The notes below the pieces were generated by a model, which searched no databases, was not told the DNA's origin, and worked only from the letters and a program-made list of their open reading frames with translations. A DNA stretch of 64,000 nucleotides, taken from assembly GCF_900166595.1 (NCBI RefSeq), contig NZ_LT745763.1, positions 1,090,321 to 1,154,320 on the forward strand, given 5' to 3'. This document shows positions 1 to 64,000 of the stretch, piece by piece. The DNA is from Virgibacillus dokdonensis. GTDB taxonomy: Bacteria; Bacillota; Bacilli; Bacillales; Amphibacillaceae. The translations under genes and the position numbers were made by a program. Position 1 is the first letter of the stretch, and each line of letters opens with the position of its first letter.

Positions 1-110
1 TCTTCCAAACATGGGAATGCGTCTGGCTGATTTTTTTTGCACTGTAGAGATTTCACTCTGGCAAGACATCTTGTCTCGTAATTAGTGAACTACCAACGTG
101 AAGAAAAATC

Positions 111-154
111 GGTTCTGGTGTGGAAAAAACTTTATATACGCACCGATTTTTTCT
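111..154. terminator. hairpin downstream of the ABC transporter operon
   Basis: Arms AATCGGT and ACCGATT enclose about 25 nt and are flanked by A and T runs on the two sides, so the hairpin could stop transcription from either strand. It sits just past the stop codon of the substrate-binding protein gene at 168. The first 110 bases of the window hold no gene I can support. Confidence 0.5.
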
Positions 155-167
155 AAAAGACTATTCG

Positions 168-1163
168 TTACTGTAAAAATTGTGTATCTACTAACCCTTT
201 CAGATTTGGTTTGTCTTTGAGAAACTCTAAATCATAGGAAGCATTAGAAAAATCCTGTAGTACATCGCTATCCACTTCGGATGTGAAATCAATACGCTTC
301 CACGCCTTATCAATGACTTGTTTGGACAGCTTTTGTTCCGTAATGTCTGCAATCTTTTTAATAGCAATCGTTTTGGCTTTCTCAGGATTATCTTGAATAA
401 ACGCTGTTGCTTGCTGATGTGCGTTCACCATATGTTGCACGAGCTCTTGATTGTTTTTGGCTAAATCTTGAGAAGTTACATATACTGCAGCAGGCAATAT
501 TTCTCCCCAAGCGACTTCAGGTGTGTCGATCAACACTTTTCCGCTTCCTTCTGCTTCAATTACAGATGCCCAAGGTTCTGGCACTGTAGCAACATCAATC
601 TTCTCAGAGATAAACATACTGTGATAAGTTGCAGGCTTTCCAGTCACATGTTTCATTTTTCCTTGGACTCGATCAGATGTTAGATTATATTCTTTCTTCA
701 TCTGAGCTTCAAATTGTACATTATGCGTACAACCAACTCGTGGAGAAATAAACGTCTTATTTGCTAAATCTTTCGGGCTTTCAATCCCTGCTTTATTGCG
801 AGCCATAATGACAGTGCCACCAGTCGATCCTCCTGCTACAATGTTAATCTTTGCCCCGCTAGCAAAGTGGTTCATTGCGGGGCCAGGACCAACAAGACCT
901 CCTTCAATTTCACCAGTTTCTAATGCAGTCATAAATGCAGAACCATCAGGAAAATATTGATATTCAACTTTTATACCGTTTGGCATCTCGGATTCATACA
1001 TTTTTTCTTCTTCTGCGACCATTCCTGCAACATGATTAATATTGGGAAAGTAACCAATGGTTATTTTTTCTTTATTGTCAGCATCCTTATTTCCTTTAGC
1101 ACAACCTGCTAACACCGCAATGAAAACAATAAATAAATATAAAAACAGTTTTCTCTTTCTCAT
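168..1163 (-). CDS. ABC transporter substrate-binding lipoprotein (NitT/TauT family)
   Basis: This is the extracytoplasmic solute receptor of an importer of the nitrate/taurine/sulfonate type. The chosen start (331 aa) has AAAGG 8 nt upstream; an in-frame ATG 24 nt further up has no better site. Residues 1-21 form a lipoprotein signal: a basic MRKRK head, a hydrophobic core and the lipobox VLAGC, so Cys21 would be lipidated and the protein tethered outside the membrane. The body has the SsuA/NMT1-like fold, with KITIGYFPNINHV at the beginning of the mature part and the EPWASVIEAEG segment typical of the group. It is the last gene of a three-gene operon (ATPase, permease, receptor). The substrate cannot be read from sequence; aliphatic sulfonate, taurine, nitrate or a thiamine precursor are all possible. 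Confidence 0.85.
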   Translation of the reverse strand: MRKRKLFLYLFIVFIAVLAGCAKGNKDADNKEKITIGYFPNINHVAGMVAEEEKMYESEMPNGIKVEYQYFPDGSAFMTALETGEIEGGLVGPGPAMNHFASGAKINIVAGGSTGGTVIMARNKAGIESPKDLANKTFISPRVGCTHNVQFEAQMKKEYNLTSDRVQGKMKHVTGKPATYHSMFISEKIDVATVPEPWASVIEAEGSGKVLIDTPEVAWGEILPAAVYVTSQDLAKNNQELVQHMVNAHQQATAFIQDNPEKAKTIAIKKIADITEQKLSKQVIDKAWKRIDFTSEVDSDVLQDFSNASYDLEFLKDKPNLKGLVDTQFLQ

Positions 1164-1233
1164 TTTCGTCATCCTTTCTAAATACATATTTGAACTAGCA
1201 TGTAAGGATAGGGAATCGGCAAAGTTTATTTTC

Positions 1234-2010
1234 CTATTGTTTTAATAAGCCCCAGCGTTTCATGACATTACGTTCAATTTTAGAAAAGATGCCATGATCT
1301 ACAGTTGCTCCTATAACACCAATAACTATAATGATTGCAATGACTTGATCCATCCGAGCATAATCTTGCGCATATCTTAGTGAATAGCCTAACCCAGGGC
1401 CATTACTTAATAATTCTCCTGCCATTAATGCACGCCAGCTAAAGGCCCATGCAAGCCTAATACCCGTCATATAATATGGCGTGCCAGCAGGCATTTCAAC
1501 TCTGTAAAAAAGTTGCAACCCACTAATCCCCATCGTTTTTGCTGCACGTATTAATGGAGGGGAAATGTTTTGAATGGCTGATCTTACTTGAAGCGCCATG
1601 ACAAAAGTTCCTCCTAGCACAACTACGAATACAACAGAAAACTCGGTAAAACCAAACAACATAATCGCAAGTGGCACCCAAACAATACTTGGTATACTTT
1701 GCATTCCTATCAAATACATTCCTACTGTTTCATTGGCAACTTTTGACTTGCCAAGAATAAGCCCAATAACAGTTCCTAAGAATAATGCTGTGGTCATTCC
1801 AAGTAGAAGGTGCTTAAAGCTTGCTCCCAAAGCAAATAAAAAATCGCCGTTCATAAATCCGTTATATAGGGCATGAGCTACAGCTTTAGGGGAAGGAAAT
1901 ACGATTGCTTCAAAAATACCTACCGTGTGAACCAATTGCCAAATAGTTATAAGGAAAACCAAAAATAGTAGTTGCTTGCTAAGCATTTTGAATTTCATTT
2001 GACCATTCAT
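1234..2010 (-). CDS. ABC transporter permease (SsuC/TauC-like)
   Basis: This is the membrane subunit of the importer, 258 aa, with about six hydrophobic segments. The EAA-type loop that docks to the ATPase is visible as RAAKTMGISGLQLFYRVEMP, followed by TGIRLAWAFSWRALMAGELL, a pattern characteristic of the BPD_transp_1 family in NitT/TauT systems. Its start overlaps the 3' end of the ATPase gene by 32 nt, so translation is probably coupled. An alternative ATG 12 nt downstream has a better distance to the AAAGGA motif. Regulation should follow the ATPase gene promoter. Confidence 0.85.
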   Translation of the reverse strand: MNGQMKFKMLSKQLLFLVFLITIWQLVHTVGIFEAIVFPSPKAVAHALYNGFMNGDFLFALGASFKHLLLGMTTALFLGTVIGLILGKSKVANETVGMYLIGMQSIPSIVWVPLAIMLFGFTEFSVVFVVVLGGTFVMALQVRSAIQNISPPLIRAAKTMGISGLQLFYRVEMPAGTPYYMTGIRLAWAFSWRALMAGELLSNGPGLGYSLRYAQDYARMDQVIAIIIVIGVIGATVDHGIFSKIERNVMKRWGLLKQ

Positions 2011-2773
2011 CCTTTAATGCTTTATTCCATTCATCTTTTAAAAGCTTTCTAATCTTTTTCTCCAAAATAATGATTTGTTCATCTTCTCGTTTACGTGGCC
2101 TGTTTAGATTGATATTTACATCACTTATTATTCGTCCGGGATTGGTTCCCATGACTATGACTCTGTCAGAAAGGATGAGTGCTTCCTTAATGCTATGCGT
2201 TACAAACAATATCGTTTGCTTCTTTTTCTGCCAAATATCAAGCAATCTGTCTTGAAGGTTCTCTCTTGTTTGCTCATCTAAAGCGGCAAACGGTTCATCC
2301 ATTAATAATATTTTTGGATTCATTGCTAAGGCACGAGCAATGGCTACTCGCTGTTGCATCCCACCTGAAAGTTCATGAATATAATGATGTTGAAATTTAT
2401 CTAGCTGAACTAACTGTAGAAAATAAGCAACTTGCTCTTCTGCTTCCCTCTTTTTGAACCGTTTTTTAATTGGAAATAAGATGTTTTCTTTCACGTTGAG
2501 CCATGGAAGTAAGGAAGGTTGCTGGAACACCATTCCTCGATCTGGCCCAGGGCCGCTGATAGGTTCGCGGTTTAGCTTTATCGTTCCTTCTGTTGTCTCC
2601 TCCAGACCAGCAATCATAGAAAGTAAAGTCGACTTCCCACAACCAGATGGGCCAAGTATAGAGACGAATTGATTTTCATTTATACTTATCATCACATCTG
2701 AAAAAACGGGGAAATGTACTTGTTGTTTGTCATCCCAAAAGGATTTATTTACATGTTCGATTTCTAAAAGCAA
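1979..2773 (-). CDS. ABC transporter ATP-binding protein (SsuB/TauB-like), TTG start
   Basis: This is the ATPase subunit of the importer and first gene of the operon. The start is a TTG at 2773: AAGGAGG lies 9 nt upstream and the protein then opens with LLLEIEHVNKSF, the usual beginning of the family (264 aa). The longer reading frame that reaches 2851 adds 26 residues with no ribosome site and is probably not translated. Walker A GPSGCGKST, the Q-loop, the signature LSGGMQQRVAIARAL and Walker B ILLMDEPFAALD are all present, with the switch His in FVTHSIKEAL. The spacing and operon order match sulfonate/nitrate importers. Confidence 0.88.
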   Translation of the reverse strand: MLLEIEHVNKSFWDDKQQVHFPVFSDVMISINENQFVSILGPSGCGKSTLLSMIAGLEETTEGTIKLNREPISGPGPDRGMVFQQPSLLPWLNVKENILFPIKKRFKKREAEEQVAYFLQLVQLDKFQHHYIHELSGGMQQRVAIARALAMNPKILLMDEPFAALDEQTRENLQDRLLDIWQKKKQTILFVTHSIKEALILSDRVIVMGTNPGRIISDVNINLNRPRKREDEQIIILEKKIRKLLKDEWNKALKDEWSNEIQNA

Positions 2774-2937
2774 AGATGAAAACCTCCTTGGCAACATAAA
2801 GTTTATTATTCCTATAATAAAAGTAGGAATTATTGAGGTTATTATACGCAAACAATGGTGGTTTCGTCAACGAAAATCACAAAAATAGTACAATTAAATA
2901 AATATGTAGCCGATTGATTAAGATAGTTAGCATAGCA

Positions 2938-2974
2938 AAAGCCGAACAATTAAATAAAATTGCTCGGCTTATTA
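2938..2974. terminator. bidirectional intrinsic terminator
   Basis: AAGCCGAACAATT and AATTGCTCGGCTT pair around a short AT loop, with A/T runs on both sides. The same AGCCGAACAA/TTGTTCGGCT arms recur in the terminators at 7760 and 42924. It lies in the 366-base gene-free stretch 2774-3139, which otherwise holds the upstream region of the ABC operon and one intergenic repeat. Confidence 0.6.
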
Positions 2975-2989
2975 GCGGTGCTATTAGAA

Positions 2990-3070
2990 AATTAAATTTT
3001 AAGATTTACCGTATAAGAAAGATGATAGCTTGTGTTAAAAAACTTGTCGATAAGCCAAGTTTTTCTTAAC
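2990..3070 (+). repeat. dispersed intergenic repeat, copy 1
   Basis: The sequence shows the shared blocks of the family: ACCGTATAAGAAA, then a variable middle, then TCGATAAGCCAAGTTTTTCT. See the copy at 5187 for the hairpin and the finding for the family description. Confidence 0.6.
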
Positions 3071-3139
3071 CTTTATCATACCTTAACGATTATTGCATAT
3101 GCATTTACTACACAATAGAAGTGGTTTAAAATAATACAC

Positions 3140-4234
3140 TTACTGTTTTATAGCATATGCTTCGCTAACTTTTTCCACCCAATCAAATGGATCTACCTCT
3201 TTACCGTATTGAATGTTCGTCAGTGTTGTATATAATGATTTAGCTAATTCACCTGTTTTCCCATTGTTAATGATTAAATCTTTACCTTCCCAACTTAGTT
3301 GACCAATTGGTGAGATAACTGCTGCTGTTCCTGTGCCGAAAGCTTCTTCCAATTCTCCATCAAGATATGCTTGATATAACTCTTCCATTGACAGCTTTTC
3401 TTCCATAACAGGAATATTCCAGTGTTTCAATAACTGAATAACAGAATTACGCGTAACTCCTTCTAGAATACTTCCATTTAGTATAGGAGTATAGACATTT
3501 CCATTTATTCTAAAGAATACATTCATACTTCCAACTTCTTCAATATATTTCTTTTCCACTCCATCAAGCCAAAGTACTTGAGCAAATCCTTTTTGGGAGC
3601 ATATTTCTTGTGCCTTTAGGCTCGAAGCGTAGTTTCCGCCTGTTTTTGCTTCCCCAGTACCACCTTTCACTGCTCGCACGTACTGGTTTTCCACAGCAAT
3701 TTTCACGGGGTTAATGCCTTCTTTATAATAAGCTCCCACTGGTGATAAAATGATTACGAACTTGTATTGATGGGAAGGTGCCACGCCAATATAAGGTTCT
3801 GTTGAAATAATGAATGGGCGAATATAAAGCGATGTTCCTTCTGCAGTTGGTATCCACTCTTTATCTAAATAGATTAATTGTTTTAGAGCTTCCAGTATAA
3901 ACGCTTCATCAATCGCAGGAATACATAAGCGATCATTGGATTTGTTTAATCGCTGCAAATTCTTTTCCGGACGAAATAATTGAATTTCTCCTTCAGGCGT
4001 TTGATATGCCTTTAATCCTTCAAAAACGGATTGGCCATAATGAAAAATCATTGCTGATGGGTCAATCGTTAAAGGTTGATAAGGGACAATGCGAGCATCG
4101 TGCCAACCCAAAGGCTCAGAATAATCCATGACAAACATGTGATCGGTAAATATTCTCCCGAATTCTAGTTGGTCTGTTTGAGGTTTTTCCTTCTTGACTG
4201 CACAATGGTTAACTTTAACTGTCCATTCTTCCAT
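3140..4234 (-). CDS. ilvE: branched-chain amino acid aminotransferase
   Basis: This PLP enzyme transfers the amino group between glutamate and the keto acids of leucine, isoleucine and valine, working in both synthesis and degradation. At 364 aa it is the long class IV type found in Bacillus (YwaA/YbgE-like). The PLP lysine is Lys197 in the family motif GTGEAKTGGNYASS, and the phosphate-binding region FGTGTAAVISPIG is intact near the C-terminus. AAGGGGAT precedes the ATG. It is a single gene divergent from the HAD phosphatase at 4382. In this window it would produce the keto acids whose valine-derived products feed the sigma-54 units at 38.8-44.8 kb. Confidence 0.93.
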   Translation of the reverse strand: MEEWTVKVNHCAVKKEKPQTDQLEFGRIFTDHMFVMDYSEPLGWHDARIVPYQPLTIDPSAMIFHYGQSVFEGLKAYQTPEGEIQLFRPEKNLQRLNKSNDRLCIPAIDEAFILEALKQLIYLDKEWIPTAEGTSLYIRPFIISTEPYIGVAPSHQYKFVIILSPVGAYYKEGINPVKIAVENQYVRAVKGGTGEAKTGGNYASSLKAQEICSQKGFAQVLWLDGVEKKYIEEVGSMNVFFRINGNVYTPILNGSILEGVTRNSVIQLLKHWNIPVMEEKLSMEELYQAYLDGELEEAFGTGTAAVISPIGQLSWEGKDLIINNGKTGELAKSLYTTLTNIQYGKEVDPFDWVEKVSEAYAIKQ

Positions 4235-4381
4235 GATACTATCCCCTTAGCTGTAAAATTTTATTAACTATATTAGTCTATATTTTCAATAAAATCAACC
4301 CTAAATACTTACTTTTTCTATTTTTCGTAAAATGTTGTATACTTTACATTATTGTATGTAAGGCTAAAAGGAGATGTATGG

Positions 4382-5194
4382 ATGGTTAAAGCAATTATTT
4401 TTGATTTGGACGATACACTCTTATGGGATAAGAAAAGTGTTGCTGAATCTTTTCGGGCAACCTGTAATATGGCGAGAGATGTGTATCCGCAAATTGATCT
4501 CGAGCGTTTAGAGCAGAATGTGAGAACAGAAGCACGTGCCTTGTATGCGTCTTTTCCGACGTATGCATTTACACAAATGATTGGGATTAATCCTTTTGAG
4601 GGGCTTTGGGGAGACTTTGATGATGGCGGAAGAGAGTTTGACAAATTAAAGCAAATTGCCCCTGAATACCGAAAATCAGCCTGGAAACGGGGGTTAGAAA
4701 AGACTGGGGTCTTAGATGAACAATTAGGGGAAACGTTGGCGGAAGCATTTCCTAAGGTGAGAAAACAGAAACCGATTGTATTTTCTAGTACATTTAAAGT
4801 GTTAGACGCATTACGTGCAGATTATAAATTAGGTTTATTAACAAATGGTTCACCGAGTTTACAACAAACGAAACTTGATATGACCCCTCAGCTGACGCCT
4901 TACTTTGATGAAATCGTTGTTTCAGGCGCATTTGGGAGTGGGAAGCCTGATCCAGCCATTTTTCAACATATGCTTGAAAAATTAGAGGTAGATCCATTCG
5001 AAGCTTTAATGGTTGGTGATAATTTAACTACAGATATAGTAGGGGCCTTCAAAAGTGAGATGGCTTCTATATGGATAAATTGGAATAATATAGACAGTAA
5101 CGGTTGCCCCACTTTTGAAGTAGATGACTTATTACAAGTATTAGATGTTGTTTATAACAGGCTTGGGAAAGCAAAAGGCACTTTCAAAATTTGA
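4382..5194 (+). CDS. HAD-family hydrolase (phosphatase)
   Basis: This is a 270-aa haloacid dehalogenase-type phosphohydrolase, probably acting on a small phosphorylated metabolite in the cytosol. Motif I is DLDDTLLWD near the N-terminus, motif II is LLTNGSPS, the motif III Lys lies in GSGKPDP and motif IV is MVGDNLTTDI. A large helical cap lies between motifs I and II, as in subfamily I (YsaA/pyrophosphatase-like). The start was chosen at the ATG 8 nt after AAAAGGAG; the TTG ten codons upstream has no site. Substrate unknown. The stop is followed directly by a terminator-like repeat. Confidence 0.85.
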   Translation: MVKAIIFDLDDTLLWDKKSVAESFRATCNMARDVYPQIDLERLEQNVRTEARALYASFPTYAFTQMIGINPFEGLWGDFDDGGREFDKLKQIAPEYRKSAWKRGLEKTGVLDEQLGETLAEAFPKVRKQKPIVFSSTFKVLDALRADYKLGLLTNGSPSLQQTKLDMTPQLTPYFDEIVVSGAFGSGKPDPAIFQHMLEKLEVDPFEALMVGDNLTTDIVGAFKSEMASIWINWNNIDSNGCPTFEVDDLLQVLDVVYNRLGKAKGTFKI

Positions 5195-5270
5195 AAAAAT
5201 TTTAGGGTTAGCTTATAAGCAAAAGGAAGGCTGTCGCCAAATAATTGGCGATAAGCCAAGTTTTTTATTT
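5187..5270 (+). repeat. dispersed intergenic repeat, copy 2, acting as terminator
   Basis: TCGCCAA and TTGGCGA form a hairpin around ATAA, followed by AAGCCAAGTTTTTT. It lies between two convergent genes and would terminate the HAD gene. It is one of the clearest cases where the repeat doubles as a terminator. Confidence 0.7.
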
Positions 5271-5966
5271 AATGAAGCATACCCAATACATCTGTTCTTT
5301 TTCTTGTAGCGAAATTCCCCTGTATCCTTTCTTAATCAATTGCTGTTGTTTTGTAATATCTTGTATGTTTACTGCCTGTTTGTCACTATAAAATGGAGTA
5401 TCATCGGTTGTATGCAAATCACGAAATAGGATGTAGCGTAATTTACCATTGTATTTTTCTTTAAGCGAACAAATAGCCATCCTTAAAGCAAGTTTGTCTT
5501 TTAAGCTAGCAATATTTAATGGAGCAACAGTCGTAGCTACATAGCGGAAGGATTGCTGATCAATTTGATCAAATAATAATCTCCCCATGTAGGTTTGCAG
5601 CCGATTGCCTCGAAACGCAGGATGAACATTTGATATTTCCGAATAAAGCATTTTTTTACGTTGATATTCGTTTAGCCGGAGGTCTATTCCTAAATGTTCG
5701 GGATCATTCATTTTGGGAATGAGCATAGCACGAAATGCAATTAACTTGTTATTAACAAAGACCCCAATGATAGAACCATAGCCTCCTAAAATAGATTTAT
5801 ATTCCTCTGCTGTTAAGGGTTGAAGAAAATCTGGCACTTCCAAGGCATTTTTAACCATTGTCTGCAAATGTAAGATCTCATGTATATCTTCTTTATGTAA
5901 AAAACGAACGAAAAATGCTTGACCATGCAAAGGTAATTTCCCTGTAGTAATAATCGATGTATGCAT
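5265..5966 (-). CDS. acetyltransferase-like protein (GNAT-type fold)
   Basis: The product (233 aa) resembles GNAT acyltransferases. YSEISNVHPAFRGNRLQTYMGRLLFDQI has the layout of the acetyl-CoA-binding motif (V.P..RG....G), and the N-terminal half reads FVRFLHKEDIHEILHLQTMV, like the beginning of the domain. The later segment YVATTVAPLNIASLKDKLAL fits the Asn-containing helix. Substrate is unknown. It stands alone between convergent and antisense neighbours, with AGAAGGGGA before the ATG. The first bases of its 3' end overlap the tail of repeat copy 2. Confidence 0.65.
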   Translation of the reverse strand: MHTSIITTGKLPLHGQAFFVRFLHKEDIHEILHLQTMVKNALEVPDFLQPLTAEEYKSILGGYGSIIGVFVNNKLIAFRAMLIPKMNDPEHLGIDLRLNEYQRKKMLYSEISNVHPAFRGNRLQTYMGRLLFDQIDQQSFRYVATTVAPLNIASLKDKLALRMAICSLKEKYNGKLRYILFRDLHTTDDTPFYSDKQAVNIQDITKQQQLIKKGYRGISLQEKEQMYWVCFIK

Positions 5967-6009
5967 GCAATCCCCTTCTTTTATTTAGATTTTTTGTTTA
6001 CTTGATTAA

Positions 6010-6100
6010 AAAGTATAAATCTTTAAATATTTATAGTGTAAGCATAACGACGGCGTTTTGTCGCCATAAAAGCTTAATGATAGCTAAAGTTGGTTTAAAG
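6010..6100 (+). repeat. dispersed intergenic repeat, copy 3
   Basis: This is a near full-length copy: AGTATAAATCTTTAAATA, TTATAGTGTAAG, ACGACGGCGTTTTGTCGCCA, then a degenerate right end. It lies just past the stop codon of the nhaC gene. Confidence 0.7.
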
Positions 6101-6102
6101 GC

Positions 6103-7533
6103 TTACATTGATTTTTTTCTAATCAATGTCGTCTGCTGAGAGCGATCTGTTTTTTCAATTTTTGTAATGGTGAACCCAGTATAGGCATAAATCAAGGCAA
6201 TAATTGGTACGGTGAAATTTAAAATAGCATAAGGTGCATAACTAAAGGCATGCACCTCTAGAGTTGTGTAGATGAAGACCCCACAAGTATTCCAAGGAAT
6301 AAAGACAGAAGTTAGTGTTCCACCATCCTCTAGAGATCTTGATAAGTTCTTCGAATGTAAGCCTTTCTTTTTATATACGGTAGCAAACATTCTAGATGGA
6401 ACGACAATGGAAATATACTGCTCAGAACATGTTGCATTCGTTAAAAAAGCTGCTCCTAATGTAGATGCAATTAAATTCCCAGTTGATTTTATGAATTTTA
6501 ATAGTTGATCCATCATCGCTTTTAGCATCCCCGAATATTCCATGATCCCTCCAAAAGTCATAGCGACAATGGTCATCGACACGGTATACATCATAGACAT
6601 CAGTCCACCGCGATTAAATAATTCAGCAACCATTTCGTTGCTTGTATCTATCGTGTAGCCATTTTGCAACACTTGTAGCGCATAGGATGGGTCGTCTCCT
6701 TGCACGAATATTTGCGAGAAAAAGCCCATAACGATTCCGGTTGCGATAGCAGGAACAGCGGGTACTTTGAACATAACCAGTACGATGACAAGTAGTGGTA
6801 TAAGCAAAAGATATGGAGACATGACAAAATTCGCCTGCATGTCTAAGATGGTTTGCGTAATTCTTTCATTCTCAATGGCATCTTTTCCGAAGTCTCTTCC
6901 TATGTAAGTAAAAACGAGTAAAGAAATGATTAAACTTGGTACTGTTGTATATAGCATATGTTTAATATGAACGAATAAATCTGTATTTGTCAAACCTGAA
7001 GCTAGATTCGTAGTGTCTGATAAAGGAGACATTTTATCTCCAAAATAAGAGCCTGAAATAACTGCACCTGCAACTATAGGAGCTGGGATTCCCATACTCA
7101 TTCCTATTCCCATGCCAGCAACCCCAATCGTTCCCATTGTTGCCCAAGAGCTGCCAACGGTTAAAGCTACAATAGCGCATATAATTGTAATCGTTACCAA
7201 AAAAATAGATGGTGAAATGATCTTTAAGCCGTAATAAATCATGGTGGCAACAATACCACCACCAATCCAAGCACCAATAGTTAATCCAACAAGCATAATA
7301 ATGATAATGGCCGGTAGTGCTAATCGTATGCCGCGAAACATCATCTCTTCTATTTCTTTCCATGAATAGCCTTGTTTCCAAGCTACAAGCGCGGCTGTTC
7401 CTGTGCCAATAATGAGTGGCAAGTGGGGTTCTCCTTGAAAAGCCACAATGGTTAGTATCATGGAAGTAATCATCACACAAAGAGGTGTAAGCGCCCACCA
7501 AACGCTAATATCTTTTTTAGATATTTCGGTCAT
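6103..7533 (-). CDS. nhaC: Na+/H+ antiporter, NhaC family
   Basis: This is an integral membrane antiporter of the NhaC family (476 aa, about 11-12 hydrophobic segments) that exchanges cytoplasmic Na+ for H+, or carries related malate/lactate exchange. The start is the ATG after AAAGGAG, giving MTEISKKDISVWWAL; the open frame runs 80 codons further upstream but that part is not protein-like. Family features include the glycine-rich GAVISGSYFGDKMSPLSDTTNLA, which holds the conserved acidic and polar residues in the membrane, and the second half TNATCSEQYISIVVPSRMF. It is monocistronic. It fits a salt- or alkali-tolerant Bacillaceae host. Confidence 0.88.
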   Translation of the reverse strand: MTEISKKDISVWWALTPLCVMITSMILTIVAFQGEPHLPLIIGTGTAALVAWKQGYSWKEIEEMMFRGIRLALPAIIIIMLVGLTIGAWIGGGIVATMIYYGLKIISPSIFLVTITIICAIVALTVGSSWATMGTIGVAGMGIGMSMGIPAPIVAGAVISGSYFGDKMSPLSDTTNLASGLTNTDLFVHIKHMLYTTVPSLIISLLVFTYIGRDFGKDAIENERITQTILDMQANFVMSPYLLLIPLLVIVLVMFKVPAVPAIATGIVMGFFSQIFVQGDDPSYALQVLQNGYTIDTSNEMVAELFNRGGLMSMMYTVSMTIVAMTFGGIMEYSGMLKAMMDQLLKFIKSTGNLIASTLGAAFLTNATCSEQYISIVVPSRMFATVYKKKGLHSKNLSRSLEDGGTLTSVFIPWNTCGVFIYTTLEVHAFSYAPYAILNFTVPIIALIYAYTGFTITKIEKTDRSQQTTLIRKKSM

Positions 7534-7846
7534 GCAAAAGCTCCTTTCTGTAAAAAATAAAATAGTAAAATTCATTTTAATTAGAAATGAAAGAATTGTC
7601 AATTTATTGTTTCTTAGTTTACAAACGTTGAGGGTGTTCTGTTGGGGGCTATTCATTGGTGAGTCATATGAAAATAGGTTAAAAAACAATCTTTGGTAGG
7701 AGTTTTTTCGTGCTAGGTAAGGGGGAGAATACGAACAGTGAACGTTTCTCATGGTACAACAAAAGCCAAACAACTAGCATTTAATTGTTCGGCTTTTGTT
7801 ATATAGTAGTTGCTGATCTTCAACATGAGCGCAAAAATATAATGTG
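7534..7846. other. intergenic region nhaC-serA
   Basis: These 313 bases hold the nhaC upstream region and, at 7760-7799, the serA terminator. I saw no credible gene; a frame on the plus strand across it has no ribosome site. Confidence 0.5.
7760..7799 (-). terminator. intrinsic terminator of serA
   Basis: Read on the minus strand, AAAAGCCGAACAA pairs with TTGTTTGGCTTTT across a short loop. It lies 48 nt past the serA stop. Confidence 0.6.
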
Positions 7847-9433
7847 TTATAAATCGATAGAAATAGCTTTATGAATTTCTTCAAGCTGTTCTAAAGCTTC
7901 TAATTCTATCTTTTCTATATGTCTGTCTACTGTCATAACCATAATGGCATTTCCACCAACATCGGCACGATCTACTTGCATGGTTGCAATGTTTATCTCT
8001 TTTGTAGCTAGCAGGCTGCCCATTTTACCAATAACGCCTGGTTGGTCTTGATGGTGGATAACTAAAAGATGTCCTTTTGGAGTTACATCAACACTATAAG
8101 GATCTACTTTAACAATTCTAGGGCCTAATCCATTAAGCAGTGTACCGGCAACGCTTTTCTTTTCAGATTTAGTTACTATTTCTACACGCATTAAGTTTGT
8201 AAAGCCTTGCGTGGAAGAAGTCATGTTTTCATGAATAGTTAAGCCTCTTTTTTCTGCGAGGTAAAGGGCATTTACATCATTTACGTGATCACCTAAATGG
8301 CGAGCTAGCAGTCCTTTCACTGCATTCCTCGTGATTGGACCAATCTTTGTTTTAGCCACATCCCCAGAATAATAAAGGTTAATTTCTTGAATTGGTTCAT
8401 TTGCTAAATGAATAAGAAATTGGCCAAGCTTTTCAGCTAAGAGGAAATATGGCTTAATTTCTGTTAAGGCTTCTCGCGGAATAGAAGGGAGATTTACAGG
8501 ATTATGAACAGCCTCTCCACGCATGAAGCGAATGATATCTTCACTAACATCTATCGCAACACTTTCTTGTGCTTCTACCGTACTTGCGCCTAAATGAGGA
8601 GTAGCAATTATTTCAGGTAATTCTAATAAACGGTGTTCATAAAATGGCTCTTCTTCAAATACATCGAGAGCAGCTCCAGCAACTTTTTTATTTTGGATGG
8701 CATCATACAGTGCCGCTTCATCAATGATTCCACCTCGAGCACAATTAATAATGTAAACACCGTCCTTCATTGCTTCGAAGGCTTGTTGATTTAAAAGATA
8801 TCGCGTTTCCTTTAATAATGGCGTGTGAATGGTAATGAAATCCGCTTGCGCATAAACATTTTCAAGGGAACCTTTTTTAATACCTAATTTACTTGCTTGT
8901 TCTTCTGTTAAAAACGGGTCGTATGCGATTATACGCATCCGTTGTCCTTTCGCTCGGTAGGCGACTTCTGCTCCGATACGACCAAATCCAATGATGCCTA
9001 ATGTCTTATTTTTTAGCTCTTTGCCAATATATTTTTTCCGATCCCATTGTTTGTTTTTTAAAGATAAATATGCTTGTGGAATTTTTCTAGATAAAGCCAT
9101 CATCATTGCCATTGTATGTTCAGCTGCTGAATTTGTATTACCATTCGGTGCGTTTACAACAATGATTCCTTGCTCTGTTGCAGCATCTAGATCAATATTA
9201 TCAACCCCCACACCAGCTCTGCCAATGATTTTTAAATGGGTTGCTTTCGCAATGAGTGCACGCGTTACTTGTGTTTGACTTCTAACTATTAAGGCGTCAT
9301 ATTCTGAAATTCGTTCAAACAGTTCCGTATTTGTCCATTCTGTTCCAATATCTAATTGAATCTCTTCTGTTTCTAATAAAGGGGTAATTCCTTCTTGGCT
9401 TAAAGGATCAGCAATTAATACTCTAAATCCCAT
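7847..9433 (-). CDS. serA: D-3-phosphoglycerate dehydrogenase
   Basis: This enzyme oxidises 3-phosphoglycerate with NAD to 3-phosphohydroxypyruvate, the first step of serine synthesis. At 528 aa it is the long form, with catalytic/NAD domains at residues 1-310, an intervening domain and a C-terminal ACT domain (about 455-528, LVIHHQDQPGVIGKMGSLLA) that usually binds serine. The Rossmann motif GIIGFGRIGAEVA, the substrate-side VRSQTQVT and GRAGVGVDNID, and the catalytic His in ATPHLGAST are intact. It lies 164 nt downstream of the class V aminotransferase gene on the same strand, so both steps of the phosphorylated serine pathway may be co-expressed. Feedback inhibition by serine is expected from the family. 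Confidence 0.95.
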   Translation of the reverse strand: MGFRVLIADPLSQEGITPLLETEEIQLDIGTEWTNTELFERISEYDALIVRSQTQVTRALIAKATHLKIIGRAGVGVDNIDLDAATEQGIIVVNAPNGNTNSAAEHTMAMMMALSRKIPQAYLSLKNKQWDRKKYIGKELKNKTLGIIGFGRIGAEVAYRAKGQRMRIIAYDPFLTEEQASKLGIKKGSLENVYAQADFITIHTPLLKETRYLLNQQAFEAMKDGVYIINCARGGIIDEAALYDAIQNKKVAGAALDVFEEEPFYEHRLLELPEIIATPHLGASTVEAQESVAIDVSEDIIRFMRGEAVHNPVNLPSIPREALTEIKPYFLLAEKLGQFLIHLANEPIQEINLYYSGDVAKTKIGPITRNAVKGLLARHLGDHVNDVNALYLAEKRGLTIHENMTSSTQGFTNLMRVEIVTKSEKKSVAGTLLNGLGPRIVKVDPYSVDVTPKGHLLVIHHQDQPGVIGKMGSLLATKEINIATMQVDRADVGGNAIMVMTVDRHIEKIELEALEQLEEIHKAISIDL

Positions 9434-9597
9434 CTTTCGTCTTCCTCCCAGTGTAATTCGTTTTATTATATATAGAATTGTTTGTTTTACAGCAATAGAA
9501 TCTATGAGGCAACGTACATATCCCCAGATAAATTTATTATATGGTACAATATATTTTTTTTATTTTAGAAAGGATGAAATTTATTTACAATTTGTCA

Positions 9598-10752
9598 TCA
9601 ACCCTTCATTTTCAAATAGGCAGCTTGGGCAGCTTGTACGCCTGTTCCAAGCTCTACGTGTTTACCAATTTGTTGTAAACCAATTTCGATAATGCTTATT
9701 ACTTGTAACACATCAGCAGGGGAACAGTAGCCCATATGTCCAATTCGAAAAATTTGTCCTTTTAAATGTTGCTGTCCTCCCGCTAAAGTTAAACCAAAAT
9801 CGTTTTTAACGATCTTTCGTAAGTCTTCAGATGCAAAATCTCCTGGTTTTACAGCAGTAACTGTTGGGGAAGCATTTTTATCCGATGTAAGCAATGGAAT
9901 GGATAAAGCTTTAAATGCTTCCCGAGTCATATTCTTCATCATCTCATGGCGATGGAAAATATTTTCTAATCCTTCTTCCTCCACGAGGGTAAGGGCTTGT
10001 TTTAAGCCTTGTAGTAAGGATACTGCTGGTGTGAAGGGGGTCGAATCTTCTTGAAGTTTAAGACGATACCTGCGCATATCTAAATAAAATCTAGCATGTG
10101 GATTTTTTTCAATAACGTCCCAGGCACGTTTGCTTGCAGCTATAAAAGCTAGTCCTGCAGGGAGCATCATTGCTTTTTGCGATCCGGTTACAACGACATC
10201 TAATCCCCATTCATCCATTTTTGTTTCTGTTCCCCCAATACAAGAGACGCCGTCAACGATAAATAGTGCTTCCGATTCATTGTGCACGACTTCTGCAAGT
10301 TGCTTAATTGGATTTAATACGGCTGTAGAAGTTTCACAGAAAGTCGCAAACACTGCTTTAACATTGGGATGTTGTTGCAGTAAAGATGCTAATTGTTTCG
10401 GGTCAGCTGCTTCCCCCCAAGGGACCAAATATTTATGGGCTTCAATGTGATACTCATCACAAATTTTTGTAAAACGTTCACCAAATGCGCCTGTGACAAT
10501 TACAAGCACTTCTTCTTCCGGTTGTACGGTATTTACGACTGCTGTTTCTAATGCTGCGGTACCACTTGCAGTATAAATAAGTACATCCTCTTTTGTACCA
10601 AAGATAGGTTTTAATTTTTCCTTCACAATCTTTAACAGTTCTTTCATTTCTTGTCCTCGGTGTCCAAACATAGGCTGTGCCATTGCACGTTCTACACTAG
10701 GTGGAATTGGTGTTGGGCCAGGAATTCTAAGTAGATGTTGATCGGGTTGCAT
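9598..10752 (-). CDS. class V aminotransferase (alanine/serine-glyoxylate type), probable phosphoserine pathway enzyme
   Basis: This is a 384-aa PLP aminotransferase of the alanine-glyoxylate/serine-pyruvate group. The Schiff-base lysine is Lys193 in VVTGSQKAMMLPAG; the N-terminal RIPGPTPIPPSV and the substrate arginine region GQIFRIGHMGYC are typical. B. subtilis PucG has this fold, but the position just upstream of serA suggests it replaces SerC and aminates 3-phosphohydroxypyruvate; that is an inference from neighbours. It is read from a good sigma-A promoter at 10812-10839. The C-terminus (GVQAAQAAYLKMKG) is complete. Confidence 0.85.
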   Translation of the reverse strand: MQPDQHLLRIPGPTPIPPSVERAMAQPMFGHRGQEMKELLKIVKEKLKPIFGTKEDVLIYTASGTAALETAVVNTVQPEEEVLVIVTGAFGERFTKICDEYHIEAHKYLVPWGEAADPKQLASLLQQHPNVKAVFATFCETSTAVLNPIKQLAEVVHNESEALFIVDGVSCIGGTETKMDEWGLDVVVTGSQKAMMLPAGLAFIAASKRAWDVIEKNPHARFYLDMRRYRLKLQEDSTPFTPAVSLLQGLKQALTLVEEEGLENIFHRHEMMKNMTREAFKALSIPLLTSDKNASPTVTAVKPGDFASEDLRKIVKNDFGLTLAGGQQHLKGQIFRIGHMGYCSPADVLQVISIIEIGLQQIGKHVELGTGVQAAQAAYLKMKG

Positions 10753-10811
10753 GATTATCTCCTTTCAAACTAGTTGCTTTATTTTGATATTTTTTCTGAA
10801 TAATAGTTAAC

Positions 10812-10839
10812 AGCATAGCAGAACTTTATATATTGTCAA
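10812..10839 (-). promoter_or_regulatory. sigma-A promoter for the aminotransferase-serA unit
   Basis: On the minus strand TTGACA and TATGCT are separated by 16 nt, about 60 nt upstream of the aminotransferase ATG. No T-box sequence lies between them and the gene. Confidence 0.6.
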
Positions 10840-10991
10840 TAAATTTAAGCTATTTGTTTTAAATTTTTTGACTGTAGATAAGTATAAAATTATAGGATTC
10901 TTTACACTATAGAAAAGGATAAAAATTTAGGGGTATACCTTACTATGAGTAAAATGAAGGCTTCTACTCGAATGAATTGTCAATAGATCTT

Positions 10992-11105
10992 TCGTTTTTC
11001 TAAAAAGCTTCATGAACCCTTTGTCATAAAGAATGGTGACAGCTAATTTTTTCTTATACTATAACCCTTAAAACTTTTATACTTGCCTATAGTGTAAGAA
11101 TAGAG
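10992..11105 (-). repeat. dispersed intergenic repeat, copy 4
   Basis: This is an almost complete copy on the minus strand: ACACTATAGGCAAGTATAAA, TTTTAAGGGTTATAGTATAA, then AGCTGTCACC and CTTTATGACA. It occupies most of the 448-base gene-free stretch 10753-11200 that also carries the serine promoter. Confidence 0.7.
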
Positions 11106-11200
11106 CGTCGCTAATTAGATTAGCTAACTATTTTTTGTTTTCGTTCCTGAAAAATAGTTTATAATGGAAAGTATAGATGATAACTTAGCGAGGTGTAACC

Positions 11201-11962
11201 ATGAAGTTTGTGTTTGATTTAGACGGAACGATATGTTTCAACGGTAAACCACTTTCAAATACGATTGTCCAATGTTTAAAACAGTTAAATAAAAATGACG
11301 TTATCTTTGCATCGGCTAGACCAATCAGGGATATGCTTCCAGTGCTTCCTAAAGATTTTCATTCTTATACGCTCATTGGTGGAAATGGTTCACTGATTTA
11401 TCAAGATAATAAGCTATTACACGCCCAAACATTTACCAATCAACAGCTGCGTGTCATTTTAAAGCTAGTTGAGGAGCAGGAAGCGACTTTCTTAATGGAT
11501 AGTGATTGGGACTATGTGTATACAGGCCCAAAGGATCATCCGATTGTACACAATCTGGACCAAGGAAAATTAGCTCAACATGTAGCCGTTGATCAACTTT
11601 CCTCTGTAGTAAAAATATTATTCATTACGATGAAGGATTACGAAATTTTATTCACTCAATTACAGCACTTGGACATAACTGTTCACGAACATCGTAATGA
11701 ACAACTTATTGACGTAAGCCCAAGAAATATTGATAAGTGGAGTGCGTTACAAGTATTAGGTATAAAGCCGAAAAGTTATATAGCTTTTGGCAATGATGCG
11801 AATGATATCTCCATGTTCCAACATGCTGCACAGGCAATTATGATTGACTATCACGATCAATTGTCACGATTTGCTGATGAGCACGTTTCTTACCAAGAAG
11901 ATGGAGAAAAAGCAATTGTGGAAAAAATCCAATCCATCTATTATGAAACCGTGTATATTTAG
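11201..11962 (+). CDS. HAD-superfamily hydrolase, Cof/IIB type
   Basis: This is a 253-aa phosphatase of HAD subfamily IIB (Cof-like sugar-phosphate phosphatases). Motif I FDLDGTICFNG lies at residues 5-15, motif II FASARPIRD near 35-45, the Lys of motif III in RNIDKWSALQ and motif IV FGNDANDISMF. The cap lies between motifs II and III, as expected. GAGGTG sits upstream of the ATG. The substrate is not predictable. It is followed on the same strand by the HEPN-like/CBS gene after 113 nt. Confidence 0.85.
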   Translation: MKFVFDLDGTICFNGKPLSNTIVQCLKQLNKNDVIFASARPIRDMLPVLPKDFHSYTLIGGNGSLIYQDNKLLHAQTFTNQQLRVILKLVEEQEATFLMDSDWDYVYTGPKDHPIVHNLDQGKLAQHVAVDQLSSVVKILFITMKDYEILFTQLQHLDITVHEHRNEQLIDVSPRNIDKWSALQVLGIKPKSYIAFGNDANDISMFQHAAQAIMIDYHDQLSRFADEHVSYQEDGEKAIVEKIQSIYYETVYI

Positions 11963-12075
11963 TATGGTGCTTCATGCAAGTAGCTTTGGAGTTGGAATAT
12001 CGTACAGCTTTGTAATTTGTTGCAGCACGTATACAATAAAAGGAAAGTTGATATCAAATATGAGGAGAAAGATAT

Positions 12076-12774
12076 ATGTACAAAAACTCAGATCGATTCT
12101 TAACTTCTTTTAATCGAATTGAAAAAATGCTCCGTTCTTTCATGATACATAAAAAGGATGTAAGCTTTTCTAAAACAGTAAAAATTCTGCGGAATTCAAA
12201 TGCATTAGTGAGCCAATACAGTGATGATTTGCTTGAGTTTGCGGAGCTTAGAAATGCAATCGTGCATAATAAAGTGGATATGACTTATGCCATAGCTGAA
12301 CCACATGATGAAATTGTTGAAAGAATTGAATGGATTGAAGAGGAGCTAAGAAAGCCTAAACTCGTTATTCCTACGTTTCAAAAGTATGTATATTGTTTTC
12401 AAAGTAATGATGAATTAAATAAATTGTTAAAGGTTATTCATGAAAAAAGATTGTCCAAATTTCCCATTTATGAAGGTAAAGTGTACCGAGGTTTGCTTAC
12501 CCAAAAAGGAATTACAAATTGGTTGGCGAGCATAGATCAACGAGGTGAAATGTTAAAAAGTAGCTATCACTTAAAAGATATTTTTCCTTTTGAAAACAAT
12601 GAGAATTCGAGGTTTATTGCTCAGGATACCACTTTGTATGGGGCAATTGAAATGTTTAAAGAACATACAAGTAGGGGCAAGCGATTAGAAGCCTTGCTCA
12701 TCACTTCGAATGGTGAACCTTCAGCCGAATTATTAGGTATTATTACAGCGTGGGATATTTTGGAGATTTCATAG
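12076..12774 (+). CDS. HEPN-like domain fused to a CBS pair
   Basis: This 232-aa protein starts after GAGGAG with 9-nt spacing. Residues 1-75 are helical and contain ELRNAIVHN, that is R59-x4-H64, the arrangement of the HEPN RNase active site. Residues about 100-232 look like two CBS motifs: FQSNDELNKLLKVIHEKRLSKFP followed by IYEGKVYRGLLTQKGITNWL, then FIAQDTTLYGAIEMF and ELLGIITAWDIL. CBS pairs bind adenine nucleotides such as AMP, ATP or c-di-AMP, so the likely idea is a nucleotide-sensing helical domain. I do not know a named homologue. HEPN activity is inferred from one short motif and is uncertain; the CBS assignment is firmer. Confidence 0.6.
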   Translation: MYKNSDRFLTSFNRIEKMLRSFMIHKKDVSFSKTVKILRNSNALVSQYSDDLLEFAELRNAIVHNKVDMTYAIAEPHDEIVERIEWIEEELRKPKLVIPTFQKYVYCFQSNDELNKLLKVIHEKRLSKFPIYEGKVYRGLLTQKGITNWLASIDQRGEMLKSSYHLKDIFPFENNENSRFIAQDTTLYGAIEMFKEHTSRGKRLEALLITSNGEPSAELLGIITAWDILEIS

Positions 12775-13016
12775 TTTGAAATAGCTTGAAGCGTTATGTA
12801 GCTTGTCTGTAGATGGCATGATCAATGAAATGATTGGCTATGCTATAGTAATATCATAACTAAGATAAATCATGTCGGCATAGTAACTGTTGCGAGCTTA
12901 GTAAAGGCATGTGATCTCCAATCTACCCGCTTATTAATAGTTCTTTTAAATGGATTATAAATAAATTTTAGTTTAAGATAAATAGTTTAAGTTTAATGAT
13001 TAAGGTGGATTCTAAT

Positions 13017-13631
13017 ATGACTCTAGTATCAATTGATTTTGAAACTGCTAACGAAAAACGGACAAGTCCTTGTGCAGTTGGCATCGTTGTATCAGATGGG
13101 ACACAAATAGTGGATGAGTACTATAGTTTGATAAATCCGCTTACAGATTTTCGAGCAATGAACATACGAATACATGGTATTACGCCAGAACATGTTCGTT
13201 ATGCTCCAACTTTTACAGATGTTTGGCCAGTCCTTTCTACATACTTACAGCAAGGTATGGTTATTGCTCATAATGCGAGCTTTGATATGAGTGTTCTAAG
13301 AAATACATTAGATCGTTTTGGGTTAACATACCCTGACTTGAATTATCTATGTACAGTTATGCTTGCAAAACAAATATGGCCACAGCTACATAATCATAAA
13401 TTGGATACATTGGCTACCTTCCATCAAATCCCTTTTGAACATCATCATGCTTTAGAAGATGCCCGTGTTGCAGCAAAACTTTTTTCTAAATCTTTAAATG
13501 AAAGTAAACAGCATACAATAGAAGGCTTATTAGCTATGTATCATATACAAAGTGGTAAGATTTTTCATCATGGGTATCATGCACCAAAGAAAAAGAAAAT
13601 GCGTCAATATAAACAGATTTTTCTTACTTAA
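13017..13631 (+). CDS. DEDDh 3'-5' exonuclease (DnaQ-like)
   Basis: This is a 204-aa exonuclease of the DnaQ/epsilon fold. The four metal ligands and the His are visible: SIDFETAN (Asp, Glu), HNASFDMSVL (Asp) and HHALEDARVAA (His, Asp). It is as long as the stand-alone proofreading-type or oligonuclease-like exonucleases of Bacillaceae. The start is the ATG preceded by AAGGTGG with 9-nt spacing; the upstream ATG at 12996 lacks a site. The basic tail HGYHAPKKKKMRQYK may help bind nucleic acid. The real substrate is unknown. Confidence 0.85.
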   Translation: MTLVSIDFETANEKRTSPCAVGIVVSDGTQIVDEYYSLINPLTDFRAMNIRIHGITPEHVRYAPTFTDVWPVLSTYLQQGMVIAHNASFDMSVLRNTLDRFGLTYPDLNYLCTVMLAKQIWPQLHNHKLDTLATFHQIPFEHHHALEDARVAAKLFSKSLNESKQHTIEGLLAMYHIQSGKIFHHGYHAPKKKKMRQYKQIFLT

Positions 13632-13710
13632 ATCCCCTTTGTATAAAATAAAGATAACTGCATAGGAAGTTGCTGCTTGGATCACACTATTGTAGTAGGA
13701 GGTGTGATCC

Positions 13711-13851
13711 GTGAAAGAAGAGCAACATGCATATCGTTCTAAGCGTGCTCAAAGTAGTGTCAATCCCCAAGGTCTGTCTGAAGATAAAAAAGATCATCGT
13801 CCAAAAACGCAACTAGAAGATAGGGCGAAAAAGAAAAATACGAAGATCTAA
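13711..13851 (+). CDS. small basic/acidic hypothetical protein, 46 aa
   Basis: This GTG-started frame has a textbook ribosome site (AGGAGGTG) 6 nt upstream, which is the main support. The product is highly charged and hydrophilic with no hydrophobic segment: VKEEQHAYRSKRAQSS at the start and many Lys/Asp/Glu residues, ending AKKKNTKI. It looks like the small disordered or spore-type proteins of Bacillaceae, but I do not recognise a family. It is 79 nt past the exonuclease gene and has no clear terminator before the RNA gene promoter. Confidence 0.6.
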   Translation: MKEEQHAYRSKRAQSSVNPQGLSEDKKDHRPKTQLEDRAKKKNTKI

Positions 13852-13960
13852 TAGTAGATAAATTGCAGAGCTATTGATTCCTAATCTAAGCATCTGTGAA
13901 CAGCTTTTGAAAAATAAGTGTAATTTTTGTGGTTCAATTAATCATCCGTTGCTTTTTTCA

Positions 13961-13988
13961 TTGATTTTTTTGTTAGCGGTGGTATAAT
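13961..13988 (+). promoter_or_regulatory. promoter of the 6S-like RNA
   Basis: TTGATT and TATAAT are 16 nt apart. The predicted start near 13994 coincides with the first base of the long closing stem of the RNA. Confidence 0.65.
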
Positions 13989-13993
13989 AAATT

Positions 13994-14228
13994 TACAAGC
14001 TGCAATGTACGTATTTTATTTAGTTTTAACCTCTAATGAATGAATAGGGAGTTTTATATCGAAGCTTTAATGTCGTGCCGTCTTCGAGCGGAAGACAGGA
14101 CAGTTTCTGCAAACACCCACTTAGCGAAGTGGTGGTTTAAAACTTTTTATTACAAAATACGGCAATTGTGGCCTGTAAGATAAATAATACGACCGACCAG
14201 TTCTTTTATTGGAACTGGTCGTTTTTAA
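13994..14228 (+). ncRNA. structured small RNA, about 235 nt, 6S-like rod shape
   Basis: No protein frame explains this 510-base gap, but an RNA gene does. A promoter ends just upstream and a strong terminator closes it at 14191. The 5' end from 13994 (TACA...GTATTTT) can pair with 14152-14175 (AAAATACGGC...GTA) over about 24 positions with few mismatches. Further in, AGTTTTAACC pairs with GGTTTAAAACT, then GGGAGTTT with AAACACCC, and the tip closes with GTCTTC/GAAGAC. A small hairpin CCACTT/AAGTGG sits on the 3' side. A long closing stem, internal loops and an apical arm are the layout of 6S RNA, which binds sigma-A RNA polymerase. The family identity is tentative; the existence of a structured transcript is better supported. 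Confidence 0.62.
14191..14226 (+). terminator. intrinsic terminator of the small RNA
   Basis: GACCAGTTC and GAACTGGTC pair around a short loop and are followed by GTTTTT. It is among the strongest terminators in the window. Confidence 0.85.
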
Positions 14229-14283
14229 TTGTCTAGGAAATTATAAAATTTAGCAGCTGTGGATAAACTTACTAAGTTATTTA

Positions 14284-14445
14284 GCCACGTCCGGCTCCAG
14301 CGCCCAGCAACTAGGCGACTTCACGAAATCGCCCTACGATAAGTCATCATCGGTTCGTTCCTCACCGTGATTCCTTTATCTCAGTTGATTCGTTCCAGTC
14401 GCTACGTTGCTGAACGGGCGCTTGCGCCTTTGTTCTTGGCTGCGT
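14284..14445. repeat. GC-rich Bacillaceae-type interspersed block
   Basis: This stretch has much higher GC than its surroundings: GTCCGGCTCCAGCGCCCAGC, then AGGCGACTTCACGAAATCGC, then GGGCGCTTGCGCC. I recall CTCCAGCGCC-type blocks as scattered repeats in Bacillus relatives; that is memory, not a search. It covers the last codons of the AraC-type regulator gene, so that protein's final residues are probably encoded by the repeat. Confidence 0.45.
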
Positions 14446-15918
14446 TTGATGTGACCTTCTATATTCTTTTGGTGATGTATTGTTGAATTGCTTAAAAACT
14501 CTGGAAAAGTAATTTTGGTCTTTAAAGCCAACAGAAATGCTAATGTTATAAATGGTTTCATTCGTATGGAGTAAAAGTTTTTTCGCACTATTTATTCTGA
14601 ATTCAGTTACAATTTTTTTGAATGGTTTATTCTCCATCGAAAGTAAATGACTTAAGTAATTGGGGCTGATTTCTAGGTAATTCGCTAGATCTTCTAGGCG
14701 AAGATTTACATTATTAAAATGATGTTCTAAATACAAAAGCGATCTTTCTAAATAATTAAATTCTCGCTTTTGCTTTTGAACTTGAGCATGTTTGATGACA
14801 GTGATGCAAAATAGAATGAATTCTTGCACAATTGTGTACAGAACTGGATGATTTAAAATGATTTGAAACGTATGGTGGTACGCTTCTTCCACAACTTCTA
14901 TTTTAGATAATTTACAGTTATTAATAAACCGTCGCACCTGTGCAAGAACACTTGTAAGTTGAATTCGGACAATCTCTGGTTCGGGATAATTGTTAAACGG
15001 TCTTGTAAACGTTTGATATAAATAATCTTTAATACTCTCAATATCTCCTTTTTCTAAGCTCTCCATCCAAAATCTCTGTTCATCAGAAGTTAAAAAAGGA
15101 TCGAAAGATGAGAAAGTGTAAACTTGATCAACTACAAATACCTGATTAAACCCTTTGTAAAATCTCATGTTAAGCACAGTTTTTGTCACTACATAGGCTT
15201 GATGTAGATCAATAATATCCATCTCGTTTTTATAAATAGCGATATTTATGTTGAAGTCAAATGCTTCTCTCCATAACTGCATTATTTTTGAGACTTCGAA
15301 TTTGATGTTCTCCGTTGTATACGGATACCTTACATACGCTAAACAAACAATTCGGTTATGCAGTGGGTAAAGTTCAATTTTAAATGGTGGGCTATTATTG
15401 TATAACCATGCAAATAAATCCTGTATGTGTGCTTGCTTTTCTGGTTCTATCAGCAAAAAAATGGGCTGAACAGGGTCTGATAAAGAAGTTTTTAAAAATA
15501 AGGAATGGTATATTTCGTGACTTCTTGAAATGTATTCCATAGGCTGACTGCTGTGCTCTATTTTTGTTGCGTTTGTTAGTGCTTTTTTTAATAGTGTAAG
15601 GTTAAGTGGTTTGACAAGTAGTGATTTGCTTTGCAGTTCAATAGCTTGCGAGGCTCTTTCAAAGACAGGCTCTGCTGTTGTTGTAATTAAGCTTTTGGAA
15701 TACCTGCGAATGTTCGTAGCAAAAGCTGCAAAATTAGTAGGAGAAAGCAATTCCAGTTCGAGTATGACGACATGCGGTTTTCCTTTGCTTAAAAGCATAT
15801 TTGCTTGTTTGATATTCCTTGCATGAAGAATATGCTCAAATGGCAGCTGGTTGGAACGAATAAACCATTCCAATCCAGTTCTTTCCGTTTCATCTCGATC
15901 AATAATTAAAATATCCAT
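14362..15918 (-). CDS. AraC-type transcriptional regulator with degenerate receiver domain
   Basis: This is a 518-aa YesN-like regulator. Residues 1-120 fold as a receiver: ILIIDRDE carries the acidic pocket, the switch Thr is in LITTTAE and the Lys in LLVKPLN. The phosphoacceptor position, however, reads VVILELELL, so Glu54 replaces the usual Asp. A long middle region (130-390) precedes an AraC HTH pair, LRLEDLANYLEISPNYLSHLL and ETIYNISISVGFKDQNYFSRVFKQ. The expected end is near SPKEYRRSHQ; the last 25 or so residues come from the GC-rich block. It is transcribed away from the YjiH gene at 16177 and no sensor kinase is adjacent, so it may act without phosphorylation and control the histidine cluster. 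Confidence 0.82.
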   Translation of the reverse strand: MDILIIDRDETERTGLEWFIRSNQLPFEHILHARNIKQANMLLSKGKPHVVILELELLSPTNFAAFATNIRRYSKSLITTTAEPVFERASQAIELQSKSLLVKPLNLTLLKKALTNATKIEHSSQPMEYISRSHEIYHSLFLKTSLSDPVQPIFLLIEPEKQAHIQDLFAWLYNNSPPFKIELYPLHNRIVCLAYVRYPYTTENIKFEVSKIMQLWREAFDFNINIAIYKNEMDIIDLHQAYVVTKTVLNMRFYKGFNQVFVVDQVYTFSSFDPFLTSDEQRFWMESLEKGDIESIKDYLYQTFTRPFNNYPEPEIVRIQLTSVLAQVRRFINNCKLSKIEVVEEAYHHTFQIILNHPVLYTIVQEFILFCITVIKHAQVQKQKREFNYLERSLLYLEHHFNNVNLRLEDLANYLEISPNYLSHLLSMENKPFKKIVTEFRINSAKKLLLHTNETIYNISISVGFKDQNYFSRVFKQFNNTSPKEYRRSHQTQPRTKAQAPVQQRSDWNESTEIKESR

Positions 15919-16143
15919 AATCTAGACCCTTCCCTTAACGTATTGAACATCTTAATTAGGCTGTAGTATAAGATTGGAGACATGCCTAGTTTTTCTGCTT
16001 TCAATAAAAAATCCTAACTATAAAATAGTATTGCTACAAAGGAATTGCTATATCGAATTGAGTAATAAAAATATGCTAAAGTTCGTAAAAAAATCTCTTT
16101 TTTAATGATATCAGAAAAAATATAATAAAGAAAATAATAAAAA

Positions 16144-16156
16144 TGTAAGCGCATTA
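16144..16156. promoter_or_regulatory. candidate cre (CcpA) site
   Basis: TGTAAGCGCATTA matches the left two thirds of the catabolite-responsive element consensus and lies 21 nt upstream of the YjiH gene start. Repression by preferred sugars would be natural for a histidine-use cluster. It rests on one degenerate match. Confidence 0.35.
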
Positions 16157-16176
16157 TTAGTTCTGGGGGTTAAGCA

Positions 16177-17502
16177 ATGGAAAAAACAAAAATTCGAGAG
16201 GAGCAATCGTTATCGGATAAAAGAGCCGCTTGGAAGTTTGTGCTATTCAGTTTGTTTGGGATCATTTCTTTCTTTGTTCCCGTACCAATTGGAGGAGAAT
16301 CATCAATTTTACTCGACCATATTGTAAGTGGAATTAAAACCACCCTCCCCATGTTTGTCATACATAGTTATACTGTTCTCATTCTTTTTCTTGGTGCTGT
16401 CTATCCAATAGCTAATAAGACATGGAGAGATAGTTTTATTAATGTAATCCTTACTTTATTTAAAGTTGTTGGATTTGTTTTTGGAACCATGCTTGTATGG
16501 AACGTTGGGCCAGCTTGGCTCTTTCATCCTGATCTCGGGCCATTTTTATTACAACAATTAATCATACCTGTTGGTATTTTAATACCCATAGGATCTATGT
16601 TTTTAGCATTACTTGTTAACTATGGATTTTTAGAGTTCGTTGGCGTATTTATGCAAGCAATTATGCGCCCTGTTTTTAAAACTCCAGGACGCTCAGCAAT
16701 TGATGCAGTTGCATCGTTTGTCGGTAGTTATTCGATAGGTTTATTAGTAACAAATCGAGTCTTTAATCAGGGTAAATACACAATTCGAGAGGCTTCCATT
16801 ATTGCTACTGGCTTTTCTACAGTTTCTGTTACGTTCATGATAGTTATTGCAAATACGTTAAATCTAATGGATTTTTGGAACTTGTACTTTTGGATGTCTT
16901 TAATCATAACGTTTGTTGTAACAGCTATTACAGTAAGAATTTGGCCCTTAAGCAGGATAAAGAATACGTACATTAGCGGAAAAGGAAATCCTGAAACGAT
17001 CATCAAAAAGAATCGATTATATCATGGATGGAAAGAAGGCATTTATGCGGCAAATCGAGCTCCTAGTATATTTTCTAGTGTAGTTGCGCATTTAAAAGAA
17101 GGATTAATGATGACAATGAATACACTCCCTTCCATAATGTCTGTAGGTCTACTTGGTTTAGTACTTGCCTATTATACACCACTATTTGATTGGTTGGCTT
17201 ATATTTTTGTTCCAATTACATGGCTCTTACAAGCACCTGAAGCTCTATTAACTGCGAAAGCTGCTGCTATTTCCATTTCGGAGATATTTTTACCATCTTT
17301 ACTTGTGGTGGAAGCTGAGCTTGCAACTAGATTTATAGTTGCTGTGCTTTCCGTATCATCCATTTTATTTTTTTCAGCAGTAATCCCTGTCATTATTTCA
17401 ACGGATATACCAATACCGATATCTAAGATGATTATTATATGGTTTCAGAGAGTTGTGCTAACGTTATTTATCATCATACCAATAGCAAAGTTAATTTTTT
17501 GA
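16177..17502 (+). CDS. YjiH-family membrane protein (nucleoside-recognition/Gate type)
   Basis: This is a 441-aa polytopic membrane protein with roughly ten hydrophobic stretches. FGIISFFVPVPIGGESSILLDHIV near the start and the later GRSAIDAVASFVGSYSIGLLVTNRVF with TGFSTVSVTFMIVIANTL are typical of YjiH-like proteins that carry two Gate repeats. Members often sit beside histidine or imidazole catabolic genes, so a transport role for a histidine-related compound is plausible but not established. GGGGG lies upstream of the ATG. It is first in the run that leads to hutU, and divergent from the AraC-type regulator. Confidence 0.75.
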   Translation: MEKTKIREEQSLSDKRAAWKFVLFSLFGIISFFVPVPIGGESSILLDHIVSGIKTTLPMFVIHSYTVLILFLGAVYPIANKTWRDSFINVILTLFKVVGFVFGTMLVWNVGPAWLFHPDLGPFLLQQLIIPVGILIPIGSMFLALLVNYGFLEFVGVFMQAIMRPVFKTPGRSAIDAVASFVGSYSIGLLVTNRVFNQGKYTIREASIIATGFSTVSVTFMIVIANTLNLMDFWNLYFWMSLIITFVVTAITVRIWPLSRIKNTYISGKGNPETIIKKNRLYHGWKEGIYAANRAPSIFSSVVAHLKEGLMMTMNTLPSIMSVGLLGLVLAYYTPLFDWLAYIFVPITWLLQAPEALLTAKAAAISISEIFLPSLLVVEAELATRFIVAVLSVSSILFFSAVIPVIISTDIPIPISKMIIIWFQRVVLTLFIIIPIAKLIF

Positions 17503-17581
17503 AAAAGAGTAGTTTTAAGAAAAAGCTTTTTTACACTATAGGAGTTTTTCTAAATTTAAATAGAAGGGTGACGGTTTTACT

Positions 17582-18730
17582 GTGAAACCATTAGAGGGGA
17601 TAAAAGTGTTAGATTTTACAAGGGTTTTAGCTGGTCCATTTGCTACAAAAATACTAGCAGATTTTGGTGCTGAAGTTATAAAAATAGAAAGAACAGGGCA
17701 TGGAGACGATACACGTTCTTTTGGACCATTTCAAAATGGGTTAAGTGGCTATTTTGTTTATTTAAATACTGGAAAAAAGAGCGTTGAACTAAACTTAAAA
17801 GACCCTGACTCTATTTGTTTATTAAAGGAAATGGTGAAAGATGTAGATGTCGTAATTGAAAATTTTAGACCTGGAATTATGCGCAAATTTAATTTAGATT
17901 ACGCATCTCTAAAAGCTATGAAACCAAATATTATTTATGCTTCTATTTCCGGTTTTGGACAAGAAGGCGTCTGGAGTAATAAGCCTGCCTATGATCTTAT
18001 TGCACAAGCCGCGGGAGGCATAATGAGTATTAATGGTTATCCTGATTCACCACCAACACGTGTTGGTGCTTCCTTAGGAGATACTAGTGCTGGTTTAAAT
18101 GCAGCGATTGGGATCACTACTGCTTTATTTCATAGAGAGCGAACGGGGGAAGGGCAGCATATTGATGTGGCGATGGTAGACTCGATATATGCATTATTGG
18201 AGAGTAATGTGATGCGGTATACAGTAGATGAAAATGTTCCACAACGAATTGGAAATCGGCACCCGATAAGTGCACCGTTCGATATATATCAATCAAAAGA
18301 AGGATATTTAGCTATTGCTATTGCTAATGAATCATTGTTTGAAAGATTTACTACATTAATTCATCGGGAAGATATGCTAGAGGATGAACGTTTTCGTACA
18401 GATAACAACAGACAGAAATACCAAGAGTTATTAAAAGCCGAAATAGAAAATTGGTTACGTCCATACACTGCAACAGAGGCAGCAGCTTTACTTGAACAAG
18501 GGGGGGTACCTTGTTCTGTTATACACGACATAAAAGATATTTCTGAAAGTGCCTATATAAAAGAGAGAAATATGCTTGTAGATGTGAATCAATTAGAACA
18601 TGGTTTGTTTAAAATACCTGGAAATCCTATTAAGTTATCAAGCTTAAAACAAACGAATATTCAGCCAGCCCCAGAGCTTGGAGAGCATACAGAAGCTATA
18701 CTTGAAAAATATAAGGAGATGATGAAATGA
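17582..18730 (+). CDS. class III CoA-transferase (CaiB/BaiF family)
   Basis: This enzyme moves CoA between a thioester and a free carboxylic acid. At 382 aa it has the usual family length. MKPLEGIKVLDFTRVLAGPFA is the standard N-terminus, ADFGAEVIKIE follows, and the catalytic aspartate should be Asp167 in LGDTSAG (equivalent to Asp169 of formyl-CoA transferase). It starts with GTG after AGAAGGGTGA and its stop overlaps the acyl-CoA dehydrogenase start by 4 nt, so the pair is translationally coupled. No enzyme of this type belongs to the standard hut pathway; the position suggests activation of an imidazole acid such as imidazolepropionate. The substrate is inferred from context only. Confidence 0.9.
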   Translation: MKPLEGIKVLDFTRVLAGPFATKILADFGAEVIKIERTGHGDDTRSFGPFQNGLSGYFVYLNTGKKSVELNLKDPDSICLLKEMVKDVDVVIENFRPGIMRKFNLDYASLKAMKPNIIYASISGFGQEGVWSNKPAYDLIAQAAGGIMSINGYPDSPPTRVGASLGDTSAGLNAAIGITTALFHRERTGEGQHIDVAMVDSIYALLESNVMRYTVDENVPQRIGNRHPISAPFDIYQSKEGYLAIAIANESLFERFTTLIHREDMLEDERFRTDNNRQKYQELLKAEIENWLRPYTATEAAALLEQGGVPCSVIHDIKDISESAYIKERNMLVDVNQLEHGLFKIPGNPIKLSSLKQTNIQPAPELGEHTEAILEKYKEMMK

Positions 18731-19863
18731 ATTTTGGGTATACGGAGGAACAAATCAGTATTCGAAGCATGGTTCGTGATTATGCGAAAAATGTATTGAC
18801 GCCCCGAGCAAAAGAATGGGATGAGAAAAATGCATTCCCTTTGGAGCACGTAAAGTCTATGGGGGAACTTGGATTGTTAGGGATAGCATACCCAGAAGAA
18901 TTTGGCGGTGTAGGTGCTGACTCTATAACGGAAGCAATAGCAGTTGAAGAAATAACATACGGCTGTGCTGCAACTGGTTCTATATTAACAGCCCATTACT
19001 TAGGAATTGATGGTTTATTCTTAGCAGGGAGTGTTGAACAAAAAAGAGAGTACTTAATCCCTGGTTGTAAAGGTGAAAAGCTCTTTGCATTTGGGTTAAC
19101 AGAACCGATTGGGGGAACAGATGTAGGTTCCATGAAAACGACAGCCGTAAAAGATGGCGATGATTATGTTTTAAACGGTATGAAACATTTTATTACTAAT
19201 GGTAAATATGCTGATATTATTATTGTTTATGCGAAAACGGATACATCAAAAGGAAATAAAGGCATTAGTGCTTTTATAGTAGAAAACGGAACAGAAGGCC
19301 TCTCGTTTGGAGTAGGGGATGACAAAATGGGGATTAGGGGAGCTACCACAGATGAAGTGATTTTTGAAAACTGTCGTATACCAAAAGAAAACCTTCTAGG
19401 AGAAGAGGGAGATGGTTTTAAGCTTGCTATGCAAGTTGTGGATAGGGGAAGGATTGGCATTGCGGCGATGGCTGTAGGTTTATCACAAGCTGCTTTAGAT
19501 GCAGCAGTTCAATATGCTAAAGAAAGGCCAGCATTTGGCAACCCCATTGCGGAATATCAAGGTTTGCAGTGGATGATGGCTGAAATGAAAGCTGATTTAG
19601 AAGTATCTCGTATGTACACGTATTACGCAGCTTCATTAAAGGATGGTGGGGGAAGAATTTCTCAGGAAGCAGCTATTGCAAAATTAATAACGTCTGAAGC
19701 GAGTCAAAGAATTGTGCATAAAGCAGTTCAAATTCATGGCGGTTATGGATACATGAAGGAGTTTCCAGTAGAAAGATATTATCGCGATCAACGAATATTA
19801 GAGATATTTGAAGGCACGTCTCAAATACAAAAAATTGTTATCGCTAGTCACTTATTAAAATAA
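18727..19863 (+). CDS. acyl-CoA dehydrogenase
   Basis: This flavoenzyme introduces a 2,3-double bond in an acyl-CoA and passes electrons to ETF. It is 378 aa, the size of short-chain members. GLTEPIGGTDVGSMKTTA is the FAD/substrate loop, and the catalytic base is Glu362 in EIFEGTSQIQ. HKAVQIHGGYGYMKEFPVERYYRD is the second signature. Coupled to the CoA-transferase by a 4-nt overlap and followed 32 nt later by hutU, it is probably specific for the product of that transferase. Oxidation of imidazolepropionyl-CoA to urocanyl-CoA would link it directly to HutU. Other short acyl substrates cannot be excluded. Confidence 0.92.
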   Translation: MNFGYTEEQISIRSMVRDYAKNVLTPRAKEWDEKNAFPLEHVKSMGELGLLGIAYPEEFGGVGADSITEAIAVEEITYGCAATGSILTAHYLGIDGLFLAGSVEQKREYLIPGCKGEKLFAFGLTEPIGGTDVGSMKTTAVKDGDDYVLNGMKHFITNGKYADIIIVYAKTDTSKGNKGISAFIVENGTEGLSFGVGDDKMGIRGATTDEVIFENCRIPKENLLGEEGDGFKLAMQVVDRGRIGIAAMAVGLSQAALDAAVQYAKERPAFGNPIAEYQGLQWMMAEMKADLEVSRMYTYYAASLKDGGGRISQEAAIAKLITSEASQRIVHKAVQIHGGYGYMKEFPVERYYRDQRILEIFEGTSQIQKIVIASHLLK

Positions 19864-19895
19864 TTACTTCATAAAGAATATAAAGGGGAGATTTA

Positions 19896-21566
19896 ATGAT
19901 GAATACAAATCAAGTCATTAAGGCACCTACGGGGTCAGAATTAACATGTAAAGGTTGGCAGCAAGAAGCAGCAATGAGGATGTTAATGAATAATTTAGAC
20001 CCACAAGTAGCAGAAAATCCAGATGAATTAGTTGTCTATGGTGGGATAGGCAAAGCAGCAAGGAATTGGGAATCTTTCCATAAAATAATTGCTACGTTGA
20101 AAAAGCTGGAAAACGATGAGACACTAATTGTACAATCAGGGAAGCCTGTAGCTGTATTTAAAACACATGACCATGCACCTCGTGTATTAATCGCCAACTC
20201 AAATATCGTGCCCAGTTGGGCAAATTGGAATCACTTTTATAAATTGGAAAGTGAAGGCCTTATGATGTATGGGCAAATGACAGCTGGTAGCTGGATATAT
20301 ATTGGAGCACAAGGCATTTTACAAGGAACTTATTTGAGCTTTGTAGAAGCTGGCAAAAAAGCGTTTGGATCAACAGATCTATCCGGAAGACTTATTTTAA
20401 CAGGTGGCATGGGAGGTATGAGTGGTGCGCAACCATTAGCAGGGAAAATGGCTGGAGCGGTTACGCTTGTAGTCGAAGTAGAAAGAAAACGAATTGAACG
20501 CAAAATAAATGAGGGCTATTGTGATTACTTGGTTACCGACATAGACGAGGCTTTACAGCTAGTGAATAAATATCGCCAAAAAAGGGAAGCCGTTTCCATT
20601 GGTCTTGTTGGTAATTGTGCTGATGTATTTCCAGCTATTTATGAAAAGGGAATCGTCCCAGACATTGTAACAGATCAAACGAGCGCGCATGACCCAATAA
20701 ATGGATATATACCAAATGGAATGTGTTTCGAACAAGCTTTGGTATTAAGAAAGAAGGATCCTAAAGCTTATGAAGAAAAGGCAAAAGCTACTATGGGTGT
20801 TCATGTTCAGGCAATGTTGGATTTTCAAGCATCTGGTTCTGAAGTGTTTGATTATGGCAATAATATTCGAGCTTATGCGAAAGAAACGGGAGTGGAAAAT
20901 GCTTTTGATTTTCCTGGCTTTGTTCCTGCTTATATCCGTCCGCTATTTTGTGAAGGGAAAGGGCCATTTCGTTGGGCAGCCCTTTCAGGTGATCCAGAGG
21001 ATATTTACCGTACGGACCGTCTAGTTAAAGAAATGTTTGCTGAAGATGAGTCTCTTGTAAAGTGGATAAATATGGCGCAAAAAATGATACAATGGCAAGG
21101 GCTTCCTTCTCGCATCTGCTGGCTCGGATATGGAGATCGTCATCGTTTTGCATTAGAAGTTAACAAGTTGGTTGCTACAGGGGAAATGAAAGCTCCTATT
21201 GTATTCGGTCGTGATCATCTTGATTCAGGGTCGGTAGCTTCTCCAAATCGAGAGACAGAAGGGATGAAAGATGGAAGTGATGCCGTATCTGATTGGCCAA
21301 TATTGAATGCACTCCTTAATACTGCTGGTGGTGCTAGTTGGGTTAGCGTACATCATGGTGGTGGAGTGGGTATGGGATATTCACAGCATGCGGGTCAAGT
21401 TATCGTAGCAGATGGCACGAAAGAAGCAGCTGAAAAAATAAAGCGGGTTTTAATCACCGATCCTGGCATGGGAGTAGCAAGGCATGTGGACGCTGGATAT
21501 GATATTGCTATTGAAACAGCAAAAGAGAAAGGAATTTACATTCCGATGATGGATTCCGAAGTATAG
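19896..21566 (+). CDS. hutU: urocanate hydratase
   Basis: This NAD-containing enzyme hydrates urocanate to 4-imidazolone-5-propanoate, step two of histidine degradation. The length of 556 aa is normal. The NAD-binding glycine-rich loop [18 protein letters not shown], the following [11 protein letters not shown], and the C-terminal [18 protein letters not shown] are diagnostic. AAAGGGGAG precedes tandem ATG codons at 19896 and 19899. It is separated from hutG by 206 nt that contain an intergenic repeat, so hutG may need read-through or a promoter of its own. Confidence 0.97.
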
Positions 21567-21589
21567 TCGAAGAACATGAACTGTTGAGG

Positions 21590-21682
21590 CTTTCCTTTTT
21601 ATACAAATTATAAGGTTTATCGTATAAAAAAACGACAGCGTTTTTCCGCCATAAGACTTGGCGACAACCCAAATTTTTCTAA
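21590..21682 (+). repeat. dispersed intergenic repeat, copy 5
   Basis: This is a near consensus copy: AAGGTTTATCGTATAAAAAA, ACGACAGCGTTTTTCCGCCA, TAAGACTTGGCGACAACCCA, then a T-rich end. It lies between hutU and hutG inside the operon. Confidence 0.75.
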
Positions 21683-21771
21683 TCATGATAAGTGTTCTTC
21701 CATAGAAAAATAAAGGCTTTTCGTATAGAACAATAGCTTTTGCCATAAAGATTGTGAAAGGTGGTAGGAAC

Positions 21772-22734
21772 ATGTACTCGATGACAGAAAAACAATGGTG
21801 GTCTGGGAGGGTAGATCATGCAACAGATCCAGCTTACTTTCGGTTTCACCAAGCTATTCAATTGAAAGACATTGCATCACGTAAACGAGATAATGATTTA
21901 AAGGGATCCATAGCTTTGATTGGATTTTCTTCTGATGAGGGTGTTCGCAGGAACAAAGGTCGAGTCGGTGCGGCAAAAGCGCCATATGAAATTAGATCTG
22001 TACTGGCAAATTTAGCTTACCATTTAGAAAAATTGTCTATATTTGACGTAGGGAATGTAAGTTGTATACATCAACAATTAGAAGAATCACAAGAAGAATT
22101 AGGGAAATACATGCATTATTTACTACAAGCACAATCCACACCAATCATACTTGGAGGAGGACATGAAACATTATATGGACATTATCTTGGTGCACGTCAA
22201 TATGTCAATCAAACAACAAAATTGGGGATAATCAATATTGATGCGCATTTTGATTTACGAAATGATTTTCTGCCAACTTCAGGTACGATGTTTAAACAGA
22301 TATTGGAGCAAGATAAGTTTGCGGGGTATTTATGTTTAGGTATTCAAAAATGGGGAAACACGCAAGCTCTTTTTCAAGAAGCAGCTCAGTATCAAAGTAA
22401 TTATATTTTAGCTGAGGACGTAGCCAATGATAGCCAAACTATAAAATTGATAGACGATTTTACGAAACAGCATGATTATATTATCTTTACTTTATGTATG
22501 GACGCGGTGGAAGCAACTGCAGCTCCAGGTGTGAGCGCTCCATCTCCGCTTGGGTTAGAGCCTAAAATAGTTAGAGACTTGATACGGTATATAGTAGCCA
22601 AACCGAATTTGCTTAGTATGGATATTTCCGAGGTAAACCCTGTTGTTGATGAAAATAATAAAACAGTAAAATTAGCTGCTTATTTCATTGCAGATGCTAT
22701 GCAATCCATGCAAAATAGAAAAAATATGCTATGA
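21772..22734 (+). CDS. hutG: formimidoylglutamase
   Basis: This Mn-dependent ureohydrolase splits N-formimidoyl-L-glutamate to glutamate and formamide, the last step of the Bacillus-type pathway. It has 320 aa and belongs to the arginase family: GGGHETLYGHY, NIDAHFDLR and CMDAVEATAAPGVSAP carry the metal ligands. The ATG at 21772 follows AAAGGTGG at normal distance; the open frame begins six codons earlier at a GTG. It is followed 13 nt later by hutI. Confidence 0.93.
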   Translation: MYSMTEKQWWSGRVDHATDPAYFRFHQAIQLKDIASRKRDNDLKGSIALIGFSSDEGVRRNKGRVGAAKAPYEIRSVLANLAYHLEKLSIFDVGNVSCIHQQLEESQEELGKYMHYLLQAQSTPIILGGGHETLYGHYLGARQYVNQTTKLGIINIDAHFDLRNDFLPTSGTMFKQILEQDKFAGYLCLGIQKWGNTQALFQEAAQYQSNYILAEDVANDSQTIKLIDDFTKQHDYIIFTLCMDAVEATAAPGVSAPSPLGLEPKIVRDLIRYIVAKPNLLSMDISEVNPVVDENNKTVKLAAYFIADAMQSMQNRKNML

Positions 22735-22747
22735 AGGGGCGTTAAAC

Positions 22748-24028
22748 ATGTCAAACTCTATATTTGTGAAAAATGCAGCGCAGGTAATTACGATGCAAGG
22801 TCATACAGATAAACCAGCTAAAAAAGAAGCGATGCAGCAATTAAGCATTGTTGAGAATGGGAGTGTGTTAGCTCAAGACGGAGAAATTATAGCAGTAGGT
22901 ACGGAAGCAGAAATAAAAAACAATTATCCAGACGTAGTTAGAAATGCGAAAGAAATTCATGCAACAGGAAAAATTGTCACACCTGGACTTATTGATCCAC
23001 ATACACATCTTGTGCATGCTGGAACGAGAGAAAATGAGTATGCGATGCGTTTAAAAGGAAAGACGTATATGGATATTATGCATGCAGGTGGCGGAATTCA
23101 TGCAACGACAGAAGCGACGCAAAAAGCAGGTTTTGAACAACTTTATCAAACGTCAAAAAAAAGGTTAGATACGTTTCTATTACATGGTGTGACAACAGTT
23201 GAAGCGAAAAGTGGCTATGGTCTTACAACAGAGCACGAATTAAAGCAATTGGAAGTAGCGCAGCAGTTAAATAAGGACCATGTCATTGATATTGTATCTA
23301 CATTTATGGGGGCGCATGCAATTCCAATTGCGGAAAAAGACCAGCCAGAAAAATTTGTCGATAAAGTGATTGATGAAATGCTCCCAGAAGTAGCCAAGCG
23401 AAATTTAGCAGTTTTTAACGATGTATTTTGTGAGCGAGGTGTATTCACGCCTGAACAATCCAAACGAATTTTAGAAGCAGGAAAGCAATATGGTCTCATC
23501 CCCAAAATTCATGCTGATGAAATAGAGCCATATGGTGGAGCGGAGTTAGCAGCGGAAGTAGGTGCTATTTCTGCTGATCATTTGTTAAAAGCTTCTGAAA
23601 TAGGAATGACTAAAATGGCAGAAAACGATGTCGTTGGCGTCCTTCTTCCTGGCACTGCTTTTTTCCTAATGGCGGCATTTGCAGACGCTCGGAAGATGAT
23701 TGATAATGGAGTTGCTGTTGCATTATCAACGGATGCTAATCCAGGGTCTTCTCCAACATTATCATTGCAATTCATTATGAATTTAGGTTGTTTAAAGATG
23801 GGGATGACACCAGAAGAAGTGCTTATGGCAACAACAATAAATGCTGCTCACGCTATTAACTGTGCAAAAGAGGTTGGTAGTTTAGAAGTTGGTAAAAAAG
23901 CAGATATAACGATTTTTGATGTACCTAACTACTTAACATTATCCTATCAGTATGGGATGAATCATGTAGATACAGTGATTAAAAATGGGGAAATTGTTGT
24001 GGAAGAGAGACATTTAGCGTATTACTAA
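22748..24028 (+). CDS. hutI: imidazolonepropionase
   Basis: This metal-dependent amidohydrolase opens imidazolonepropionate to N-formimidoylglutamate. The chosen start gives 426 aa, preceded by AAGGGGCG and 13 nt after hutG; the long frame upstream lies inside hutG. The metal site DPHTHLVHAG, the substrate-binding ENEYAMRLKGKTYMDIMHAGGG, and the later IHADEIEPYGG and STDANPGSSP are all present. The order hutU-hutG-hutI differs from the hutP-H-U-I-G order of B. subtilis. Confidence 0.95.
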   Translation: MSNSIFVKNAAQVITMQGHTDKPAKKEAMQQLSIVENGSVLAQDGEIIAVGTEAEIKNNYPDVVRNAKEIHATGKIVTPGLIDPHTHLVHAGTRENEYAMRLKGKTYMDIMHAGGGIHATTEATQKAGFEQLYQTSKKRLDTFLLHGVTTVEAKSGYGLTTEHELKQLEVAQQLNKDHVIDIVSTFMGAHAIPIAEKDQPEKFVDKVIDEMLPEVAKRNLAVFNDVFCERGVFTPEQSKRILEAGKQYGLIPKIHADEIEPYGGAELAAEVGAISADHLLKASEIGMTKMAENDVVGVLLPGTAFFLMAAFADARKMIDNGVAVALSTDANPGSSPTLSLQFIMNLGCLKMGMTPEEVLMATTINAAHAINCAKEVGSLEVGKKADITIFDVPNYLTLSYQYGMNHVDTVIKNGEIVVEERHLAYY

Positions 24029-24102
24029 GTAAATGGAAATGATGAGAATGTACGATTTTGTTAATAGTATAAAAAATTATATTACGTTTCGTTTTCACAA
24101 TC

Positions 24103-24132
24103 TTGACGAAATTATTGGAGAACGCATATACT
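24103..24132 (+). promoter_or_regulatory. sigma-A promoter for hutP-hutH
   Basis: TTGACG and TATACT are separated by 18 nt, about 49 nt before the hutP start. It suggests hutP-hutH form a transcription unit separate from hutUGI. Confidence 0.5.
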
Positions 24133-24180
24133 GAAGATAGCTATTAGTTATTAGAAAAGATGTCAGCTTAGGGGTATGTA

Positions 24181-24624
24181 TTGATCATGAATAACCATTT
24201 GCGTATTGGCAAGATTGCGACTTTACATGTCATGCTGGATGAGGAAGAACGTACTTACTTCTCATCTGCTTTTGAAACCGTGCAGATTTGTGAGGGGAAA
24301 GTAGGGTCAATGGAATTACAGAAGGTTATTTCCTCTGTAGAAACCGCTGTTAAACGGAGTGGAATGATTGAAGAAAAGCTGTACCGTGAAACGCATGCAT
24401 TATATCATGCTATATTGGAAGCGCTTGAAGGTGTGACGCGAGGGCAGTGGGCGCTTGGAGAGATGATGCGAACGGTTGGTTTGCGCTTTGCTGTCGTACG
24501 CGGAAAGCCGTACGAGCTTGAACAAGAAGGCGAGTGGATAGCGGTAGCCTTTTATGGGACAATTGGAGCGCCCATAAGAGGGCTGGAACACGAAGCAATT
24601 GGCTTAGGAATTAATCATATATAA
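24181..24624 (+). CDS. hutP: hut operon anti-terminator HutP
   Basis: HutP is the RNA-binding protein that, with L-histidine and Mg2+, binds UAG-rich RNA and opens the terminator ahead of the histidase gene. The product is 147 aa, close to B. subtilis HutP. Conserved segments include RIGKIATLHVMLDEEER, the histidine/metal region HALYHAILEALEGVTRGQW and IAVAFYGTIGAPIRGLEHEAIGLGINHI at the end. A TTG at 24181 is the best start: AGGGG lies 6 nt upstream, whereas the ATG two codons later is 12 nt away. Its probable target is immediately downstream, at 24635-24697. Confidence 0.93.
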   Translation: MIMNNHLRIGKIATLHVMLDEEERTYFSSAFETVQICEGKVGSMELQKVISSVETAVKRSGMIEEKLYRETHALYHAILEALEGVTRGQWALGEMMRTVGLRFAVVRGKPYELEQEGEWIAVAFYGTIGAPIRGLEHEAIGLGINHI

Positions 24625-24634
24625 TCATTACCTA

Positions 24635-24697
24635 TAGTCGTTAGCTAAGTAGGAGGTGATGATGGCTAGCTTTATCTGCCATTATTACCTCTTTTTT
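24635..24697 (+). promoter_or_regulatory. HutP-controlled terminator between hutP and hutH
   Basis: Three UAG triplets (24635, 24642, 24650) with 4- and 5-nt spacing precede the left arm. GAGGTGATGATGGC (24653-24666) pairs with GCCATTATTACCTC (24678-24691) using GU wobbles, followed by TTTTTT. In B. subtilis HutP binds UAG triplets spaced by 4 nt in this same position, so histidine would allow read-through into hutH. The family knowledge is strong; the binding site here is inferred. Confidence 0.72.
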
Positions 24698-24699
24698 GT

Positions 24700-24790
24700 T
24701 GTACTATAAGAAATCTTAAGAGCTAGAGGGTTATAAACTTCGGCTTTCTTCATAAAAAAGGGAAAAAAGCCAAGTTTCTCTTATGCTATC
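24700..24790 (+). repeat. dispersed intergenic repeat, copy 6
   Basis: TACTATAAGAAA, GGGTTATAAACTTCGGC and AAAGCCAAGTTTCTCTTATG match parts of the family. It directly follows the HutP terminator, between it and the hutH ribosome site. Confidence 0.55.
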
Positions 24791-24868
24791 AACAAGTTTT
24801 GGGATGAGGGAAAACCCCACTACTTGAAGATACACTTTAACAAAGACATTTCAAAAGGGGGAGTACGT

Positions 24869-26350
24869 ATGGTGGAATTAACAGGTCATTCATTAACGGT
24901 CGATGAAGTGAGGCGTGTTTGCGTTAATATGGAAGATATATCTATATGCAAAGAAAGCATGGAAAAAGTTAAAGCAAGTCGTAATAGCGTCGATCAAATA
25001 GTAGCAAATCAGGAAACAGTTTACGGTATAAATACAGGATTTGGGAAACTTAGTGATGTTATCATTAATAATGATAACGTAAGCGATTTACAATTGAACC
25101 TAATTCGTTCGCACGCTTGTGGAGTCGGCGAGCCTTTTTCTGAAACAATTTCTCGGGCTATGCTATTACTACGACTAAATGCTCTAGTGAAAGGTTTTTC
25201 TGGTGTTAGGCCAACATTGGTACACTTACTAGCTGATCTGATTAACAAACAAGTTCATCCAGTTATTCCGCAACAAGGATCATTAGGGGCTTCTGGTGAT
25301 TTAGCTCCACTTGCGCATGTAGCTTTAGTGTTGATAGGAGAAGGCAACGTTTTTGGTAAGAACGGCGAAATAAGATCTACAGAAACTGTTTTCTCAGAAA
25401 AAGAAATAGTCCCAATCACGTTACAGTCTAAGGAAGGGCTTGCGTTAATTAATGGAACGCAAGCAATGGTGGCAGTAGGTATCATGAATTATATTGAAAC
25501 GGAAAAACTAGCGTTTGATAGTGAATGGATTGCAGCAATGACGATGGAAGGACTTGAAGGTATTATCGATGCATTTCATCCAGCCGTTCATGAAGTGCGG
25601 GGTTACCCTCAACAGATAGCTGTAGCAGAGCGAATGAGGGAGTGGTTTAAAGGAAGCAAGTTAATCACACGTCAAGGTGAAAAACGAGTACAGGATGCGT
25701 ATTCATTACGGTGCATTCCACAAGTTCATGGAGCTTCATGGCAGGCATTGGATTATGTGAAAGAGAAGTTAGAGATAGAAATAAATGCAGCCACAGATAA
25801 TCCGTTAATTTTAAATGATGGAAAGTTGATCGTTTCAGGCGGGAATTTTCACGGGCAGCCAATTGCTTTAGCAATGGATTTTTTGAAAATTGCAGTTGCT
25901 GAGTTAGCAAATATTTCTGAGCGTAGGGTGGAAAGGTTAGTTAACCCGCAGTTAAATGATTTGCCAGCTTTCCTTAGCCCGTCACCAGGACTCGAATCAG
26001 GAGCTATGATTATGCAATATGTTGCTGCCTCCTTAGTATCAGAAAACAAGACGCTGGCGCATCCAGCTAGTGTGGACTCTATTCCGTCTTCTGCTAATCA
26101 GGAAGATCATGTAAGTATGGGGACCATCGGAGCTAGACATGCAAAAATAATTATTGATAATACGCGAAAAGTTATTACTATAGAATGTATTTGTGCTCTT
26201 GAAGCTGTAGAATATAGGGGAGTTGATAAGATGGCTCCAAAGATAAGAGGAAAATGGGAGGAACATAGGGGAATTGTTCCAAGGATTACTAAAGATCGTG
26301 TATTTTCTGAAGATATAGAAAGGTTATCCGATACACTACGAAGCTATTAA
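24869..26350 (+). CDS. hutH: histidine ammonia-lyase (histidase)
   Basis: This enzyme removes ammonia from L-histidine to give urocanate. The ATG at 24869 has AAAGGGGGAG upstream and yields [10 protein letters not shown], which lines up with the family N-terminus; the frame 15 codons longer has no site. The product is 493 aa. The MIO cofactor forms from Ala141-Ser142-Gly143 in [25 protein letters not shown] and [17 protein letters not shown] are typical of histidases. The C-terminus ends at TLRSY, about 15 residues shorter than B. subtilis HutH. Expression should depend on HutP read-through of the terminator upstream. Confidence 0.96.
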
Positions 26351-26397
26351 ATAATTATAAATGCTACATTTGTTGCTACGTAGATATGTTTTTAATA

Positions 26398-26490
26398 CTG
26401 TAGGAAGCATAAAATTTTTAGCGTTTATAGTTTAAGAAAAACTATAGCATTCGCCATATGAATTGCCAATAAGCCAAGTTTTTTTAAGGT
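26398..26490 (+). repeat. dispersed intergenic repeat, copy 7
   Basis: GTTTATAGTTTAAGAAAAAC and GCCAATAAGCCAAGTTTTTT are family blocks; the middle CTATAGCATTCGCCATATGA corresponds to the usual GCGTTTTTCGCCATAAGA. Confidence 0.65.
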
Positions 26491-26544
26491 AGTACTGTAG
26501 AATAACTGGAGTCCGCATGTATTTCGCTGAAGTTTCTCTATGAA

Positions 26545-26622
26545 AACTAAAAAAATTTAAGGTTAATCGTATAAGAAATACTGGCTACCTCCATAAGCTT
26601 TAGCGATATACCAATTTTAAAA
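26545..26622 (+). repeat. dispersed intergenic repeat, copy 8
   Basis: TTTAAGGTTAATCGTATAAG and CCATAAGCTTTAGCGATATA match. It lies 55 bases after copy 7 in the same orientation, so two copies sit side by side. Confidence 0.6.
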
Positions 26623-26668
26623 ATGGAATGTTTCCTCAAGGCAAGAGGTTCCTATTTCATAAAAAGCC

Positions 26669-26697
26669 TTGACAATGAATGGAAAAATTATTAGAAT
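26669..26697 (+). promoter_or_regulatory. sigma-A promoter for the nitronate monooxygenase gene
   Basis: TTGACA and TAGAAT are 17 nt apart, about 110 nt before the ATG. Confidence 0.6.
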
Positions 26698-26808
26698 TAT
26701 CAGTAATTATACGTTGGGTTTAGTGATCGTAGTAATTTTGCTAGATGTGCAACTGAAAGCGATTACTCTAGGTGGAGGATCTAAATATAGACAAAGGGGT
26801 AGTTAAAA

Positions 26809-27792
26809 ATGAAGACTAACGAAGCAATTCAAGAAATGAAAGCGTCTATGCGTTTGCCAATTGTTATGGCACCAATGTTTTTAGTTTCTAGTCCTAAAAT
26901 GGTTACAGAAGCTTGTGCAGCAGGAATTGTAGGGACATTTCCTGCATTAAATGCAAGAACAAAAGAAATATTGGAGCATTGGATGGAACAAATTACTAAC
27001 GAGTTAGAGGAGATGAAAAAAGATAATCCAAATAAAAAAATTGCTCCGTGGGGAATAAATTTTATAACGCATCGTTCTAATAAGCGTTATACGGAGGATT
27101 TACAATTAATAGAAAAATATAAACCACCAATTGTCATTACTTCTTTAGGTGATCCTAGTCCAGTTGTGAAAATTGCTCATGAATATGGTGGAATTGTTTT
27201 TTCAGATGTCATTGATATCAAATTTGCTAAAAAAGCAATAGCAAAAGGAGCAGATGGACTTGTTTTAGTAGCAAGTGGTGCAGGTGGTCACGCAGGGCAG
27301 CTAAATCCGATATCATTTCTGCATGAGGTTCGTTCTTTCTTTTTAGGTCCGGTTATCTTAGCTGGCGGAATGTCAAAAGGAGAGGATATTCTAGCTTCTG
27401 AAGTACTTGGAGCAGATTTTGTTTATATGGGGACGCGATTTATCCCGTCAAAAGAAAGTGAAGCTTCTCAAGATTATAAGCAAATGATTGTTGATTCTGC
27501 TATTGAAGATATTATTTATACGGATGCTTTTAGTGGGGTACATGCTAATTACCTTATCCCGAGTATTACAAAAGCAGGGTTAGACCCAACTAACTTAAAA
27601 CCGAAGCAGGAAATCGATTTTAATAAGCTGCAAACGGAGGCAAAAGCATGGAAAGATATTTGGGGTGCTGGACAAGGAATTGGTCCTATTAAAGAGATTC
27701 AAACTATTTCAGAAATTGTGGATGAGCTAGAAACCTCCTATGAAAAAGGAATACGAAATATAAAACAACGAAATGCTGTATACATGAAATAA
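26809..27792 (+). CDS. nitronate monooxygenase family flavoprotein
   Basis: This is a 327-aa FMN enzyme of the 2-nitropropane dioxygenase/nitronate monooxygenase family, which oxidises alkyl nitronates such as propionate 3-nitronate. PIVMAPMFLVSSPKMVTEAC is the family start, with ASGAGGHAGQLNPISF as the FMN-phosphate loop and GGMSKGEDILASEVLGADFVYMGTRF as the C-terminal barrel strand pair. RBS AAAGGGG lies upstream. Related proteins also serve in other reactions such as enoyl reduction, so the substrate is open. The next gene, an acyl-CoA ligase, is 149 nt downstream on the same strand. Confidence 0.82.
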   Translation: MKTNEAIQEMKASMRLPIVMAPMFLVSSPKMVTEACAAGIVGTFPALNARTKEILEHWMEQITNELEEMKKDNPNKKIAPWGINFITHRSNKRYTEDLQLIEKYKPPIVITSLGDPSPVVKIAHEYGGIVFSDVIDIKFAKKAIAKGADGLVLVASGAGGHAGQLNPISFLHEVRSFFLGPVILAGGMSKGEDILASEVLGADFVYMGTRFIPSKESEASQDYKQMIVDSAIEDIIYTDAFSGVHANYLIPSITKAGLDPTNLKPKQEIDFNKLQTEAKAWKDIWGAGQGIGPIKEIQTISEIVDELETSYEKGIRNIKQRNAVYMK

Positions 27793-27941
27793 TCTTTTCT
27801 ACTAGATTTTACAATTTGTTAAGAAACTCGTGCACGTACCGACTAATGCTTTATCCATAGAGATGTCGTATCCGTAGTTTCTGTTCGTTTACGACATCTA
27901 TTGTGAAGAAGATAAAAATTACATACAAAGGGGCAGGTTGT

Positions 27942-29531
27942 ATGCATTATCCACTAACACCAATTGATTGGAAACGAAGAGCAATTAAATATTATCCCAA
28001 CAAAGTGGCAGTTATTGATGAAGAAAAAACATTTACGTATGCGCAATTTGGAGAAAGAACAGATCGACTATCACAAGCGTTAATCAATGCGGGAATCCAT
28101 GAAGGAGATCACATAGCTGTTATGTTACCGAATACACATTATATGCTGGAATGTTTTTATGGGATATGTCAAACGGGGGCGGTTATGGTTCCGTTAAATT
28201 ATCGTATTTCACCTGAAGACATGGCGTATATTATTAATCATAGCGATGCTAAATTACTCATTGTTGATGCAGCATTCACTTCCTCTATTAAAGAGATTCA
28301 ATCTGAATTGAATCTGAATGATATTGTTGTTGTCGAGGTACCTGGTTATGATAATCAAATAGAGGGAATAGATTATGAACATTTCATTCAATACGTTGAG
28401 CCCACTTCATTTTCACCACTTCACTTAGATGAAAATCAACTTTTAACCATTAATTATACAAGTGGTACAACATCTAAGCCTAAAGGAGTGATGCAAACAC
28501 ATCGTAGCAATTATATGAATGCCGCAGATTTTATGTTTCATTTAGGGGTAAAGCACGAAGACGTTTATCTCCACACACTTCCCATGTTTCATGTGAATGG
28601 CTGGGGCGGTGTCTGGGCGATTACGGCTGTCGGTGGTGTACATGTATGTTTACGAAAAGTTGATCCAAAGGTCATTTTAGATTTATTTGAAAAACACCAA
28701 ATAACGCTGTTATGTGGCGCTCCAATTGTGATTAATATGCTTGTAAACGAGCCAAAAGTAAACGAGGTTTCAATTAATGTAAAATCACGAATGGCTACAG
28801 CAGGTTCTCCACCAGCAGCAGCGTTAATCCAACAAGCGCAAGATTTGCTTGGCTTGGATATCTTACATGTGTATGGTTTGACAGAAACATCCCCATTCAT
28901 TTTATACAATGAGTGGAAATCTTCATTCAACCAATTATCTCTTGAAGAACAATCCGCTTTAAAAGCGAGGCAAGGTGTAGAAATGGTTTTTAATGGAGAA
29001 ACAAAAGTAGTCGATCAAGATGGCGAAGAAGTTGCATGGAACGGGGAAGAACTTGGAGAAATTGTAACTAGAGGCAATGTTGTTATGGAAGGCTATTATA
29101 AAGATGAGGAGCGAACCAAAGAGGTGTTCAAGGACGGTTGGTTTCATACAGGTGATTTAGCTGTAACGCATCCTGATGGCTATATAGAAATACGTGACCG
29201 AGCTAAAGATGTTATTATCTCTGGTGGTGAGAATATTTCTTCTACGGAAATTGAAGGTGTTTTATATCGTCATCCTGCCGTATTAGAAACAGCTGTTATC
29301 GCTGTTCCACATGATAAATGGGGAGAGGTACCACTAGCAATTATTATTTTGAAGAAAAACGCTACCGTTACTGAAGAAGATATTATTACGTATTGTCGTG
29401 ACAATATGGCACATTTTAAAGCACCAAAAAAAGTAGCATTTGTTAAAGAATTGCCTAAAACAGCTACAGGAAAATTACAGAAATTTCGTTTGCGTCAAAT
29501 GTATTGGGATAGTGAACGGCTGGTAAATTAA
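27942..29531 (+). CDS. acyl-CoA synthetase (AMP-forming)
   Basis: This ligase adenylates a fatty acid and joins it to CoA; it is 529 aa. The AMP-binding P-loop TINYTSGTTSKPKGVM, the VYGLTETSP motif, GWFHTGDLAV and the catalytic Lys in ELPKTATGKLQKFR are all present. MHYPLTPIDWKRRAIKYYPNK resembles medium/long-chain acyl-CoA synthetases of Bacillaceae. The ATG at 27942 follows AAAGGGGC; the frame begins 13 codons earlier without a site. Chain length is not predictable. It has no coenzyme-linked neighbour beyond the flavoprotein upstream. Confidence 0.88.
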   Translation: MHYPLTPIDWKRRAIKYYPNKVAVIDEEKTFTYAQFGERTDRLSQALINAGIHEGDHIAVMLPNTHYMLECFYGICQTGAVMVPLNYRISPEDMAYIINHSDAKLLIVDAAFTSSIKEIQSELNLNDIVVVEVPGYDNQIEGIDYEHFIQYVEPTSFSPLHLDENQLLTINYTSGTTSKPKGVMQTHRSNYMNAADFMFHLGVKHEDVYLHTLPMFHVNGWGGVWAITAVGGVHVCLRKVDPKVILDLFEKHQITLLCGAPIVINMLVNEPKVNEVSINVKSRMATAGSPPAAALIQQAQDLLGLDILHVYGLTETSPFILYNEWKSSFNQLSLEEQSALKARQGVEMVFNGETKVVDQDGEEVAWNGEELGEIVTRGNVVMEGYYKDEERTKEVFKDGWFHTGDLAVTHPDGYIEIRDRAKDVIISGGENISSTEIEGVLYRHPAVLETAVIAVPHDKWGEVPLAIIILKKNATVTEEDIITYCRDNMAHFKAPKKVAFVKELPKTATGKLQKFRLRQMYWDSERLVN

Positions 29532-29899
29532 TACGATGAAGCGTCTTCGTTTACCAAGATAGAAAATGATTGCAGTAAGCACATCTATCCTAAAGGAATA
29601 ACAATTACTTTTGCAATAAATATTTTGCAATCCGCAACGCTTTCTATAAATGATTGTTCATCTGTGGGGGCTTTTTTCATCCCCCACTTCACATGCTCCA
29701 ATTCTTGGAGCAGTAGTCTTACAGCACTTTAATATTTTTTAGAAAAACGTTGCTTGTTGGCAAGTCTTATGGAAAAAAACGCTGTCGTTTTTCCTATACT
29801 ATAAACCTTTAAACTTTCCTATAGTATAATAAAAAAGCTTTACAACAGCCTTCCGTTAACAATAAATTTCTTGTCGGGAGGCTACTTTTGTAGGCATAA
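29532..29899. other. intergenic region with hairpins and one repeat
   Basis: Two compact hairpins, GTGGGGG/CCCCCAC near 29666 and GCTCCAA/TTGGAGC near 29695, follow the acyl-CoA ligase gene and could terminate it. Repeat copy 9 covers 29735-29833. An AGCCT-type inverted repeat near 29850-29890 may terminate the LysR gene on the minus strand. Confidence 0.45.
29735..29833 (-). repeat. dispersed intergenic repeat, copy 9, best full-length copy
   Basis: Read on the minus strand: ATTATACTATAGGAAAGTTT, AAAGGTTTATAGTATAGGAA, AAACGACAGCGTTTTTTTCC, ATAAGACTTGCCAACAAGCA, then TTTTTCTAAAAA. All family blocks are present in order. Confidence 0.8.
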
Positions 29900-30805
29900 C
29901 TAATGACTAAAGTAGTTTATTCTAGAAAAAAATTGCAATAAAAAGTCATAAAAGATCGCTTCAGTTGGTAATAATTGTCGATGGGAAGGGGTAATCACAC
30001 CAACTGTTCGAGTAATATCGTTTTCAGCTAACGGAATGGCAACCGTAGAGCGTGGTGTATTATCAATTAACGTGACTTCTGGCATAAGCGCAATGCCAAG
30101 TCCTGCTGATACCAACCCCTTTAAAGCATCTGTGTCGTCTCCTTCAAAGCCAATAATAGGAGCAAAACCTTTGGTGTAACATGCTTCCTCAACCAGATTA
30201 CGTAATACAAACCCTTCTGGCAAAACAATAAAAGGATCATCCTTTAGCTCCCTGAGACGAATGGAACTTCTATCTGCAAGTGGGTGGTGAAGGGGTAGTA
30301 ATGCTACAATTCTTTCAGTAAATAATGCTTTTCGTTGAAATTTGTTATTTTCTTTAGGCAACGGACCAAGCAAAGCTAAATTAAAATCTCCATCTGTAAG
30401 CCCATGCATTAATTCAGGATAAAGTGCTTGCTTCAGGTTGAATTTTGCTTCTGGATATTCTGTTCGAAAGGCATGAATAACGGTAGGTAACATATAAGCA
30501 GCGAGACTAATTGGATAGGCGACGCGAATCGTACCTTTTTTGGGGTCTACATATTCTTCTACTTCCCTACTGGCATGATCAATAACGTTCATTGCCTGCT
30601 TCATCCGTTCGAAAAAGATTTTTCCTATAGGGGTTAACTTTATTTTTCTGTTTTCTCTAATGAATAAATCAGCCCCTAACTCAGATTCTAAATTGGCAAT
30701 TTGTCTACTTACAGAAGATTGGGCAACATGTAGCGCAGTCGCGGCTTCTGTAACATGTTCTCTGGAAGCTACTTCCATGAAATAACGAATTTGCCTGAGT
30801 TCCAT
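29900..30805 (-). CDS. LysR-family regulator, probable regulator of gdhA
   Basis: This is a 301-aa LysR protein. The N-terminal HTH reads MELRQIRYFMEVASREHVTEAATALHVAQSSVSRQIANLE, close to GltC of B. subtilis, and residues 90-290 form the periplasmic-binding-like effector domain. It is transcribed divergently from the NADP-glutamate dehydrogenase gene across 328 bases, the classic arrangement for a GltC/GdhA-type regulator. A perfect palindrome at 30826-30842 sits 21 nt from its start codon and probably serves autoregulation. The effector could be 2-oxoglutarate or glutamate by analogy. Confidence 0.88.
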   Translation of the reverse strand: MELRQIRYFMEVASREHVTEAATALHVAQSSVSRQIANLESELGADLFIRENRKIKLTPIGKIFFERMKQAMNVIDHASREVEEYVDPKKGTIRVAYPISLAAYMLPTVIHAFRTEYPEAKFNLKQALYPELMHGLTDGDFNLALLGPLPKENNKFQRKALFTERIVALLPLHHPLADRSSIRLRELKDDPFIVLPEGFVLRNLVEEACYTKGFAPIIGFEGDDTDALKGLVSAGLGIALMPEVTLIDNTPRSTVAIPLAENDITRTVGVITPSHRQLLPTEAIFYDFLLQFFSRINYFSH

Positions 30806-31133
30806 TTTGCCTCATTCTCCTTATTAATGCGTAAAACGCATTGATTTTATCGTTTCTTTATATTGATTCGATACTTTGTTTAATTATAGAATATTCCTTA
30901 TAAGGAAATCTACTATTTTTGCACGATAGAAGCCAAGTTTTTCTGAAACGTTAAGAAACCATCATGGCATTCAAAGAGTTAGCGTCTTTCATGAACAAGT
31001 GTTTGCAGACAAGTTTTTATACGAAACTAAAACATCTTTAAGATTGTTAGCAAAAATGATAATTTTCACCATTTAAACTTGGCGATAGGCCATATCTTTC
31101 TAAAACATTATGACGGATAAGGGAATGACTTGA
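30806..31133. promoter_or_regulatory. divergent LysR-gdhA control region with palindrome
   Basis: AATGCGT and ACGCATT flank AAA at 30826-30842, a perfect 7-bp palindrome suited to a LysR tetramer. Two partial repeat fragments (CGATAGAAGCCAAGTTTTTC near 30922, ACTTGGCGATAGGCCATATC near 31077) also lie in the region. No gene is visible. Confidence 0.45.
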
Positions 31134-32516
31134 ATGAAAACAGTTGACAAAATGGAATTTACGTACATGCAAAAAGCGAAAGAATATGTAGAAACTGTAT
31201 ACGAAACGGTGAAAATGCGTAACCCTCATCAAGAAGAATTTCAGCAAGCAGTAAAAGAAGTCTTAGCTTCCTTAACCCCAGTTTTGGCAAAGCATCCAGA
31301 ATATATGAAACAGTCTATTCTTGAACGTATTGTAGAACCAGAGAGAATGGTTTCGTTTCGTGTACCTTGGATCGATGATGAAGGCAATGTTCAGGTAAAC
31401 CGTGGGTACCGTGTCCAATTTAATAGTGCTCTTGGTCCTTATAAAGGTGGAATTCGTTTTCATCCTACGGTAAACGATAGTATTATTAAGTTTTTAGGTT
31501 TTGAACAAATTTTTAAGAACGCTTTAACTGGTCAGCCAATTGGTGGAGCAAAAGGAGGGGCGGACTTTGATCCTAAAGGAAAGTCTGATACTGAGATTAT
31601 GCGCTTTACACAAAGTTTTATGACAGAACTTAGTAATTATATTGGACCAGATCAAGACGTACCTGCTGGAGATATCGGTGTTGGCCAAAGAGAGATTGGC
31701 TATATGTTTGGTCAGTATAAAAAAATGCGCGGAGGCTATCAGGCTGGTGTGTTGACCGGAAAAGGAGTAGGATATGGCGGTAGTTTAGCCCGTAAAGAAG
31801 CAACTGGGTATGGGACAGTTTATTTCTTGGACGCTATGCTTAAGGATAATGGCTTAAGCATTTCAGGGAGTAAAGCGGTTGTCTCTGGCTCAGGAAATGT
31901 TTCCATTTATGCAATGGAAAAATTAACCCAATTAGGTGCAAAGGTAATTGCTTGCAGTGATTCAGATGGTTGTATTTATGATGAACAAGGTATAAATTTG
32001 GCAACAGTAAAACATCTAAAAGAAGAAGGAAATTGCCGAATTCGTGATTATCTCAACGCCCATCCTAAAGCAACCTTTTATGAAGGGTGTACAGAAATTT
32101 GGTCTATCCCTTGTGATATTGCTTTACCATGCGCGACACAAAATGAAATTAATGAGCAAGCTGCTAAACAACTCGTTTCCAATGGAGTGAAAGCAGTAGG
32201 CGAAGGTGCAAATATGCCATCCACTTTAGAGGCGGTAGAAGTTTTCATGAATAACCAAATTTTATTTGCTCCTGCTAAAGCAGCAAATGCTGGTGGTGTA
32301 GCTGTATCTGCGTTGGAGATGGCGCAAAATAGTGCACGAATTGCATGGAGTTTTGATGAAGTGGATGAAAAATTACACCATATTATGCATACGATCTACA
32401 AAGCTTCAACGGAAGCGGCAGAGGAATATGGTGAGCCAAGAAACCTAGTTATCGGTGCGAATATTGCTGGTTTCAAGAGAGTTTCTGCTGCTATGATTTC
32501 ACAAGGCGTCATTTAA
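31134..32516 (+). CDS. gdhA: NADP-specific glutamate dehydrogenase
   Basis: This enzyme aminates 2-oxoglutarate with NADPH. It is 460 aa and of the short hexameric type (GdhA-like) rather than the GudB/RocG type: QFRVPWIDDEGNVQVNRGYRVQFNSALGPYKGGIRFHPTVN, then GGAKGGADFDPKGKSDTEIMRF with the catalytic Lys and Asp, and VSGSGNVSIYAMEKL as the NADP-binding Rossmann loop. AAGGGA is a weak site upstream; a later ATG (six codons in) is an alternative start. In this window it could use or produce the glutamate made by the hut and proline pathways. Confidence 0.93.
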   Translation: MKTVDKMEFTYMQKAKEYVETVYETVKMRNPHQEEFQQAVKEVLASLTPVLAKHPEYMKQSILERIVEPERMVSFRVPWIDDEGNVQVNRGYRVQFNSALGPYKGGIRFHPTVNDSIIKFLGFEQIFKNALTGQPIGGAKGGADFDPKGKSDTEIMRFTQSFMTELSNYIGPDQDVPAGDIGVGQREIGYMFGQYKKMRGGYQAGVLTGKGVGYGGSLARKEATGYGTVYFLDAMLKDNGLSISGSKAVVSGSGNVSIYAMEKLTQLGAKVIACSDSDGCIYDEQGINLATVKHLKEEGNCRIRDYLNAHPKATFYEGCTEIWSIPCDIALPCATQNEINEQAAKQLVSNGVKAVGEGANMPSTLEAVEVFMNNQILFAPAKAANAGGVAVSALEMAQNSARIAWSFDEVDEKLHHIMHTIYKASTEAAEEYGEPRNLVIGANIAGFKRVSAAMISQGVI

Positions 32517-32625
32517 ATGAAAGAGTAACAAAATGCAGTGTACTATTAATACATTATTCGAGTTAATTTCTCTCTTGTAGCAAAACGAACGAAGTAATTT
32601 GCTACTTAAATAGAACATACTATTT

Positions 32626-32657
32626 CAAGGACCTAATTATTGGGTCCTTGTTCCTTT
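32626..32657 (+). terminator. gdhA terminator
   Basis: CAAGGACC and GGGTCCTTG pair around an AT loop, followed by TTCCTTT. The rest of 32517-32844 shows no gene. Confidence 0.65.
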
Positions 32658-32844
32658 ATAAGATAAGGGTTGATAATTTTTCTTGTTGACTGTATAAATG
32701 CATATTAATCTTTCTTTGTAATAGCCCAATTAGTTTTTGCTACTTTGCGCAGACTTATTTACGTTCATTTAAATAATCGCTCATTTTCTTTATAAATAAA
32801 ATTTATACAAAGTAAATGTTCGGAAAAAAATGAATTTAATATAA

Positions 32845-33228
32845 GAGCAAACGCGAACATTTATTGAAGCAGAAATGGAACGCACAATAAAAGCTTCTTG
32901 CGACATGTTTCATGCTGATTATGAAATTACGTTTACTCGAGGATATCCTACTCTCGTAAACCACCCACAAGAAACAGAATTTGTTGCCAACATAGCTAAA
33001 CAAGTTCCTGGGATTAAAGAAGTAACCGAAACGCCACCAATAATGGGTGGAGAAGATTTTTCTTATTACTTACAACATGTAAACGGTGCATTCTTTTTTA
33101 CAGGAGCTAGTAATTCTAGCTGGGCTATGGCATACCCGCACCATCATCCAAAATTTGATATAGATGAGCGCGCTTTATTGCATGCAGCCAAAATATTAGG
33201 AGCTGCTACGTTACAATATATGGATTAA
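32845..33228 (+). pseudogene. remnant of an M20-family amidohydrolase (C-terminal third)
   Basis: Only about 127 residues remain of a protein normally near 390. The frame opens after a stop at 32842 with EQTRTFIEAEMERTIKASC and continues through PIMGGEDFSYYLQHVNGAFFFTGAS, the C-terminal part of the catalytic domain, then PHHHPKFDIDERALLHAAKILGAATLQYMD. The N-terminal metal-binding half and most of the lid domain are missing, and there is no ribosome site before the internal ATG. It is most like hippurate/N-acyl-aminoacid amidohydrolases. It is probably inactive. Confidence 0.85.
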
Positions 33229-33336
33229 GTAGGGAGAAAAGGATAAGCGAGGGAGCTCCCTTCATTTTTCACTTTTGTATAGTAGGAAACGCGGCTTATA
33301 GTATCGCTCCCACAATACTTCCCTATAGTGCAAAAA

Positions 33337-33370
33337 AGACCAAAGGAGTATAGACCTCTTTGGCCTTTAC
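33337..33370. terminator. hairpin between convergent genes
   Basis: AAGACCAAAGGAG pairs with CTCTTTGGCCTT around a short loop with A and T runs outside. It lies just before the stop codon of the phosphatase gene on the minus strand. Confidence 0.55.
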
Positions 33371-33375
33371 GGTTA

Positions 33376-34143
33376 TTATTCAACGAGTAGAGCTGCTTGT
33401 AGGGTTTTTACATCTGACTTGCTTAAACCGATACCTTCATTAATATATTGGTCCACGGAACCAAATTTGCTCTCCACTTCATCAAAAAAGGCTTGTAAAT
33501 ATTCTCGCCTTGCCTCCAGCATTGCTTGCATAAAAGCTTGATTTACTTGGATAGATTCAGGTTGTAAATTTGCACGTAAGATATCAAGGAAGTTGTTTGT
33601 ATATAAGTAATCTGCAAAGATGAGCTCTTGGGGGACATCTAGCGCATACAAAGTTAATGCTGCCATGACACCAGTTCTATCTTTTCCTGCCATACAATGA
33701 AATAATAGAGGCGATGTAGGATCACTAAGCAAGGTTGAAAAAAAAGCTTTATATACGTTTGTGTTTTTAGATACTTCTCGATAAAGCTTTTCTAATATTT
33801 TTCCTGGTTCTTGTGAATGATCGACGAATTTTTGTAAATCTTTAGGTTGTCGTACCATCTCCCTATCTATTTCTATTAAGGGCAAATGCTTTATGGCGAC
33901 TCCTGAAAAGGAAGGCGTAGGGTAGTTTTTTACTTCGTCACTTCCTCGAAGGTCAAATATCGTCTTTAGGCCAGTTTGATTAATTTTTTCCATATCGTTC
34001 TTTGTGATATGTTGGAGATTACCTGAACGATATAGTATTCCATTTTTAACCTTTTTTCCTGAGAGGGTTTCATAACCACCTAAGTCACGAAAATTAAAAC
34101 TTCCTTCTAAGTCAATCGTTCGTACTGGGATTTTTTTCACCAT
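33376..34143 (-). CDS. tyrosine-protein phosphatase family protein
   Basis: This is a 255-aa dual-specificity/tyrosine phosphatase of the Y_phosphatase3 type. The active site is HCMAGKDRTG (Cys and Arg) near the middle, preceded by FNFRDLGGY and ILYRSGNLQHI, the hallmark of this bacterial family. The C-terminal helical part (EYLQAFFDEVESKFGSVDQYINEGIGLS) is typical. A good GGGAGAG precedes the ATG at 34143; the frame extends 20 codons upstream without support. It may act on phosphotyrosine or phosphoinositide-like lipids; the substrate is unknown. Confidence 0.85.
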   Translation of the reverse strand: MVKKIPVRTIDLEGSFNFRDLGGYETLSGKKVKNGILYRSGNLQHITKNDMEKINQTGLKTIFDLRGSDEVKNYPTPSFSGVAIKHLPLIEIDREMVRQPKDLQKFVDHSQEPGKILEKLYREVSKNTNVYKAFFSTLLSDPTSPLLFHCMAGKDRTGVMAALTLYALDVPQELIFADYLYTNNFLDILRANLQPESIQVNQAFMQAMLEARREYLQAFFDEVESKFGSVDQYINEGIGLSKSDVKTLQAALLVE

Positions 34144-34267
34144 ACGTACTCTCCCTGCCTCTCCGATAAATAATTTGTTTGTTAAAATTTTGATTTTGAA
34201 CATGTGTCTATACTTGTATTGTCTGGGTGAATCATATAAAAGTCAAGGAGAGAGGAAGAATGAAAGT

Positions 34268-34291
34268 GCGTGGGGAAAAGATATTCCCCAC
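34268..34291. terminator. hairpin downstream of the 33-residue gene
   Basis: CGTGGGGAA and TTCCCCACG pair around a 4-6 nt loop; the T run that follows on the minus strand is short, so it may be a weak terminator. Confidence 0.45.
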
Positions 34292-34307
34292 GTAAGGTAG
34301 TTGTTGA

Positions 34308-34409
34308 TTAGTTATCTGGAGGGCGATTGCGCTTGTATTTGTTTTCCTGTTTCATATCATTTAGTTCTTGCTTACTTTTGTTTTTTGTTTTTGTCTTATC
34401 TTTAGCCAT
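34308..34409 (-). CDS. small basic hypothetical protein, 33 aa
   Basis: An excellent ribosome site (AAAGGAGG, 7-8 nt spacing) precedes the ATG, which is the main support. The product is short, hydrophilic and lysine-rich, MAKDKTKTKNKSKQEL followed by NDMKQENKYKRNRPPDN, without a hydrophobic segment. It resembles the very small Lys/Asn-rich proteins common in sporulating Bacillaceae, but I do not recognise a family. Confidence 0.65.
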   Translation of the reverse strand: MAKDKTKTKNKSKQELNDMKQENKYKRNRPPDN

Positions 34410-34610
34410 CGTGTAACCTCCTTTCCCATTAATGTGCTTCAAATGAAATAAATCATGTAACTATTATCCGTTTGCGGTGTGGTAACGCTAATGCTATAAT
34501 TCAGAAAAATGCATTATTTGAATTGGGTATATTTTTGCTCATTTCTTTAAAAGTAAAACCAGAAAAATATATCAATGTATTGTTGTTAAAATGACTGGGG
34601 GAGAGATAAG

Positions 34611-36368
34611 TTGAAAGAGGATTTTTTTGTTGAGCAGTGGATGGACACTAAAGCCCTATCTATTTCTCCATCTACGCCTCTTGAAGTAGCATTTACTACG
34701 TTATGTAATCACGCTATTACTACTATACCGGTTGTAGCTGAAGGATGTATGCAAGGTGTTGTGTCAAGTTATGATGTATGGAAGTATATAAAAATAAAGG
34801 GTCAAAAAGAGTTAGTAGCTTCCATTATGAATAAGCATTATGCCACCGCTTTTATAGGCTCGTCGATGCATGATATTTATCAAACGCCTGCTTACGTCAT
34901 TGATGGTAATACAGAAGAATTGCTTGGACAAATAACGGCAAAGGAGTTACTTGCTTTTCAAAAGTATATGCATCATGAGTTAACCCAAATAGACAATCTT
35001 ATGCATTGGTATGAATTAATTTTTGATACGGCATATGAAGGATTGACGGTTGTTGATGATCAAGGGGTTATTCAGTTGTTTAATCAAGCATACAGCCGGT
35101 ATGTTGGAGTAGCTAAAGAAGAGGCTTTAGGGAAGAAGGCAGATGACATCATCGAAAATACGAGATTACCTGTTGTGTTAAAAACAGGTATTCCAGAACG
35201 TAGTCAGGCCCATCGGTTACAAGGGCAAAATTTAGTCGTTCATCGAATTCCAATATGGAAAGATAATAAAATTATTGGCGCAGCCGGCATCCTTGTATAT
35301 GAGGGAGTGTCGGAAATTTATGAAGTAATACAAAAGATGGATCAATTGGATAAAAATACACGTGTGGAAAATGCAACAACGGTATTAGAAAGTTCAACAC
35401 TAGAAGTGGTTAAATTTGAGAATATTTTAGGTGATAGTAAAGCGCTTACTGAAGCGAAAAAAATGGCTCGAAAAGCTGCTGATTCAAGTGCGGCTGTATT
35501 ATTAACAGGAGAAAGTGGGGTAGGTAAAGAGCAGTTTGCAAAAGCAATTCACGATGCGAGTGCTGCTAAAAATGGGCGGTTTATTAGCGTGAATTGTGCG
35601 GCTATTCCAGATGGATTAATGGAGTCTGAATTGTTTGGTTATGCAAAAGGCGCATTTACTGGTGCACATCGAGATGGGAAACCAGGAAAGTTTGAATTGG
35701 CACATGACGGTACAATCTTTCTTGATGAAATTGGCGATATGCCTTTCAACATGCAAGCAAAAATTTTACGTGTGTTACAAGAAAAGAAAGTGGAACGAGT
35801 AGGAGATAGAAAAGCTGTAGGCGTGAACTTTCGTTTAATTACGGCAACGAATCAAAATTTGCAACAAATGGTCAAGGATGGGAAATTTCGCGAAGATTTA
35901 TACTACCGGCTCTATGTTATTCCTATTGAGATACCGCCGTTACGAGAACGGTTGGAGGATTTACCTACTTTAATTGCCTATCAATTACAGCAGTTAGCGA
36001 AGAGTTATAAACAAGGAGAAAAAACCTTTGATCAACATGTATTGCAATGGATGAAACAGCACCATTGGCCTGGAAATGTGCGTGAGTTAATGAATATAAT
36101 AGAAAGACTATATGTGTTAACAGATGGGAACCACATAACATTTAATCATTTGCCTGCTTCGGTAAGGGAGACTTTTTTTCAAACGTATTACCCATACAAT
36201 CATCGAAAGGACGAACTTTTAGAAGAGGCTACAAAACAAGAAAAAGAAATGATTACGCAAACATTAAAACAAGTGCAAGGAAATAAAACAAAGGCTGCTG
36301 AAAAATTAGGTATGTCAAGGGCTACGCTCTACAATAAGTTGGCTCGTTATAAATTAAACAATTTTTAA
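34611..36368 (+). CDS. sigma-54-dependent activator (CBS-PAS-AAA+-Fis)
   Basis: This is a 585-aa enhancer-binding protein. Residues 1-120 form a CBS pair, 125-235 a PAS domain, 265-500 the AAA+ domain (Walker A GESGVGKEQ, sigma-54 contact motif GAFTGA, Walker B FLDEIGDMP), and the C-terminus a Fis-type HTH AAEKLGMSRATLYNKLARY. A TTG start follows GGGGGAGAG. It resembles BkdR/RocR-type regulators of amino-acid catabolism. It likely drives the -24/-12 promoters at 38745 and 44866 in front of valine-catabolic genes. The CBS and PAS domains should bind the inducing signal, perhaps a nucleotide or small acid. Confidence 0.92.
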   Translation: MKEDFFVEQWMDTKALSISPSTPLEVAFTTLCNHAITTIPVVAEGCMQGVVSSYDVWKYIKIKGQKELVASIMNKHYATAFIGSSMHDIYQTPAYVIDGNTEELLGQITAKELLAFQKYMHHELTQIDNLMHWYELIFDTAYEGLTVVDDQGVIQLFNQAYSRYVGVAKEEALGKKADDIIENTRLPVVLKTGIPERSQAHRLQGQNLVVHRIPIWKDNKIIGAAGILVYEGVSEIYEVIQKMDQLDKNTRVENATTVLESSTLEVVKFENILGDSKALTEAKKMARKAADSSAAVLLTGESGVGKEQFAKAIHDASAAKNGRFISVNCAAIPDGLMESELFGYAKGAFTGAHRDGKPGKFELAHDGTIFLDEIGDMPFNMQAKILRVLQEKKVERVGDRKAVGVNFRLITATNQNLQQMVKDGKFREDLYYRLYVIPIEIPPLRERLEDLPTLIAYQLQQLAKSYKQGEKTFDQHVLQWMKQHHWPGNVRELMNIIERLYVLTDGNHITFNHLPASVRETFFQTYYPYNHRKDELLEEATKQEKEMITQTLKQVQGNKTKAAEKLGMSRATLYNKLARYKLNNF

Positions 36369-36427
36369 CAGATGACTGGTAAGGTAGTTCAAAGTCTATT
36401 TGTAAGGTGGATAAATAGGAGGTGCGA

Positions 36428-36919
36428 ATGACTATATCTATTGTAAAACCGCAATTGGTACATGTAGATGATATAGCAAGAATTTGTGCAGAAGGTTGGA
36501 AACAAACAGTAGCTGGAATATTAAGCGAAAAATACCAAAAACAAAATATAGCCTATTGGTACAACCCGGGAAAAGTTGCTCAGGATGTACAAGCTGGTTT
36601 GTATTCTTATATAGCGTTAGTTAGCATGAAAGTGGTTGGCGTTATTGGTGGGGCAATGAAAGATGGCTCGACTGAAATCTATGTTCTTTACGTAGATAGT
36701 TTGTATCGCTATTTGGGAATTGGCAGTAAATTGCTCGCAGCATTAACGGAACAACAAGTAGCTGAGGGAGCGAAAGAGCAGTGGGTATCGGTTCAAGAAG
36801 GAAATCAATTAGGAATTCCTTTTTATGAAGCAAGAGGTTTTATCTATAAGCAGAAAAATATGACGGAAACGGAAACAAGTGAGAGACAGGTATCGCTTCG
36901 ATATTACCGAAAAATTTAA
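36428..36919 (+). CDS. GNAT-family N-acetyltransferase
   Basis: This is a 163-aa acetyltransferase. LYVDSLYRYLGIGSKLLAALTEQQ carries the acetyl-CoA-binding motif A (consensus Q/R-x-x-G-x-G/A), and the end reads WVSVQEGNQLGIPFYEARGFIYK, a typical motif B. AGGAGGTG lies 3-5 nt before the ATG at 36428. It is 60 nt after the sigma-54 regulator gene and may share its transcript. Substrate unknown. Confidence 0.85.
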   Translation: MTISIVKPQLVHVDDIARICAEGWKQTVAGILSEKYQKQNIAYWYNPGKVAQDVQAGLYSYIALVSMKVVGVIGGAMKDGSTEIYVLYVDSLYRYLGIGSKLLAALTEQQVAEGAKEQWVSVQEGNQLGIPFYEARGFIYKQKNMTETETSERQVSLRYYRKI

Positions 36920-37098
36920 TCGGAGTTTACTATAAAGCAATGCTCCCCAGAAACGGGCTGAACTAATCGTTGCAATCCCTTTTTCGTTTAGAGTTGATAC
37001 CCTTGAGGTCTTGCTGAACACTAATCAAACGATGGTATTTTTCATCATAAACAATAAGCCAAGTTATTTAAAGAATAAGTTTTTGAAGTGTAAAAAAT

Positions 37099-38501
37099 CA
37101 CTAGCATTGCATAAATATGGTTTGAAAATTCAGTAAGCATCTTTGCAGGATTTTTTGCCAAAAAGACAAAGGCTAAACAAAGGTGGTTTGTCCATTTGGA
37201 AAAATTATACAATTAAACTATTAGCAACAGCGACACTGTATGTATTTACGGAATAGATCTATCGTCAAATCTGCGAATCCAGATGTACGCAGGTTTCCAC
37301 AGCGCTTTATTTAACCAGCGGCTAATTCGGAGTAAGGACTTCTTACTCCTCATCTCTAACTGGATAAGTACATGTAAACAGTAAGCAATGAGCGCAAGGA
37401 AGATTTGATTTTGAATGGCAGTTTCGCTCATGCCATAAAAGTGTTTGATCTCTACATGCTGTTTGAGCCATTTGAAAAATAGCTCTATGGCCCACCGTTG
37501 ACGGTAAATTTCACTAATCTCTTCGGAATTTAGATCGAAACGGTTAGTAATTAATCGTAGAATGTTTCCCTTTGTATCCACTACTTCAAGTAGGCGGAAT
37601 ACATTCTCTGTACGATTTTGCGTCGAACCGATGTAAACCATCTTGTCGGATAAAACCGTAGAATCTTTAGGTATAGAAAATGATTCTACTTCACGAGTGA
37701 TGGCGTTTTTCTTCAGTCTTGATACGAAAAAATAGCCTTCATCTGTCATTCGATCAAATCGTTCATAATCAACGTATCCACGGTCAAACACATACATGGC
37801 TTCTTTGTCGTCTACGAGAACTTCCAGTTGATTTCTGTCATGTTCTTTGGCTGTTGTAATCACTGCTTTTTCAGGATAGACGGTATCTTTATTCATAAAT
37901 ATAAGTCGTAAATGTAGCTTAACTCCTGCTTTTGTTTTACGGAACTTTGCCCACTTATGATTCGTTAAGTTTAATGGAAGCGTGCTAGAATCAATGATTT
38001 TCAATGGCATGTATTTCCCGTTTTTAAATTGGATACCTTTTATTTTGTAAACAAGGTCCAAGAATAAATGGGAAAGGATCATTGGATTCATTTCATTATT
38101 CTTCCTTGATAGCTGAGATGTACTAATCGATTCAAACCCCAGTGCTTTCTGAAGTCCATCATCTATTAGGGCATCGCTCATTTCTTCCAAGCTCTCGAAT
38201 CCTTGCAGTTGGGCAAGTAACATGAGCTTTATATACCCGGCAGTTGTTAGCTTTTTTGTGTAGTAATCTTGTTTATTTTCTTCTACTTGTTCAAATAGTT
38301 TTTTCGTATTTATAGGTGAAACCCATTTACCAAATGATGATTTTAGTGTATTCTTGTCCATACGGATTATCCTTTACTTTTGGATTTGGACAGGAACCAC
38401 CTGTACTTCCATTGTAAAGGATTTTTTTGTATCATGAACACGTAATTATTGAACATTTTTAGTATTTTGAATCATCAGGTTTAATTAATGCAATGCTAGT
38501 G
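37099..38501 (-). mobile_element. IS4-family insertion sequence, copy 1
   Basis: The element is 1403 bp with terminal inverted repeats starting CACTAGCATTGCAT and flanked by a 9-bp target duplication GTAAAAAAT (37090-37098 and 38502-38510). It carries one transposase gene. It sits between the GNAT gene and the control region of the acyl-CoA dehydrogenase operon. Confidence 0.92.
37246..38361 (-). CDS. IS4-family transposase (copy 1)
   Basis: This is a 371-aa DDE transposase of the IS4 group, similar in kind to the IS4Bsu1 type of Bacillus. The acidic residues are visible in IDSSTLPL and VFDRGYVDYERF, and the IS4 signature Y-R-E-K in YRQRWAIELFFKWLKQH. It appears intact. Compared with the copy at 48724 it differs at about 23 of 371 residues by eye, mostly in the first half, so the two copies are related but not a recent duplication of one another. 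Confidence 0.93.
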   Translation of the reverse strand: MDKNTLKSSFGKWVSPINTKKLFEQVEENKQDYYTKKLTTAGYIKLMLLAQLQGFESLEEMSDALIDDGLQKALGFESISTSQLSRKNNEMNPMILSHLFLDLVYKIKGIQFKNGKYMPLKIIDSSTLPLNLTNHKWAKFRKTKAGVKLHLRLIFMNKDTVYPEKAVITTAKEHDRNQLEVLVDDKEAMYVFDRGYVDYERFDRMTDEGYFFVSRLKKNAITREVESFSIPKDSTVLSDKMVYIGSTQNRTENVFRLLEVVDTKGNILRLITNRFDLNSEEISEIYRQRWAIELFFKWLKQHVEIKHFYGMSETAIQNQIFLALIAYCLHVLIQLEMRSKKSLLRISRWLNKALWKPAYIWIRRFDDRSIP

Positions 38502-38534
38502 GTAAAAAATGTATCATTGTTTAAACAGTTAGAC

Positions 38535-38596
38535 AGTTGTTCCATCGTTTGTTCATTCTATTCCCGGTTATCTAACACCACTAGATGGAACCAACT
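38535..38596. promoter_or_regulatory. candidate enhancer (UAS) for the sigma-54 activator
   Basis: AGTTGTTCCATC (38535-38546) and GATGGAACCAACT (38584-38596) are inverted half-sites about 37 nt apart, 150-210 nt upstream of the -24/-12 promoter, a normal distance for an enhancer. The rest of 38502-38787 contains only a degenerate repeat fragment near 38610. Confidence 0.5.
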
Positions 38597-38744
38597 ATAG
38601 ACTTTTTGGTATAGAAACTTGACGATAAAACTTCTCTAGTCTTACTAAAATTTCAATTTTCACCTTTTGACAAATCTTAAAGATGAGTGTTTAAAGAAAA
38701 AGTCGCATTGTTCGGTCTGATTTTTATTTTTGTAATTTTATGAT

Positions 38745-38760
38745 TTGGCATGTAATTTGC
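38745..38760 (+). promoter_or_regulatory. sigma-54 (-24/-12) promoter
   Basis: TTGGCATGTAATTTGC has GG and GC exactly 10 nt apart and matches the consensus TTGGCACG-N4-TTGC at nearly every position. It ends 27 nt before the acyl-CoA dehydrogenase ATG. Confidence 0.82.
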
Positions 38761-38787
38761 AATAAGAAACGGAAAGGGGGATAGGTA

Positions 38788-40452
38788 ATGGAAAAGGTAA
38801 ACTTTCATGATAAGGATTCTATATTTCCAAATAAACAGTGGGTTCTTAAGAAAGATTCCACGAATCCTTTTGCGGAGGAAGAGGAACTGCTTATAGGGAT
38901 GATCGAAAAGTTTGTAGCAGAGCAAGTAATGCCAAATTTAGATAAGTTGGAAGCGCATGATTATGAAGTTGCTCGTGAATTGTTTCGAGCGACTGGTGAA
39001 TTAGGGCTGTTAGGTGCGGAAGTTCCTGAAGCTTATGGTGGTTTAGAAATGGGAAAGCGTACGGCTGGAATTATTGCTGAAAAAATGGGTTTTGGCGGAT
39101 CATTTAGTGTATCTTTCAATATTCATACAGGCGTAGGTACGTTACCTTTTGTATATTTTGGGACTGAAAAACAAAAAACCAGATATCTACCGAAGTTAGT
39201 TTCCGGTGAATGGGTTGGTGCCTATGCATTAACAGAACCAGATGCTGGGTCTGATGCATTATCTGCTAAGACGACAGCTAAAAAGGCAGTAGATGGTTCA
39301 GGCTGGACATTAAATGGAGAAAAGCAATGGATAACGAATGCACATATAGCTCAAGTATATGTAGTGTTTGCTAATACTTCAGATGGCATTACTGCTTTTG
39401 TTGTTGAGCGTGACCAGCCAGGTGTATCCGTAGGACCTGAGGAAAAGAAGTTAGGCATTAAGGGTTCTTCAACGGCGACTTTAATTTTAGAGGATGTTCG
39501 TTTGAAAGAAGAAGATATACTAGGTGAAGTTGGGAAAGGGCATAAAATTGCGCTGAATATTTTAAATCTAGCACGATTAAAGCTAGCTTTTGCTAATATT
39601 GGAACTTCCAAACAAGCGTTACGCCTCGCCGTAGAATACGGAAAAGAACGTAAGCAGTTTAAACAGCCAATCATTCACTTTGGAATGGTGCAAGAGAAAT
39701 TAGCTAATATGGCGCTTGAAATATATGGAGCAGAAAGTGCAGCCTATTACACAGTGAATAGGTTAGACGAAATGGAGCAAGACAACAAAGGGGATATATT
39801 GGAAAGGTTATCGGATTATGCAATGGCTTGCTCCATTAATAAGGTGAAAGCTTCTGAAACGCTTGATTATGTCATCGACGAAGCTGTGCAAATCCATGGC
39901 GGATATGGGTATATGCAAGAATATGAGGTAGAGCGTATATATCGAGATGCGAGAATAAATCGAATTTTTGAAGGAACAAATGAAATTAATCGATTAACAA
40001 TTGCTAAGGCGTTTTTAAAGCAGTATACAAAAGACTCATCTGTCATTTTATCCGTCGAGAAGGAAGAGAATATATTTATTCGCTATGCGAATCAACTATT
40101 AAGAACGGTTTTGAATGCGCTTTCCGAAACAGGTGAACTTCCACAGCTCGATCAATTTTATTTACATCGAATAGCTCTTATATTAGAAGATATTTATCTT
40201 ATGCAAGCTACTGAGATCAAGGCTATGTTGGAGAAAGATTCACTATATACCAATTTAGCTGATGTCTTTTGTGAGGAAGCTTACCAACGAGTTGAAAAGC
40301 ATACAATCGTTTTACTTGCTTCTATTTCAGAAGAAAATGAAACATACGAAGAGCGAATAAGGGAGGTACGTTCGTTACCTGTGCTATACACAAATATTAT
40401 TGCAAAGAAACAGACCATTGCAAAAGAAATGATTAACCGTAATGGATTTTAA
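38788..40452 (+). CDS. acyl-CoA dehydrogenase, long form
   Basis: This is a 554-aa acyl-CoA dehydrogenase. Residues 1-410 are the standard fold: ALTEPDAGSDALSAKTTA is the FAD loop, DEAVQIHGGYGYMQEYEVERIYRD the signature, and Glu in RIFEGTNEINR the probable base. About 140 extra C-terminal residues form a helical domain seen in FadE-like enzymes of Bacillaceae. It is the first gene of a unit with mmsB and mmsA behind a sigma-54 promoter, so it likely oxidises isobutyryl-CoA or another branched acyl-CoA from valine. The AAAGGGGG ribosome site lies almost at the transcript start. Confidence 0.9.
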   Translation: MEKVNFHDKDSIFPNKQWVLKKDSTNPFAEEEELLIGMIEKFVAEQVMPNLDKLEAHDYEVARELFRATGELGLLGAEVPEAYGGLEMGKRTAGIIAEKMGFGGSFSVSFNIHTGVGTLPFVYFGTEKQKTRYLPKLVSGEWVGAYALTEPDAGSDALSAKTTAKKAVDGSGWTLNGEKQWITNAHIAQVYVVFANTSDGITAFVVERDQPGVSVGPEEKKLGIKGSSTATLILEDVRLKEEDILGEVGKGHKIALNILNLARLKLAFANIGTSKQALRLAVEYGKERKQFKQPIIHFGMVQEKLANMALEIYGAESAAYYTVNRLDEMEQDNKGDILERLSDYAMACSINKVKASETLDYVIDEAVQIHGGYGYMQEYEVERIYRDARINRIFEGTNEINRLTIAKAFLKQYTKDSSVILSVEKEENIFIRYANQLLRTVLNALSETGELPQLDQFYLHRIALILEDIYLMQATEIKAMLEKDSLYTNLADVFCEEAYQRVEKHTIVLLASISEENETYEERIREVRSLPVLYTNIIAKKQTIAKEMINRNGF

Positions 40453-40563
40453 ATGTTTTAGCAAGGAATGTCGAAGTATTACCTTAAAATATCGTATGGA
40501 TCGTATGCGAAGTAGTAATGGAAAATAATTTCGTTACGTACAATGGGAACAAGGAGGAAGAAT

Positions 40564-41460
40564 ATGAAACGAATTGGGTTTATCGGCTTAGGAAATATGG
40601 GATTGCCAATGGCGATTGGTTTAGTAAAAGAAGGATATACCGTTACTGGATATGACATTAATGAACAGGCAGTCCTTTCATTGAAAGAGCAAGGAGGAGC
40701 AATTGCGACAACTATTGGGCAAATTCTCGTTTCTAGTGATGCCATTTTAACAAGTCTTCCATCGGTGAAAGCTGTCGAGGAAGTATATTTAGCTGCCGAT
40801 GGATTAATTGAACAAGGGGATAAAACGAAAATACTTGTCGATACGAGCACCGTTTCTCCCGAATTGAACCAAATCATAGATCAAGCCTGTGCAGAGAAAG
40901 AAATTCCTTTTCTTGCTTCTCCCGTAAGTGGTGGTGTCATCGGTGCAGAACAGCAAACGTTAACCGTAATGGCGGGAGGAAGAAAAGCTATCTTTGAGCG
41001 TGTATTACCAATTTTTGAAGTGATTGGTGGCAATATTTTTCATGTTAATGAACAAATTGATAGCGGTACAACGGTGAAACTAATTAATAATTTGCTAATT
41101 GGATTTTATACAGCAGGTGTCAGTGAAGCTTTGCATATTGCTACGAAGAAAAATATTAATTTAGATGACTTATATTCTATGTTAAGTGTGAGTTACGGGC
41201 AAAGTCGTATTTATGAACGAAACTATAAGGCGTTTATTGCCAACAATGATTATGAACCTGGTTTTTCTTTGAAATTATTGCGTAAAGATTTAGAGTTTGC
41301 TATGGAAGCAGCAGAAAACACGCAATTAGATTTACCAATTAGCAAAACGTTATTATCTTTATATCAACAAGTGGAAAAAGAAGGATATGGAGATCAGGAT
41401 ATGGCTGTTCTTTATGAACGGGTAAAGGAACAGTCGGCTAAAAAGGAGGCTGAAAAATGA
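40564..41460 (+). CDS. mmsB: 3-hydroxyisobutyrate dehydrogenase
   Basis: This NAD enzyme oxidises 3-hydroxyisobutyrate to methylmalonate semialdehyde in valine degradation. It is 298 aa. The Rossmann motif [16 protein letters not shown] is at the N-terminus, [15 protein letters not shown] forms the substrate loop, and the catalytic Lys is in [20 protein letters not shown] precedes the ATG at 40564; the longer frame begins seven codons upstream. Its 3' end overlaps mmsA by 4 nt. Confidence 0.92.
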
Positions 41461-42917
41461 TATCGCAAGAAGTAAAAGTGATGAAAAATTACATTGGAAA
41501 TAGCTGGGTGACTTCATCTGGTGTAGAAAAACATGATATACCTAACCCAGCAACAGGTGAAATCATTGCCCAAGTTGTGCTATCAACGGAGGAGGACGTC
41601 GATCAAGCGGTAGCAGCAGCTAAAAATGCTTATAAGGATTGGGCGAATGTCCCTATTCCAAACCGTGCGCGTTATTTATTTAATTATTTGCATTTATTAA
41701 AAGAGCATAAAGAAAGTTTGGCAAAAATTATTACATTGGAAAATGGGAAATCGTTAAGAGATGCAAGGGGAGAAGTGCAACGCGGAATAGAAGTAGTCGA
41801 ATTAGCAACATCTGCTCCGAATTTAATGATGGGTGATGCATTGCCACAAATCGCAAGTGGCATAGATGGGTCTATCTGGCGTTATCCATTAGGGGTAGTG
41901 GCAGGAATCACACCATTTAATTTTCCGATGATGGTTCCGCTATGGATGTACCCGCTAGCTATCGCTTGTGGAAATACATTTGTTTTAAAGACGTCTGAAC
42001 GCACCCCGATTTTGGCAGAACGGTTAGTTGAATTATTTTATGAAGCAGGTTTCCCTGAAGGTGTACTTAACCTCGTTCACGGAGGGAAAGAGGTTGTAAA
42101 TCGGGTGTTGAAGCATCCGGATATTGAGGCAATTTCTTTTGTAGGATCAGAGCCAGTAGCTAAGCATGTATATCAGACAGGTACGGCGCACGGGAAACGG
42201 GTGCAAGCATTAGCAGGTGCGAAAAATCATGCTATCGTCATGCCTGATTGTAATTTAGAAAAAACAGTCCAAGGTGTCATTGGTGCTGCGTTTGGAAGCA
42301 GTGGAGAGCGTTGCATGGCCTGTTCGGTTGTCGCTGTTGTCGATGAGGTAGCAGATGCATTTTTGCATTTATTAACGGAAGAAACAAAAAAATTAAAGGC
42401 TGGAGATGGATTAGATGATTCAACATTTGTTGGTCCACTTATCAGGCAGTCTCACAAAGATAAAGTAGTTGGCTATATTGATCAAGGAGTAGAGGAAGGG
42501 GCTGAACTACTCATAGATGGAAGAACCATTGAAGAAGAAACGCCAGATGGCTACTATGTCGGTGCGACTATTTTTGATCATGTTACACCAGATATGAAGA
42601 TTTGGCAGGATGAGATTTTTGCTCCTGTGTTAAGTGTAGTGAGAGTGAAGGATTTACAAGAAGGGATAGCGCTTACGAATAAATCGAGATTTGCAAATGG
42701 AGCGGTCATTTATACGTCAAGCGGAAAACATGCGCAAACGTTCCGTGACCAAATTGATGCAGGAATGGTCGGTGTGAACGTAAATGTTCCAGCTCCGATG
42801 GCATTTTTTGCTTTCGCAGGAAATAAAGCTTCTTTTTATGGTGATTTAGGAACGAACGGAAAAGACGGAGTGCAATTCTATACAAGAAAGAAAGTAGTAA
42901 CGGAGCGTTGGTTCTAG
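41457..42917 (+). CDS. mmsA: methylmalonate-semialdehyde dehydrogenase (CoA-acylating)
   Basis: This enzyme converts methylmalonate semialdehyde to propionyl-CoA, the last dedicated step of valine degradation. At 486 aa it is the standard size. The catalytic Cys lies in [13 protein letters not shown], the NAD/CoA region in [14 protein letters not shown], and the characteristic C-terminal [18 protein letters not shown] is present. AAAAGGAGG just upstream supports the ATG at 41457. Substrate distinction from the inositol-pathway IolA relies on context: mmsB and HIBCH genes around it make the valine role clear. Confidence 0.94.
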
Positions 42918-42923
42918 GTTATT

Positions 42924-42963
42924 TAAAAACAGCCGAACAATTTAACCTATTGTTCGGCTGTTT
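42924..42963. terminator. bidirectional terminator between convergent valine units
   Basis: CAGCCGAACAAT and ATTGTTCGGCTG pair across a 7-nt loop with A and T runs on both sides. Confidence 0.8.
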
Positions 42964-42975
42964 TGACATCGTTTT

Positions 42976-44010
42976 TTACTGAAAAAACGATTCTACGACA
43001 GATTGAGAGACGTCGGATAATTGTTTGTATTGATAGATTGGCTGTTTATCTTTGTCAATGACGACGGAACGTACCCCTTCATAAAAATCATTTGTTTTCA
43101 AGAAATTTTTAGCAATAATCAGATCGGTTTCCAAACATTCTGTTAAAGTTTGGTTCTCTCCACGAATTAGCTGCTCTAAAGTAACTTTTAGAGAAATAGG
43201 TGATTTAGAGAGAATCGTATTTTTTGTTTCTGTCGCAAATGGACTGTCATCTGACGCGAGAGAAGCAACAATTTCTTCTACTGTTTGATGTGCGAAATGA
43301 CGGTTAACTTTCTCTTGATGCTGCGCCAAATTACTTTCACATTCTAATTTAGTTTCGAAGCTTTTTATCAATTGAGTTAATTTTTGTTCTGTTTCTTGCA
43401 GCCAATTTATATCATAAACTGCTTTGATTAGTGGTTCTATCTGAGATGTTGATAGATGGTAATCAGCAGCATTAGCATATAGAATGTCTGCACCTTTTAT
43501 AATATCCGATGTTAGTGCCAAATACCGTCCAATGTAGCCAGGGGCTTGATTAAGGAAGTATGCAGCACCGACATCTGGGAAAAAGCTAATGTTCATTTCA
43601 GGCATCGCCCATTTTGTTTTTTCTGTTATGATACGATGGCTAGCTCCGTAAGAGAGTCCAACGCCACCTCCCATGACAACACCATCGAGCAATACAATTA
43701 TTGGCTTTGGGAAATTAGCGACGAAATTATCCGTTGCGTATTCAATTTCAAAAAATTCCATTGCTTTTTCAAACGTTTCCTCGTTTTCTTTTGCTTGATA
43801 TAATGTTTTTATATCTCCACCAGCACAAAATCCTTTTTGTCCTTCACTATTTAAAATAATTAATTGCACATCAGAATCATTTTCCCATTCTAGCAATCTA
43901 TCATAAATTGGCGAAAGCATACCTTCTGTTAACGAATTAATTGCTTTTGGTCTATTTAATGTAATTGTTGCAATGCCATGTTCTTTCTTGGAAAATAAAA
44001 CATCGCTCAT
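42976..44010 (-). CDS. 3-hydroxyisobutyryl-CoA hydrolase (HIBCH family)
   Basis: This crotonase-fold hydrolase releases 3-hydroxyisobutyrate from its CoA ester. It is 344 aa, long for a crotonase and typical of HIBCH. IATITLNRPKAINSLTEGML, GFCAGGDIKTLYQ, DGVVMGGGVGLSYGASHRI (oxyanion hole) and EMNISFFPDVGAAYFL are diagnostic. It follows the enoyl-CoA hydratase gene by 21 nt and is expected to be read from the sigma-54 promoter at 44866. It completes the valine pathway with mmsB and mmsA on the other strand. Confidence 0.93.
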   Translation of the reverse strand: MSDVLFSKKEHGIATITLNRPKAINSLTEGMLSPIYDRLLEWENDSDVQLIILNSEGQKGFCAGGDIKTLYQAKENEETFEKAMEFFEIEYATDNFVANFPKPIIVLLDGVVMGGGVGLSYGASHRIITEKTKWAMPEMNISFFPDVGAAYFLNQAPGYIGRYLALTSDIIKGADILYANAADYHLSTSQIEPLIKAVYDINWLQETEQKLTQLIKSFETKLECESNLAQHQEKVNRHFAHQTVEEIVASLASDDSPFATETKNTILSKSPISLKVTLEQLIRGENQTLTECLETDLIIAKNFLKTNDFYEGVRSVVIDKDKQPIYQYKQLSDVSQSVVESFFQ

Positions 44011-44031
44011 CTTCCTATGACCTCCTATGTA

Positions 44032-44817
44032 TTATTGGTGGCGAAAATTGGGTTTGCGTTTTTCGACAAAAGCCTGAACGCCTTCTTTAGCATCTTCTGT
44101 TAGGAATAATTCACCAAAGATTTCCTTTTCTCTCTGTAATCCATCAGAAAAAGATTTCTGTGCCCCCTGAACGACGCTTTCAACAGCTCTTGTAACACTT
44201 TGCATACTATTTCCTTCTACAAAAGAACGGGCAATCGTCTTCGCTGTTGACATTAGCTCGTCACTAGAAACTTTTGCTTGAACAATACCTAGCTCTAGTG
44301 CTTTATCACTGTCTATATGTTTTCCGGTAAGAATTAATTCTAACGCAGTGGCTACGCTAGTAATTCGCGAAAGACGTTGTGTTCCGCCGAACGATGGCAC
44401 AAGTCCAAGTTTTACTTCAGGTAAGCCAATTGTTGCTTTTTCAGATGCAATTCGGAAGTGGCAGCCCATTGCTACTTCTAAACCTCCGCCAAGTGCTGGT
44501 CCATTTATTGCTGCAATTACCGGTTTTGTCATAAATTCCAATTCATTGCATAAATCCTGTCCCGCTTTAGACATATCAATTCCTTTTTGATAATCTCCCA
44601 TTGCTGGTACAAACTCTTTAATATTAGCCCCAGCAGCAAAAAATTTGCCTGCTCCAGTTAAAATAATAGCATGTACATTGGAATCGTCTTGAAATTGTTT
44701 TAAAATGGTACGTAATTCCGTAATCATTGTTGATGATAGGGCGTTAGCTGGTGGTGAATCTAAGGCCAAGATAGCGATATTTTCTTCATAAGTTACTGTA
44801 ACGTGATTAAATTCCAT
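44032..44817 (-). CDS. enoyl-CoA hydratase
   Basis: This is a 261-aa crotonase: IALLALDSPPAN-like start (IAILALDSPPANALSS), GKFFAAGANIKEFVP, ALGGGLEVAMGCHFRIASEKATIGLPEVKLGLVPSFGGTQRLSR with the two catalytic Glu residues. It likely hydrates methacrylyl-CoA in the valine route. AAGGAGG 8 nt upstream supports the ATG at 44817; the frame extends 9 codons further. It is first in its unit, behind a sigma-54 promoter. Confidence 0.9.
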   Translation of the reverse strand: MEFNHVTVTYEENIAILALDSPPANALSSTMITELRTILKQFQDDSNVHAIILTGAGKFFAAGANIKEFVPAMGDYQKGIDMSKAGQDLCNELEFMTKPVIAAINGPALGGGLEVAMGCHFRIASEKATIGLPEVKLGLVPSFGGTQRLSRITSVATALELILTGKHIDSDKALELGIVQAKVSSDELMSTAKTIARSFVEGNSMQSVTRAVESVVQGAQKSFSDGLQREKEIFGELFLTEDAKEGVQAFVEKRKPNFRHQ

Positions 44818-44865
44818 AGTAAGTTCCTCCTTCAATTTCATCAACAGTCCTGTTTCTTAATTAAA

Positions 44866-44881
44866 GCAAATCCTATGCCAA
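44866..44881 (-). promoter_or_regulatory. sigma-54 (-24/-12) promoter for the enoyl-CoA hydratase unit
   Basis: On the minus strand TTGGCATAGGATTTGC has GG and GC exactly 10 nt apart, as in the promoter at 38745. The transcript would begin near 44854. Confidence 0.82.
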
Positions 44882-44971
44882 AGTTTACAAAGCGTATAAA
44901 AACAGAGAAGAATGTAGCTAATATAGTTAATTGCAAAGCTTTAATTCCTTTTTTAAACATAGGGTAAGCAA

Positions 44972-45014
44972 ACAAAAAATCATGTATAACTGTCTACACA
45001 ATTATACATGATTT
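44972..45014 (-). terminator. terminator of the DUF2187 gene
   Basis: AATCATGTATAA and TTATACATGATT are perfect 12-bp arms; on the minus strand they are followed by TTTTTT. A cryptic role as an operator is possible but the T run favours a terminator. Confidence 0.65.
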
Positions 45015-45062
45015 AAAAGCAATTCTACAAATTACTATTCAACTTGCCATTTGTAAGGTGTC

Positions 45063-45149
45063 TGCATTTTAAACGTTAATTAAGTACATGTATCATGCCG
45101 CATTTTATCACGACATAGATGTTATAAGGTACTGCATTTTAGACATTGA
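45063..45149. promoter_or_regulatory. two direct repeats, possible activator sites
   Basis: TGCATTTTAAACGTTAA (45063) and TGCATTTTAGACATTGA (45133) are related 17-mers, 70 nt apart, each preceded by an AAGGT block. They lie 180-270 nt upstream of the sigma-54 promoter at 44866, which is enhancer distance, but do not resemble the 38535 half-sites. Confidence 0.35.
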
Positions 45150-45171
45150 ACGGGAAAGAAAACGATAAATG

Positions 45172-45378
45172 TTAACCAATAACACGGTAATTTTTATGAG
45201 CTACAACAGTAGTAGAATAACCGTTGTTTAACTCAGCCAAATTCTGTGCTTTTGAAATATCGACAATGATACTTTGCTTACAGCTTGAAGGTAGTACTTT
45301 TCCTTGTAAAAGTACATCCTCTCTTTTAAATTCGATAATATCACCTGGCTTAGCTGTTTTTGTATCAGGTTTAAACAT
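45172..45378 (-). CDS. DUF2187-family protein
   Basis: This is a 68-aa protein like YkvS of B. subtilis, a short beta-rich domain of unknown function (KOW/SH3-like look): KPGDIIEFKREDVLLQGKVL, then SIIVDISKAQNLAELN and TVVAHKNYRVIG. A GGAGGAAAT-type site lies before the ATG. The next gene upstream on the same strand is the MerR-like regulator. Confidence 0.8.
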   Translation of the reverse strand: MFKPDTKTAKPGDIIEFKREDVLLQGKVLPSSCKQSIIVDISKAQNLAELNNGYSTTVVAHKNYRVIG

Positions 45379-45417
45379 AGTATTTCCTCCTTTTAAACAG
45401 AATTGATGGAAAAAAGG

Positions 45418-45867
45418 TCATTGAATTTGTTTGCTATGGAGTAGCTGTATTTGTTTTTTTAGTGTTTCTAATTCTCGTGTTTGTTCTTTATACTTGTGTT
45501 CTAACGCATGAAATGATTCGGTAAGTTGATTCATGTTCGTTACGGTCAAACCAATGGTTTGCATCATACAACGAATCGTTTCTTTGTCTTCTGTCTGATA
45601 AACAGTTGATGCTGATTTATTTTCTATGCTTGTGAATTCAGATAGTAATAAATTTTCAATCTCTGTAAAACTATACTGCTCTTGTTTACATTGTTTAATG
45701 TATTTTAGAACATCAATTGCTTCAGGAAGATAGTAATTTTCATCCTCTTCCTGTGCTTTAGGTACATACATGGCAAATTGTTCTATCCATGTTGCCAGAA
45801 TGGATGGTGGAACACCTACAATATGTGATAATCCTTGAAGGCTAAGTAATTCCACTACTGTCACCAC
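45418..45867 (-). CDS. MerR/RacA-like DNA-binding protein with coiled coil
   Basis: This 149-aa protein begins with a winged-HTH of MerR/RacA type (IVGVPPSILATWIEQFAMYVPK, then YYLPEAIDVLKYIKQCKQEQYSFTEIENLL) and ends in a predicted coiled coil (ALEHKYKEQTRELETLKKQIQLLHSKQ). This layout resembles RacA or other small chromosome-binding proteins of Bacillus. Start codon is GTG, with tandem GTGs making the exact position uncertain. Target unknown. Confidence 0.65.
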   Translation of the reverse strand: MVTVVELLSLQGLSHIVGVPPSILATWIEQFAMYVPKAQEEDENYYLPEAIDVLKYIKQCKQEQYSFTEIENLLLSEFTSIENKSASTVYQTEDKETIRCMMQTIGLTVTNMNQLTESFHALEHKYKEQTRELETLKKQIQLLHSKQIQ

Positions 45868-46139
45868 TTTCTTGTTTGTCCAAACACTTATTTCATACAG
45901 TTGTGTTATTTAACAAGGCTTGTTTGAAATCTATCTTACCCTTGTCAAAAATTATGAACTTTACGATCTATCATAATGGATGGAGACGGTAGTATTATGT
46001 GAAAAATGTGGAATAAATAAGTAATTTTCTTTGGAATGTCTAGAAAAAGGTGATAGCTGTCATTGCTTAGGTTTGTATTGGGTGATTTTTTCGACTGAGA
46101 TATCGTGTGTTAACGCTTTTGCTCATTATGAGAGTAAAA

Positions 46140-46220
46140 AAAAGTATAAGATTTCTTTGGTTTATAGTATGAAGCAAAACGATGCCGTTTTATTCAGCAG
46201 AGGTGATTGCTAAGTTTTTA
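46140..46220 (+). repeat. dispersed intergenic repeat, copy 10
   Basis: AAAAGTATAAGATTTCTTTG, GTTTATAGTATGAAGCAAAA and CGATGCCGTTTTATT match the family; it lies in the 785-base gene-free stretch 45868-46652 that also contains the mvaB promoter. Confidence 0.6.
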
Positions 46221-46415
46221 TGACAACGTTTTTCGTGTTGAGTTTGCATGCACCGAGTCGCTATTACAACTTCTTGACATAAGCTAATTCCTCTAAAAAC
46301 TTGAAGTAATTTTATCATGAAAAGATATTTCTGAAAAGAAGAAAAATGAACATATGAATTTTTACGAATAGTATACGTTGCGACATGTCTTTAAAAAGTT
46401 ACATCATAAAATGGG

Positions 46416-46467
46416 TTGACGGTACCTAAATTTTTGTAATATACTTTATTCAACAATGTTGAATAAA
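46416..46467 (+). promoter_or_regulatory. sigma-A promoter and palindromic operator of the HMG-CoA lyase gene
   Basis: TTGACG (46416-46421) and TATACT (46440-46445) are 18 nt apart. TTTATTCAAC and GTTGAATAAA (46445-46454, 46458-46467) form a perfect 10-bp palindrome around AAT that covers the -10 end and start site. A repressor bound there would block transcription. Confidence 0.65.
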
Positions 46468-46652
46468 AATAAACATAATCGAATACATGTGAATCTTATA
46501 TTGGAAAATAACAACATCGTCGTAATCTCATATTATGGATTGAAAGCGCATTCTAAATTAGCTTTGTATGTACTTATTAATAAATTTTTAAAGTACACAG
46601 GCATGAACCATTGTTTTGACTACTATTGGAAGATTAAGAGAGGGGGAGAAAA

Positions 46653-47567
46653 GTGAATTATCCTGACTATATTTGGCTTAAAGAAGTAGGACCAAGAGAT
46701 GGGCTACAAAATGAGGAAGCGTTTATTGAGACGGACGATAAGGTTAAATGGATCAATATGTTGTCTGAGTCTGGGATTGATGAGATTGAATATTCTTCAT
46801 TTGTTCATCCAAAATGGATCCCACAGCTGAGGGATGCTCGAGAAGTAGGGAGAAAAATAAAACGAAATAAGAACGTCTTTTATTCCGCGCTTGTGCCAAA
46901 TCTAAAAGGTTTAGAGCATGCATTAGAAGTGGGGATTGATGGAGCATCCATATTTATGTCTGTAAGTGAAACACATAATAAAAAAAATATTAATAAATCT
47001 ATTTCAGAAACGTATCCAGTATTGTATGAAGTAATCAAAGAAGCAAAGCAAGCCAATAAATATGTGACTGGTTATGTGTCAACGGTTTTCGATTGTCCTT
47101 ATGAAGGTAAAGTGGACCCTGAACATGTTATTCGTGTATGTAATCAGCTAATGGAAGATGGTGTAGACGCAATTTCATTAGGAGATACAATTGGAACAGC
47201 AGTCCCTTCACAAGTTGAAGCCCTCTTAGAACGGATGTTGACTGAGTTTAGCTCGGAGCAGTTAATCATGCATTTTCATGATACAAGAGGGATGGCGATA
47301 GCGAATATTTTAACATCTCTACGATATGGAATCACTCGTTTTGATAGTTCTGTAGGAGGGTTAGGTGGTTGTCCATACGCAAGAGGAGCGGCAGGAAATG
47401 TGGCAACAAATGATGTACTTTATTTGTTGCACGGTCTAGGTATAAAAACAGGCATTAAAGAAGATAAAATGCAACAAGCGGCTTTATTTATTCAAGATAA
47501 AATTGGCAAGAAATTACCAAGTAAAACAGTAGCTTCACAAGCAAACGATTATAAAAAGACAGTATAA
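46653..47567 (+). CDS. mvaB: hydroxymethylglutaryl-CoA lyase
   Basis: This enzyme cleaves HMG-CoA to acetoacetate and acetyl-CoA, the final step of leucine degradation. It is 304 aa with a TIM-barrel layout: LKEVGPRDGLQNEEAFIET contains the metal-binding Asp and the start signature, IMHFHDTRGMA carries two metal His, and GGLGGCPYARGAAGNVATNDV the catalytic Cys. A GTG start follows AGGGGGAG at 4-5 nt. A 200-nt leader separates it from the promoter. No other leucine-pathway genes are adjacent. Confidence 0.93.
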   Translation: MNYPDYIWLKEVGPRDGLQNEEAFIETDDKVKWINMLSESGIDEIEYSSFVHPKWIPQLRDAREVGRKIKRNKNVFYSALVPNLKGLEHALEVGIDGASIFMSVSETHNKKNINKSISETYPVLYEVIKEAKQANKYVTGYVSTVFDCPYEGKVDPEHVIRVCNQLMEDGVDAISLGDTIGTAVPSQVEALLERMLTEFSSEQLIMHFHDTRGMAIANILTSLRYGITRFDSSVGGLGGCPYARGAAGNVATNDVLYLLHGLGIKTGIKEDKMQQAALFIQDKIGKKLPSKTVASQANDYKKTV

Positions 47568-47588
47568 AGCTTTTTCTAACGAAACGGT

Positions 47589-48002
47589 ATGATATTACTA
47601 GGAATGATTGTTTTGAAAAACGCTAGAAATCCAAAAAATGTTCATCTACCTGTAGCTCCCTATGTGCATCAAATCGAAATTTCAAACCCAATGAGGTGGT
47701 TAACTATTTCTGAGCAATTAGGTATGGGTGTAGATGGAAATGTTCCAGAAAGTCCATTAGAGCAAATGGAATTGGCGTTTCAAAATATAGATAATAATTT
47801 AGTTGCAGCTAATATGGAAATAAAAGATAATACGAAATTAGTATTTTACCTTAGTTGAAAATATAGATGCAGAAGCTCGAAAAAAGTGATTAGTGATTTT
47901 CTTGGTGATCATTTGCCATGTACTACGATAGTGTATGTAGTAGCTTTATCAGCTCCGCGATTTAAAGTTGAAATAGATGCTTGGGCGTGCAAAGAAGGAT
48001 AA
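47589..48002 (+). pseudogene. frameshifted RidA/YjgF-family gene
   Basis: Reading frames can be joined to give a RidA-like protein of about 135 aa: MRWLTISEQLGMGVDGNVPE and EQMELAFQNIDNNLVAANME in the first frame, then a shift near TACCTTAGTTG (about 47850), and a second shift in the A-rich run near 47885, then DFLGDHLPCTTIVYVVALSA and FKVEIDAWACKEG. Two separate indels make a working protein unlikely. RidA enzymes deaminate reactive enamine/imine intermediates. It lies 21 nt after the mvaB stop and may have been co-transcribed. Confidence 0.8.
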
Positions 48003-48054
48003 CTTTCATATGAAACTAGAAGTTATGAGTTTAATATGAAATATTTCTATGTTT

Positions 48055-48145
48055 TGTTTCACTATAGAAAATACACATTTTAGTATAAGCAAAAACGAAG
48101 GCTATCGTCATAAAGTTTGGCGACTAGGCCTTCGTTTTTCTAATG
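48055..48145 (+). repeat. dispersed intergenic repeat, copy 11, with terminator arms
   Basis: CACTATAGAAAATACACATT, TTTAGTATAAGCAAAAACGA and CATAAAGTTTGGCGACTAGG are family blocks. AAAAACGAAGGC and GGCCTTCGTTTTT pair as a strong terminator, probably ending the mvaB/ridA transcript. Confidence 0.75.
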
Positions 48146-48229
48146 CCATGCCCCGCTGCAATTAGTAAAAAAGTAATTTATTTGGTATTGACCGAATTTG
48201 TTTTATCTTATATGATGTTAATGTACTTC

Positions 48230-48245
48230 GCGCAATCGTTTGCGC
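48230..48245. promoter_or_regulatory. LacI-type operator 1
   Basis: GCGCAATCGTTTGCGC is a near-perfect palindrome with the central CG of LacI/GalR operators, 137 nt before the PTS gene start. Confidence 0.5.
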
Positions 48246-48330
48246 TATATGCTAAAATGTTATTGGATTATTCATTATTTTGTTTCGAATACGTTGTATA
48301 TTTTAGTATATACAGAATATTATATAAAAG

Positions 48331-48343
48331 AAAACGATTGCAC
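48331..48343. promoter_or_regulatory. LacI-type operator 2
   Basis: AAAACGATTGCAC is the reverse complement of the core GCAATCGTTT of operator 1, 38 nt before the PTS gene start. Two such sites suggest repression by a MalR-like protein encoded elsewhere. Confidence 0.45.
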
Positions 48344-48585
48344 ATTATGTTTTTTTATTACGATAGAGAAAGGGAGAAAGCATGAAGAATATAATTTCAT
48401 TTGATTTTTGGCAGAAGTTAGGAAAGGCTTTACTCGTTGTAGTGGCTGTTATGCCTGCAGCTGGAATCATGATTTCTTTAGGAAAAGTTTTAGGCATAAC
48501 TGGGGATATTTCTTTTATCCTTGCAGCTGGACGAGTAATGGAAGATATAGGTTGGGCAATTATAAATAATTTACATATATTATTT

Positions 48586-49986
48586 CACTAGCGTTGCATT
48601 AATTAAATCTGATGATTAAAAATACTAAAAATGTTCAAAAATTAGTGTTCATACAACAAAAAAATCCTTTACAATGGAAGTACAGGTGGTTCCTGTCCAA
48701 ATCCAAAAGTAAAGGATAACTGCATGGACAAGAATACACTAAAATCATCATTTGGTAAATGGGTTTCACCTATAAATACGAAAAAACTATATGAACAAGT
48801 AGAAGAAAATAAACAAGATTACTACACAAAAAAACTGACAACGGAAGCGTATATAAAGTTGCTGTTGCTTGCTCAATTACAAGGATTTGAGAGCTTGGAA
48901 GAGATGAGCGATGCACTAATAGATGGTGAACTTCAGAAAGTATTGGGGTTTGAATCGATTAGCCCATCGCAACCTTCAAGGAAGAACAATGAAATGAATC
49001 CAGCCATCCTTTCCCATTTATTCTTTGATCTTGCATACAAAATCAAAGGTCTCCAATTTAAAAATGGGAAATACATGCCATTAAAAATCATTGATTCTAG
49101 CACGCTTCCATTAAACTTAACGAATCATAAGTGGGCGAAATTCCGTAAAACAAAAGCAGGAGTTAAGCTACATTTACGACTTGTATTTATGGATAAGGGC
49201 ACCGTCTATCCTGAAAAAACTGTGATTACAACAGCCAAAGAACATGACAGAAATCAACTGGAAGTTCTCGTAGATGACAAAGAAGCCATGTATGTGTTTG
49301 ACCGTGGATATGTTGACTATGAACGATTTGACCGAATGACGGATGAAGGCTACTTTTTCGTGTCCAGACTAAAGAAAAACGCCGTCATTCGTGAAGTAGA
49401 ATCATTTTCTGTACCTAAAGATGCTACAGCTTTATCCGACAAGATGGTTTACATCGGTTCGACGCAAAATCGCACAGAGAATGTATTCCGTCTACTTGAA
49501 GTAGTGGATACAAAGGGGAACATTTTGCGATTAATTACTAACCGTTTCGATCTAAATTCCGAAGAGATTAGTGAAATTTACCGTCAACGGTGGGCCATAG
49601 AGCTATTTTTCAAATGGCTCAAACAGCATGTAGAGATCAAACACTTTTATGGTATGAGCGAAACTGCCATTCAAAATCAAATCTTCCTTGCGCTCATTGC
49701 TTACTGTTTACATGTACTTATCCAGTTAGAGATGAGGAGTAAGAAGTCCTTACTCCGAATTAGCCGCTGGTTAAATAAAGTGCTGTGGAAACCTGCGTAC
49801 ATCTGGATCCGCAGATTTGACGATAGATCTATTCCGTAAATACATACACTGTCGTTGTTGCTAACAGTTTAATTGTATAATTTTTCCAAATGGACAGCCC
49901 ACCTTTGCTTAGGTAATGTCTTATTGGCAAAAAATCTTGTGCAAATGATTACTGAATTTTCAAACTAATTTTATGCAACGCTAGTG
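48586..49986 (+). mobile_element. IS4-family insertion sequence, copy 2
   Basis: The element is 1401 bp with ends CACTAGCGTTGCATTAATTA and, on the other strand, CACTAGCGTTGCATAAAATT, flanked by the 9-bp duplication ATATTATTT (48577-48585 and 49987-49995). It lies inside the PTS gene in the same orientation. Since the duplicated bases are still identical and the frame is intact, insertion is likely recent. Confidence 0.95.
48724..49839 (+). CDS. IS4-family transposase (copy 2)
   Basis: This is an intact 371-aa DDE transposase, about 94% identical by eye to copy 1, with the same catalytic segments IDSSTLPL, VFDRGYVDYERF and YRQRWAIELFF. Its own upstream region holds CAATGGAAGTACAGG, shared with copy 1. 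It has no effect of its own on the PTS function other than the disruption. Confidence 0.92.
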   Translation: MDKNTLKSSFGKWVSPINTKKLYEQVEENKQDYYTKKLTTEAYIKLLLLAQLQGFESLEEMSDALIDGELQKVLGFESISPSQPSRKNNEMNPAILSHLFFDLAYKIKGLQFKNGKYMPLKIIDSSTLPLNLTNHKWAKFRKTKAGVKLHLRLVFMDKGTVYPEKTVITTAKEHDRNQLEVLVDDKEAMYVFDRGYVDYERFDRMTDEGYFFVSRLKKNAVIREVESFSVPKDATALSDKMVYIGSTQNRTENVFRLLEVVDTKGNILRLITNRFDLNSEEISEIYRQRWAIELFFKWLKQHVEIKHFYGMSETAIQNQIFLALIAYCLHVLIQLEMRSKKSLLRISRWLNKVLWKPAYIWIRRFDDRSIP

Positions 49987-51422
49987 ATATTATTTGCAGT
50001 TGCTATTGGTGGTGCTTGGGCAAAAGAGAGAGCTGGTGGAGCTTTTGCTGCACTTCTCGCCTTTATTCTAATTAACCGAATTACAGGTTCTGTTTTTGGT
50101 GTAACAAATGACATGTTTACCGATGCAAAAGCTACCGTACGTTCTTTATTTGGAAGCGACCTCATAGTAGCTAATTACTTTACAACCGTATTAGGTGCTC
50201 CAGCGTTAAATATGGGAGTATTTATTGGTATTATTTCCGGGTTTGTGGGGGCGATCATTTATAACAAATACTATAATTACAGCAAGTTACCACAAGCATT
50301 ATCTTTTTTTAATGGGAAAAGATTCGTCCCGTTTGTAGTGATTCTTTGGTCTGTTATCATCGCGCTTGTGATGTCAGTCGTATGGCCTTTTATTCAAGGA
50401 TTAATTAATGACTTCGGAGTGTGGTTAGCGAATTCAAAAGATGCTGCACCATTCTTAGCTCCTTTTACGATGGGAATGCTTGAACGGTTATTGCTTCCGT
50501 TTGGATTACATCATATGTTAACTGTTCCAATTAATTATACGGAATTAGGTGGCACCTATACCGTTTTAACAGGTGCGACAGCAGGTGAAATCGTAGCTGG
50601 GCAAGATCCACTATGGTTAGCTTGGGTATCTGACTTAGTAAATTTAAAAGCTAATGGTGACACAACAGCTTATCATCAATTAATGCAAGATGTAACACCA
50701 GCAAGGTTTAAAATGGGACAAATGATTTTATCCACCGCTGTGTTAATGGGAGCAGCTTTAGCAATGTATCGTAATGTGGATAAAGACAAACGTGTAACAT
50801 ATAAATCGATGTTCTTTTCAGCAGGTATAGCTGTATTTATTACTGGTGTAACAGAGCCACTTGAATTTATGTTTATGTTTGCGGCTCCATTACTTTACTT
50901 TGTTTATGCTATCGTAGCAGGGCTGAGCTTTGCTATTGTTGATTTGATTCATTTACGTTTACATTCGTTTGGGTTAGTTGAGTTTTTTACCAGGTTACCA
51001 ATGGCTTTAAATGCAGGGCTTTTAGGAGATGTTATCAACTTTGTACTCACTTGTATGGTGTTCTTCGTGTTAAGTTACTTTCTGTTTTACTTTTTCATTA
51101 AAAAAATGAATTTAGCAACGCCAGGCCGAGCTGGTAATTATTCAGATGATGAAATGGAAAAAGGCGGAGCTGTTCAAGGAGATGAAGAGGTAGTCGCTAT
51201 TGTAAACATGTTAGGTGGGAAAGAAAACATTGATGAGGTAGATGCATGTATGACCAGATTACGTGTGTCGTTGAAAGATGTAGAACAAGTAGCGCCAGAA
51301 GCAGTTTGGAAAAAAACAGGTGCTATGGGGTTAGTAGTTAGAGGGACAGGTATTCAAGCAATATATGGCCCGAAAGCAGATGTGTTGAAATCGAAAGTGA
51401 TTGATTATCTGGAGGATAGATC

Positions 51423-52211
51423 GTGAGGCTGTTAACGTTAAATTGCCATTCTTGGCTAGAAGATTCGCAACTAGATAAGCTCTCCATTCTAGCAGAAGCA
51501 ATTCATAATCAATCCTATGACGTTATTGCGTTGCAGGAAGTGAATCAAACCATTACTGCAAAAAAAGTGAGCGAGAACTTGAAAGCAGATAACTTTATTC
51601 TATTGCTACAAAATGAATTACAAGCATTAGGGTCAACGTATGAATTCATTTGGGACTATGCACATCTTGCTTATGATCGATTTGAAGAAGGAGTTGCTTT
51701 ATTAACAAAGCATAAGGTAGTAAATAGACAAGCATTCTTTGTGAGTGAAAGTGAAGATACAAGCTATTGGAAGGCTCGAAAAGTGGTTGGCATGACAATA
51801 GATATAAACGGAAAAGAAGTGGACTTTTATTCCTGTCATATGGGCTGGTGGAACGATAATGCAGAGCCTTTTAAAAGGCAAATGGATCGACTAGTCCAGT
51901 CCGTCCCTAAGGATCGGCTCCATTTCTTAGTAGGTGACTTTAATAATGAAGCATCATTAGAAAATGAAGGATATGATTATGTTCAAGATTTAGGTTATTT
52001 TGACACTTATCATTTAGCTAAAGAAAGAGACTTAGGCGTTACAGTTTGTGGTGATATTGCTGGTTGGCAAGATAGTCTTACGAATAAACGGATTGATTAT
52101 ATTTTCTCTTCCGCAAAGGTTGAAGTCATTCGTTCGCAAGTGATTTTTAATGGAATGAATTTGCCCATTATTTCTGACCATTATGGCGTAGATGTCACCA
52201 TCAATATATAA
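51423..52211 (+). CDS. endonuclease/exonuclease/phosphatase-fold protein
   Basis: This is a 262-aa member of the EEP superfamily (DNase I-like fold that includes phosphodiesterases, sphingomyelinases and inositol phosphatases). Metal and catalytic residues appear in RLLTLNCHSW (Asn), DVIALQEVNQT (Glu), YSCHMGWWND (His), LVGDFNNEA (Asp, Asn) and ISDHYGVDVTI (Asp, His). A GTG start overlaps the PTS stop by 4 nt. Its place between a sugar PTS and an alpha-glucosidase is conserved-looking but its substrate is not evident; a phosphosugar or nucleotide is conceivable. Expression may be reduced by the IS insertion. Confidence 0.82.
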   Translation: MRLLTLNCHSWLEDSQLDKLSILAEAIHNQSYDVIALQEVNQTITAKKVSENLKADNFILLLQNELQALGSTYEFIWDYAHLAYDRFEEGVALLTKHKVVNRQAFFVSESEDTSYWKARKVVGMTIDINGKEVDFYSCHMGWWNDNAEPFKRQMDRLVQSVPKDRLHFLVGDFNNEASLENEGYDYVQDLGYFDTYHLAKERDLGVTVCGDIAGWQDSLTNKRIDYIFSSAKVEVIRSQVIFNGMNLPIISDHYGVDVTINI

Positions 52212-52287
52212 AGGGAATTTGCCGAAATAACAAATAATTTTGATTATGAAGTAGAAATATAGAAAAGGTAAGAAGGAGAAGACAGCA

Positions 52288-53955
52288 ATGAGAAGAATTT
52301 GGTGGAAAGAAGCAACTGCTTATCAAGTTTATCCACGTAGCTTTATGGATTCAAATGGGGATGGCATTGGCGATATACCCGGTGTCATTCAAAGGCTCGA
52401 TTATTTAAAGGATTTGGGAATTGATGTCATTTGGCTAAGCCCCGTTTATCAATCACCCAATGATGATAATGGGTATGATATTAGTGATTATCAAGCAATC
52501 ATGCCTGAGTTTGGAACGATGGAAGATTTTGATCAATTAGTAGCTGAAGTTCATCAGCGTGGAATGAAATTGATTATGGACTTAGTAATTAACCATACAT
52601 CTGATGAGCATCCGTGGTTTATTGAATCAAAATCATCAACAGATAATCCATACCGAGATTATTATATTTGGCATGCAGGAAAAAATGGGAAAGAGCCAAA
52701 TAATTGGGCTTCTATTTTTGGTGGATCTGCATGGGAATATGATAAACAAACAAAAGCCTATTATTTACATGTTTTTTCAAAAAAGCAACCTGATTTAAAT
52801 TGGGAAAATCCTACTGTACGTAAAAGTTTATATAATATGGTGAACTGGTGGTTAGATAAAGGCATTGATGGCTTTCGTGTAGATGCTATTTCACATATTA
52901 AAAAAGCGCCTGGTTTTCCTGATCTGCCGAATCCAGATAATAAAAAGTATGTGCCGTCTTTTGCAGGTCACATGAACCAAGCTGGTATTCATACTTTTTT
53001 AGAAGAATTGAAAAAGGAGACCTTTTCCAACTATGATATTATGACTGTCGGTGAAGCAAATGGGGTTACCATCGATGATGCTCACTTATGGGTTGGTGAA
53101 GAGCAAGGTAAATTTAATATGGTGTTTCAATTTGAACATTTGGATTTGTGGGGGAAAAGCGTTACAGGTGGCTTAGATGTGCACGCTTTAAAACAAAAAT
53201 TGACAAAATGGCAAAAGGGATTAGAGGGAAATGGATGGAATGCTTTATTTTTAGAAAATCACGATCAACCTCGCTCTGTATCGACGTGGGGTGATGATGA
53301 AGTTTACTGGGAAGAATCTGCCAAATGTCTTGCCACACTTTACTTTTTAATGCAGGGGACGCCTTTTATATACCAAGGTCAAGAAATTGGTATGACAAAT
53401 GTTCAATTTGATTCTATTGACGATTATAATGATGTATCTATTAAAAATATGTATGCGGAAGAACTGGAAAATGGAAAAAGTCATGAGGAAATCATGGGAA
53501 TTATTTGGAAAAATGGTCGTGATAACTCGAGAACCCCAATGCAATGGAATAATCAAGCCAACGCTGGTTTTACAACGGGGACGCCGTGGTTGAAGATAAA
53601 TCCAAATTATAAACAAATTAATGTGGAACAGCAACAAACAGACGGTAACTCCATCTACCATTATTATCGTAACATGGTTCAGATAAGAAAAGAAAACGAT
53701 GTATTCATCTATGGACGTTATGAGCTTATTTTGGAAGATCATGACCAAATCTATGCATATACGAGAACGTTGGATAATCAACAAATGCTTGTATTAACAA
53801 ATCTATTTGCTGAGAAAACTACCTTTAAATTACCAAAAACGATTACATCTAAAGAAAGGAAACTGCTTTTATCTAATTATAAAGTTGACGCGTCTGGATC
53901 GTTGGAACAGATAACTTTAAAACCGTATGAAGCTAGAGTGTATGAATTAATTTGA
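52288..53955 (+). CDS. malL: oligo-1,6-glucosidase / alpha-glucosidase (GH13)
   Basis: This cytosolic GH13 enzyme hydrolyses alpha-glucosides such as isomaltose, maltose or sucrose. It is 555 aa. The four conserved regions are LVINHTSDEH, GFRVDAISHI (nucleophile Asp), VGEANGVT (acid Glu) and FLENHDQPR. WWKEATAYQVYPRSFMDSNGDG is the usual N-terminus. AAGGAGAAG precedes the ATG. It is 76 nt after the EEP gene in the former maltose operon and probably still made, from whatever read-through or own promoter exists. Confidence 0.93.
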   Translation: MRRIWWKEATAYQVYPRSFMDSNGDGIGDIPGVIQRLDYLKDLGIDVIWLSPVYQSPNDDNGYDISDYQAIMPEFGTMEDFDQLVAEVHQRGMKLIMDLVINHTSDEHPWFIESKSSTDNPYRDYYIWHAGKNGKEPNNWASIFGGSAWEYDKQTKAYYLHVFSKKQPDLNWENPTVRKSLYNMVNWWLDKGIDGFRVDAISHIKKAPGFPDLPNPDNKKYVPSFAGHMNQAGIHTFLEELKKETFSNYDIMTVGEANGVTIDDAHLWVGEEQGKFNMVFQFEHLDLWGKSVTGGLDVHALKQKLTKWQKGLEGNGWNALFLENHDQPRSVSTWGDDEVYWEESAKCLATLYFLMQGTPFIYQGQEIGMTNVQFDSIDDYNDVSIKNMYAEELENGKSHEEIMGIIWKNGRDNSRTPMQWNNQANAGFTTGTPWLKINPNYKQINVEQQQTDGNSIYHYYRNMVQIRKENDVFIYGRYELILEDHDQIYAYTRTLDNQQMLVLTNLFAEKTTFKLPKTITSKERKLLLSNYKVDASGSLEQITLKPYEARVYELI

Positions 53956-54793
53956 GTACGCTAAAAGAAAGTTAAGTGACACCGCACGTAGTTTAGCGGA
54001 TCGCTTAATTTTCTTTTTTTGTACTATAAGACAGCGAAGAGCTTTCGATAAGATGCTGCTTTTTTCAGTTAGGTTCTTGGTTTGAAGAACGTGATAGAAA
54101 AGAGCAGGACAGTAAGCAATAGCGTGGTAGTTGTTAGATTTTCTAGTACAAATAAACGACAGTTGATACTGTTAGGCTAGCGGAGGAAGAGCACAGAGAA
54201 AATGAACAGTCCTTTTCTTCGGGCGACGTTTCGCAGGGTTAGCTTTGCTTGTACTATGGAGAAACGCAGTGGGAAGCCCCTGCCGGGAAAAAAGCGAACT
54301 GCTTTCTTTTGTGGAGGCTGAGCTTGGTTCCTAGTAGTTGTAGTGTTTTTCCGCAGTTGTCACTATCTACATTACGCTTGTGCTTTTTATAAAACAATTG
54401 TTGTATTAACGCCAGTAATAGTGTATATAATAGAGTGAAAAATATAGAGGTTATAATTAGTTGAGAAAAGCTTGACATATACAAATATTTGACGGCAATT
54501 TTCTTCTATTCTATGATTAAATATATTTATGTACCCTTTATTCCAATAGAAAATTTACAAAAAGACTATCGCAAAATTTGAAAGAATGCGGGCTGAACAA
54601 ATCTTATTGGAGATGACAGTACCTACATACCTAGTTTGTTCACAAGTCTTAGGTATTTTAGGGCTTATACATAACCCAAGCTTTTCTAAGACTACGAACA
54701 ATTAGTGGGAGATAAAAGAACATCTTTAATAATGGAAGATCCACTAATAAAGTATGAGAAAAGAAAGGTTATACATGGAAGGAGCGAGCTGCT
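53956..54793. other. intergenic region after the alpha-glucosidase gene
   Basis: A terminator at 53965-54016 (arms GAAAGTTAAGTGA and TCGCTTAATTTTC, then TTTTTTT) ends the malL transcript. Past it lie a degenerate repeat (GTACTATAAGACAGCGAAGA near 54021) and a GC-richer block at 54200-54310. I could not support a gene in these 838 bases. Confidence 0.5.
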
Positions 54794-55354
54794 ATAAATC
54801 TGAATAACATTGGAGCAAAAATAAAGCAAATGCGTTTACGTGCAAGGAAAACGCAACAACAGGTCGCGGATGAATGTGATATATCCAAAAGTTTACTGTC
54901 AAAAATAGAAAACGGACAGACAGCTTCAGCAATTGCTACTTTATCTAAAATAAGTGAAGCGTTAAACGTGCCACTATCATGGCTTTTAGATGACCAAGAA
55001 GATCGTGATCTGGTATTACTCCCTTCTAGTAAACGGCAATTTAAAGTTGGGGACGACAATATGGGGTATTCCTATGAATTGTTGGCGAACCGTTCTCCAT
55101 TCACAGGCGTTGAACCGACAATTGTATATGTTACGCCGAGGGATATGAATGTAAGGGAAGAGTCTTATACCCATTCTCAAGATGAATTCATCTATGTATT
55201 GGAAGGTGCGATTCATTTGCGTTATGAAGGTAGAAAACATTATATGGAACAAGGGGATAGCGCTTATTTTAAAGGGGATAAACCTCATTTATTTATTCCA
55301 GTCAATAATGAACCTGCACGTGTACTAACTATTTTTATTGATAATCAATTGTAA
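54779..55354 (+). CDS. XRE-cupin regulator with a probable ATA start
   Basis: This protein combines an N-terminal HTH (GAKIKQMRLRARKTQQQVAD then SKSLLSKIENGQTASAIATL) with a C-terminal cupin (THSQDEFIYVLEGAIHLRYEG...MEQGDSAYFKGDKPHLF). The first ATG at 54830 would cut off the beginning of the HTH. Reading upstream, INLNNIGAKIKQ fits the family start and begins with ATA at 54794, 9 nt after AAGGAG. So either ATA is used as start or the ATG has mutated. Coding would then be 186 aa from 54794. It may sense a small polyamine- or amino-acid-like ligand. Confidence 0.75.
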   Translation, partial: KERAAINLNNIGAKIKQMRLRARKTQQQVADECDISKSLLSKIENGQTASAIATLSKISEALNVPLSWLLDDQEDRDLVLLPSSKRQFKVGDDNMGYSYELLANRSPFTGVEPTIVYVTPRDMNVREESYTHSQDEFIYVLEGAIHLRYEGRKHYMEQGDSAYFKGDKPHLFIPVNNEPARVLTIFIDNQL

Positions 55355-55489
55355 ATCCAGTCAAACTTCCATCCGTGGCGTTTTTTTACTATAGGAAGGT
55401 TTATAGTTATAAGAAAATTTGCTTTCGCTATAAATATTTAGCGATAAAACAAGTTGATCTAAACCTTCCACGGATGGTTTGAACTGGAT
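55355..55489. repeat. inverted arms enclosing dispersed repeat copy 12
   Basis: ATCCAG.TCAAA.CCATCCGTGG (55355-55378) and CCACGGATGG.TTTGA.ACTGGAT (55468-55489) pair as an imperfect 20-bp stem. Between them, 55381-55456 is a repeat copy (TACTATAGGAAGGTTTATAG, CGCTATAAATATTTAGCGAT). It looks as if the repeat inserted into the loop of the terminator of the upstream regulator gene. Confidence 0.7.
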
Positions 55490-55664
55490 ATTTTAGGCAG
55501 TAGGATCCGTTTGTACGAAGGTTCTAAGTAGTAAAAAAATAGCCGACAAAAGTAGGAAGCTACCACTAGTAGTGAAAGTGTTGTCCTGCATAAAGTGGAT
55601 GATAACCGGACGAAATGTAAATAAAGCAACGCTCCTATCAAATTCTCCGACGCCCCCGTTTTTT

Positions 55665-55732
55665 ACACGATAGGAAAGTAAAACGAAGACCATAAAAATT
55701 TGTCGATATGCCGCCGATTTTTTCCATAGAAC
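55665..55732 (+). repeat. dispersed intergenic repeat fragment
   Basis: TTACACGATAGGAAAGTAAA and ACCATAAAAATTTGTCGATA are short family blocks, in degenerate form. Confidence 0.4.
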
Positions 55733-56280
55733 TAATCATTTGTCGAAATGCATAAAAATTTAATGGGTTTATCTGTCTTATTAAACCAATAATGTGGTTT
55801 AGAAGAGTCAAGAAATACACAATCATATGGGTGTAAAACATTCACATAATTATCTACTTCAATAGTTAAGGTGCCTTCTAGGACAAACAAAAATTCCTGT
55901 CCCTTATGAGAAAAGTTGTTACCACGATTTGCACCAGGGTCGAGAATAATTAAATTTGGAATAAACGCGGGATCTTTCATGTCTCCTGATAAATTCTTAT
56001 AAATAAATCTATTTTCCGTCAAGTTTGCTGTGTCTACAGTATTTCTAGTAATTGTAGAACGCGAGTCATCATCCTCTTCCGAGAAAAAATAGCTCGGATT
56101 TACATCAAGTGATTCTGAAATTTTTTTAAGTGACTCTAAAGTAGCAGAGGTTTTTCCGTGCTCTAATTGTGATAAGAAGCTAATCGATAGCCCTGTTTCC
56201 TCAGAGATGTTTTTTAACGTTAATTTTTTTCTCTTTCGCAGCTTGTTTACTCTTTTTCCTATATGTGTTGTCTGTCTCAT
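55732..56280 (-). CDS. XRE-cupin transcriptional regulator
   Basis: This is a 182-aa regulator, HTH at residues 8-62 (IGKRVNKLRKRKKLTLKNIS, then GLSISFLSQLEHGKTSATLESLKKI) and a cupin at 110-180 (GQEFLFVLEGTLTIEVDNY, CVFLDSSKPHYWFNK). A GGAGGAGGG site precedes the ATG. It is transcribed divergently from rocA with 367 bases between, so it is the best candidate for control of the proline operon; the cupin may bind proline or a related compound. Confidence 0.85.
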   Translation of the reverse strand: MRQTTHIGKRVNKLRKRKKLTLKNISEETGLSISFLSQLEHGKTSATLESLKKISESLDVNPSYFFSEEDDDSRSTITRNTVDTANLTENRFIYKNLSGDMKDPAFIPNLIILDPGANRGNNFSHKGQEFLFVLEGTLTIEVDNYVNVLHPYDCVFLDSSKPHYWFNKTDKPIKFLCISTND

Positions 56281-56412
56281 CGTTTGCCCTCCTCCACACC
56301 ATTTCTTATAAGATATATCTTTTAATTTAGAGAATAAAAGCGTTTTTATACCAATGAAAGGTATATATAAACACTTTATTTATAAAAATGAGCGTTCTTA
56401 CCTAAGAATCAG

Positions 56413-56442
56413 TTGACGAAAAAGATGAAACTATCTTATAAT
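56413..56442 (+). promoter_or_regulatory. sigma-A promoter of the proline operon
   Basis: TTGACG and TATAAT are 18 nt apart, about 200 nt upstream of the rocA start. Confidence 0.65.
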
Positions 56443-56446
56443 TTAG

Positions 56447-56613
56447 TTAACCATAATTTAAGTAATACTTAAATAGTTTCGCGTTAAATTGTGTGAAAAT
56501 TACTATCGTTTGCAATTTAGTATGTGTTCAAATGCAGTTTTGCTGAAGGGGGATGCGGCGCTTTAATAGTTAAATTATGGTTGAACAAATTGCAATATTT
56601 GAAAACGCTTCCT
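56447..56613. promoter_or_regulatory. inverted operator half-sites and candidate cre
   Basis: TTAACCATAATTTA (56447-56460) recurs inverted as TAAATTATGGTTGA (56571-56584). A palindrome ATTTAAGT/ACTTAAAT lies between. TGAAAACGCTTCCT at 56600-56613 matches a cre (CcpA) site except the last bases. All lie after the promoter, where repressors block elongation. Confidence 0.5.
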
Positions 56614-56647
56614 GTAGAGTGGCGAAAATATTGAAGGAGGTTTTTGT

Positions 56648-58195
56648 ATGGTAGTAGCTTACAAACATGAACCATTTACAGATTTTACAGTTGAAGAAAA
56701 TAGGCAGGAAATGGTAAAAGCCTTGGAAAAAGTTGAAAAAGATCTTGGAAAAGAATATCCGTTAATTATTGGTGGAGAGAGAATTACGACAGAAGAAAAA
56801 ATTATCTCTGTAAACCCTGCAAATAAAGATGAAGTTGTTGGTTATGTTTCCAAAGCAAATCAAGCGTTAGCAGAAAAAGCAATGCAAACAGCAGATGAAA
56901 CATTTGCATCGTGGCGTAAATCAGATCCAAAGTTTCGCTCTGATTTGTTATTTCGTGCAGCTGCCATTATTCGTCGCAGAAAGCACGAATTTACTGCACA
57001 CTTAGTGAAAGAAGGTGGCAAACCTTGGAAGGAAGCAGATGCTGATACCGCGGAAGCGATTGACTTTTTGGAATACTATGGAAGGCAAATGCTTACATTA
57101 AAAGACGGCATTAAAATAAATAGTCGTCCTATTGAACATAATCAATTTCACTACATCCCACTCGGTGTTGGTGTTGTTATCTCACCTTGGAACTTCTTAT
57201 TTGCCATTATGGCAGGTACAACTGCTGCTGCTATGGTAACTGGGAATACAGTGTTGCTAAAGCCAGCTAGTGCTACACCTGTAATCGCTTATAAATTTAT
57301 GGAAGTGCTCGAAGAAGCGGGTCTTCCAGCTGGTGTCATCAATTTTATTCCTGGGTCAGGCAAAGACGTTGGGGATTATTTAGTGGATCATCCGCGAACA
57401 CGTTTTGTAAGCTTTACAGGCTCTCGTGAAGTTGGGACCCGTATTTTTGAACGAGCTGCTGTTGTACATGAAGGTCAAAAGTGGCTGAAGCGAACAATTA
57501 TTGAAATGGGTGGAAAAGATACCATCGTCGTCGATCGTGAAGCTGATTTAGAATTGGCTGCCCAGTCCATTGTTCAATCTGCTTTTGGTTTCTCTGGACA
57601 AAAATGTTCTGCTTGTTCTCGTGCTGTTATTCATGAGGACGTGTATGAAGAAGTGAAAACCCGTGTTGTAGAGTTAACAGAGGCGTTAACGGTAGGTGAC
57701 CCAGTAGACTATACAAATTATATGGGGCCGGTTATTGACCAAGCCGCATATGATAAAATAATGGGGTATATTGATATTGGTAAGCAGGAAGGAGAGCTTA
57801 TCGCAGGTGGTGAAGGTGATGATAGCAAAGGTTGGTTTATAAAGCCAACTGTATTCGCCGATGTAGATTCGAAAGGTCGGATTATGCAAGAAGAGATATT
57901 CGGTCCTGTTGTCGGTCTTACGAAAGCTAAAGATTTTACGGAAGCAATTGAAATTGCAAATAATACCGAGTATGGTCTGACTGGTGCTGTTATTACAAAC
58001 AATCGTGCTCATCTTGAACAAGCGAGAGAGGATTTTCATGTTGGAAACCTTTACTTTAATCGCGGCTGCACAGCAGCAATTGTAGGTTATCAACCATTCG
58101 GTGGATTTAATATGTCTGGAACGGATTCCAAAGCAGGAGGGCCGGACTACTTGATACACCACATGCAAGGTAAAACAACTTCAGAAATGTTTTAA
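56648..58195 (+). CDS. rocA: 1-pyrroline-5-carboxylate dehydrogenase
   Basis: This enzyme oxidises pyrroline-5-carboxylate/glutamate semialdehyde to glutamate. At 515 aa it has the Bacillus RocA/PutC length. The catalytic Cys is in [12 protein letters not shown], the Glu in [13 protein letters not shown] loop ([17 protein letters not shown]), and the Rossmann region [24 protein letters not shown] lies before the ATG. It forms a unit with proline dehydrogenase and so belongs to proline rather than arginine catabolism; whether the name rocA or putC is preferred is a matter of nomenclature. Confidence 0.94.
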
Positions 58196-58319
58196 TTACT
58201 TAAAGTAAATAGGGCATTCTTGCCAAATTGAATAGTCACATCTCCCTCTGTTTGTGCATAACGACAGAGGGAGATAGTTTAATTACAATATAATAAGGCA
58301 ATTGACGCTATCTCGTTAT

Positions 58320-58423
58320 TAGAAAAACTTGGTTTATCTCCAGTCTCTCTATGGCGAAAAATGCTGCCGTTTTTCTTATACGATAAAGCCTAAAATTTTA
58401 TACTTCCCTATAGTACAAAATAA
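58320..58423 (-). repeat. dispersed intergenic repeat, copy 13
   Basis: On the minus strand TTTTGTACTATAGGGAAGTA, TTTTAGGCTTTATCGTATAA, GAAAAACGGCAGCATTTTTC, GCCATAGAGAGACTGGAGAT and AACCAAGTTTTTCT follow in order. It lies between rocA and putB. Confidence 0.75.
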
Positions 58424-58468
58424 AATGATAGCAACCAAAGCTTAGAGATAGCCGGGAGGGGAAAGTTC

Positions 58469-59386
58469 ATGGAACAAATAATGCGAAATTTCTTTTTGTT
58501 TCTATCTAATAATAAAACTTTAACAAAAGTAGCAAAAAAATATGGCTTTCGTTTTGGAGCTTCACGTTTTGTCGCAGGGGTAAATATTCAAGAAGCTGCA
58601 CAAAAAATAAAGGCTTTAAATGAAAAAGGTTTTGTTGTCACTGTAGACCACCTAGGGGAGTTTATAGATAGTGAATCAGAGGCTAAACAGTCTGCGGAGG
58701 AATGTGTCAAAGCAATTGAAGCAATTGCTAAAGAAGGCTTACAATCCGAATTATCTTTAAAGCTTACTTCACTTGGGTTAGATATATCTCATGAGCTTGT
58801 GATGGAGAATATGCACAAAATATTACAAGCAGGTAAAGAAAATGATGTTATTGTTACGATAGATATGGAAGACTATGCACGATTAGAGAAAACGTTACAT
58901 ATTTTTACGAGTCTTAAACAGGAATATGATAATGTAGGAACTGTATTGCAAGCCTATTTATACCGAGTAGAAGAAGATTTAGAAGCATTAAATCCATATA
59001 ACCCATACTTGCGATTAGTAAAGGGGGCATATAAGGAATCAGAAAAAGTTGCTTTTCCTAATAAATCAGATGTAGATAAGAATTATAAAAAAGTGATTAA
59101 GCAGAACTTGTTAAATGGTAATTACACGGCAGTAGCTACTCATGATGATGAGATCATTACTTATACAAAAGAACTGGAACAAACATATCAAATTTCCAAA
59201 GAGCAGTTTGAGTTTCAAATGCTTTATGGAATTCGACTTGAGCTTCAGAAGCAATTACTAAAAGAAGGGTACAAAGTACGTGTATATATGCCTTATGGCT
59301 CTGATTGGTTCGGCTATAATATGCGAAGATTAGCTGAAAGGCCTGCTAATGTGGCTTTCGTAATAAAAGGAATTTTTAAGAAATAA
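58469..59386 (+). CDS. putB: proline dehydrogenase
   Basis: This FAD enzyme oxidises proline to pyrroline-5-carboxylate and passes electrons to quinones. It is 305 aa, the monofunctional size. VTVDHLGEFIDSESEA, TIDMEDYARLEKTLHI, VLQAYLYRVEEDLEAL, RLVKGAYKESEKVAFP, ATHDDEIITY and YGSDWFGYNMRRLAERPAN are the conserved blocks, including the Arg pair that binds the proline carboxylate. A GGGAGGGG site precedes the ATG. The next gene starts 18 nt downstream. Confidence 0.93.
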   Translation: MEQIMRNFFLFLSNNKTLTKVAKKYGFRFGASRFVAGVNIQEAAQKIKALNEKGFVVTVDHLGEFIDSESEAKQSAEECVKAIEAIAKEGLQSELSLKLTSLGLDISHELVMENMHKILQAGKENDVIVTIDMEDYARLEKTLHIFTSLKQEYDNVGTVLQAYLYRVEEDLEALNPYNPYLRLVKGAYKESEKVAFPNKSDVDKNYKKVIKQNLLNGNYTAVATHDDEIITYTKELEQTYQISKEQFEFQMLYGIRLELQKQLLKEGYKVRVYMPYGSDWFGYNMRRLAERPANVAFVIKGIFKK

Positions 59387-59403
59387 GCGGAAAGGAATCC
59401 TAT

Positions 59404-60390
59404 ATGCTAATTTTATCGGAAAAAGAAATACGAGAAAATTATTTCATGCTTGATGCAATAAAAGATTTGAAGCAAGAGTTGCAAGCAAAAAATAATGCAA
59501 TGATTAAAAATCCGCATCGGACAGTTATACATCTTCCAACGTACAATGGCTCCAATTTATATAGGCCAAGTGCGGATGTATCGTCAGATATTGCTTCTGT
59601 TAAAGTAGTAAGTATTTTTCCGGATAATCCAAACCAACAAAAACCGACTACCCAGGGTGTATTAATGCTGACAAATGCTACCGATGGAGAACATATTTGT
59701 TTCATGAATGCATCTTTTTTAACAAGATTACGTACCGGTGCTTTAAGTGCTATTGCTACAGATAAGTTAGCTCGTGCGAACGCCAAAGTATTGGGAGTGA
59801 TCGGAACGGGATCGATGGCTTTTGAACAAGTACTTGGTATATTAGCTGTTAGGGATATAGAAGAAATTATCTTATATAATCGTACATTAGAAAAAGCTTT
59901 CGCATTTAAGGAAAAATTAATCGAATGGGGAGTAAATAACTCCATACAAGTAGTACAAACTGTCAAATCTGTCATGAAATCTGCTGATATTGTTAACTGT
60001 AGCACGAGATCTAATACACCGGTGTTTGCTGGTGAAGATATTCAGCCAGGCACACATATTAACGGGGTAGGTTCCTTTCTTCCTACAATGAGAGAGGTAG
60101 ATGTAAAAACAATTAAAAGAGCTGATCAAATCGTAGTAGACGATTTGGATAGTGCAAAAGAAGAAGCGGGAGAACTGATTTATGCTGCTAGTCAAAGTAA
60201 TTGGGATTTTTCCAAGGTGTTTGCGGAATTAAATGAACTGATTCGACAGGAGCATATTATTCGCCCATCTGATGAGGCAATCACTTTTTTTAAATCCGTT
60301 GGTACGGCTTACTTTGACTTAGCTGTAGCAAGGGGTATTTATGCGAAAGCTCTTTCGATTGGCTTTGGAAAAACAGTTGATTTTGCTTGA
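59404..60390 (+). CDS. ornithine cyclodeaminase / mu-crystallin family protein
   Basis: This is a 328-aa member of the OCD family. VLGVIGTGSMAFEQVLGIL is the NAD(P) motif and the substrate region shows RPSADVSSDIASVKVVSIF and FLTRLRTGALSAIATDKLA. Such enzymes either convert ornithine to proline or reduce cyclic imines such as pyrroline-2-carboxylate. Placed 18 nt after proline dehydrogenase, both fit: it could deliver proline from ornithine, or salvage pyrroline-2-carboxylate from D-proline/hydroxyproline. Sequence alone does not decide. Confidence 0.85.
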   Translation: MLILSEKEIRENYFMLDAIKDLKQELQAKNNAMIKNPHRTVIHLPTYNGSNLYRPSADVSSDIASVKVVSIFPDNPNQQKPTTQGVLMLTNATDGEHICFMNASFLTRLRTGALSAIATDKLARANAKVLGVIGTGSMAFEQVLGILAVRDIEEIILYNRTLEKAFAFKEKLIEWGVNNSIQVVQTVKSVMKSADIVNCSTRSNTPVFAGEDIQPGTHINGVGSFLPTMREVDVKTIKRADQIVVDDLDSAKEEAGELIYAASQSNWDFSKVFAELNELIRQEHIIRPSDEAITFFKSVGTAYFDLAVARGIYAKALSIGFGKTVDFA

Positions 60391-60552
60391 ATCGTACGTT
60401 GAAAAGAAGTGGAGTTCGCTTTTTTTTTCGGAAAGTAACTTTTAATAACATTAAAAACAAACATCATAATTAGTCATGATATCATGTGATAATCAAACGG
60501 TATTAGCAAGCGATGCCATTTCCCCTTATACTAAAAACAGGGAGGGGATAAG

Positions 60553-60921
60553 ATGGTATTTTATTATGAAAAATTGGATCATGTTCAATTAACAGCACCA
60601 AAAGATGAGGAACAAACAGCAAAGGCATTTTACGTCCATATCCTGGGATTTAAAGAAATTAATAAACCAAAGACATTACAAAAAAATGGCGGGATTTGGC
60701 TACAATCAGGTGATGTTCATATACATATTGGTGTGGAAGAACCGTTTATGCCAGCGAAAAAAGCACATCCTGCTATTTACGTAAAACATTTAGAAAAGTT
60801 AAAACGATATTTACAAGAGCACGATGTAGCTTATTTGGAAGACGAGCGATTGCCAAATTATAAACGTTTCTACGTTAGCGATCCATTTGGAAATCGGCTA
60901 GAGTTTTTGGAGAAAAGTTAG
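60553..60921 (+). CDS. VOC-family (glyoxalase-like) protein
   Basis: This is a 122-aa vicinal oxygen chelate protein with two beta-alpha-beta-beta-beta units: YEKLDHVQLTAPKDEEQTAK with the first metal His, and KRFYVSDPFGNRLEFLEKS with the terminal Glu. Such proteins include glyoxalases, dioxygenases and antibiotic-resistance proteins. AGGGAGGGG lies upstream. It is a single gene between the proline operon and the xpt leader; substrate unknown. Confidence 0.82.
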   Translation: MVFYYEKLDHVQLTAPKDEEQTAKAFYVHILGFKEINKPKTLQKNGGIWLQSGDVHIHIGVEEPFMPAKKAHPAIYVKHLEKLKRYLQEHDVAYLEDERLPNYKRFYVSDPFGNRLEFLEKS

Positions 60922-60966
60922 AAAAATATCAGAAAAATAGTAATGTTAGTTTTATTTATTTGCGGG

Positions 60967-60994
60967 TTGTTTATTTACGGTGACGTGCTATACT
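60967..60994 (+). promoter_or_regulatory. sigma-A promoter of xpt-pbuX
   Basis: TTGTTT and TATACT are 16 nt apart and lie upstream of the riboswitch aptamer. Confidence 0.5.
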
Positions 60995-61016
60995 GATTAC
61001 ATTCAAATAAATACGA

Positions 61017-61087
61017 TTTTCATATAATAGCAGGGATAAGGCTTGCGAGTTTCTACCGGTTTACCGTAAATGAACCGACTATGAAAA
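61017..61087 (+). promoter_or_regulatory. guanine riboswitch aptamer
   Basis: P1 pairs TTTTCATA with TATGAAAA. P2 GCAGG/CTTGC, the J2/3 block GAGTTTCTACC, P3 CCGGTT/AACCG and GACTATG agree with purine riboswitches. The C in GACTATG that pairs with the ligand (C74 position) specifies guanine, hypoxanthine or xanthine rather than adenine. It regulates xpt and pbuX by premature termination. Confidence 0.95.
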
Positions 61088-61183
61088 TAACTGATATAGA
61101 TTGTATTTTACACTGTAAGAAAAGTGTTCGCATTTCGCCATCACGTGAAGTCTTCTTATGCAAAATACGATCGTTTCTCTTTT

Positions 61184-61245
61184 AACTCGAAAATCAGTTT
61201 CCGTTCATAGTTAGGTTGACGGAAGCGAATTTTCGAGTTTTTTGC
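61184..61245 (+). terminator. riboswitch-controlled terminator
   Basis: AACTCGAAAAT pairs with ATTTTCGAGTT, with an inner GTTTCCGT/ACGGAAGC segment, followed by TTTTTT. It lies 96 nt past the aptamer, further than usual. Confidence 0.85.
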
Positions 61246-61346
61246 ATAATAAGAAAATATGCAGGTTTACCGTATAGCCATCCCTTTCCTAATTGGACTT
61301 ATTTAACTGCATAAAAGCTTCATTGAAGTCCACCTTTTAAAAATGA

Positions 61347-61970
<624 letters not shown>

Positions 61971-61971
61971 C

Positions 61972-63264
61972 ATGAAGAATGCTGCTTTAGGGCTACAACA
62001 TTTATTAGCAATGTATGCAGGGGCTATTTTAGTACCACTTATTGTTGGTGATGCACTTGGCTTAACGTCAGCTCAACTAACGTATCTTGTTGCTATTGAT
62101 ATTTTAATGTGTGGTGTAGCGACTATATTACAGGTTTTAAGAAATCGATTCTTTGGAATTGGCTTACCTGTCGTTTTGGGTTGTACTTTTACTGCGGTAG
62201 GTCCAATGATAGCAATTGGCTCTAGTTATGGAGTGACTGCTATATATGGAGCTATTCTTGTATCTGGGCTTTTTGTCATTGCTGTAAGCGGGATATTTGG
62301 TAAATTGGTGAAATTCTTTCCTCCAGTTGTAACAGGTTCTGTTGTAACGATTATTGGAATTACGCTTATTCCTGTAGCTATAAATAATATGGGGGGCGGG
62401 CAAGGAGCAAGTGACTTTGGCTCATTAGTAAACATAAGTTTATCTTTTGGGACGCTATTATTTATTATTATATTATATCGATTTGCTAAAGGATTTATGA
62501 AATCTATTGCTATTTTAGTAGGTTTAATTATTGGAACATTAGCGGCTGGTATGATGGGTTTAGTTGATTTTCAAGCTGTTCGAGAAGCTTCCTATCTTCA
62601 TTTACCGCACCCCTTTTATTTTGGCACACCAACATTTGAATGGTCTGCTATTTTAACGATGATATTAGTCGCGATCGTTTCATTAGTAGAATCCACAGGT
62701 GTATATTTTGCTTTGGGGGATATAACAGATCAAAAACTCAAAGGGAAGGACTTGGCAAACGGTTACAGAGCGGAAGGATTAGCCATTTTATTGGGAGGCT
62801 TTTTTAACGCCTTTCCATACACCGCTTTTTCTCAAAATGTCGGTTTGTTGCAAATGACTGGTGTGAAAAAGAAAAGCATTATTTTTATTACTGGTGTCAT
62901 GCTTATAACGCTTGGTTTCATTCCTAAAATTGCCGCTTTAACGACAATTATTCCAACTCCTGTATTAGGTGGTGCGATGATTGCCATGTTTGGTATGGTA
63001 ATTTCCCAAGGAATTAAAATGCTTGGTCCTGTCATTATGAAATCATCGGAAAATGCGATGATTGTGGCATGTTCTGTAGGAATGGGGCTAGGTGTAACTG
63101 TTGTACCTGAATTGTTTGCCAAATTTCCGGAGAGCATTCAAATATTAACAAGTAATGGCATTGTGGCGGGAAGTGTTACAGCTATTGTGCTAAATATTTT
63201 ATTCCATATGCTTCCACAAAGAAAAACCAATGAGCATATCAGTTTGCGTGAGCAAGAAGCATAA
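61972..63264 (+). CDS. pbuX: xanthine permease
   Basis: This 430-aa uracil/xanthine-family (NCS2) symporter imports xanthine. ALGLQHLLAMYAGAILVPLIVG is the family start, with FGIGLPVVLGCTFTAVGPMI, LVESTGVYFALGDIT and NAFPYTAFSQNVGLLQMTGV forming the substrate site. There are about 14 membrane segments. It is read from the same transcript as xpt, with AGGAGG shortly before the ATG. Confidence 0.95.
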   Translation: MKNAALGLQHLLAMYAGAILVPLIVGDALGLTSAQLTYLVAIDILMCGVATILQVLRNRFFGIGLPVVLGCTFTAVGPMIAIGSSYGVTAIYGAILVSGLFVIAVSGIFGKLVKFFPPVVTGSVVTIIGITLIPVAINNMGGGQGASDFGSLVNISLSFGTLLFIIILYRFAKGFMKSIAILVGLIIGTLAAGMMGLVDFQAVREASYLHLPHPFYFGTPTFEWSAILTMILVAIVSLVESTGVYFALGDITDQKLKGKDLANGYRAEGLAILLGGFFNAFPYTAFSQNVGLLQMTGVKKKSIIFITGVMLITLGFIPKIAALTTIIPTPVLGGAMIAMFGMVISQGIKMLGPVIMKSSENAMIVACSVGMGLGVTVVPELFAKFPESIQILTSNGIVAGSVTAIVLNILFHMLPQRKTNEHISLREQEA

Positions 63265-63506
63265 AGAGATAGATTCCACATATGACGAGCCGTATTTATT
63301 CTCCCTTCAAAATCTAAAAAAGTGAAGGGAGGAAATAACGTATTTTGATTTCCACTCTGTTCCACTTCTCTTCGTTTAAGCACCTTTCCTATAACTCTAT
63401 TGCGTGAAGTTTCACTTTATTTATTATCCAATAGACTTATGTTAGAATAAAAGATACTTTTCTATATAAGTCGTATTTGGTTGTTTTAAAAGAAAGGGGA
63501 AATAGG

Positions 63507-64000
63507 ATGGTACGTCAATCCGTAAAAGAAGTAGAGAATATGAATAAATTACCAATCGTTATCGTGCTGATTACTGGAGCTTTTTTAGCCATTTTAAATC
63601 AGACATTACTCACCACAGCTATACCTCCTATTATGCAAGATTTACATTTAACCGAAAATACGGCCCAATGGGTAACGACGATTTTTATGCTCGTAAACGG
63701 CATTATGATACCTATTACTGCTTTTTTAATTGAAACCTTTACTACAAGACAATTATTTGTTACAGCTATGGGAACATTTTCTGTTGGTACATTTATTTGC
63801 GCCATATCACCAAGCTTTTTTCTATTAATGACAGGAAGGGTCATTCAAGCTGCTGGCGCTGGAGTTATGATGCCACTGATGATGACCATCTTCTTATTTA
63901 TGTTTCCAATTGAAAAAAGAGGAACTGCCATGGGAATGGTTGGGCTTGTAATTGGATTTGCCCCTGCTTTAGGACCATCTATTTCTGGTTGGTTAGTTGA
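63507..64000 (+). CDS. MFS drug exporter, DHA2 (LmrB/EmrB-like), 5' part
   Basis: The gene runs off the window end after 164 codons. AAAGGGG stands 9 nt before the ATG. The protein begins with a short cytoplasmic tail, then TM1 PIVIVLITGAFLAILNQTLL, and TAQWVTTIFMLVNGIMIPIT and GRVIQAAGAGVMMPLMMTIF, the motif C-like region of 14-TM multidrug exporters such as LmrB. It is not possible to judge the substrate or whether the gene is intact. Confidence 0.85.
   Translation, partial: MVRQSVKEVENMNKLPIVIVLITGAFLAILNQTLLTTAIPPIMQDLHLTENTAQWVTTIFMLVNGIMIPITAFLIETFTTRQLFVTAMGTFSVGTFICAISPSFFLLMTGRVIQAAGAGVMMPLMMTIFLFMFPIEKRGTAMGMVGLVIGFAPALGPSISGWLV

Follow-up and report, generated by a model that had tools for sequence, protein, structure and literature searches.

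In the hut cluster of Virgibacillus dokdonensis, genes for a class III CoA-transferase (CoAT) and an acyl-CoA dehydrogenase (ACDH) stand directly before hutU, raising the question of which acid such a pair should handle next to urocanate hydratase. The original prediction proposed that the pair converts imidazolepropionate to urocanate. We followed this proposal in a stretch of 64,000 nucleotides (the window) and in related loci of other genomes.

Gene layout of the hut cluster

Open reading frames and family models confirmed the gene order previously read from the window, with a membrane protein gene, overlapping CoAT and ACDH genes and then hutU-hutG-hutI-hutP-hutH (Table 1). The overlap comprises 4 nt and the gap between ACDH and hutU 32 nt. 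HutH, HutU, HutI, HutG and HutP all exceed their NCBIfam cut-offs, which identifies the hut pathway. For hutI, the ORF listing gives a TTG start at 22688, the ATG at 22748 being more likely.

Table 1. Features of the window cluster, with positions counted from the first letter of the window.
Feature	Position	Strand	Evidence and remarks
AraC-type regulator, weak receiver-like N-terminus	14362..15918	-	PF12833 66.4 bits; divergent from cassette
Candidate divergent promoter region	15919..16176	+	Sequence, alignment of 5 loci
Gate/YjiH-like membrane protein, putative substrate carrier	16177..17502	+	PF07670 Gate 45.9 bits
Class III CoA-transferase (CoAT), GTG start	17582..18730	+	PF02515 413 bits
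Acyl-CoA dehydrogenase (ACDH)	18727..19863	+	Three Pfam ACAD domains
hutU, urocanate hydratase, cassette clade	19896..21566	+	TIGR01228 932 bits vs cut-off 375
hutG, formimidoylglutamase; right-hand gene of replaced block	21754..22734	+	TIGR01227 280 bits vs 229
hutI, imidazolonepropionase, resident locus	22748..24028	+	TIGR01224 464 bits; colinear with G140/G145
hutP, antiterminator	24181..24624	+	NF002838 221 bits vs 155
hutH, histidine ammonia-lyase	24824..26350	+	TIGR01225 695 bits vs 539

The AraC-type regulator had been absent from the original prediction and belongs to the same transferred block. Its N-terminus scores 25.5 bits against Response_reg, under the cut-off of 30.2, and the gene is found divergent at the same position in L018, L072, L073, L074 and L144; at the corresponding place of the G140 and G145 loci, no DNA homologous to it was detected. 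The protein is likely a substrate-responsive activator of the cassette. In an alignment of five loci, the upstream region contains a conserved block (~16109-16140) with a TATAAT motif, and the cre-like stretch TGTAAGCG (16144-16151) lies 3' of this block. We infer that the region may serve as an AraC-dependent promoter with a CcpA site, the candidate site being judged against the cre consensus. Across 15900-29600, promoter-like sites were not enriched (38 vs 45.9 in shuffles), and terminator-like sites numbered 14 vs 8.7 in shuffles. No repeats of at least 30 bases were found in 13600-27000, and a repeat taken from L073 had no match in the window at 3 mismatches.

Conservation of the pair with hutU

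Complete CoATs of the hut type were found in 12 genomes, ranging from Virgibacillus to Natranaerobius, and group together with a support of 100/99. The proposal that the pair is tied to hutU, for which the same order was sought in other genomes, was borne out in 12/12 of these module loci, where the ACDH is adjacent and hutU lies within ~2.4 kb, in several gene orders. A single-sequence search (E<=1e-100) yielded complete hut-type CoATs in 7 of 159 family genomes, scoring at least 490 bits, and profile searches recovered the own genome plus one of 397, plus three of 398 and plus one of 398 genomes (at least 594 bits, next score 504); the class of G903 is represented in the searched set by 3 genomes only. 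A 13th hut-type CoAT locus, in G114, is truncated at the end of its contig and stands outside the 12 complete ones. None of the 66 other fetched loci with lower-scoring CoATs contained hut genes (0/52 for L020-L071, 0/14 for L148-L155 and L166-L171), and a conserved association of the pair with another pathway, which would have spoken against the proposal, did not emerge among the fetched loci. When genome contigs were scanned for the pattern, only L018 and L019 among 54 loci were hut-linked, and the class III CoATs in 616 plasmid records were all below 60% identity. Among the CoAT (n=119) and ACDH (n=114) clusters listing a longest-contig size, 41 sizes were common to both, compared to an average of 0.4 and at most 3 when shifted.

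The hutU genes of 11 of the 12 module genomes form a separate clade (support 100/100) and differ from ordinary hutU at 25 positions that are otherwise conserved. Moreover, within the genus, the segment AraC-Gate-CoAT-ACDH-hutU-hutG replaces the ordinary hutG-hutU of an otherwise colinear hut locus, as seen by comparison with G140 and G145. Judging from these alignments, AraC-Gate-CoAT-ACDH-hutU(-hutG) is best read as a transferable cassette. Its coupling to hutU is not absolute, as in G112 and G157 a hutU of the module type occurs although no CoAT matched at E<=1e-100 (the hutU of G157 being split in two pieces), and in G080 the hutU accompanying the module is an ordinary one.

A proposed CoA loop for imidazolepropionate

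The CoAT matches PF02515 over its full length (residues 4-370, 413.2 bits, E 1e-123, gathering cut-off 23.3), and its putative catalytic Asp167 is invariant in the seven-row alignment A1, as is the same column in the nine-row alignment A3 that includes G903. YfdE carries Asp in this column, which we take to correspond to the catalytic Asp169 of formyl-CoA transferase. The ACDH possesses N-terminal, middle and C-terminal ACAD domains, is 66-97% identical across the 11 other module loci, and has in common with all of them a sequence signature and the putative base Glu362 (12/12), the Glu of the EGT motif presumably being the catalytic base. Hut-specific positions of the enzyme fall around residues 82-95, 237-252 and 355-359. 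Both proteins stay under every NCBIfam cut-off that they matched, and the family models give no substrate.

From the chemistry we infer the substrate, the direction, the CoA donor and its recycling, and the electron path in the host. Through a self-renewing CoA loop, the cassette probably channels imidazolepropionate (dihydrourocanate) to the hut pathway. Imidazolepropionate would be taken up by the Gate protein, or by the SSS symporter present in some other loci, and the CoAT, acting as imidazolepropionate:urocanoyl-CoA CoA-transferase, would transfer CoA to it from urocanoyl-CoA, releasing free urocanate. The ACDH, as imidazolepropionyl-CoA dehydrogenase, would regenerate urocanoyl-CoA and pass the electrons via ETF and a FadF-type protein to menaquinone. 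Hydration of urocanate by HutU should pull the cycle onward, with HutI and HutG completing the route to glutamate, and after priming by some cellular acyl-CoA the loop would incur no net CoA or ATP cost. The AMP-dependent CoA ligase encoded at 27903-29531 was considered as a dedicated priming enzyme and dropped, because the CoAT-less relatives G140 and G145 equally carry it together with the nitronate-monooxygenase-like gene nearby. The Gate protein is present in 8 of the 12 complete module loci and, because hut clusters that lack the CoAT/ACDH pair can encode it as well (L081, L083, L174), is not specific to the proposed route. The original interpretation is partly supported: the layout and the link to hutU withstood the comparison, and imidazolepropionate is the predicted substrate.

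Genes for electron transfer are found beside the pair in single loci. In L076, hutU is followed by EtfB-EtfA-FadF, with no fatty-acid genes noticed on visual inspection of the 6 kb beyond, and in L165 it is followed by EtfB-EtfA, where EtfA bears Fer4 domains that the L076 protein lacks. A domain scan revealed no Etf genes among the window cluster genes. FadF is present in 10 of the 12 module genomes including that of V. dokdonensis, where it lies elsewhere in the genome. In G687, FadF follows the cassette and may be part of a neighbouring fatty-acid operon, because genes for a thiolase and for an AMP-dependent CoA ligase come next, this being the sole module locus in which they follow. A functional link of the pair to hutU is strongly supported, because the association is conserved, hutU is co-inherited, ETF and FadF follow hutU in one locus, and no conserved link to another pathway was seen among the fetched loci.

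Alternative substrates and directions

The HutU paralogue HutU2 is encoded in 6 of 13 module loci (G087, G111, G114, G775, G601, G687), and as stop-bearing fragments in G903 and G112, and is altered at the conserved positions 131, 134, 442, 443, 445-447, 482, 486 and 495. It is unaccounted for by the imidazolepropionate scheme, and would fit a pair whose substrate is a relative of this compound, such as 3-(imidazolyl)propionate carrying an N-methyl group; in loci that have HutU2, this enzyme would then hydrate the correspondingly modified urocanate. We consider such a substrate unlikely: in six genomes (the window genome, G139, G141, G142, G314 and G080) HutU2 is absent and only one hutU is present, which must serve histidine-derived urocanate, and the positions altered in HutU2 retain their canonical residues in the module hutU. 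No paper on thiourocanate and related hydratases was found in our literature search. A third HutU type exists besides HutU2, and comparison of both with solved urocanases pointed to no particular substrate.

Given that the chemistry is reversible, the loop could also run backwards, with urocanate being activated by CoA transfer, the ACDH reducing urocanoyl-CoA, and imidazolepropionate serving as an electron sink, as with UrdA by another mechanism. The modules for caffeate, cinnamate and crotonobetaine work in the reductive direction, the ACDH is a sequence relative of CarC (6fah), its best family score is that of the acryloyl-CoA reductase AcrC (NF042972; 483.8 bits, short of the cut-off of 640), and the EtfA of G903 is ferredoxin-fused, an arrangement compatible with either reduction or oxidation. 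Nevertheless, this direction appears quite improbable, as hutU, a competitor for urocanate, lies beside the pair in 12/12 loci, carriers accompany the cassette, and a FadF-type protein, which is menaquinone-linked, follows in L076. Furthermore, hutH resides on a different contig from the module in four genomes, though all have a hutH, so that the module does not depend on urocanate produced next door.

That the pair serves an unrelated short-chain or dicarboxylic acid, its hut placement being a regulatory convenience, is very unlikely: further CoAT/ACDH pairs of this genome and of others do lie in unrelated or beta-oxidation clusters, and in G687 the cassette is followed by genes for FadF, a thiolase and a CoA ligase, but the hutU linkage outlasts rearrangement and distant transfer in 12/12 loci, and homologues of enoyl-CoA hydratase and hydroxyacyl-CoA dehydrogenase are missing from all 11 fetched module loci, in contrast to L171, the locus of a sister CoAT. 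That a fatty-acid or glutarate module of the ordinary kind lies near hut by chance was likewise rejected, given the 12/12 linkage and family scores under the cut-offs (glutaryl-CoA dehydrogenase 305.5 vs 470 bits; succinate-glutarate CoA-transferase 307.2 vs 750 bits).

Relation to known systems and implications

The imidazolepropionate loop would resemble known CoA loops, as a mirror of caffeate or cinnamate reduction. In the caffeate module CarABCDE of Acetobacterium woodii, a CoA-transferase loop, an ACDH-family enzyme and an ETF act on a 3-aryl-acrylate/propionate pair; this system is reductive, has a ferredoxin-fused ETF and contains no hut genes, whereas the cassette is proposed to be oxidative and is accompanied by EtfBA at just two of the 12 loci (L076, L165). 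A dedicated EtfAB with ferredoxin-fused EtfA was not found among the window cluster genes, Fer4 domains on EtfA being seen only in L165. CaiA and CaiB of carnitine metabolism, an ACDH-family enzyme and a class III CoAT, shuttle CoA between a saturated and an unsaturated acid; the window pair scores well under these models (CaiA 190.4 vs 540, CaiB 129.2 vs 413 bits) and differs in proposed substrate and direction. FldA and AcdA of the Clostridium sporogenes phenyllactate-phenylpropionate pathway, again a class III CoAT and an ACDH, act on an arylpropionyl/arylacryloyl-CoA pair. Compared to this pathway, 13 of 14 genomes lack the 2-hydroxyacyl-CoA dehydratase (PF06050), and histidase already yields urocanate. 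A FldBC-type route was rejected, PF06050 occurring in 1 of 14 genomes (G903) and not in the window genome; the control, run on 14 well-known genomes, detected this family in 2 of them.

UrdA, a CoA-free flavoenzyme, acts on the same pair of compounds as proposed for the cassette, and no UrdA-type gene was detected among the cluster genes scanned. UrdA interconverts urocanate and imidazolepropionate and is a maker of the latter, which microbes derive from histidine and which has been linked with type 2 diabetes, atherosclerosis and Parkinson's disease (PMC13320830). With this maker known, genes removing imidazolepropionate were not found in the open-licence PubMed Central literature searched. 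We lean slightly toward the broader view that a horizontally moving imidazolepropionate-catabolic cassette, equipped with a dedicated regulator and carrier and, at one locus, with ETF and a quinone oxidoreductase of its own, is the missing genetic removal route in Bacilli and some anaerobic Bacillota, that its oxidative CoA loop is energy-neutral, and that clusters with HutU2, aminotransferase and hydroxyacid dehydrogenase broaden it into a general system for salvaging histidine-derived imidazole acids. Bearers of the cassette most likely recycle imidazolepropionate to a usable histidine breakdown product. Being small and defined, the cassette makes imidazolepropionate removal directly testable in laboratory strains and offers a marker for imidazolepropionate consumers in metagenomes.

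Work by Coote and Hassall from 1973 reportedly described degradation of histidine, imidazolyllactate and imidazolylpropionate by Pseudomonas testosteroni. This is the same combination of compounds as suggested by the gene clusters, and the cassette may explain the imidazolylpropionate degradation described there. L075 and L077 carry a HisC-like aminotransferase and a D-2-hydroxyacid dehydrogenase, fitting for the use of imidazolelactate and imidazolepyruvate.

Conservation of the CoA-transferase/dehydrogenase pair beside hutU

Open reading frames and family matches bore out the coordinates and gene layout of the original prediction, in which a Gate-family membrane protein, a class III CoA-transferase (CoAT) and an acyl-CoA dehydrogenase (ACDH) precede hutU-hutG-hutI-hutP-hutH; the start of hutI is most likely 22748. 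Loci with divergent AraC and Gate genes share a conserved putative promoter block upstream of Gate, containing TATAAT and the cre-like TGTAAGCG.

Positions of the module genes in the window and of the divergent second HutU (HutU2) in fetched loci (L numbers)
Feature	Position	Strand	Remark
AraC-type regulator	14362-15918	-	divergent, upstream of Gate-CoAT-ACDH run
Gate-family membrane protein	16177-17502	+	
CoAT	17582-18730	+	GTG start
ACDH	18727-19863	+	overlaps CoAT by 4 nt
hutU	19896-21566	+	32 nt after ACDH
hutG, hutI, hutP, hutH		+	in that order 3' of hutU
HutU2	L075:13759-15393		
HutU2	L076:5862-7463		
HutU2	L145:4646-6244		
HutU2	L146:1880-3478		
HutU2	L147:13589-15181		
HutU2	L078:8881-10482		
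HutU2	L080:1051-2649		

With the window CoAT as query, 7 of 159 family genomes matched at E<=1e-100 (at least 490 bits), its own included, and hutU was present in 66. Besides the own genome, a CoAT alignment profile retrieved G314 in the order sample (397 genomes), G775, G601 and G687 in the class sample (398) and G903 in the phylum sample (398), these sets overlapping and each being drawn from a larger group. Profile scores were bimodal, with module CoATs at 594 bits or above and all others at 504 or below, and the 12 module CoATs form one clade (support 100/99). ACDH adjoins CoAT in all 12 complete cases (66–97% identity to the window ACDH), with hutU at most ~2.4 kb from the pair; a 13th case, G114, is cut off by a contig end. 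Near lower-scoring CoATs, tblastn with the window hut proteins found hut genes at 0 of 52 loci (L020–L071, several contigs being short) and at 0 of 14 (L148–L155 and L166–L171).

Gene orders around the module vary among these genomes, so the linkage survives rearrangement.

Gene orders around the module (<>, divergent)
Genomes	Order
own, G139, G141, G142	AraC<>Gate-CoAT-ACDH-hutU-hutG-hutI-hutP-hutH
G314	AraC<>Gate-CoAT-ACDH-hutU-hutI-hutG2
G111, G775	hutG-hutH-hutI-hutU2-AraC-Gate-CoAT-ACDH-hutU
G087	hutI-hutG2-hutP-hutH-CoAT-ACDH-hutU-hutU2-AraC-aminotransferase-hydroxyacid dehydrogenase
G080	hutU-hutI-hutG2-CoAT-ACDH-SSS-hutP-hutH-aminotransferase-hydroxyacid dehydrogenase
G601, G687	SSS-CoAT-ACDH-hutU-hutU2-AraC
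G903	Gate-CoAT-ACDH-hutU-EtfB-EtfA

An IS110-type transposase gene separates SSS from CoAT in G687. Module and hutH lie on separate contigs in G314, G601, G687 and G903; a hutH-family match was found in 14 of 14 genomes tested, as a fragment only in G114. In G903, a gene for a flavocytochrome c/fumarate-reductase-like FAD lipoprotein (L165:676-2127) stands ~2 kb away from the module.

In the protein database (8000 candidates scored per search; for CoAT, the best 120 of 430 matches), 41 longest-contig values were common to 119 CoAT and 114 ACDH clusters among the matches listed, and a shifted-value control gave a mean of 0.4 and a maximum of 3. Among these listed matches, Oceanobacillus, Aneurinibacillus, Neobacillus, Cytobacillus, Pontibacillus, Savagea, Natranaerobius, Clostridiaceae bacterium 35-E11 and Dehalobacterium appeared for both proteins, Sporosarcina for CoAT only, and Sporomusa, Kyrpidia and Lysinibacillus for ACDH only.

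Transfer of the module into a resident hut locus

The module is real, conserved and transferable. A tree built from 43 HutU proteins, with ordinary hutU sampled from 20 of the 59 family genomes having hutU but no CoAT match, groups module-genome hutU in one clade (13 rows, support 100/100); G080 hutU is of the ordinary type and falls outside it. Same-genus genomes lacking CoAT (G140, G143, G144, G145) carry ordinary hutU at 64–65%, whereas their hutI, hutP and hutH reach 72–86%. Colinearity of the window DNA with that of G140 and G145 extends to ~14231 and resumes over 22731-29536; between these flanks, the G140 and G145 stretches have no counterparts of AraC, Gate, CoAT or ACDH, and their hutU and hutG (66–68%) stand in reverse order. 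With colinear flanks around a different middle, AraC-Gate-CoAT-ACDH-hutU-hutG has replaced a hutG-hutU segment of the resident locus. At the left junction, 14222-14450 behaves like a dispersed repeat, matching the G140 and G145 loci at two or more distinct sites.

Against a cassette reading count the Gate protein, which is not module-specific, the absence of module-type hutU from G080, and its presence in G112, inside the module clade, and in G157, both without a CoAT match. The G157 gene (L082:8995-10655), next to one for AraC, is broken into two frames, CoAT and ACDH being absent from the fetched stretch; it is possibly a decayed cassette or a sequencing error.

Predicted conversion of imidazolepropionate to urocanate

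The module is probably a cassette converting imidazolepropionate, its predicted substrate, to urocanate, as originally proposed. From pathway reasoning, 2,3-dehydrogenation of a saturated acid by ACDH would yield one hut compound, urocanate, from imidazolepropionate, and a class III CoAT using the product thioester as CoA donor would make the oxidation CoA-neutral. Six module genomes, the own included, have a single hutU, which must therefore also hydrate histidine-derived urocanate, so that pair and hut pathway are most simply linked via urocanate. The putative catalytic residues, CoAT Asp167 and ACDH Glu362, whose roles we assign after known relatives, are invariant in the module alignments. 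Twenty-two positions of ACDH do not vary among the 12 module proteins, their residues recurring in no more than 2 of 16 other ACDHs; several fall in 82-95 and 237-252, and, given the ACDH fold, they may line the acyl pocket.

Electrons would pass via ETF and FadF to menaquinone. EtfB, EtfA and a FadF-like iron-sulphur protein follow module hutU in G111 (L076), with no fatty-acid genes recognised by eye in the 6 kb beyond; ETF also occurs in the G903 locus, and a FadF match at E<=1e-60 was present in 10 of the 12 genomes, the own included. The adjoining hutU, FadF and the carriers favour an oxidative direction; the ferredoxin-fused EtfA of G903 is ambiguous. The G087 and G080 loci encode an aminotransferase above the hisC cut-off and a D-2-hydroxyacid dehydrogenase, which could lead from imidazolelactate via imidazolepyruvate to histidine.

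Regarding beta-oxidation, the nearest CoAT outside the module clade in the tree (L171, 96/81) sits in a cluster of that type, with crotonase, hydroxybutyryl-CoA dehydrogenase and thiolase. L171 proteins as queries found no crotonase or hydroxyacyl-CoA dehydrogenase homologue in 11 fetched module loci, and thiolase in one. There, in G687 (L197:493-5596), FadF, then thiolase and an AMP-dependent CoA ligase directly follow the cassette, which counts against the cassette reading; this FadF may therefore be part of an adjacent fatty-acid operon.

The imidazolepropionate scheme does not explain HutU2, a further point against it. HutU2 occurs in six module loci and G112, with 48–50% identity to window HutU in four family genomes, and as fragments bearing stops in G903. 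Conserved residues are changed at 131, 134, 442-443, 445-447, 482, 486 and 495, all kept by module hutU, which itself departs from the ordinary type at 25 positions.

Coote and Hassall reportedly described imidazolylpropionate degradation by Pseudomonas testosteroni in 1973. Among the best matches in open-licence PubMed Central on the breakdown of imidazolepropionate, on imidazolepropionyl-CoA or urocanyl-CoA, and on ACDHs linked to hut, none appears to describe the route. The available portion of PMC13320830 concerns imidazolepropionate production by UrdA and makes no mention of degradation.

Elsewhere in the own genome, a paralogous CoAT/ACDH pair (34% and 43%; L084, G000:C15:796558-798902) lies without hut genes among ORFs whose N-terminal residues look, by eye, aldehyde-dehydrogenase-like. 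The window also holds a glutamate dehydrogenase family gene (31134-32516) ~5 kb 3' of hutH, glutamate being the hut end product, crotonase homologues (43480-44805) ~17 kb from hutH, and a purine riboswitch aptamer (61000-61101; Rfam RF00167, 86.4 bits).
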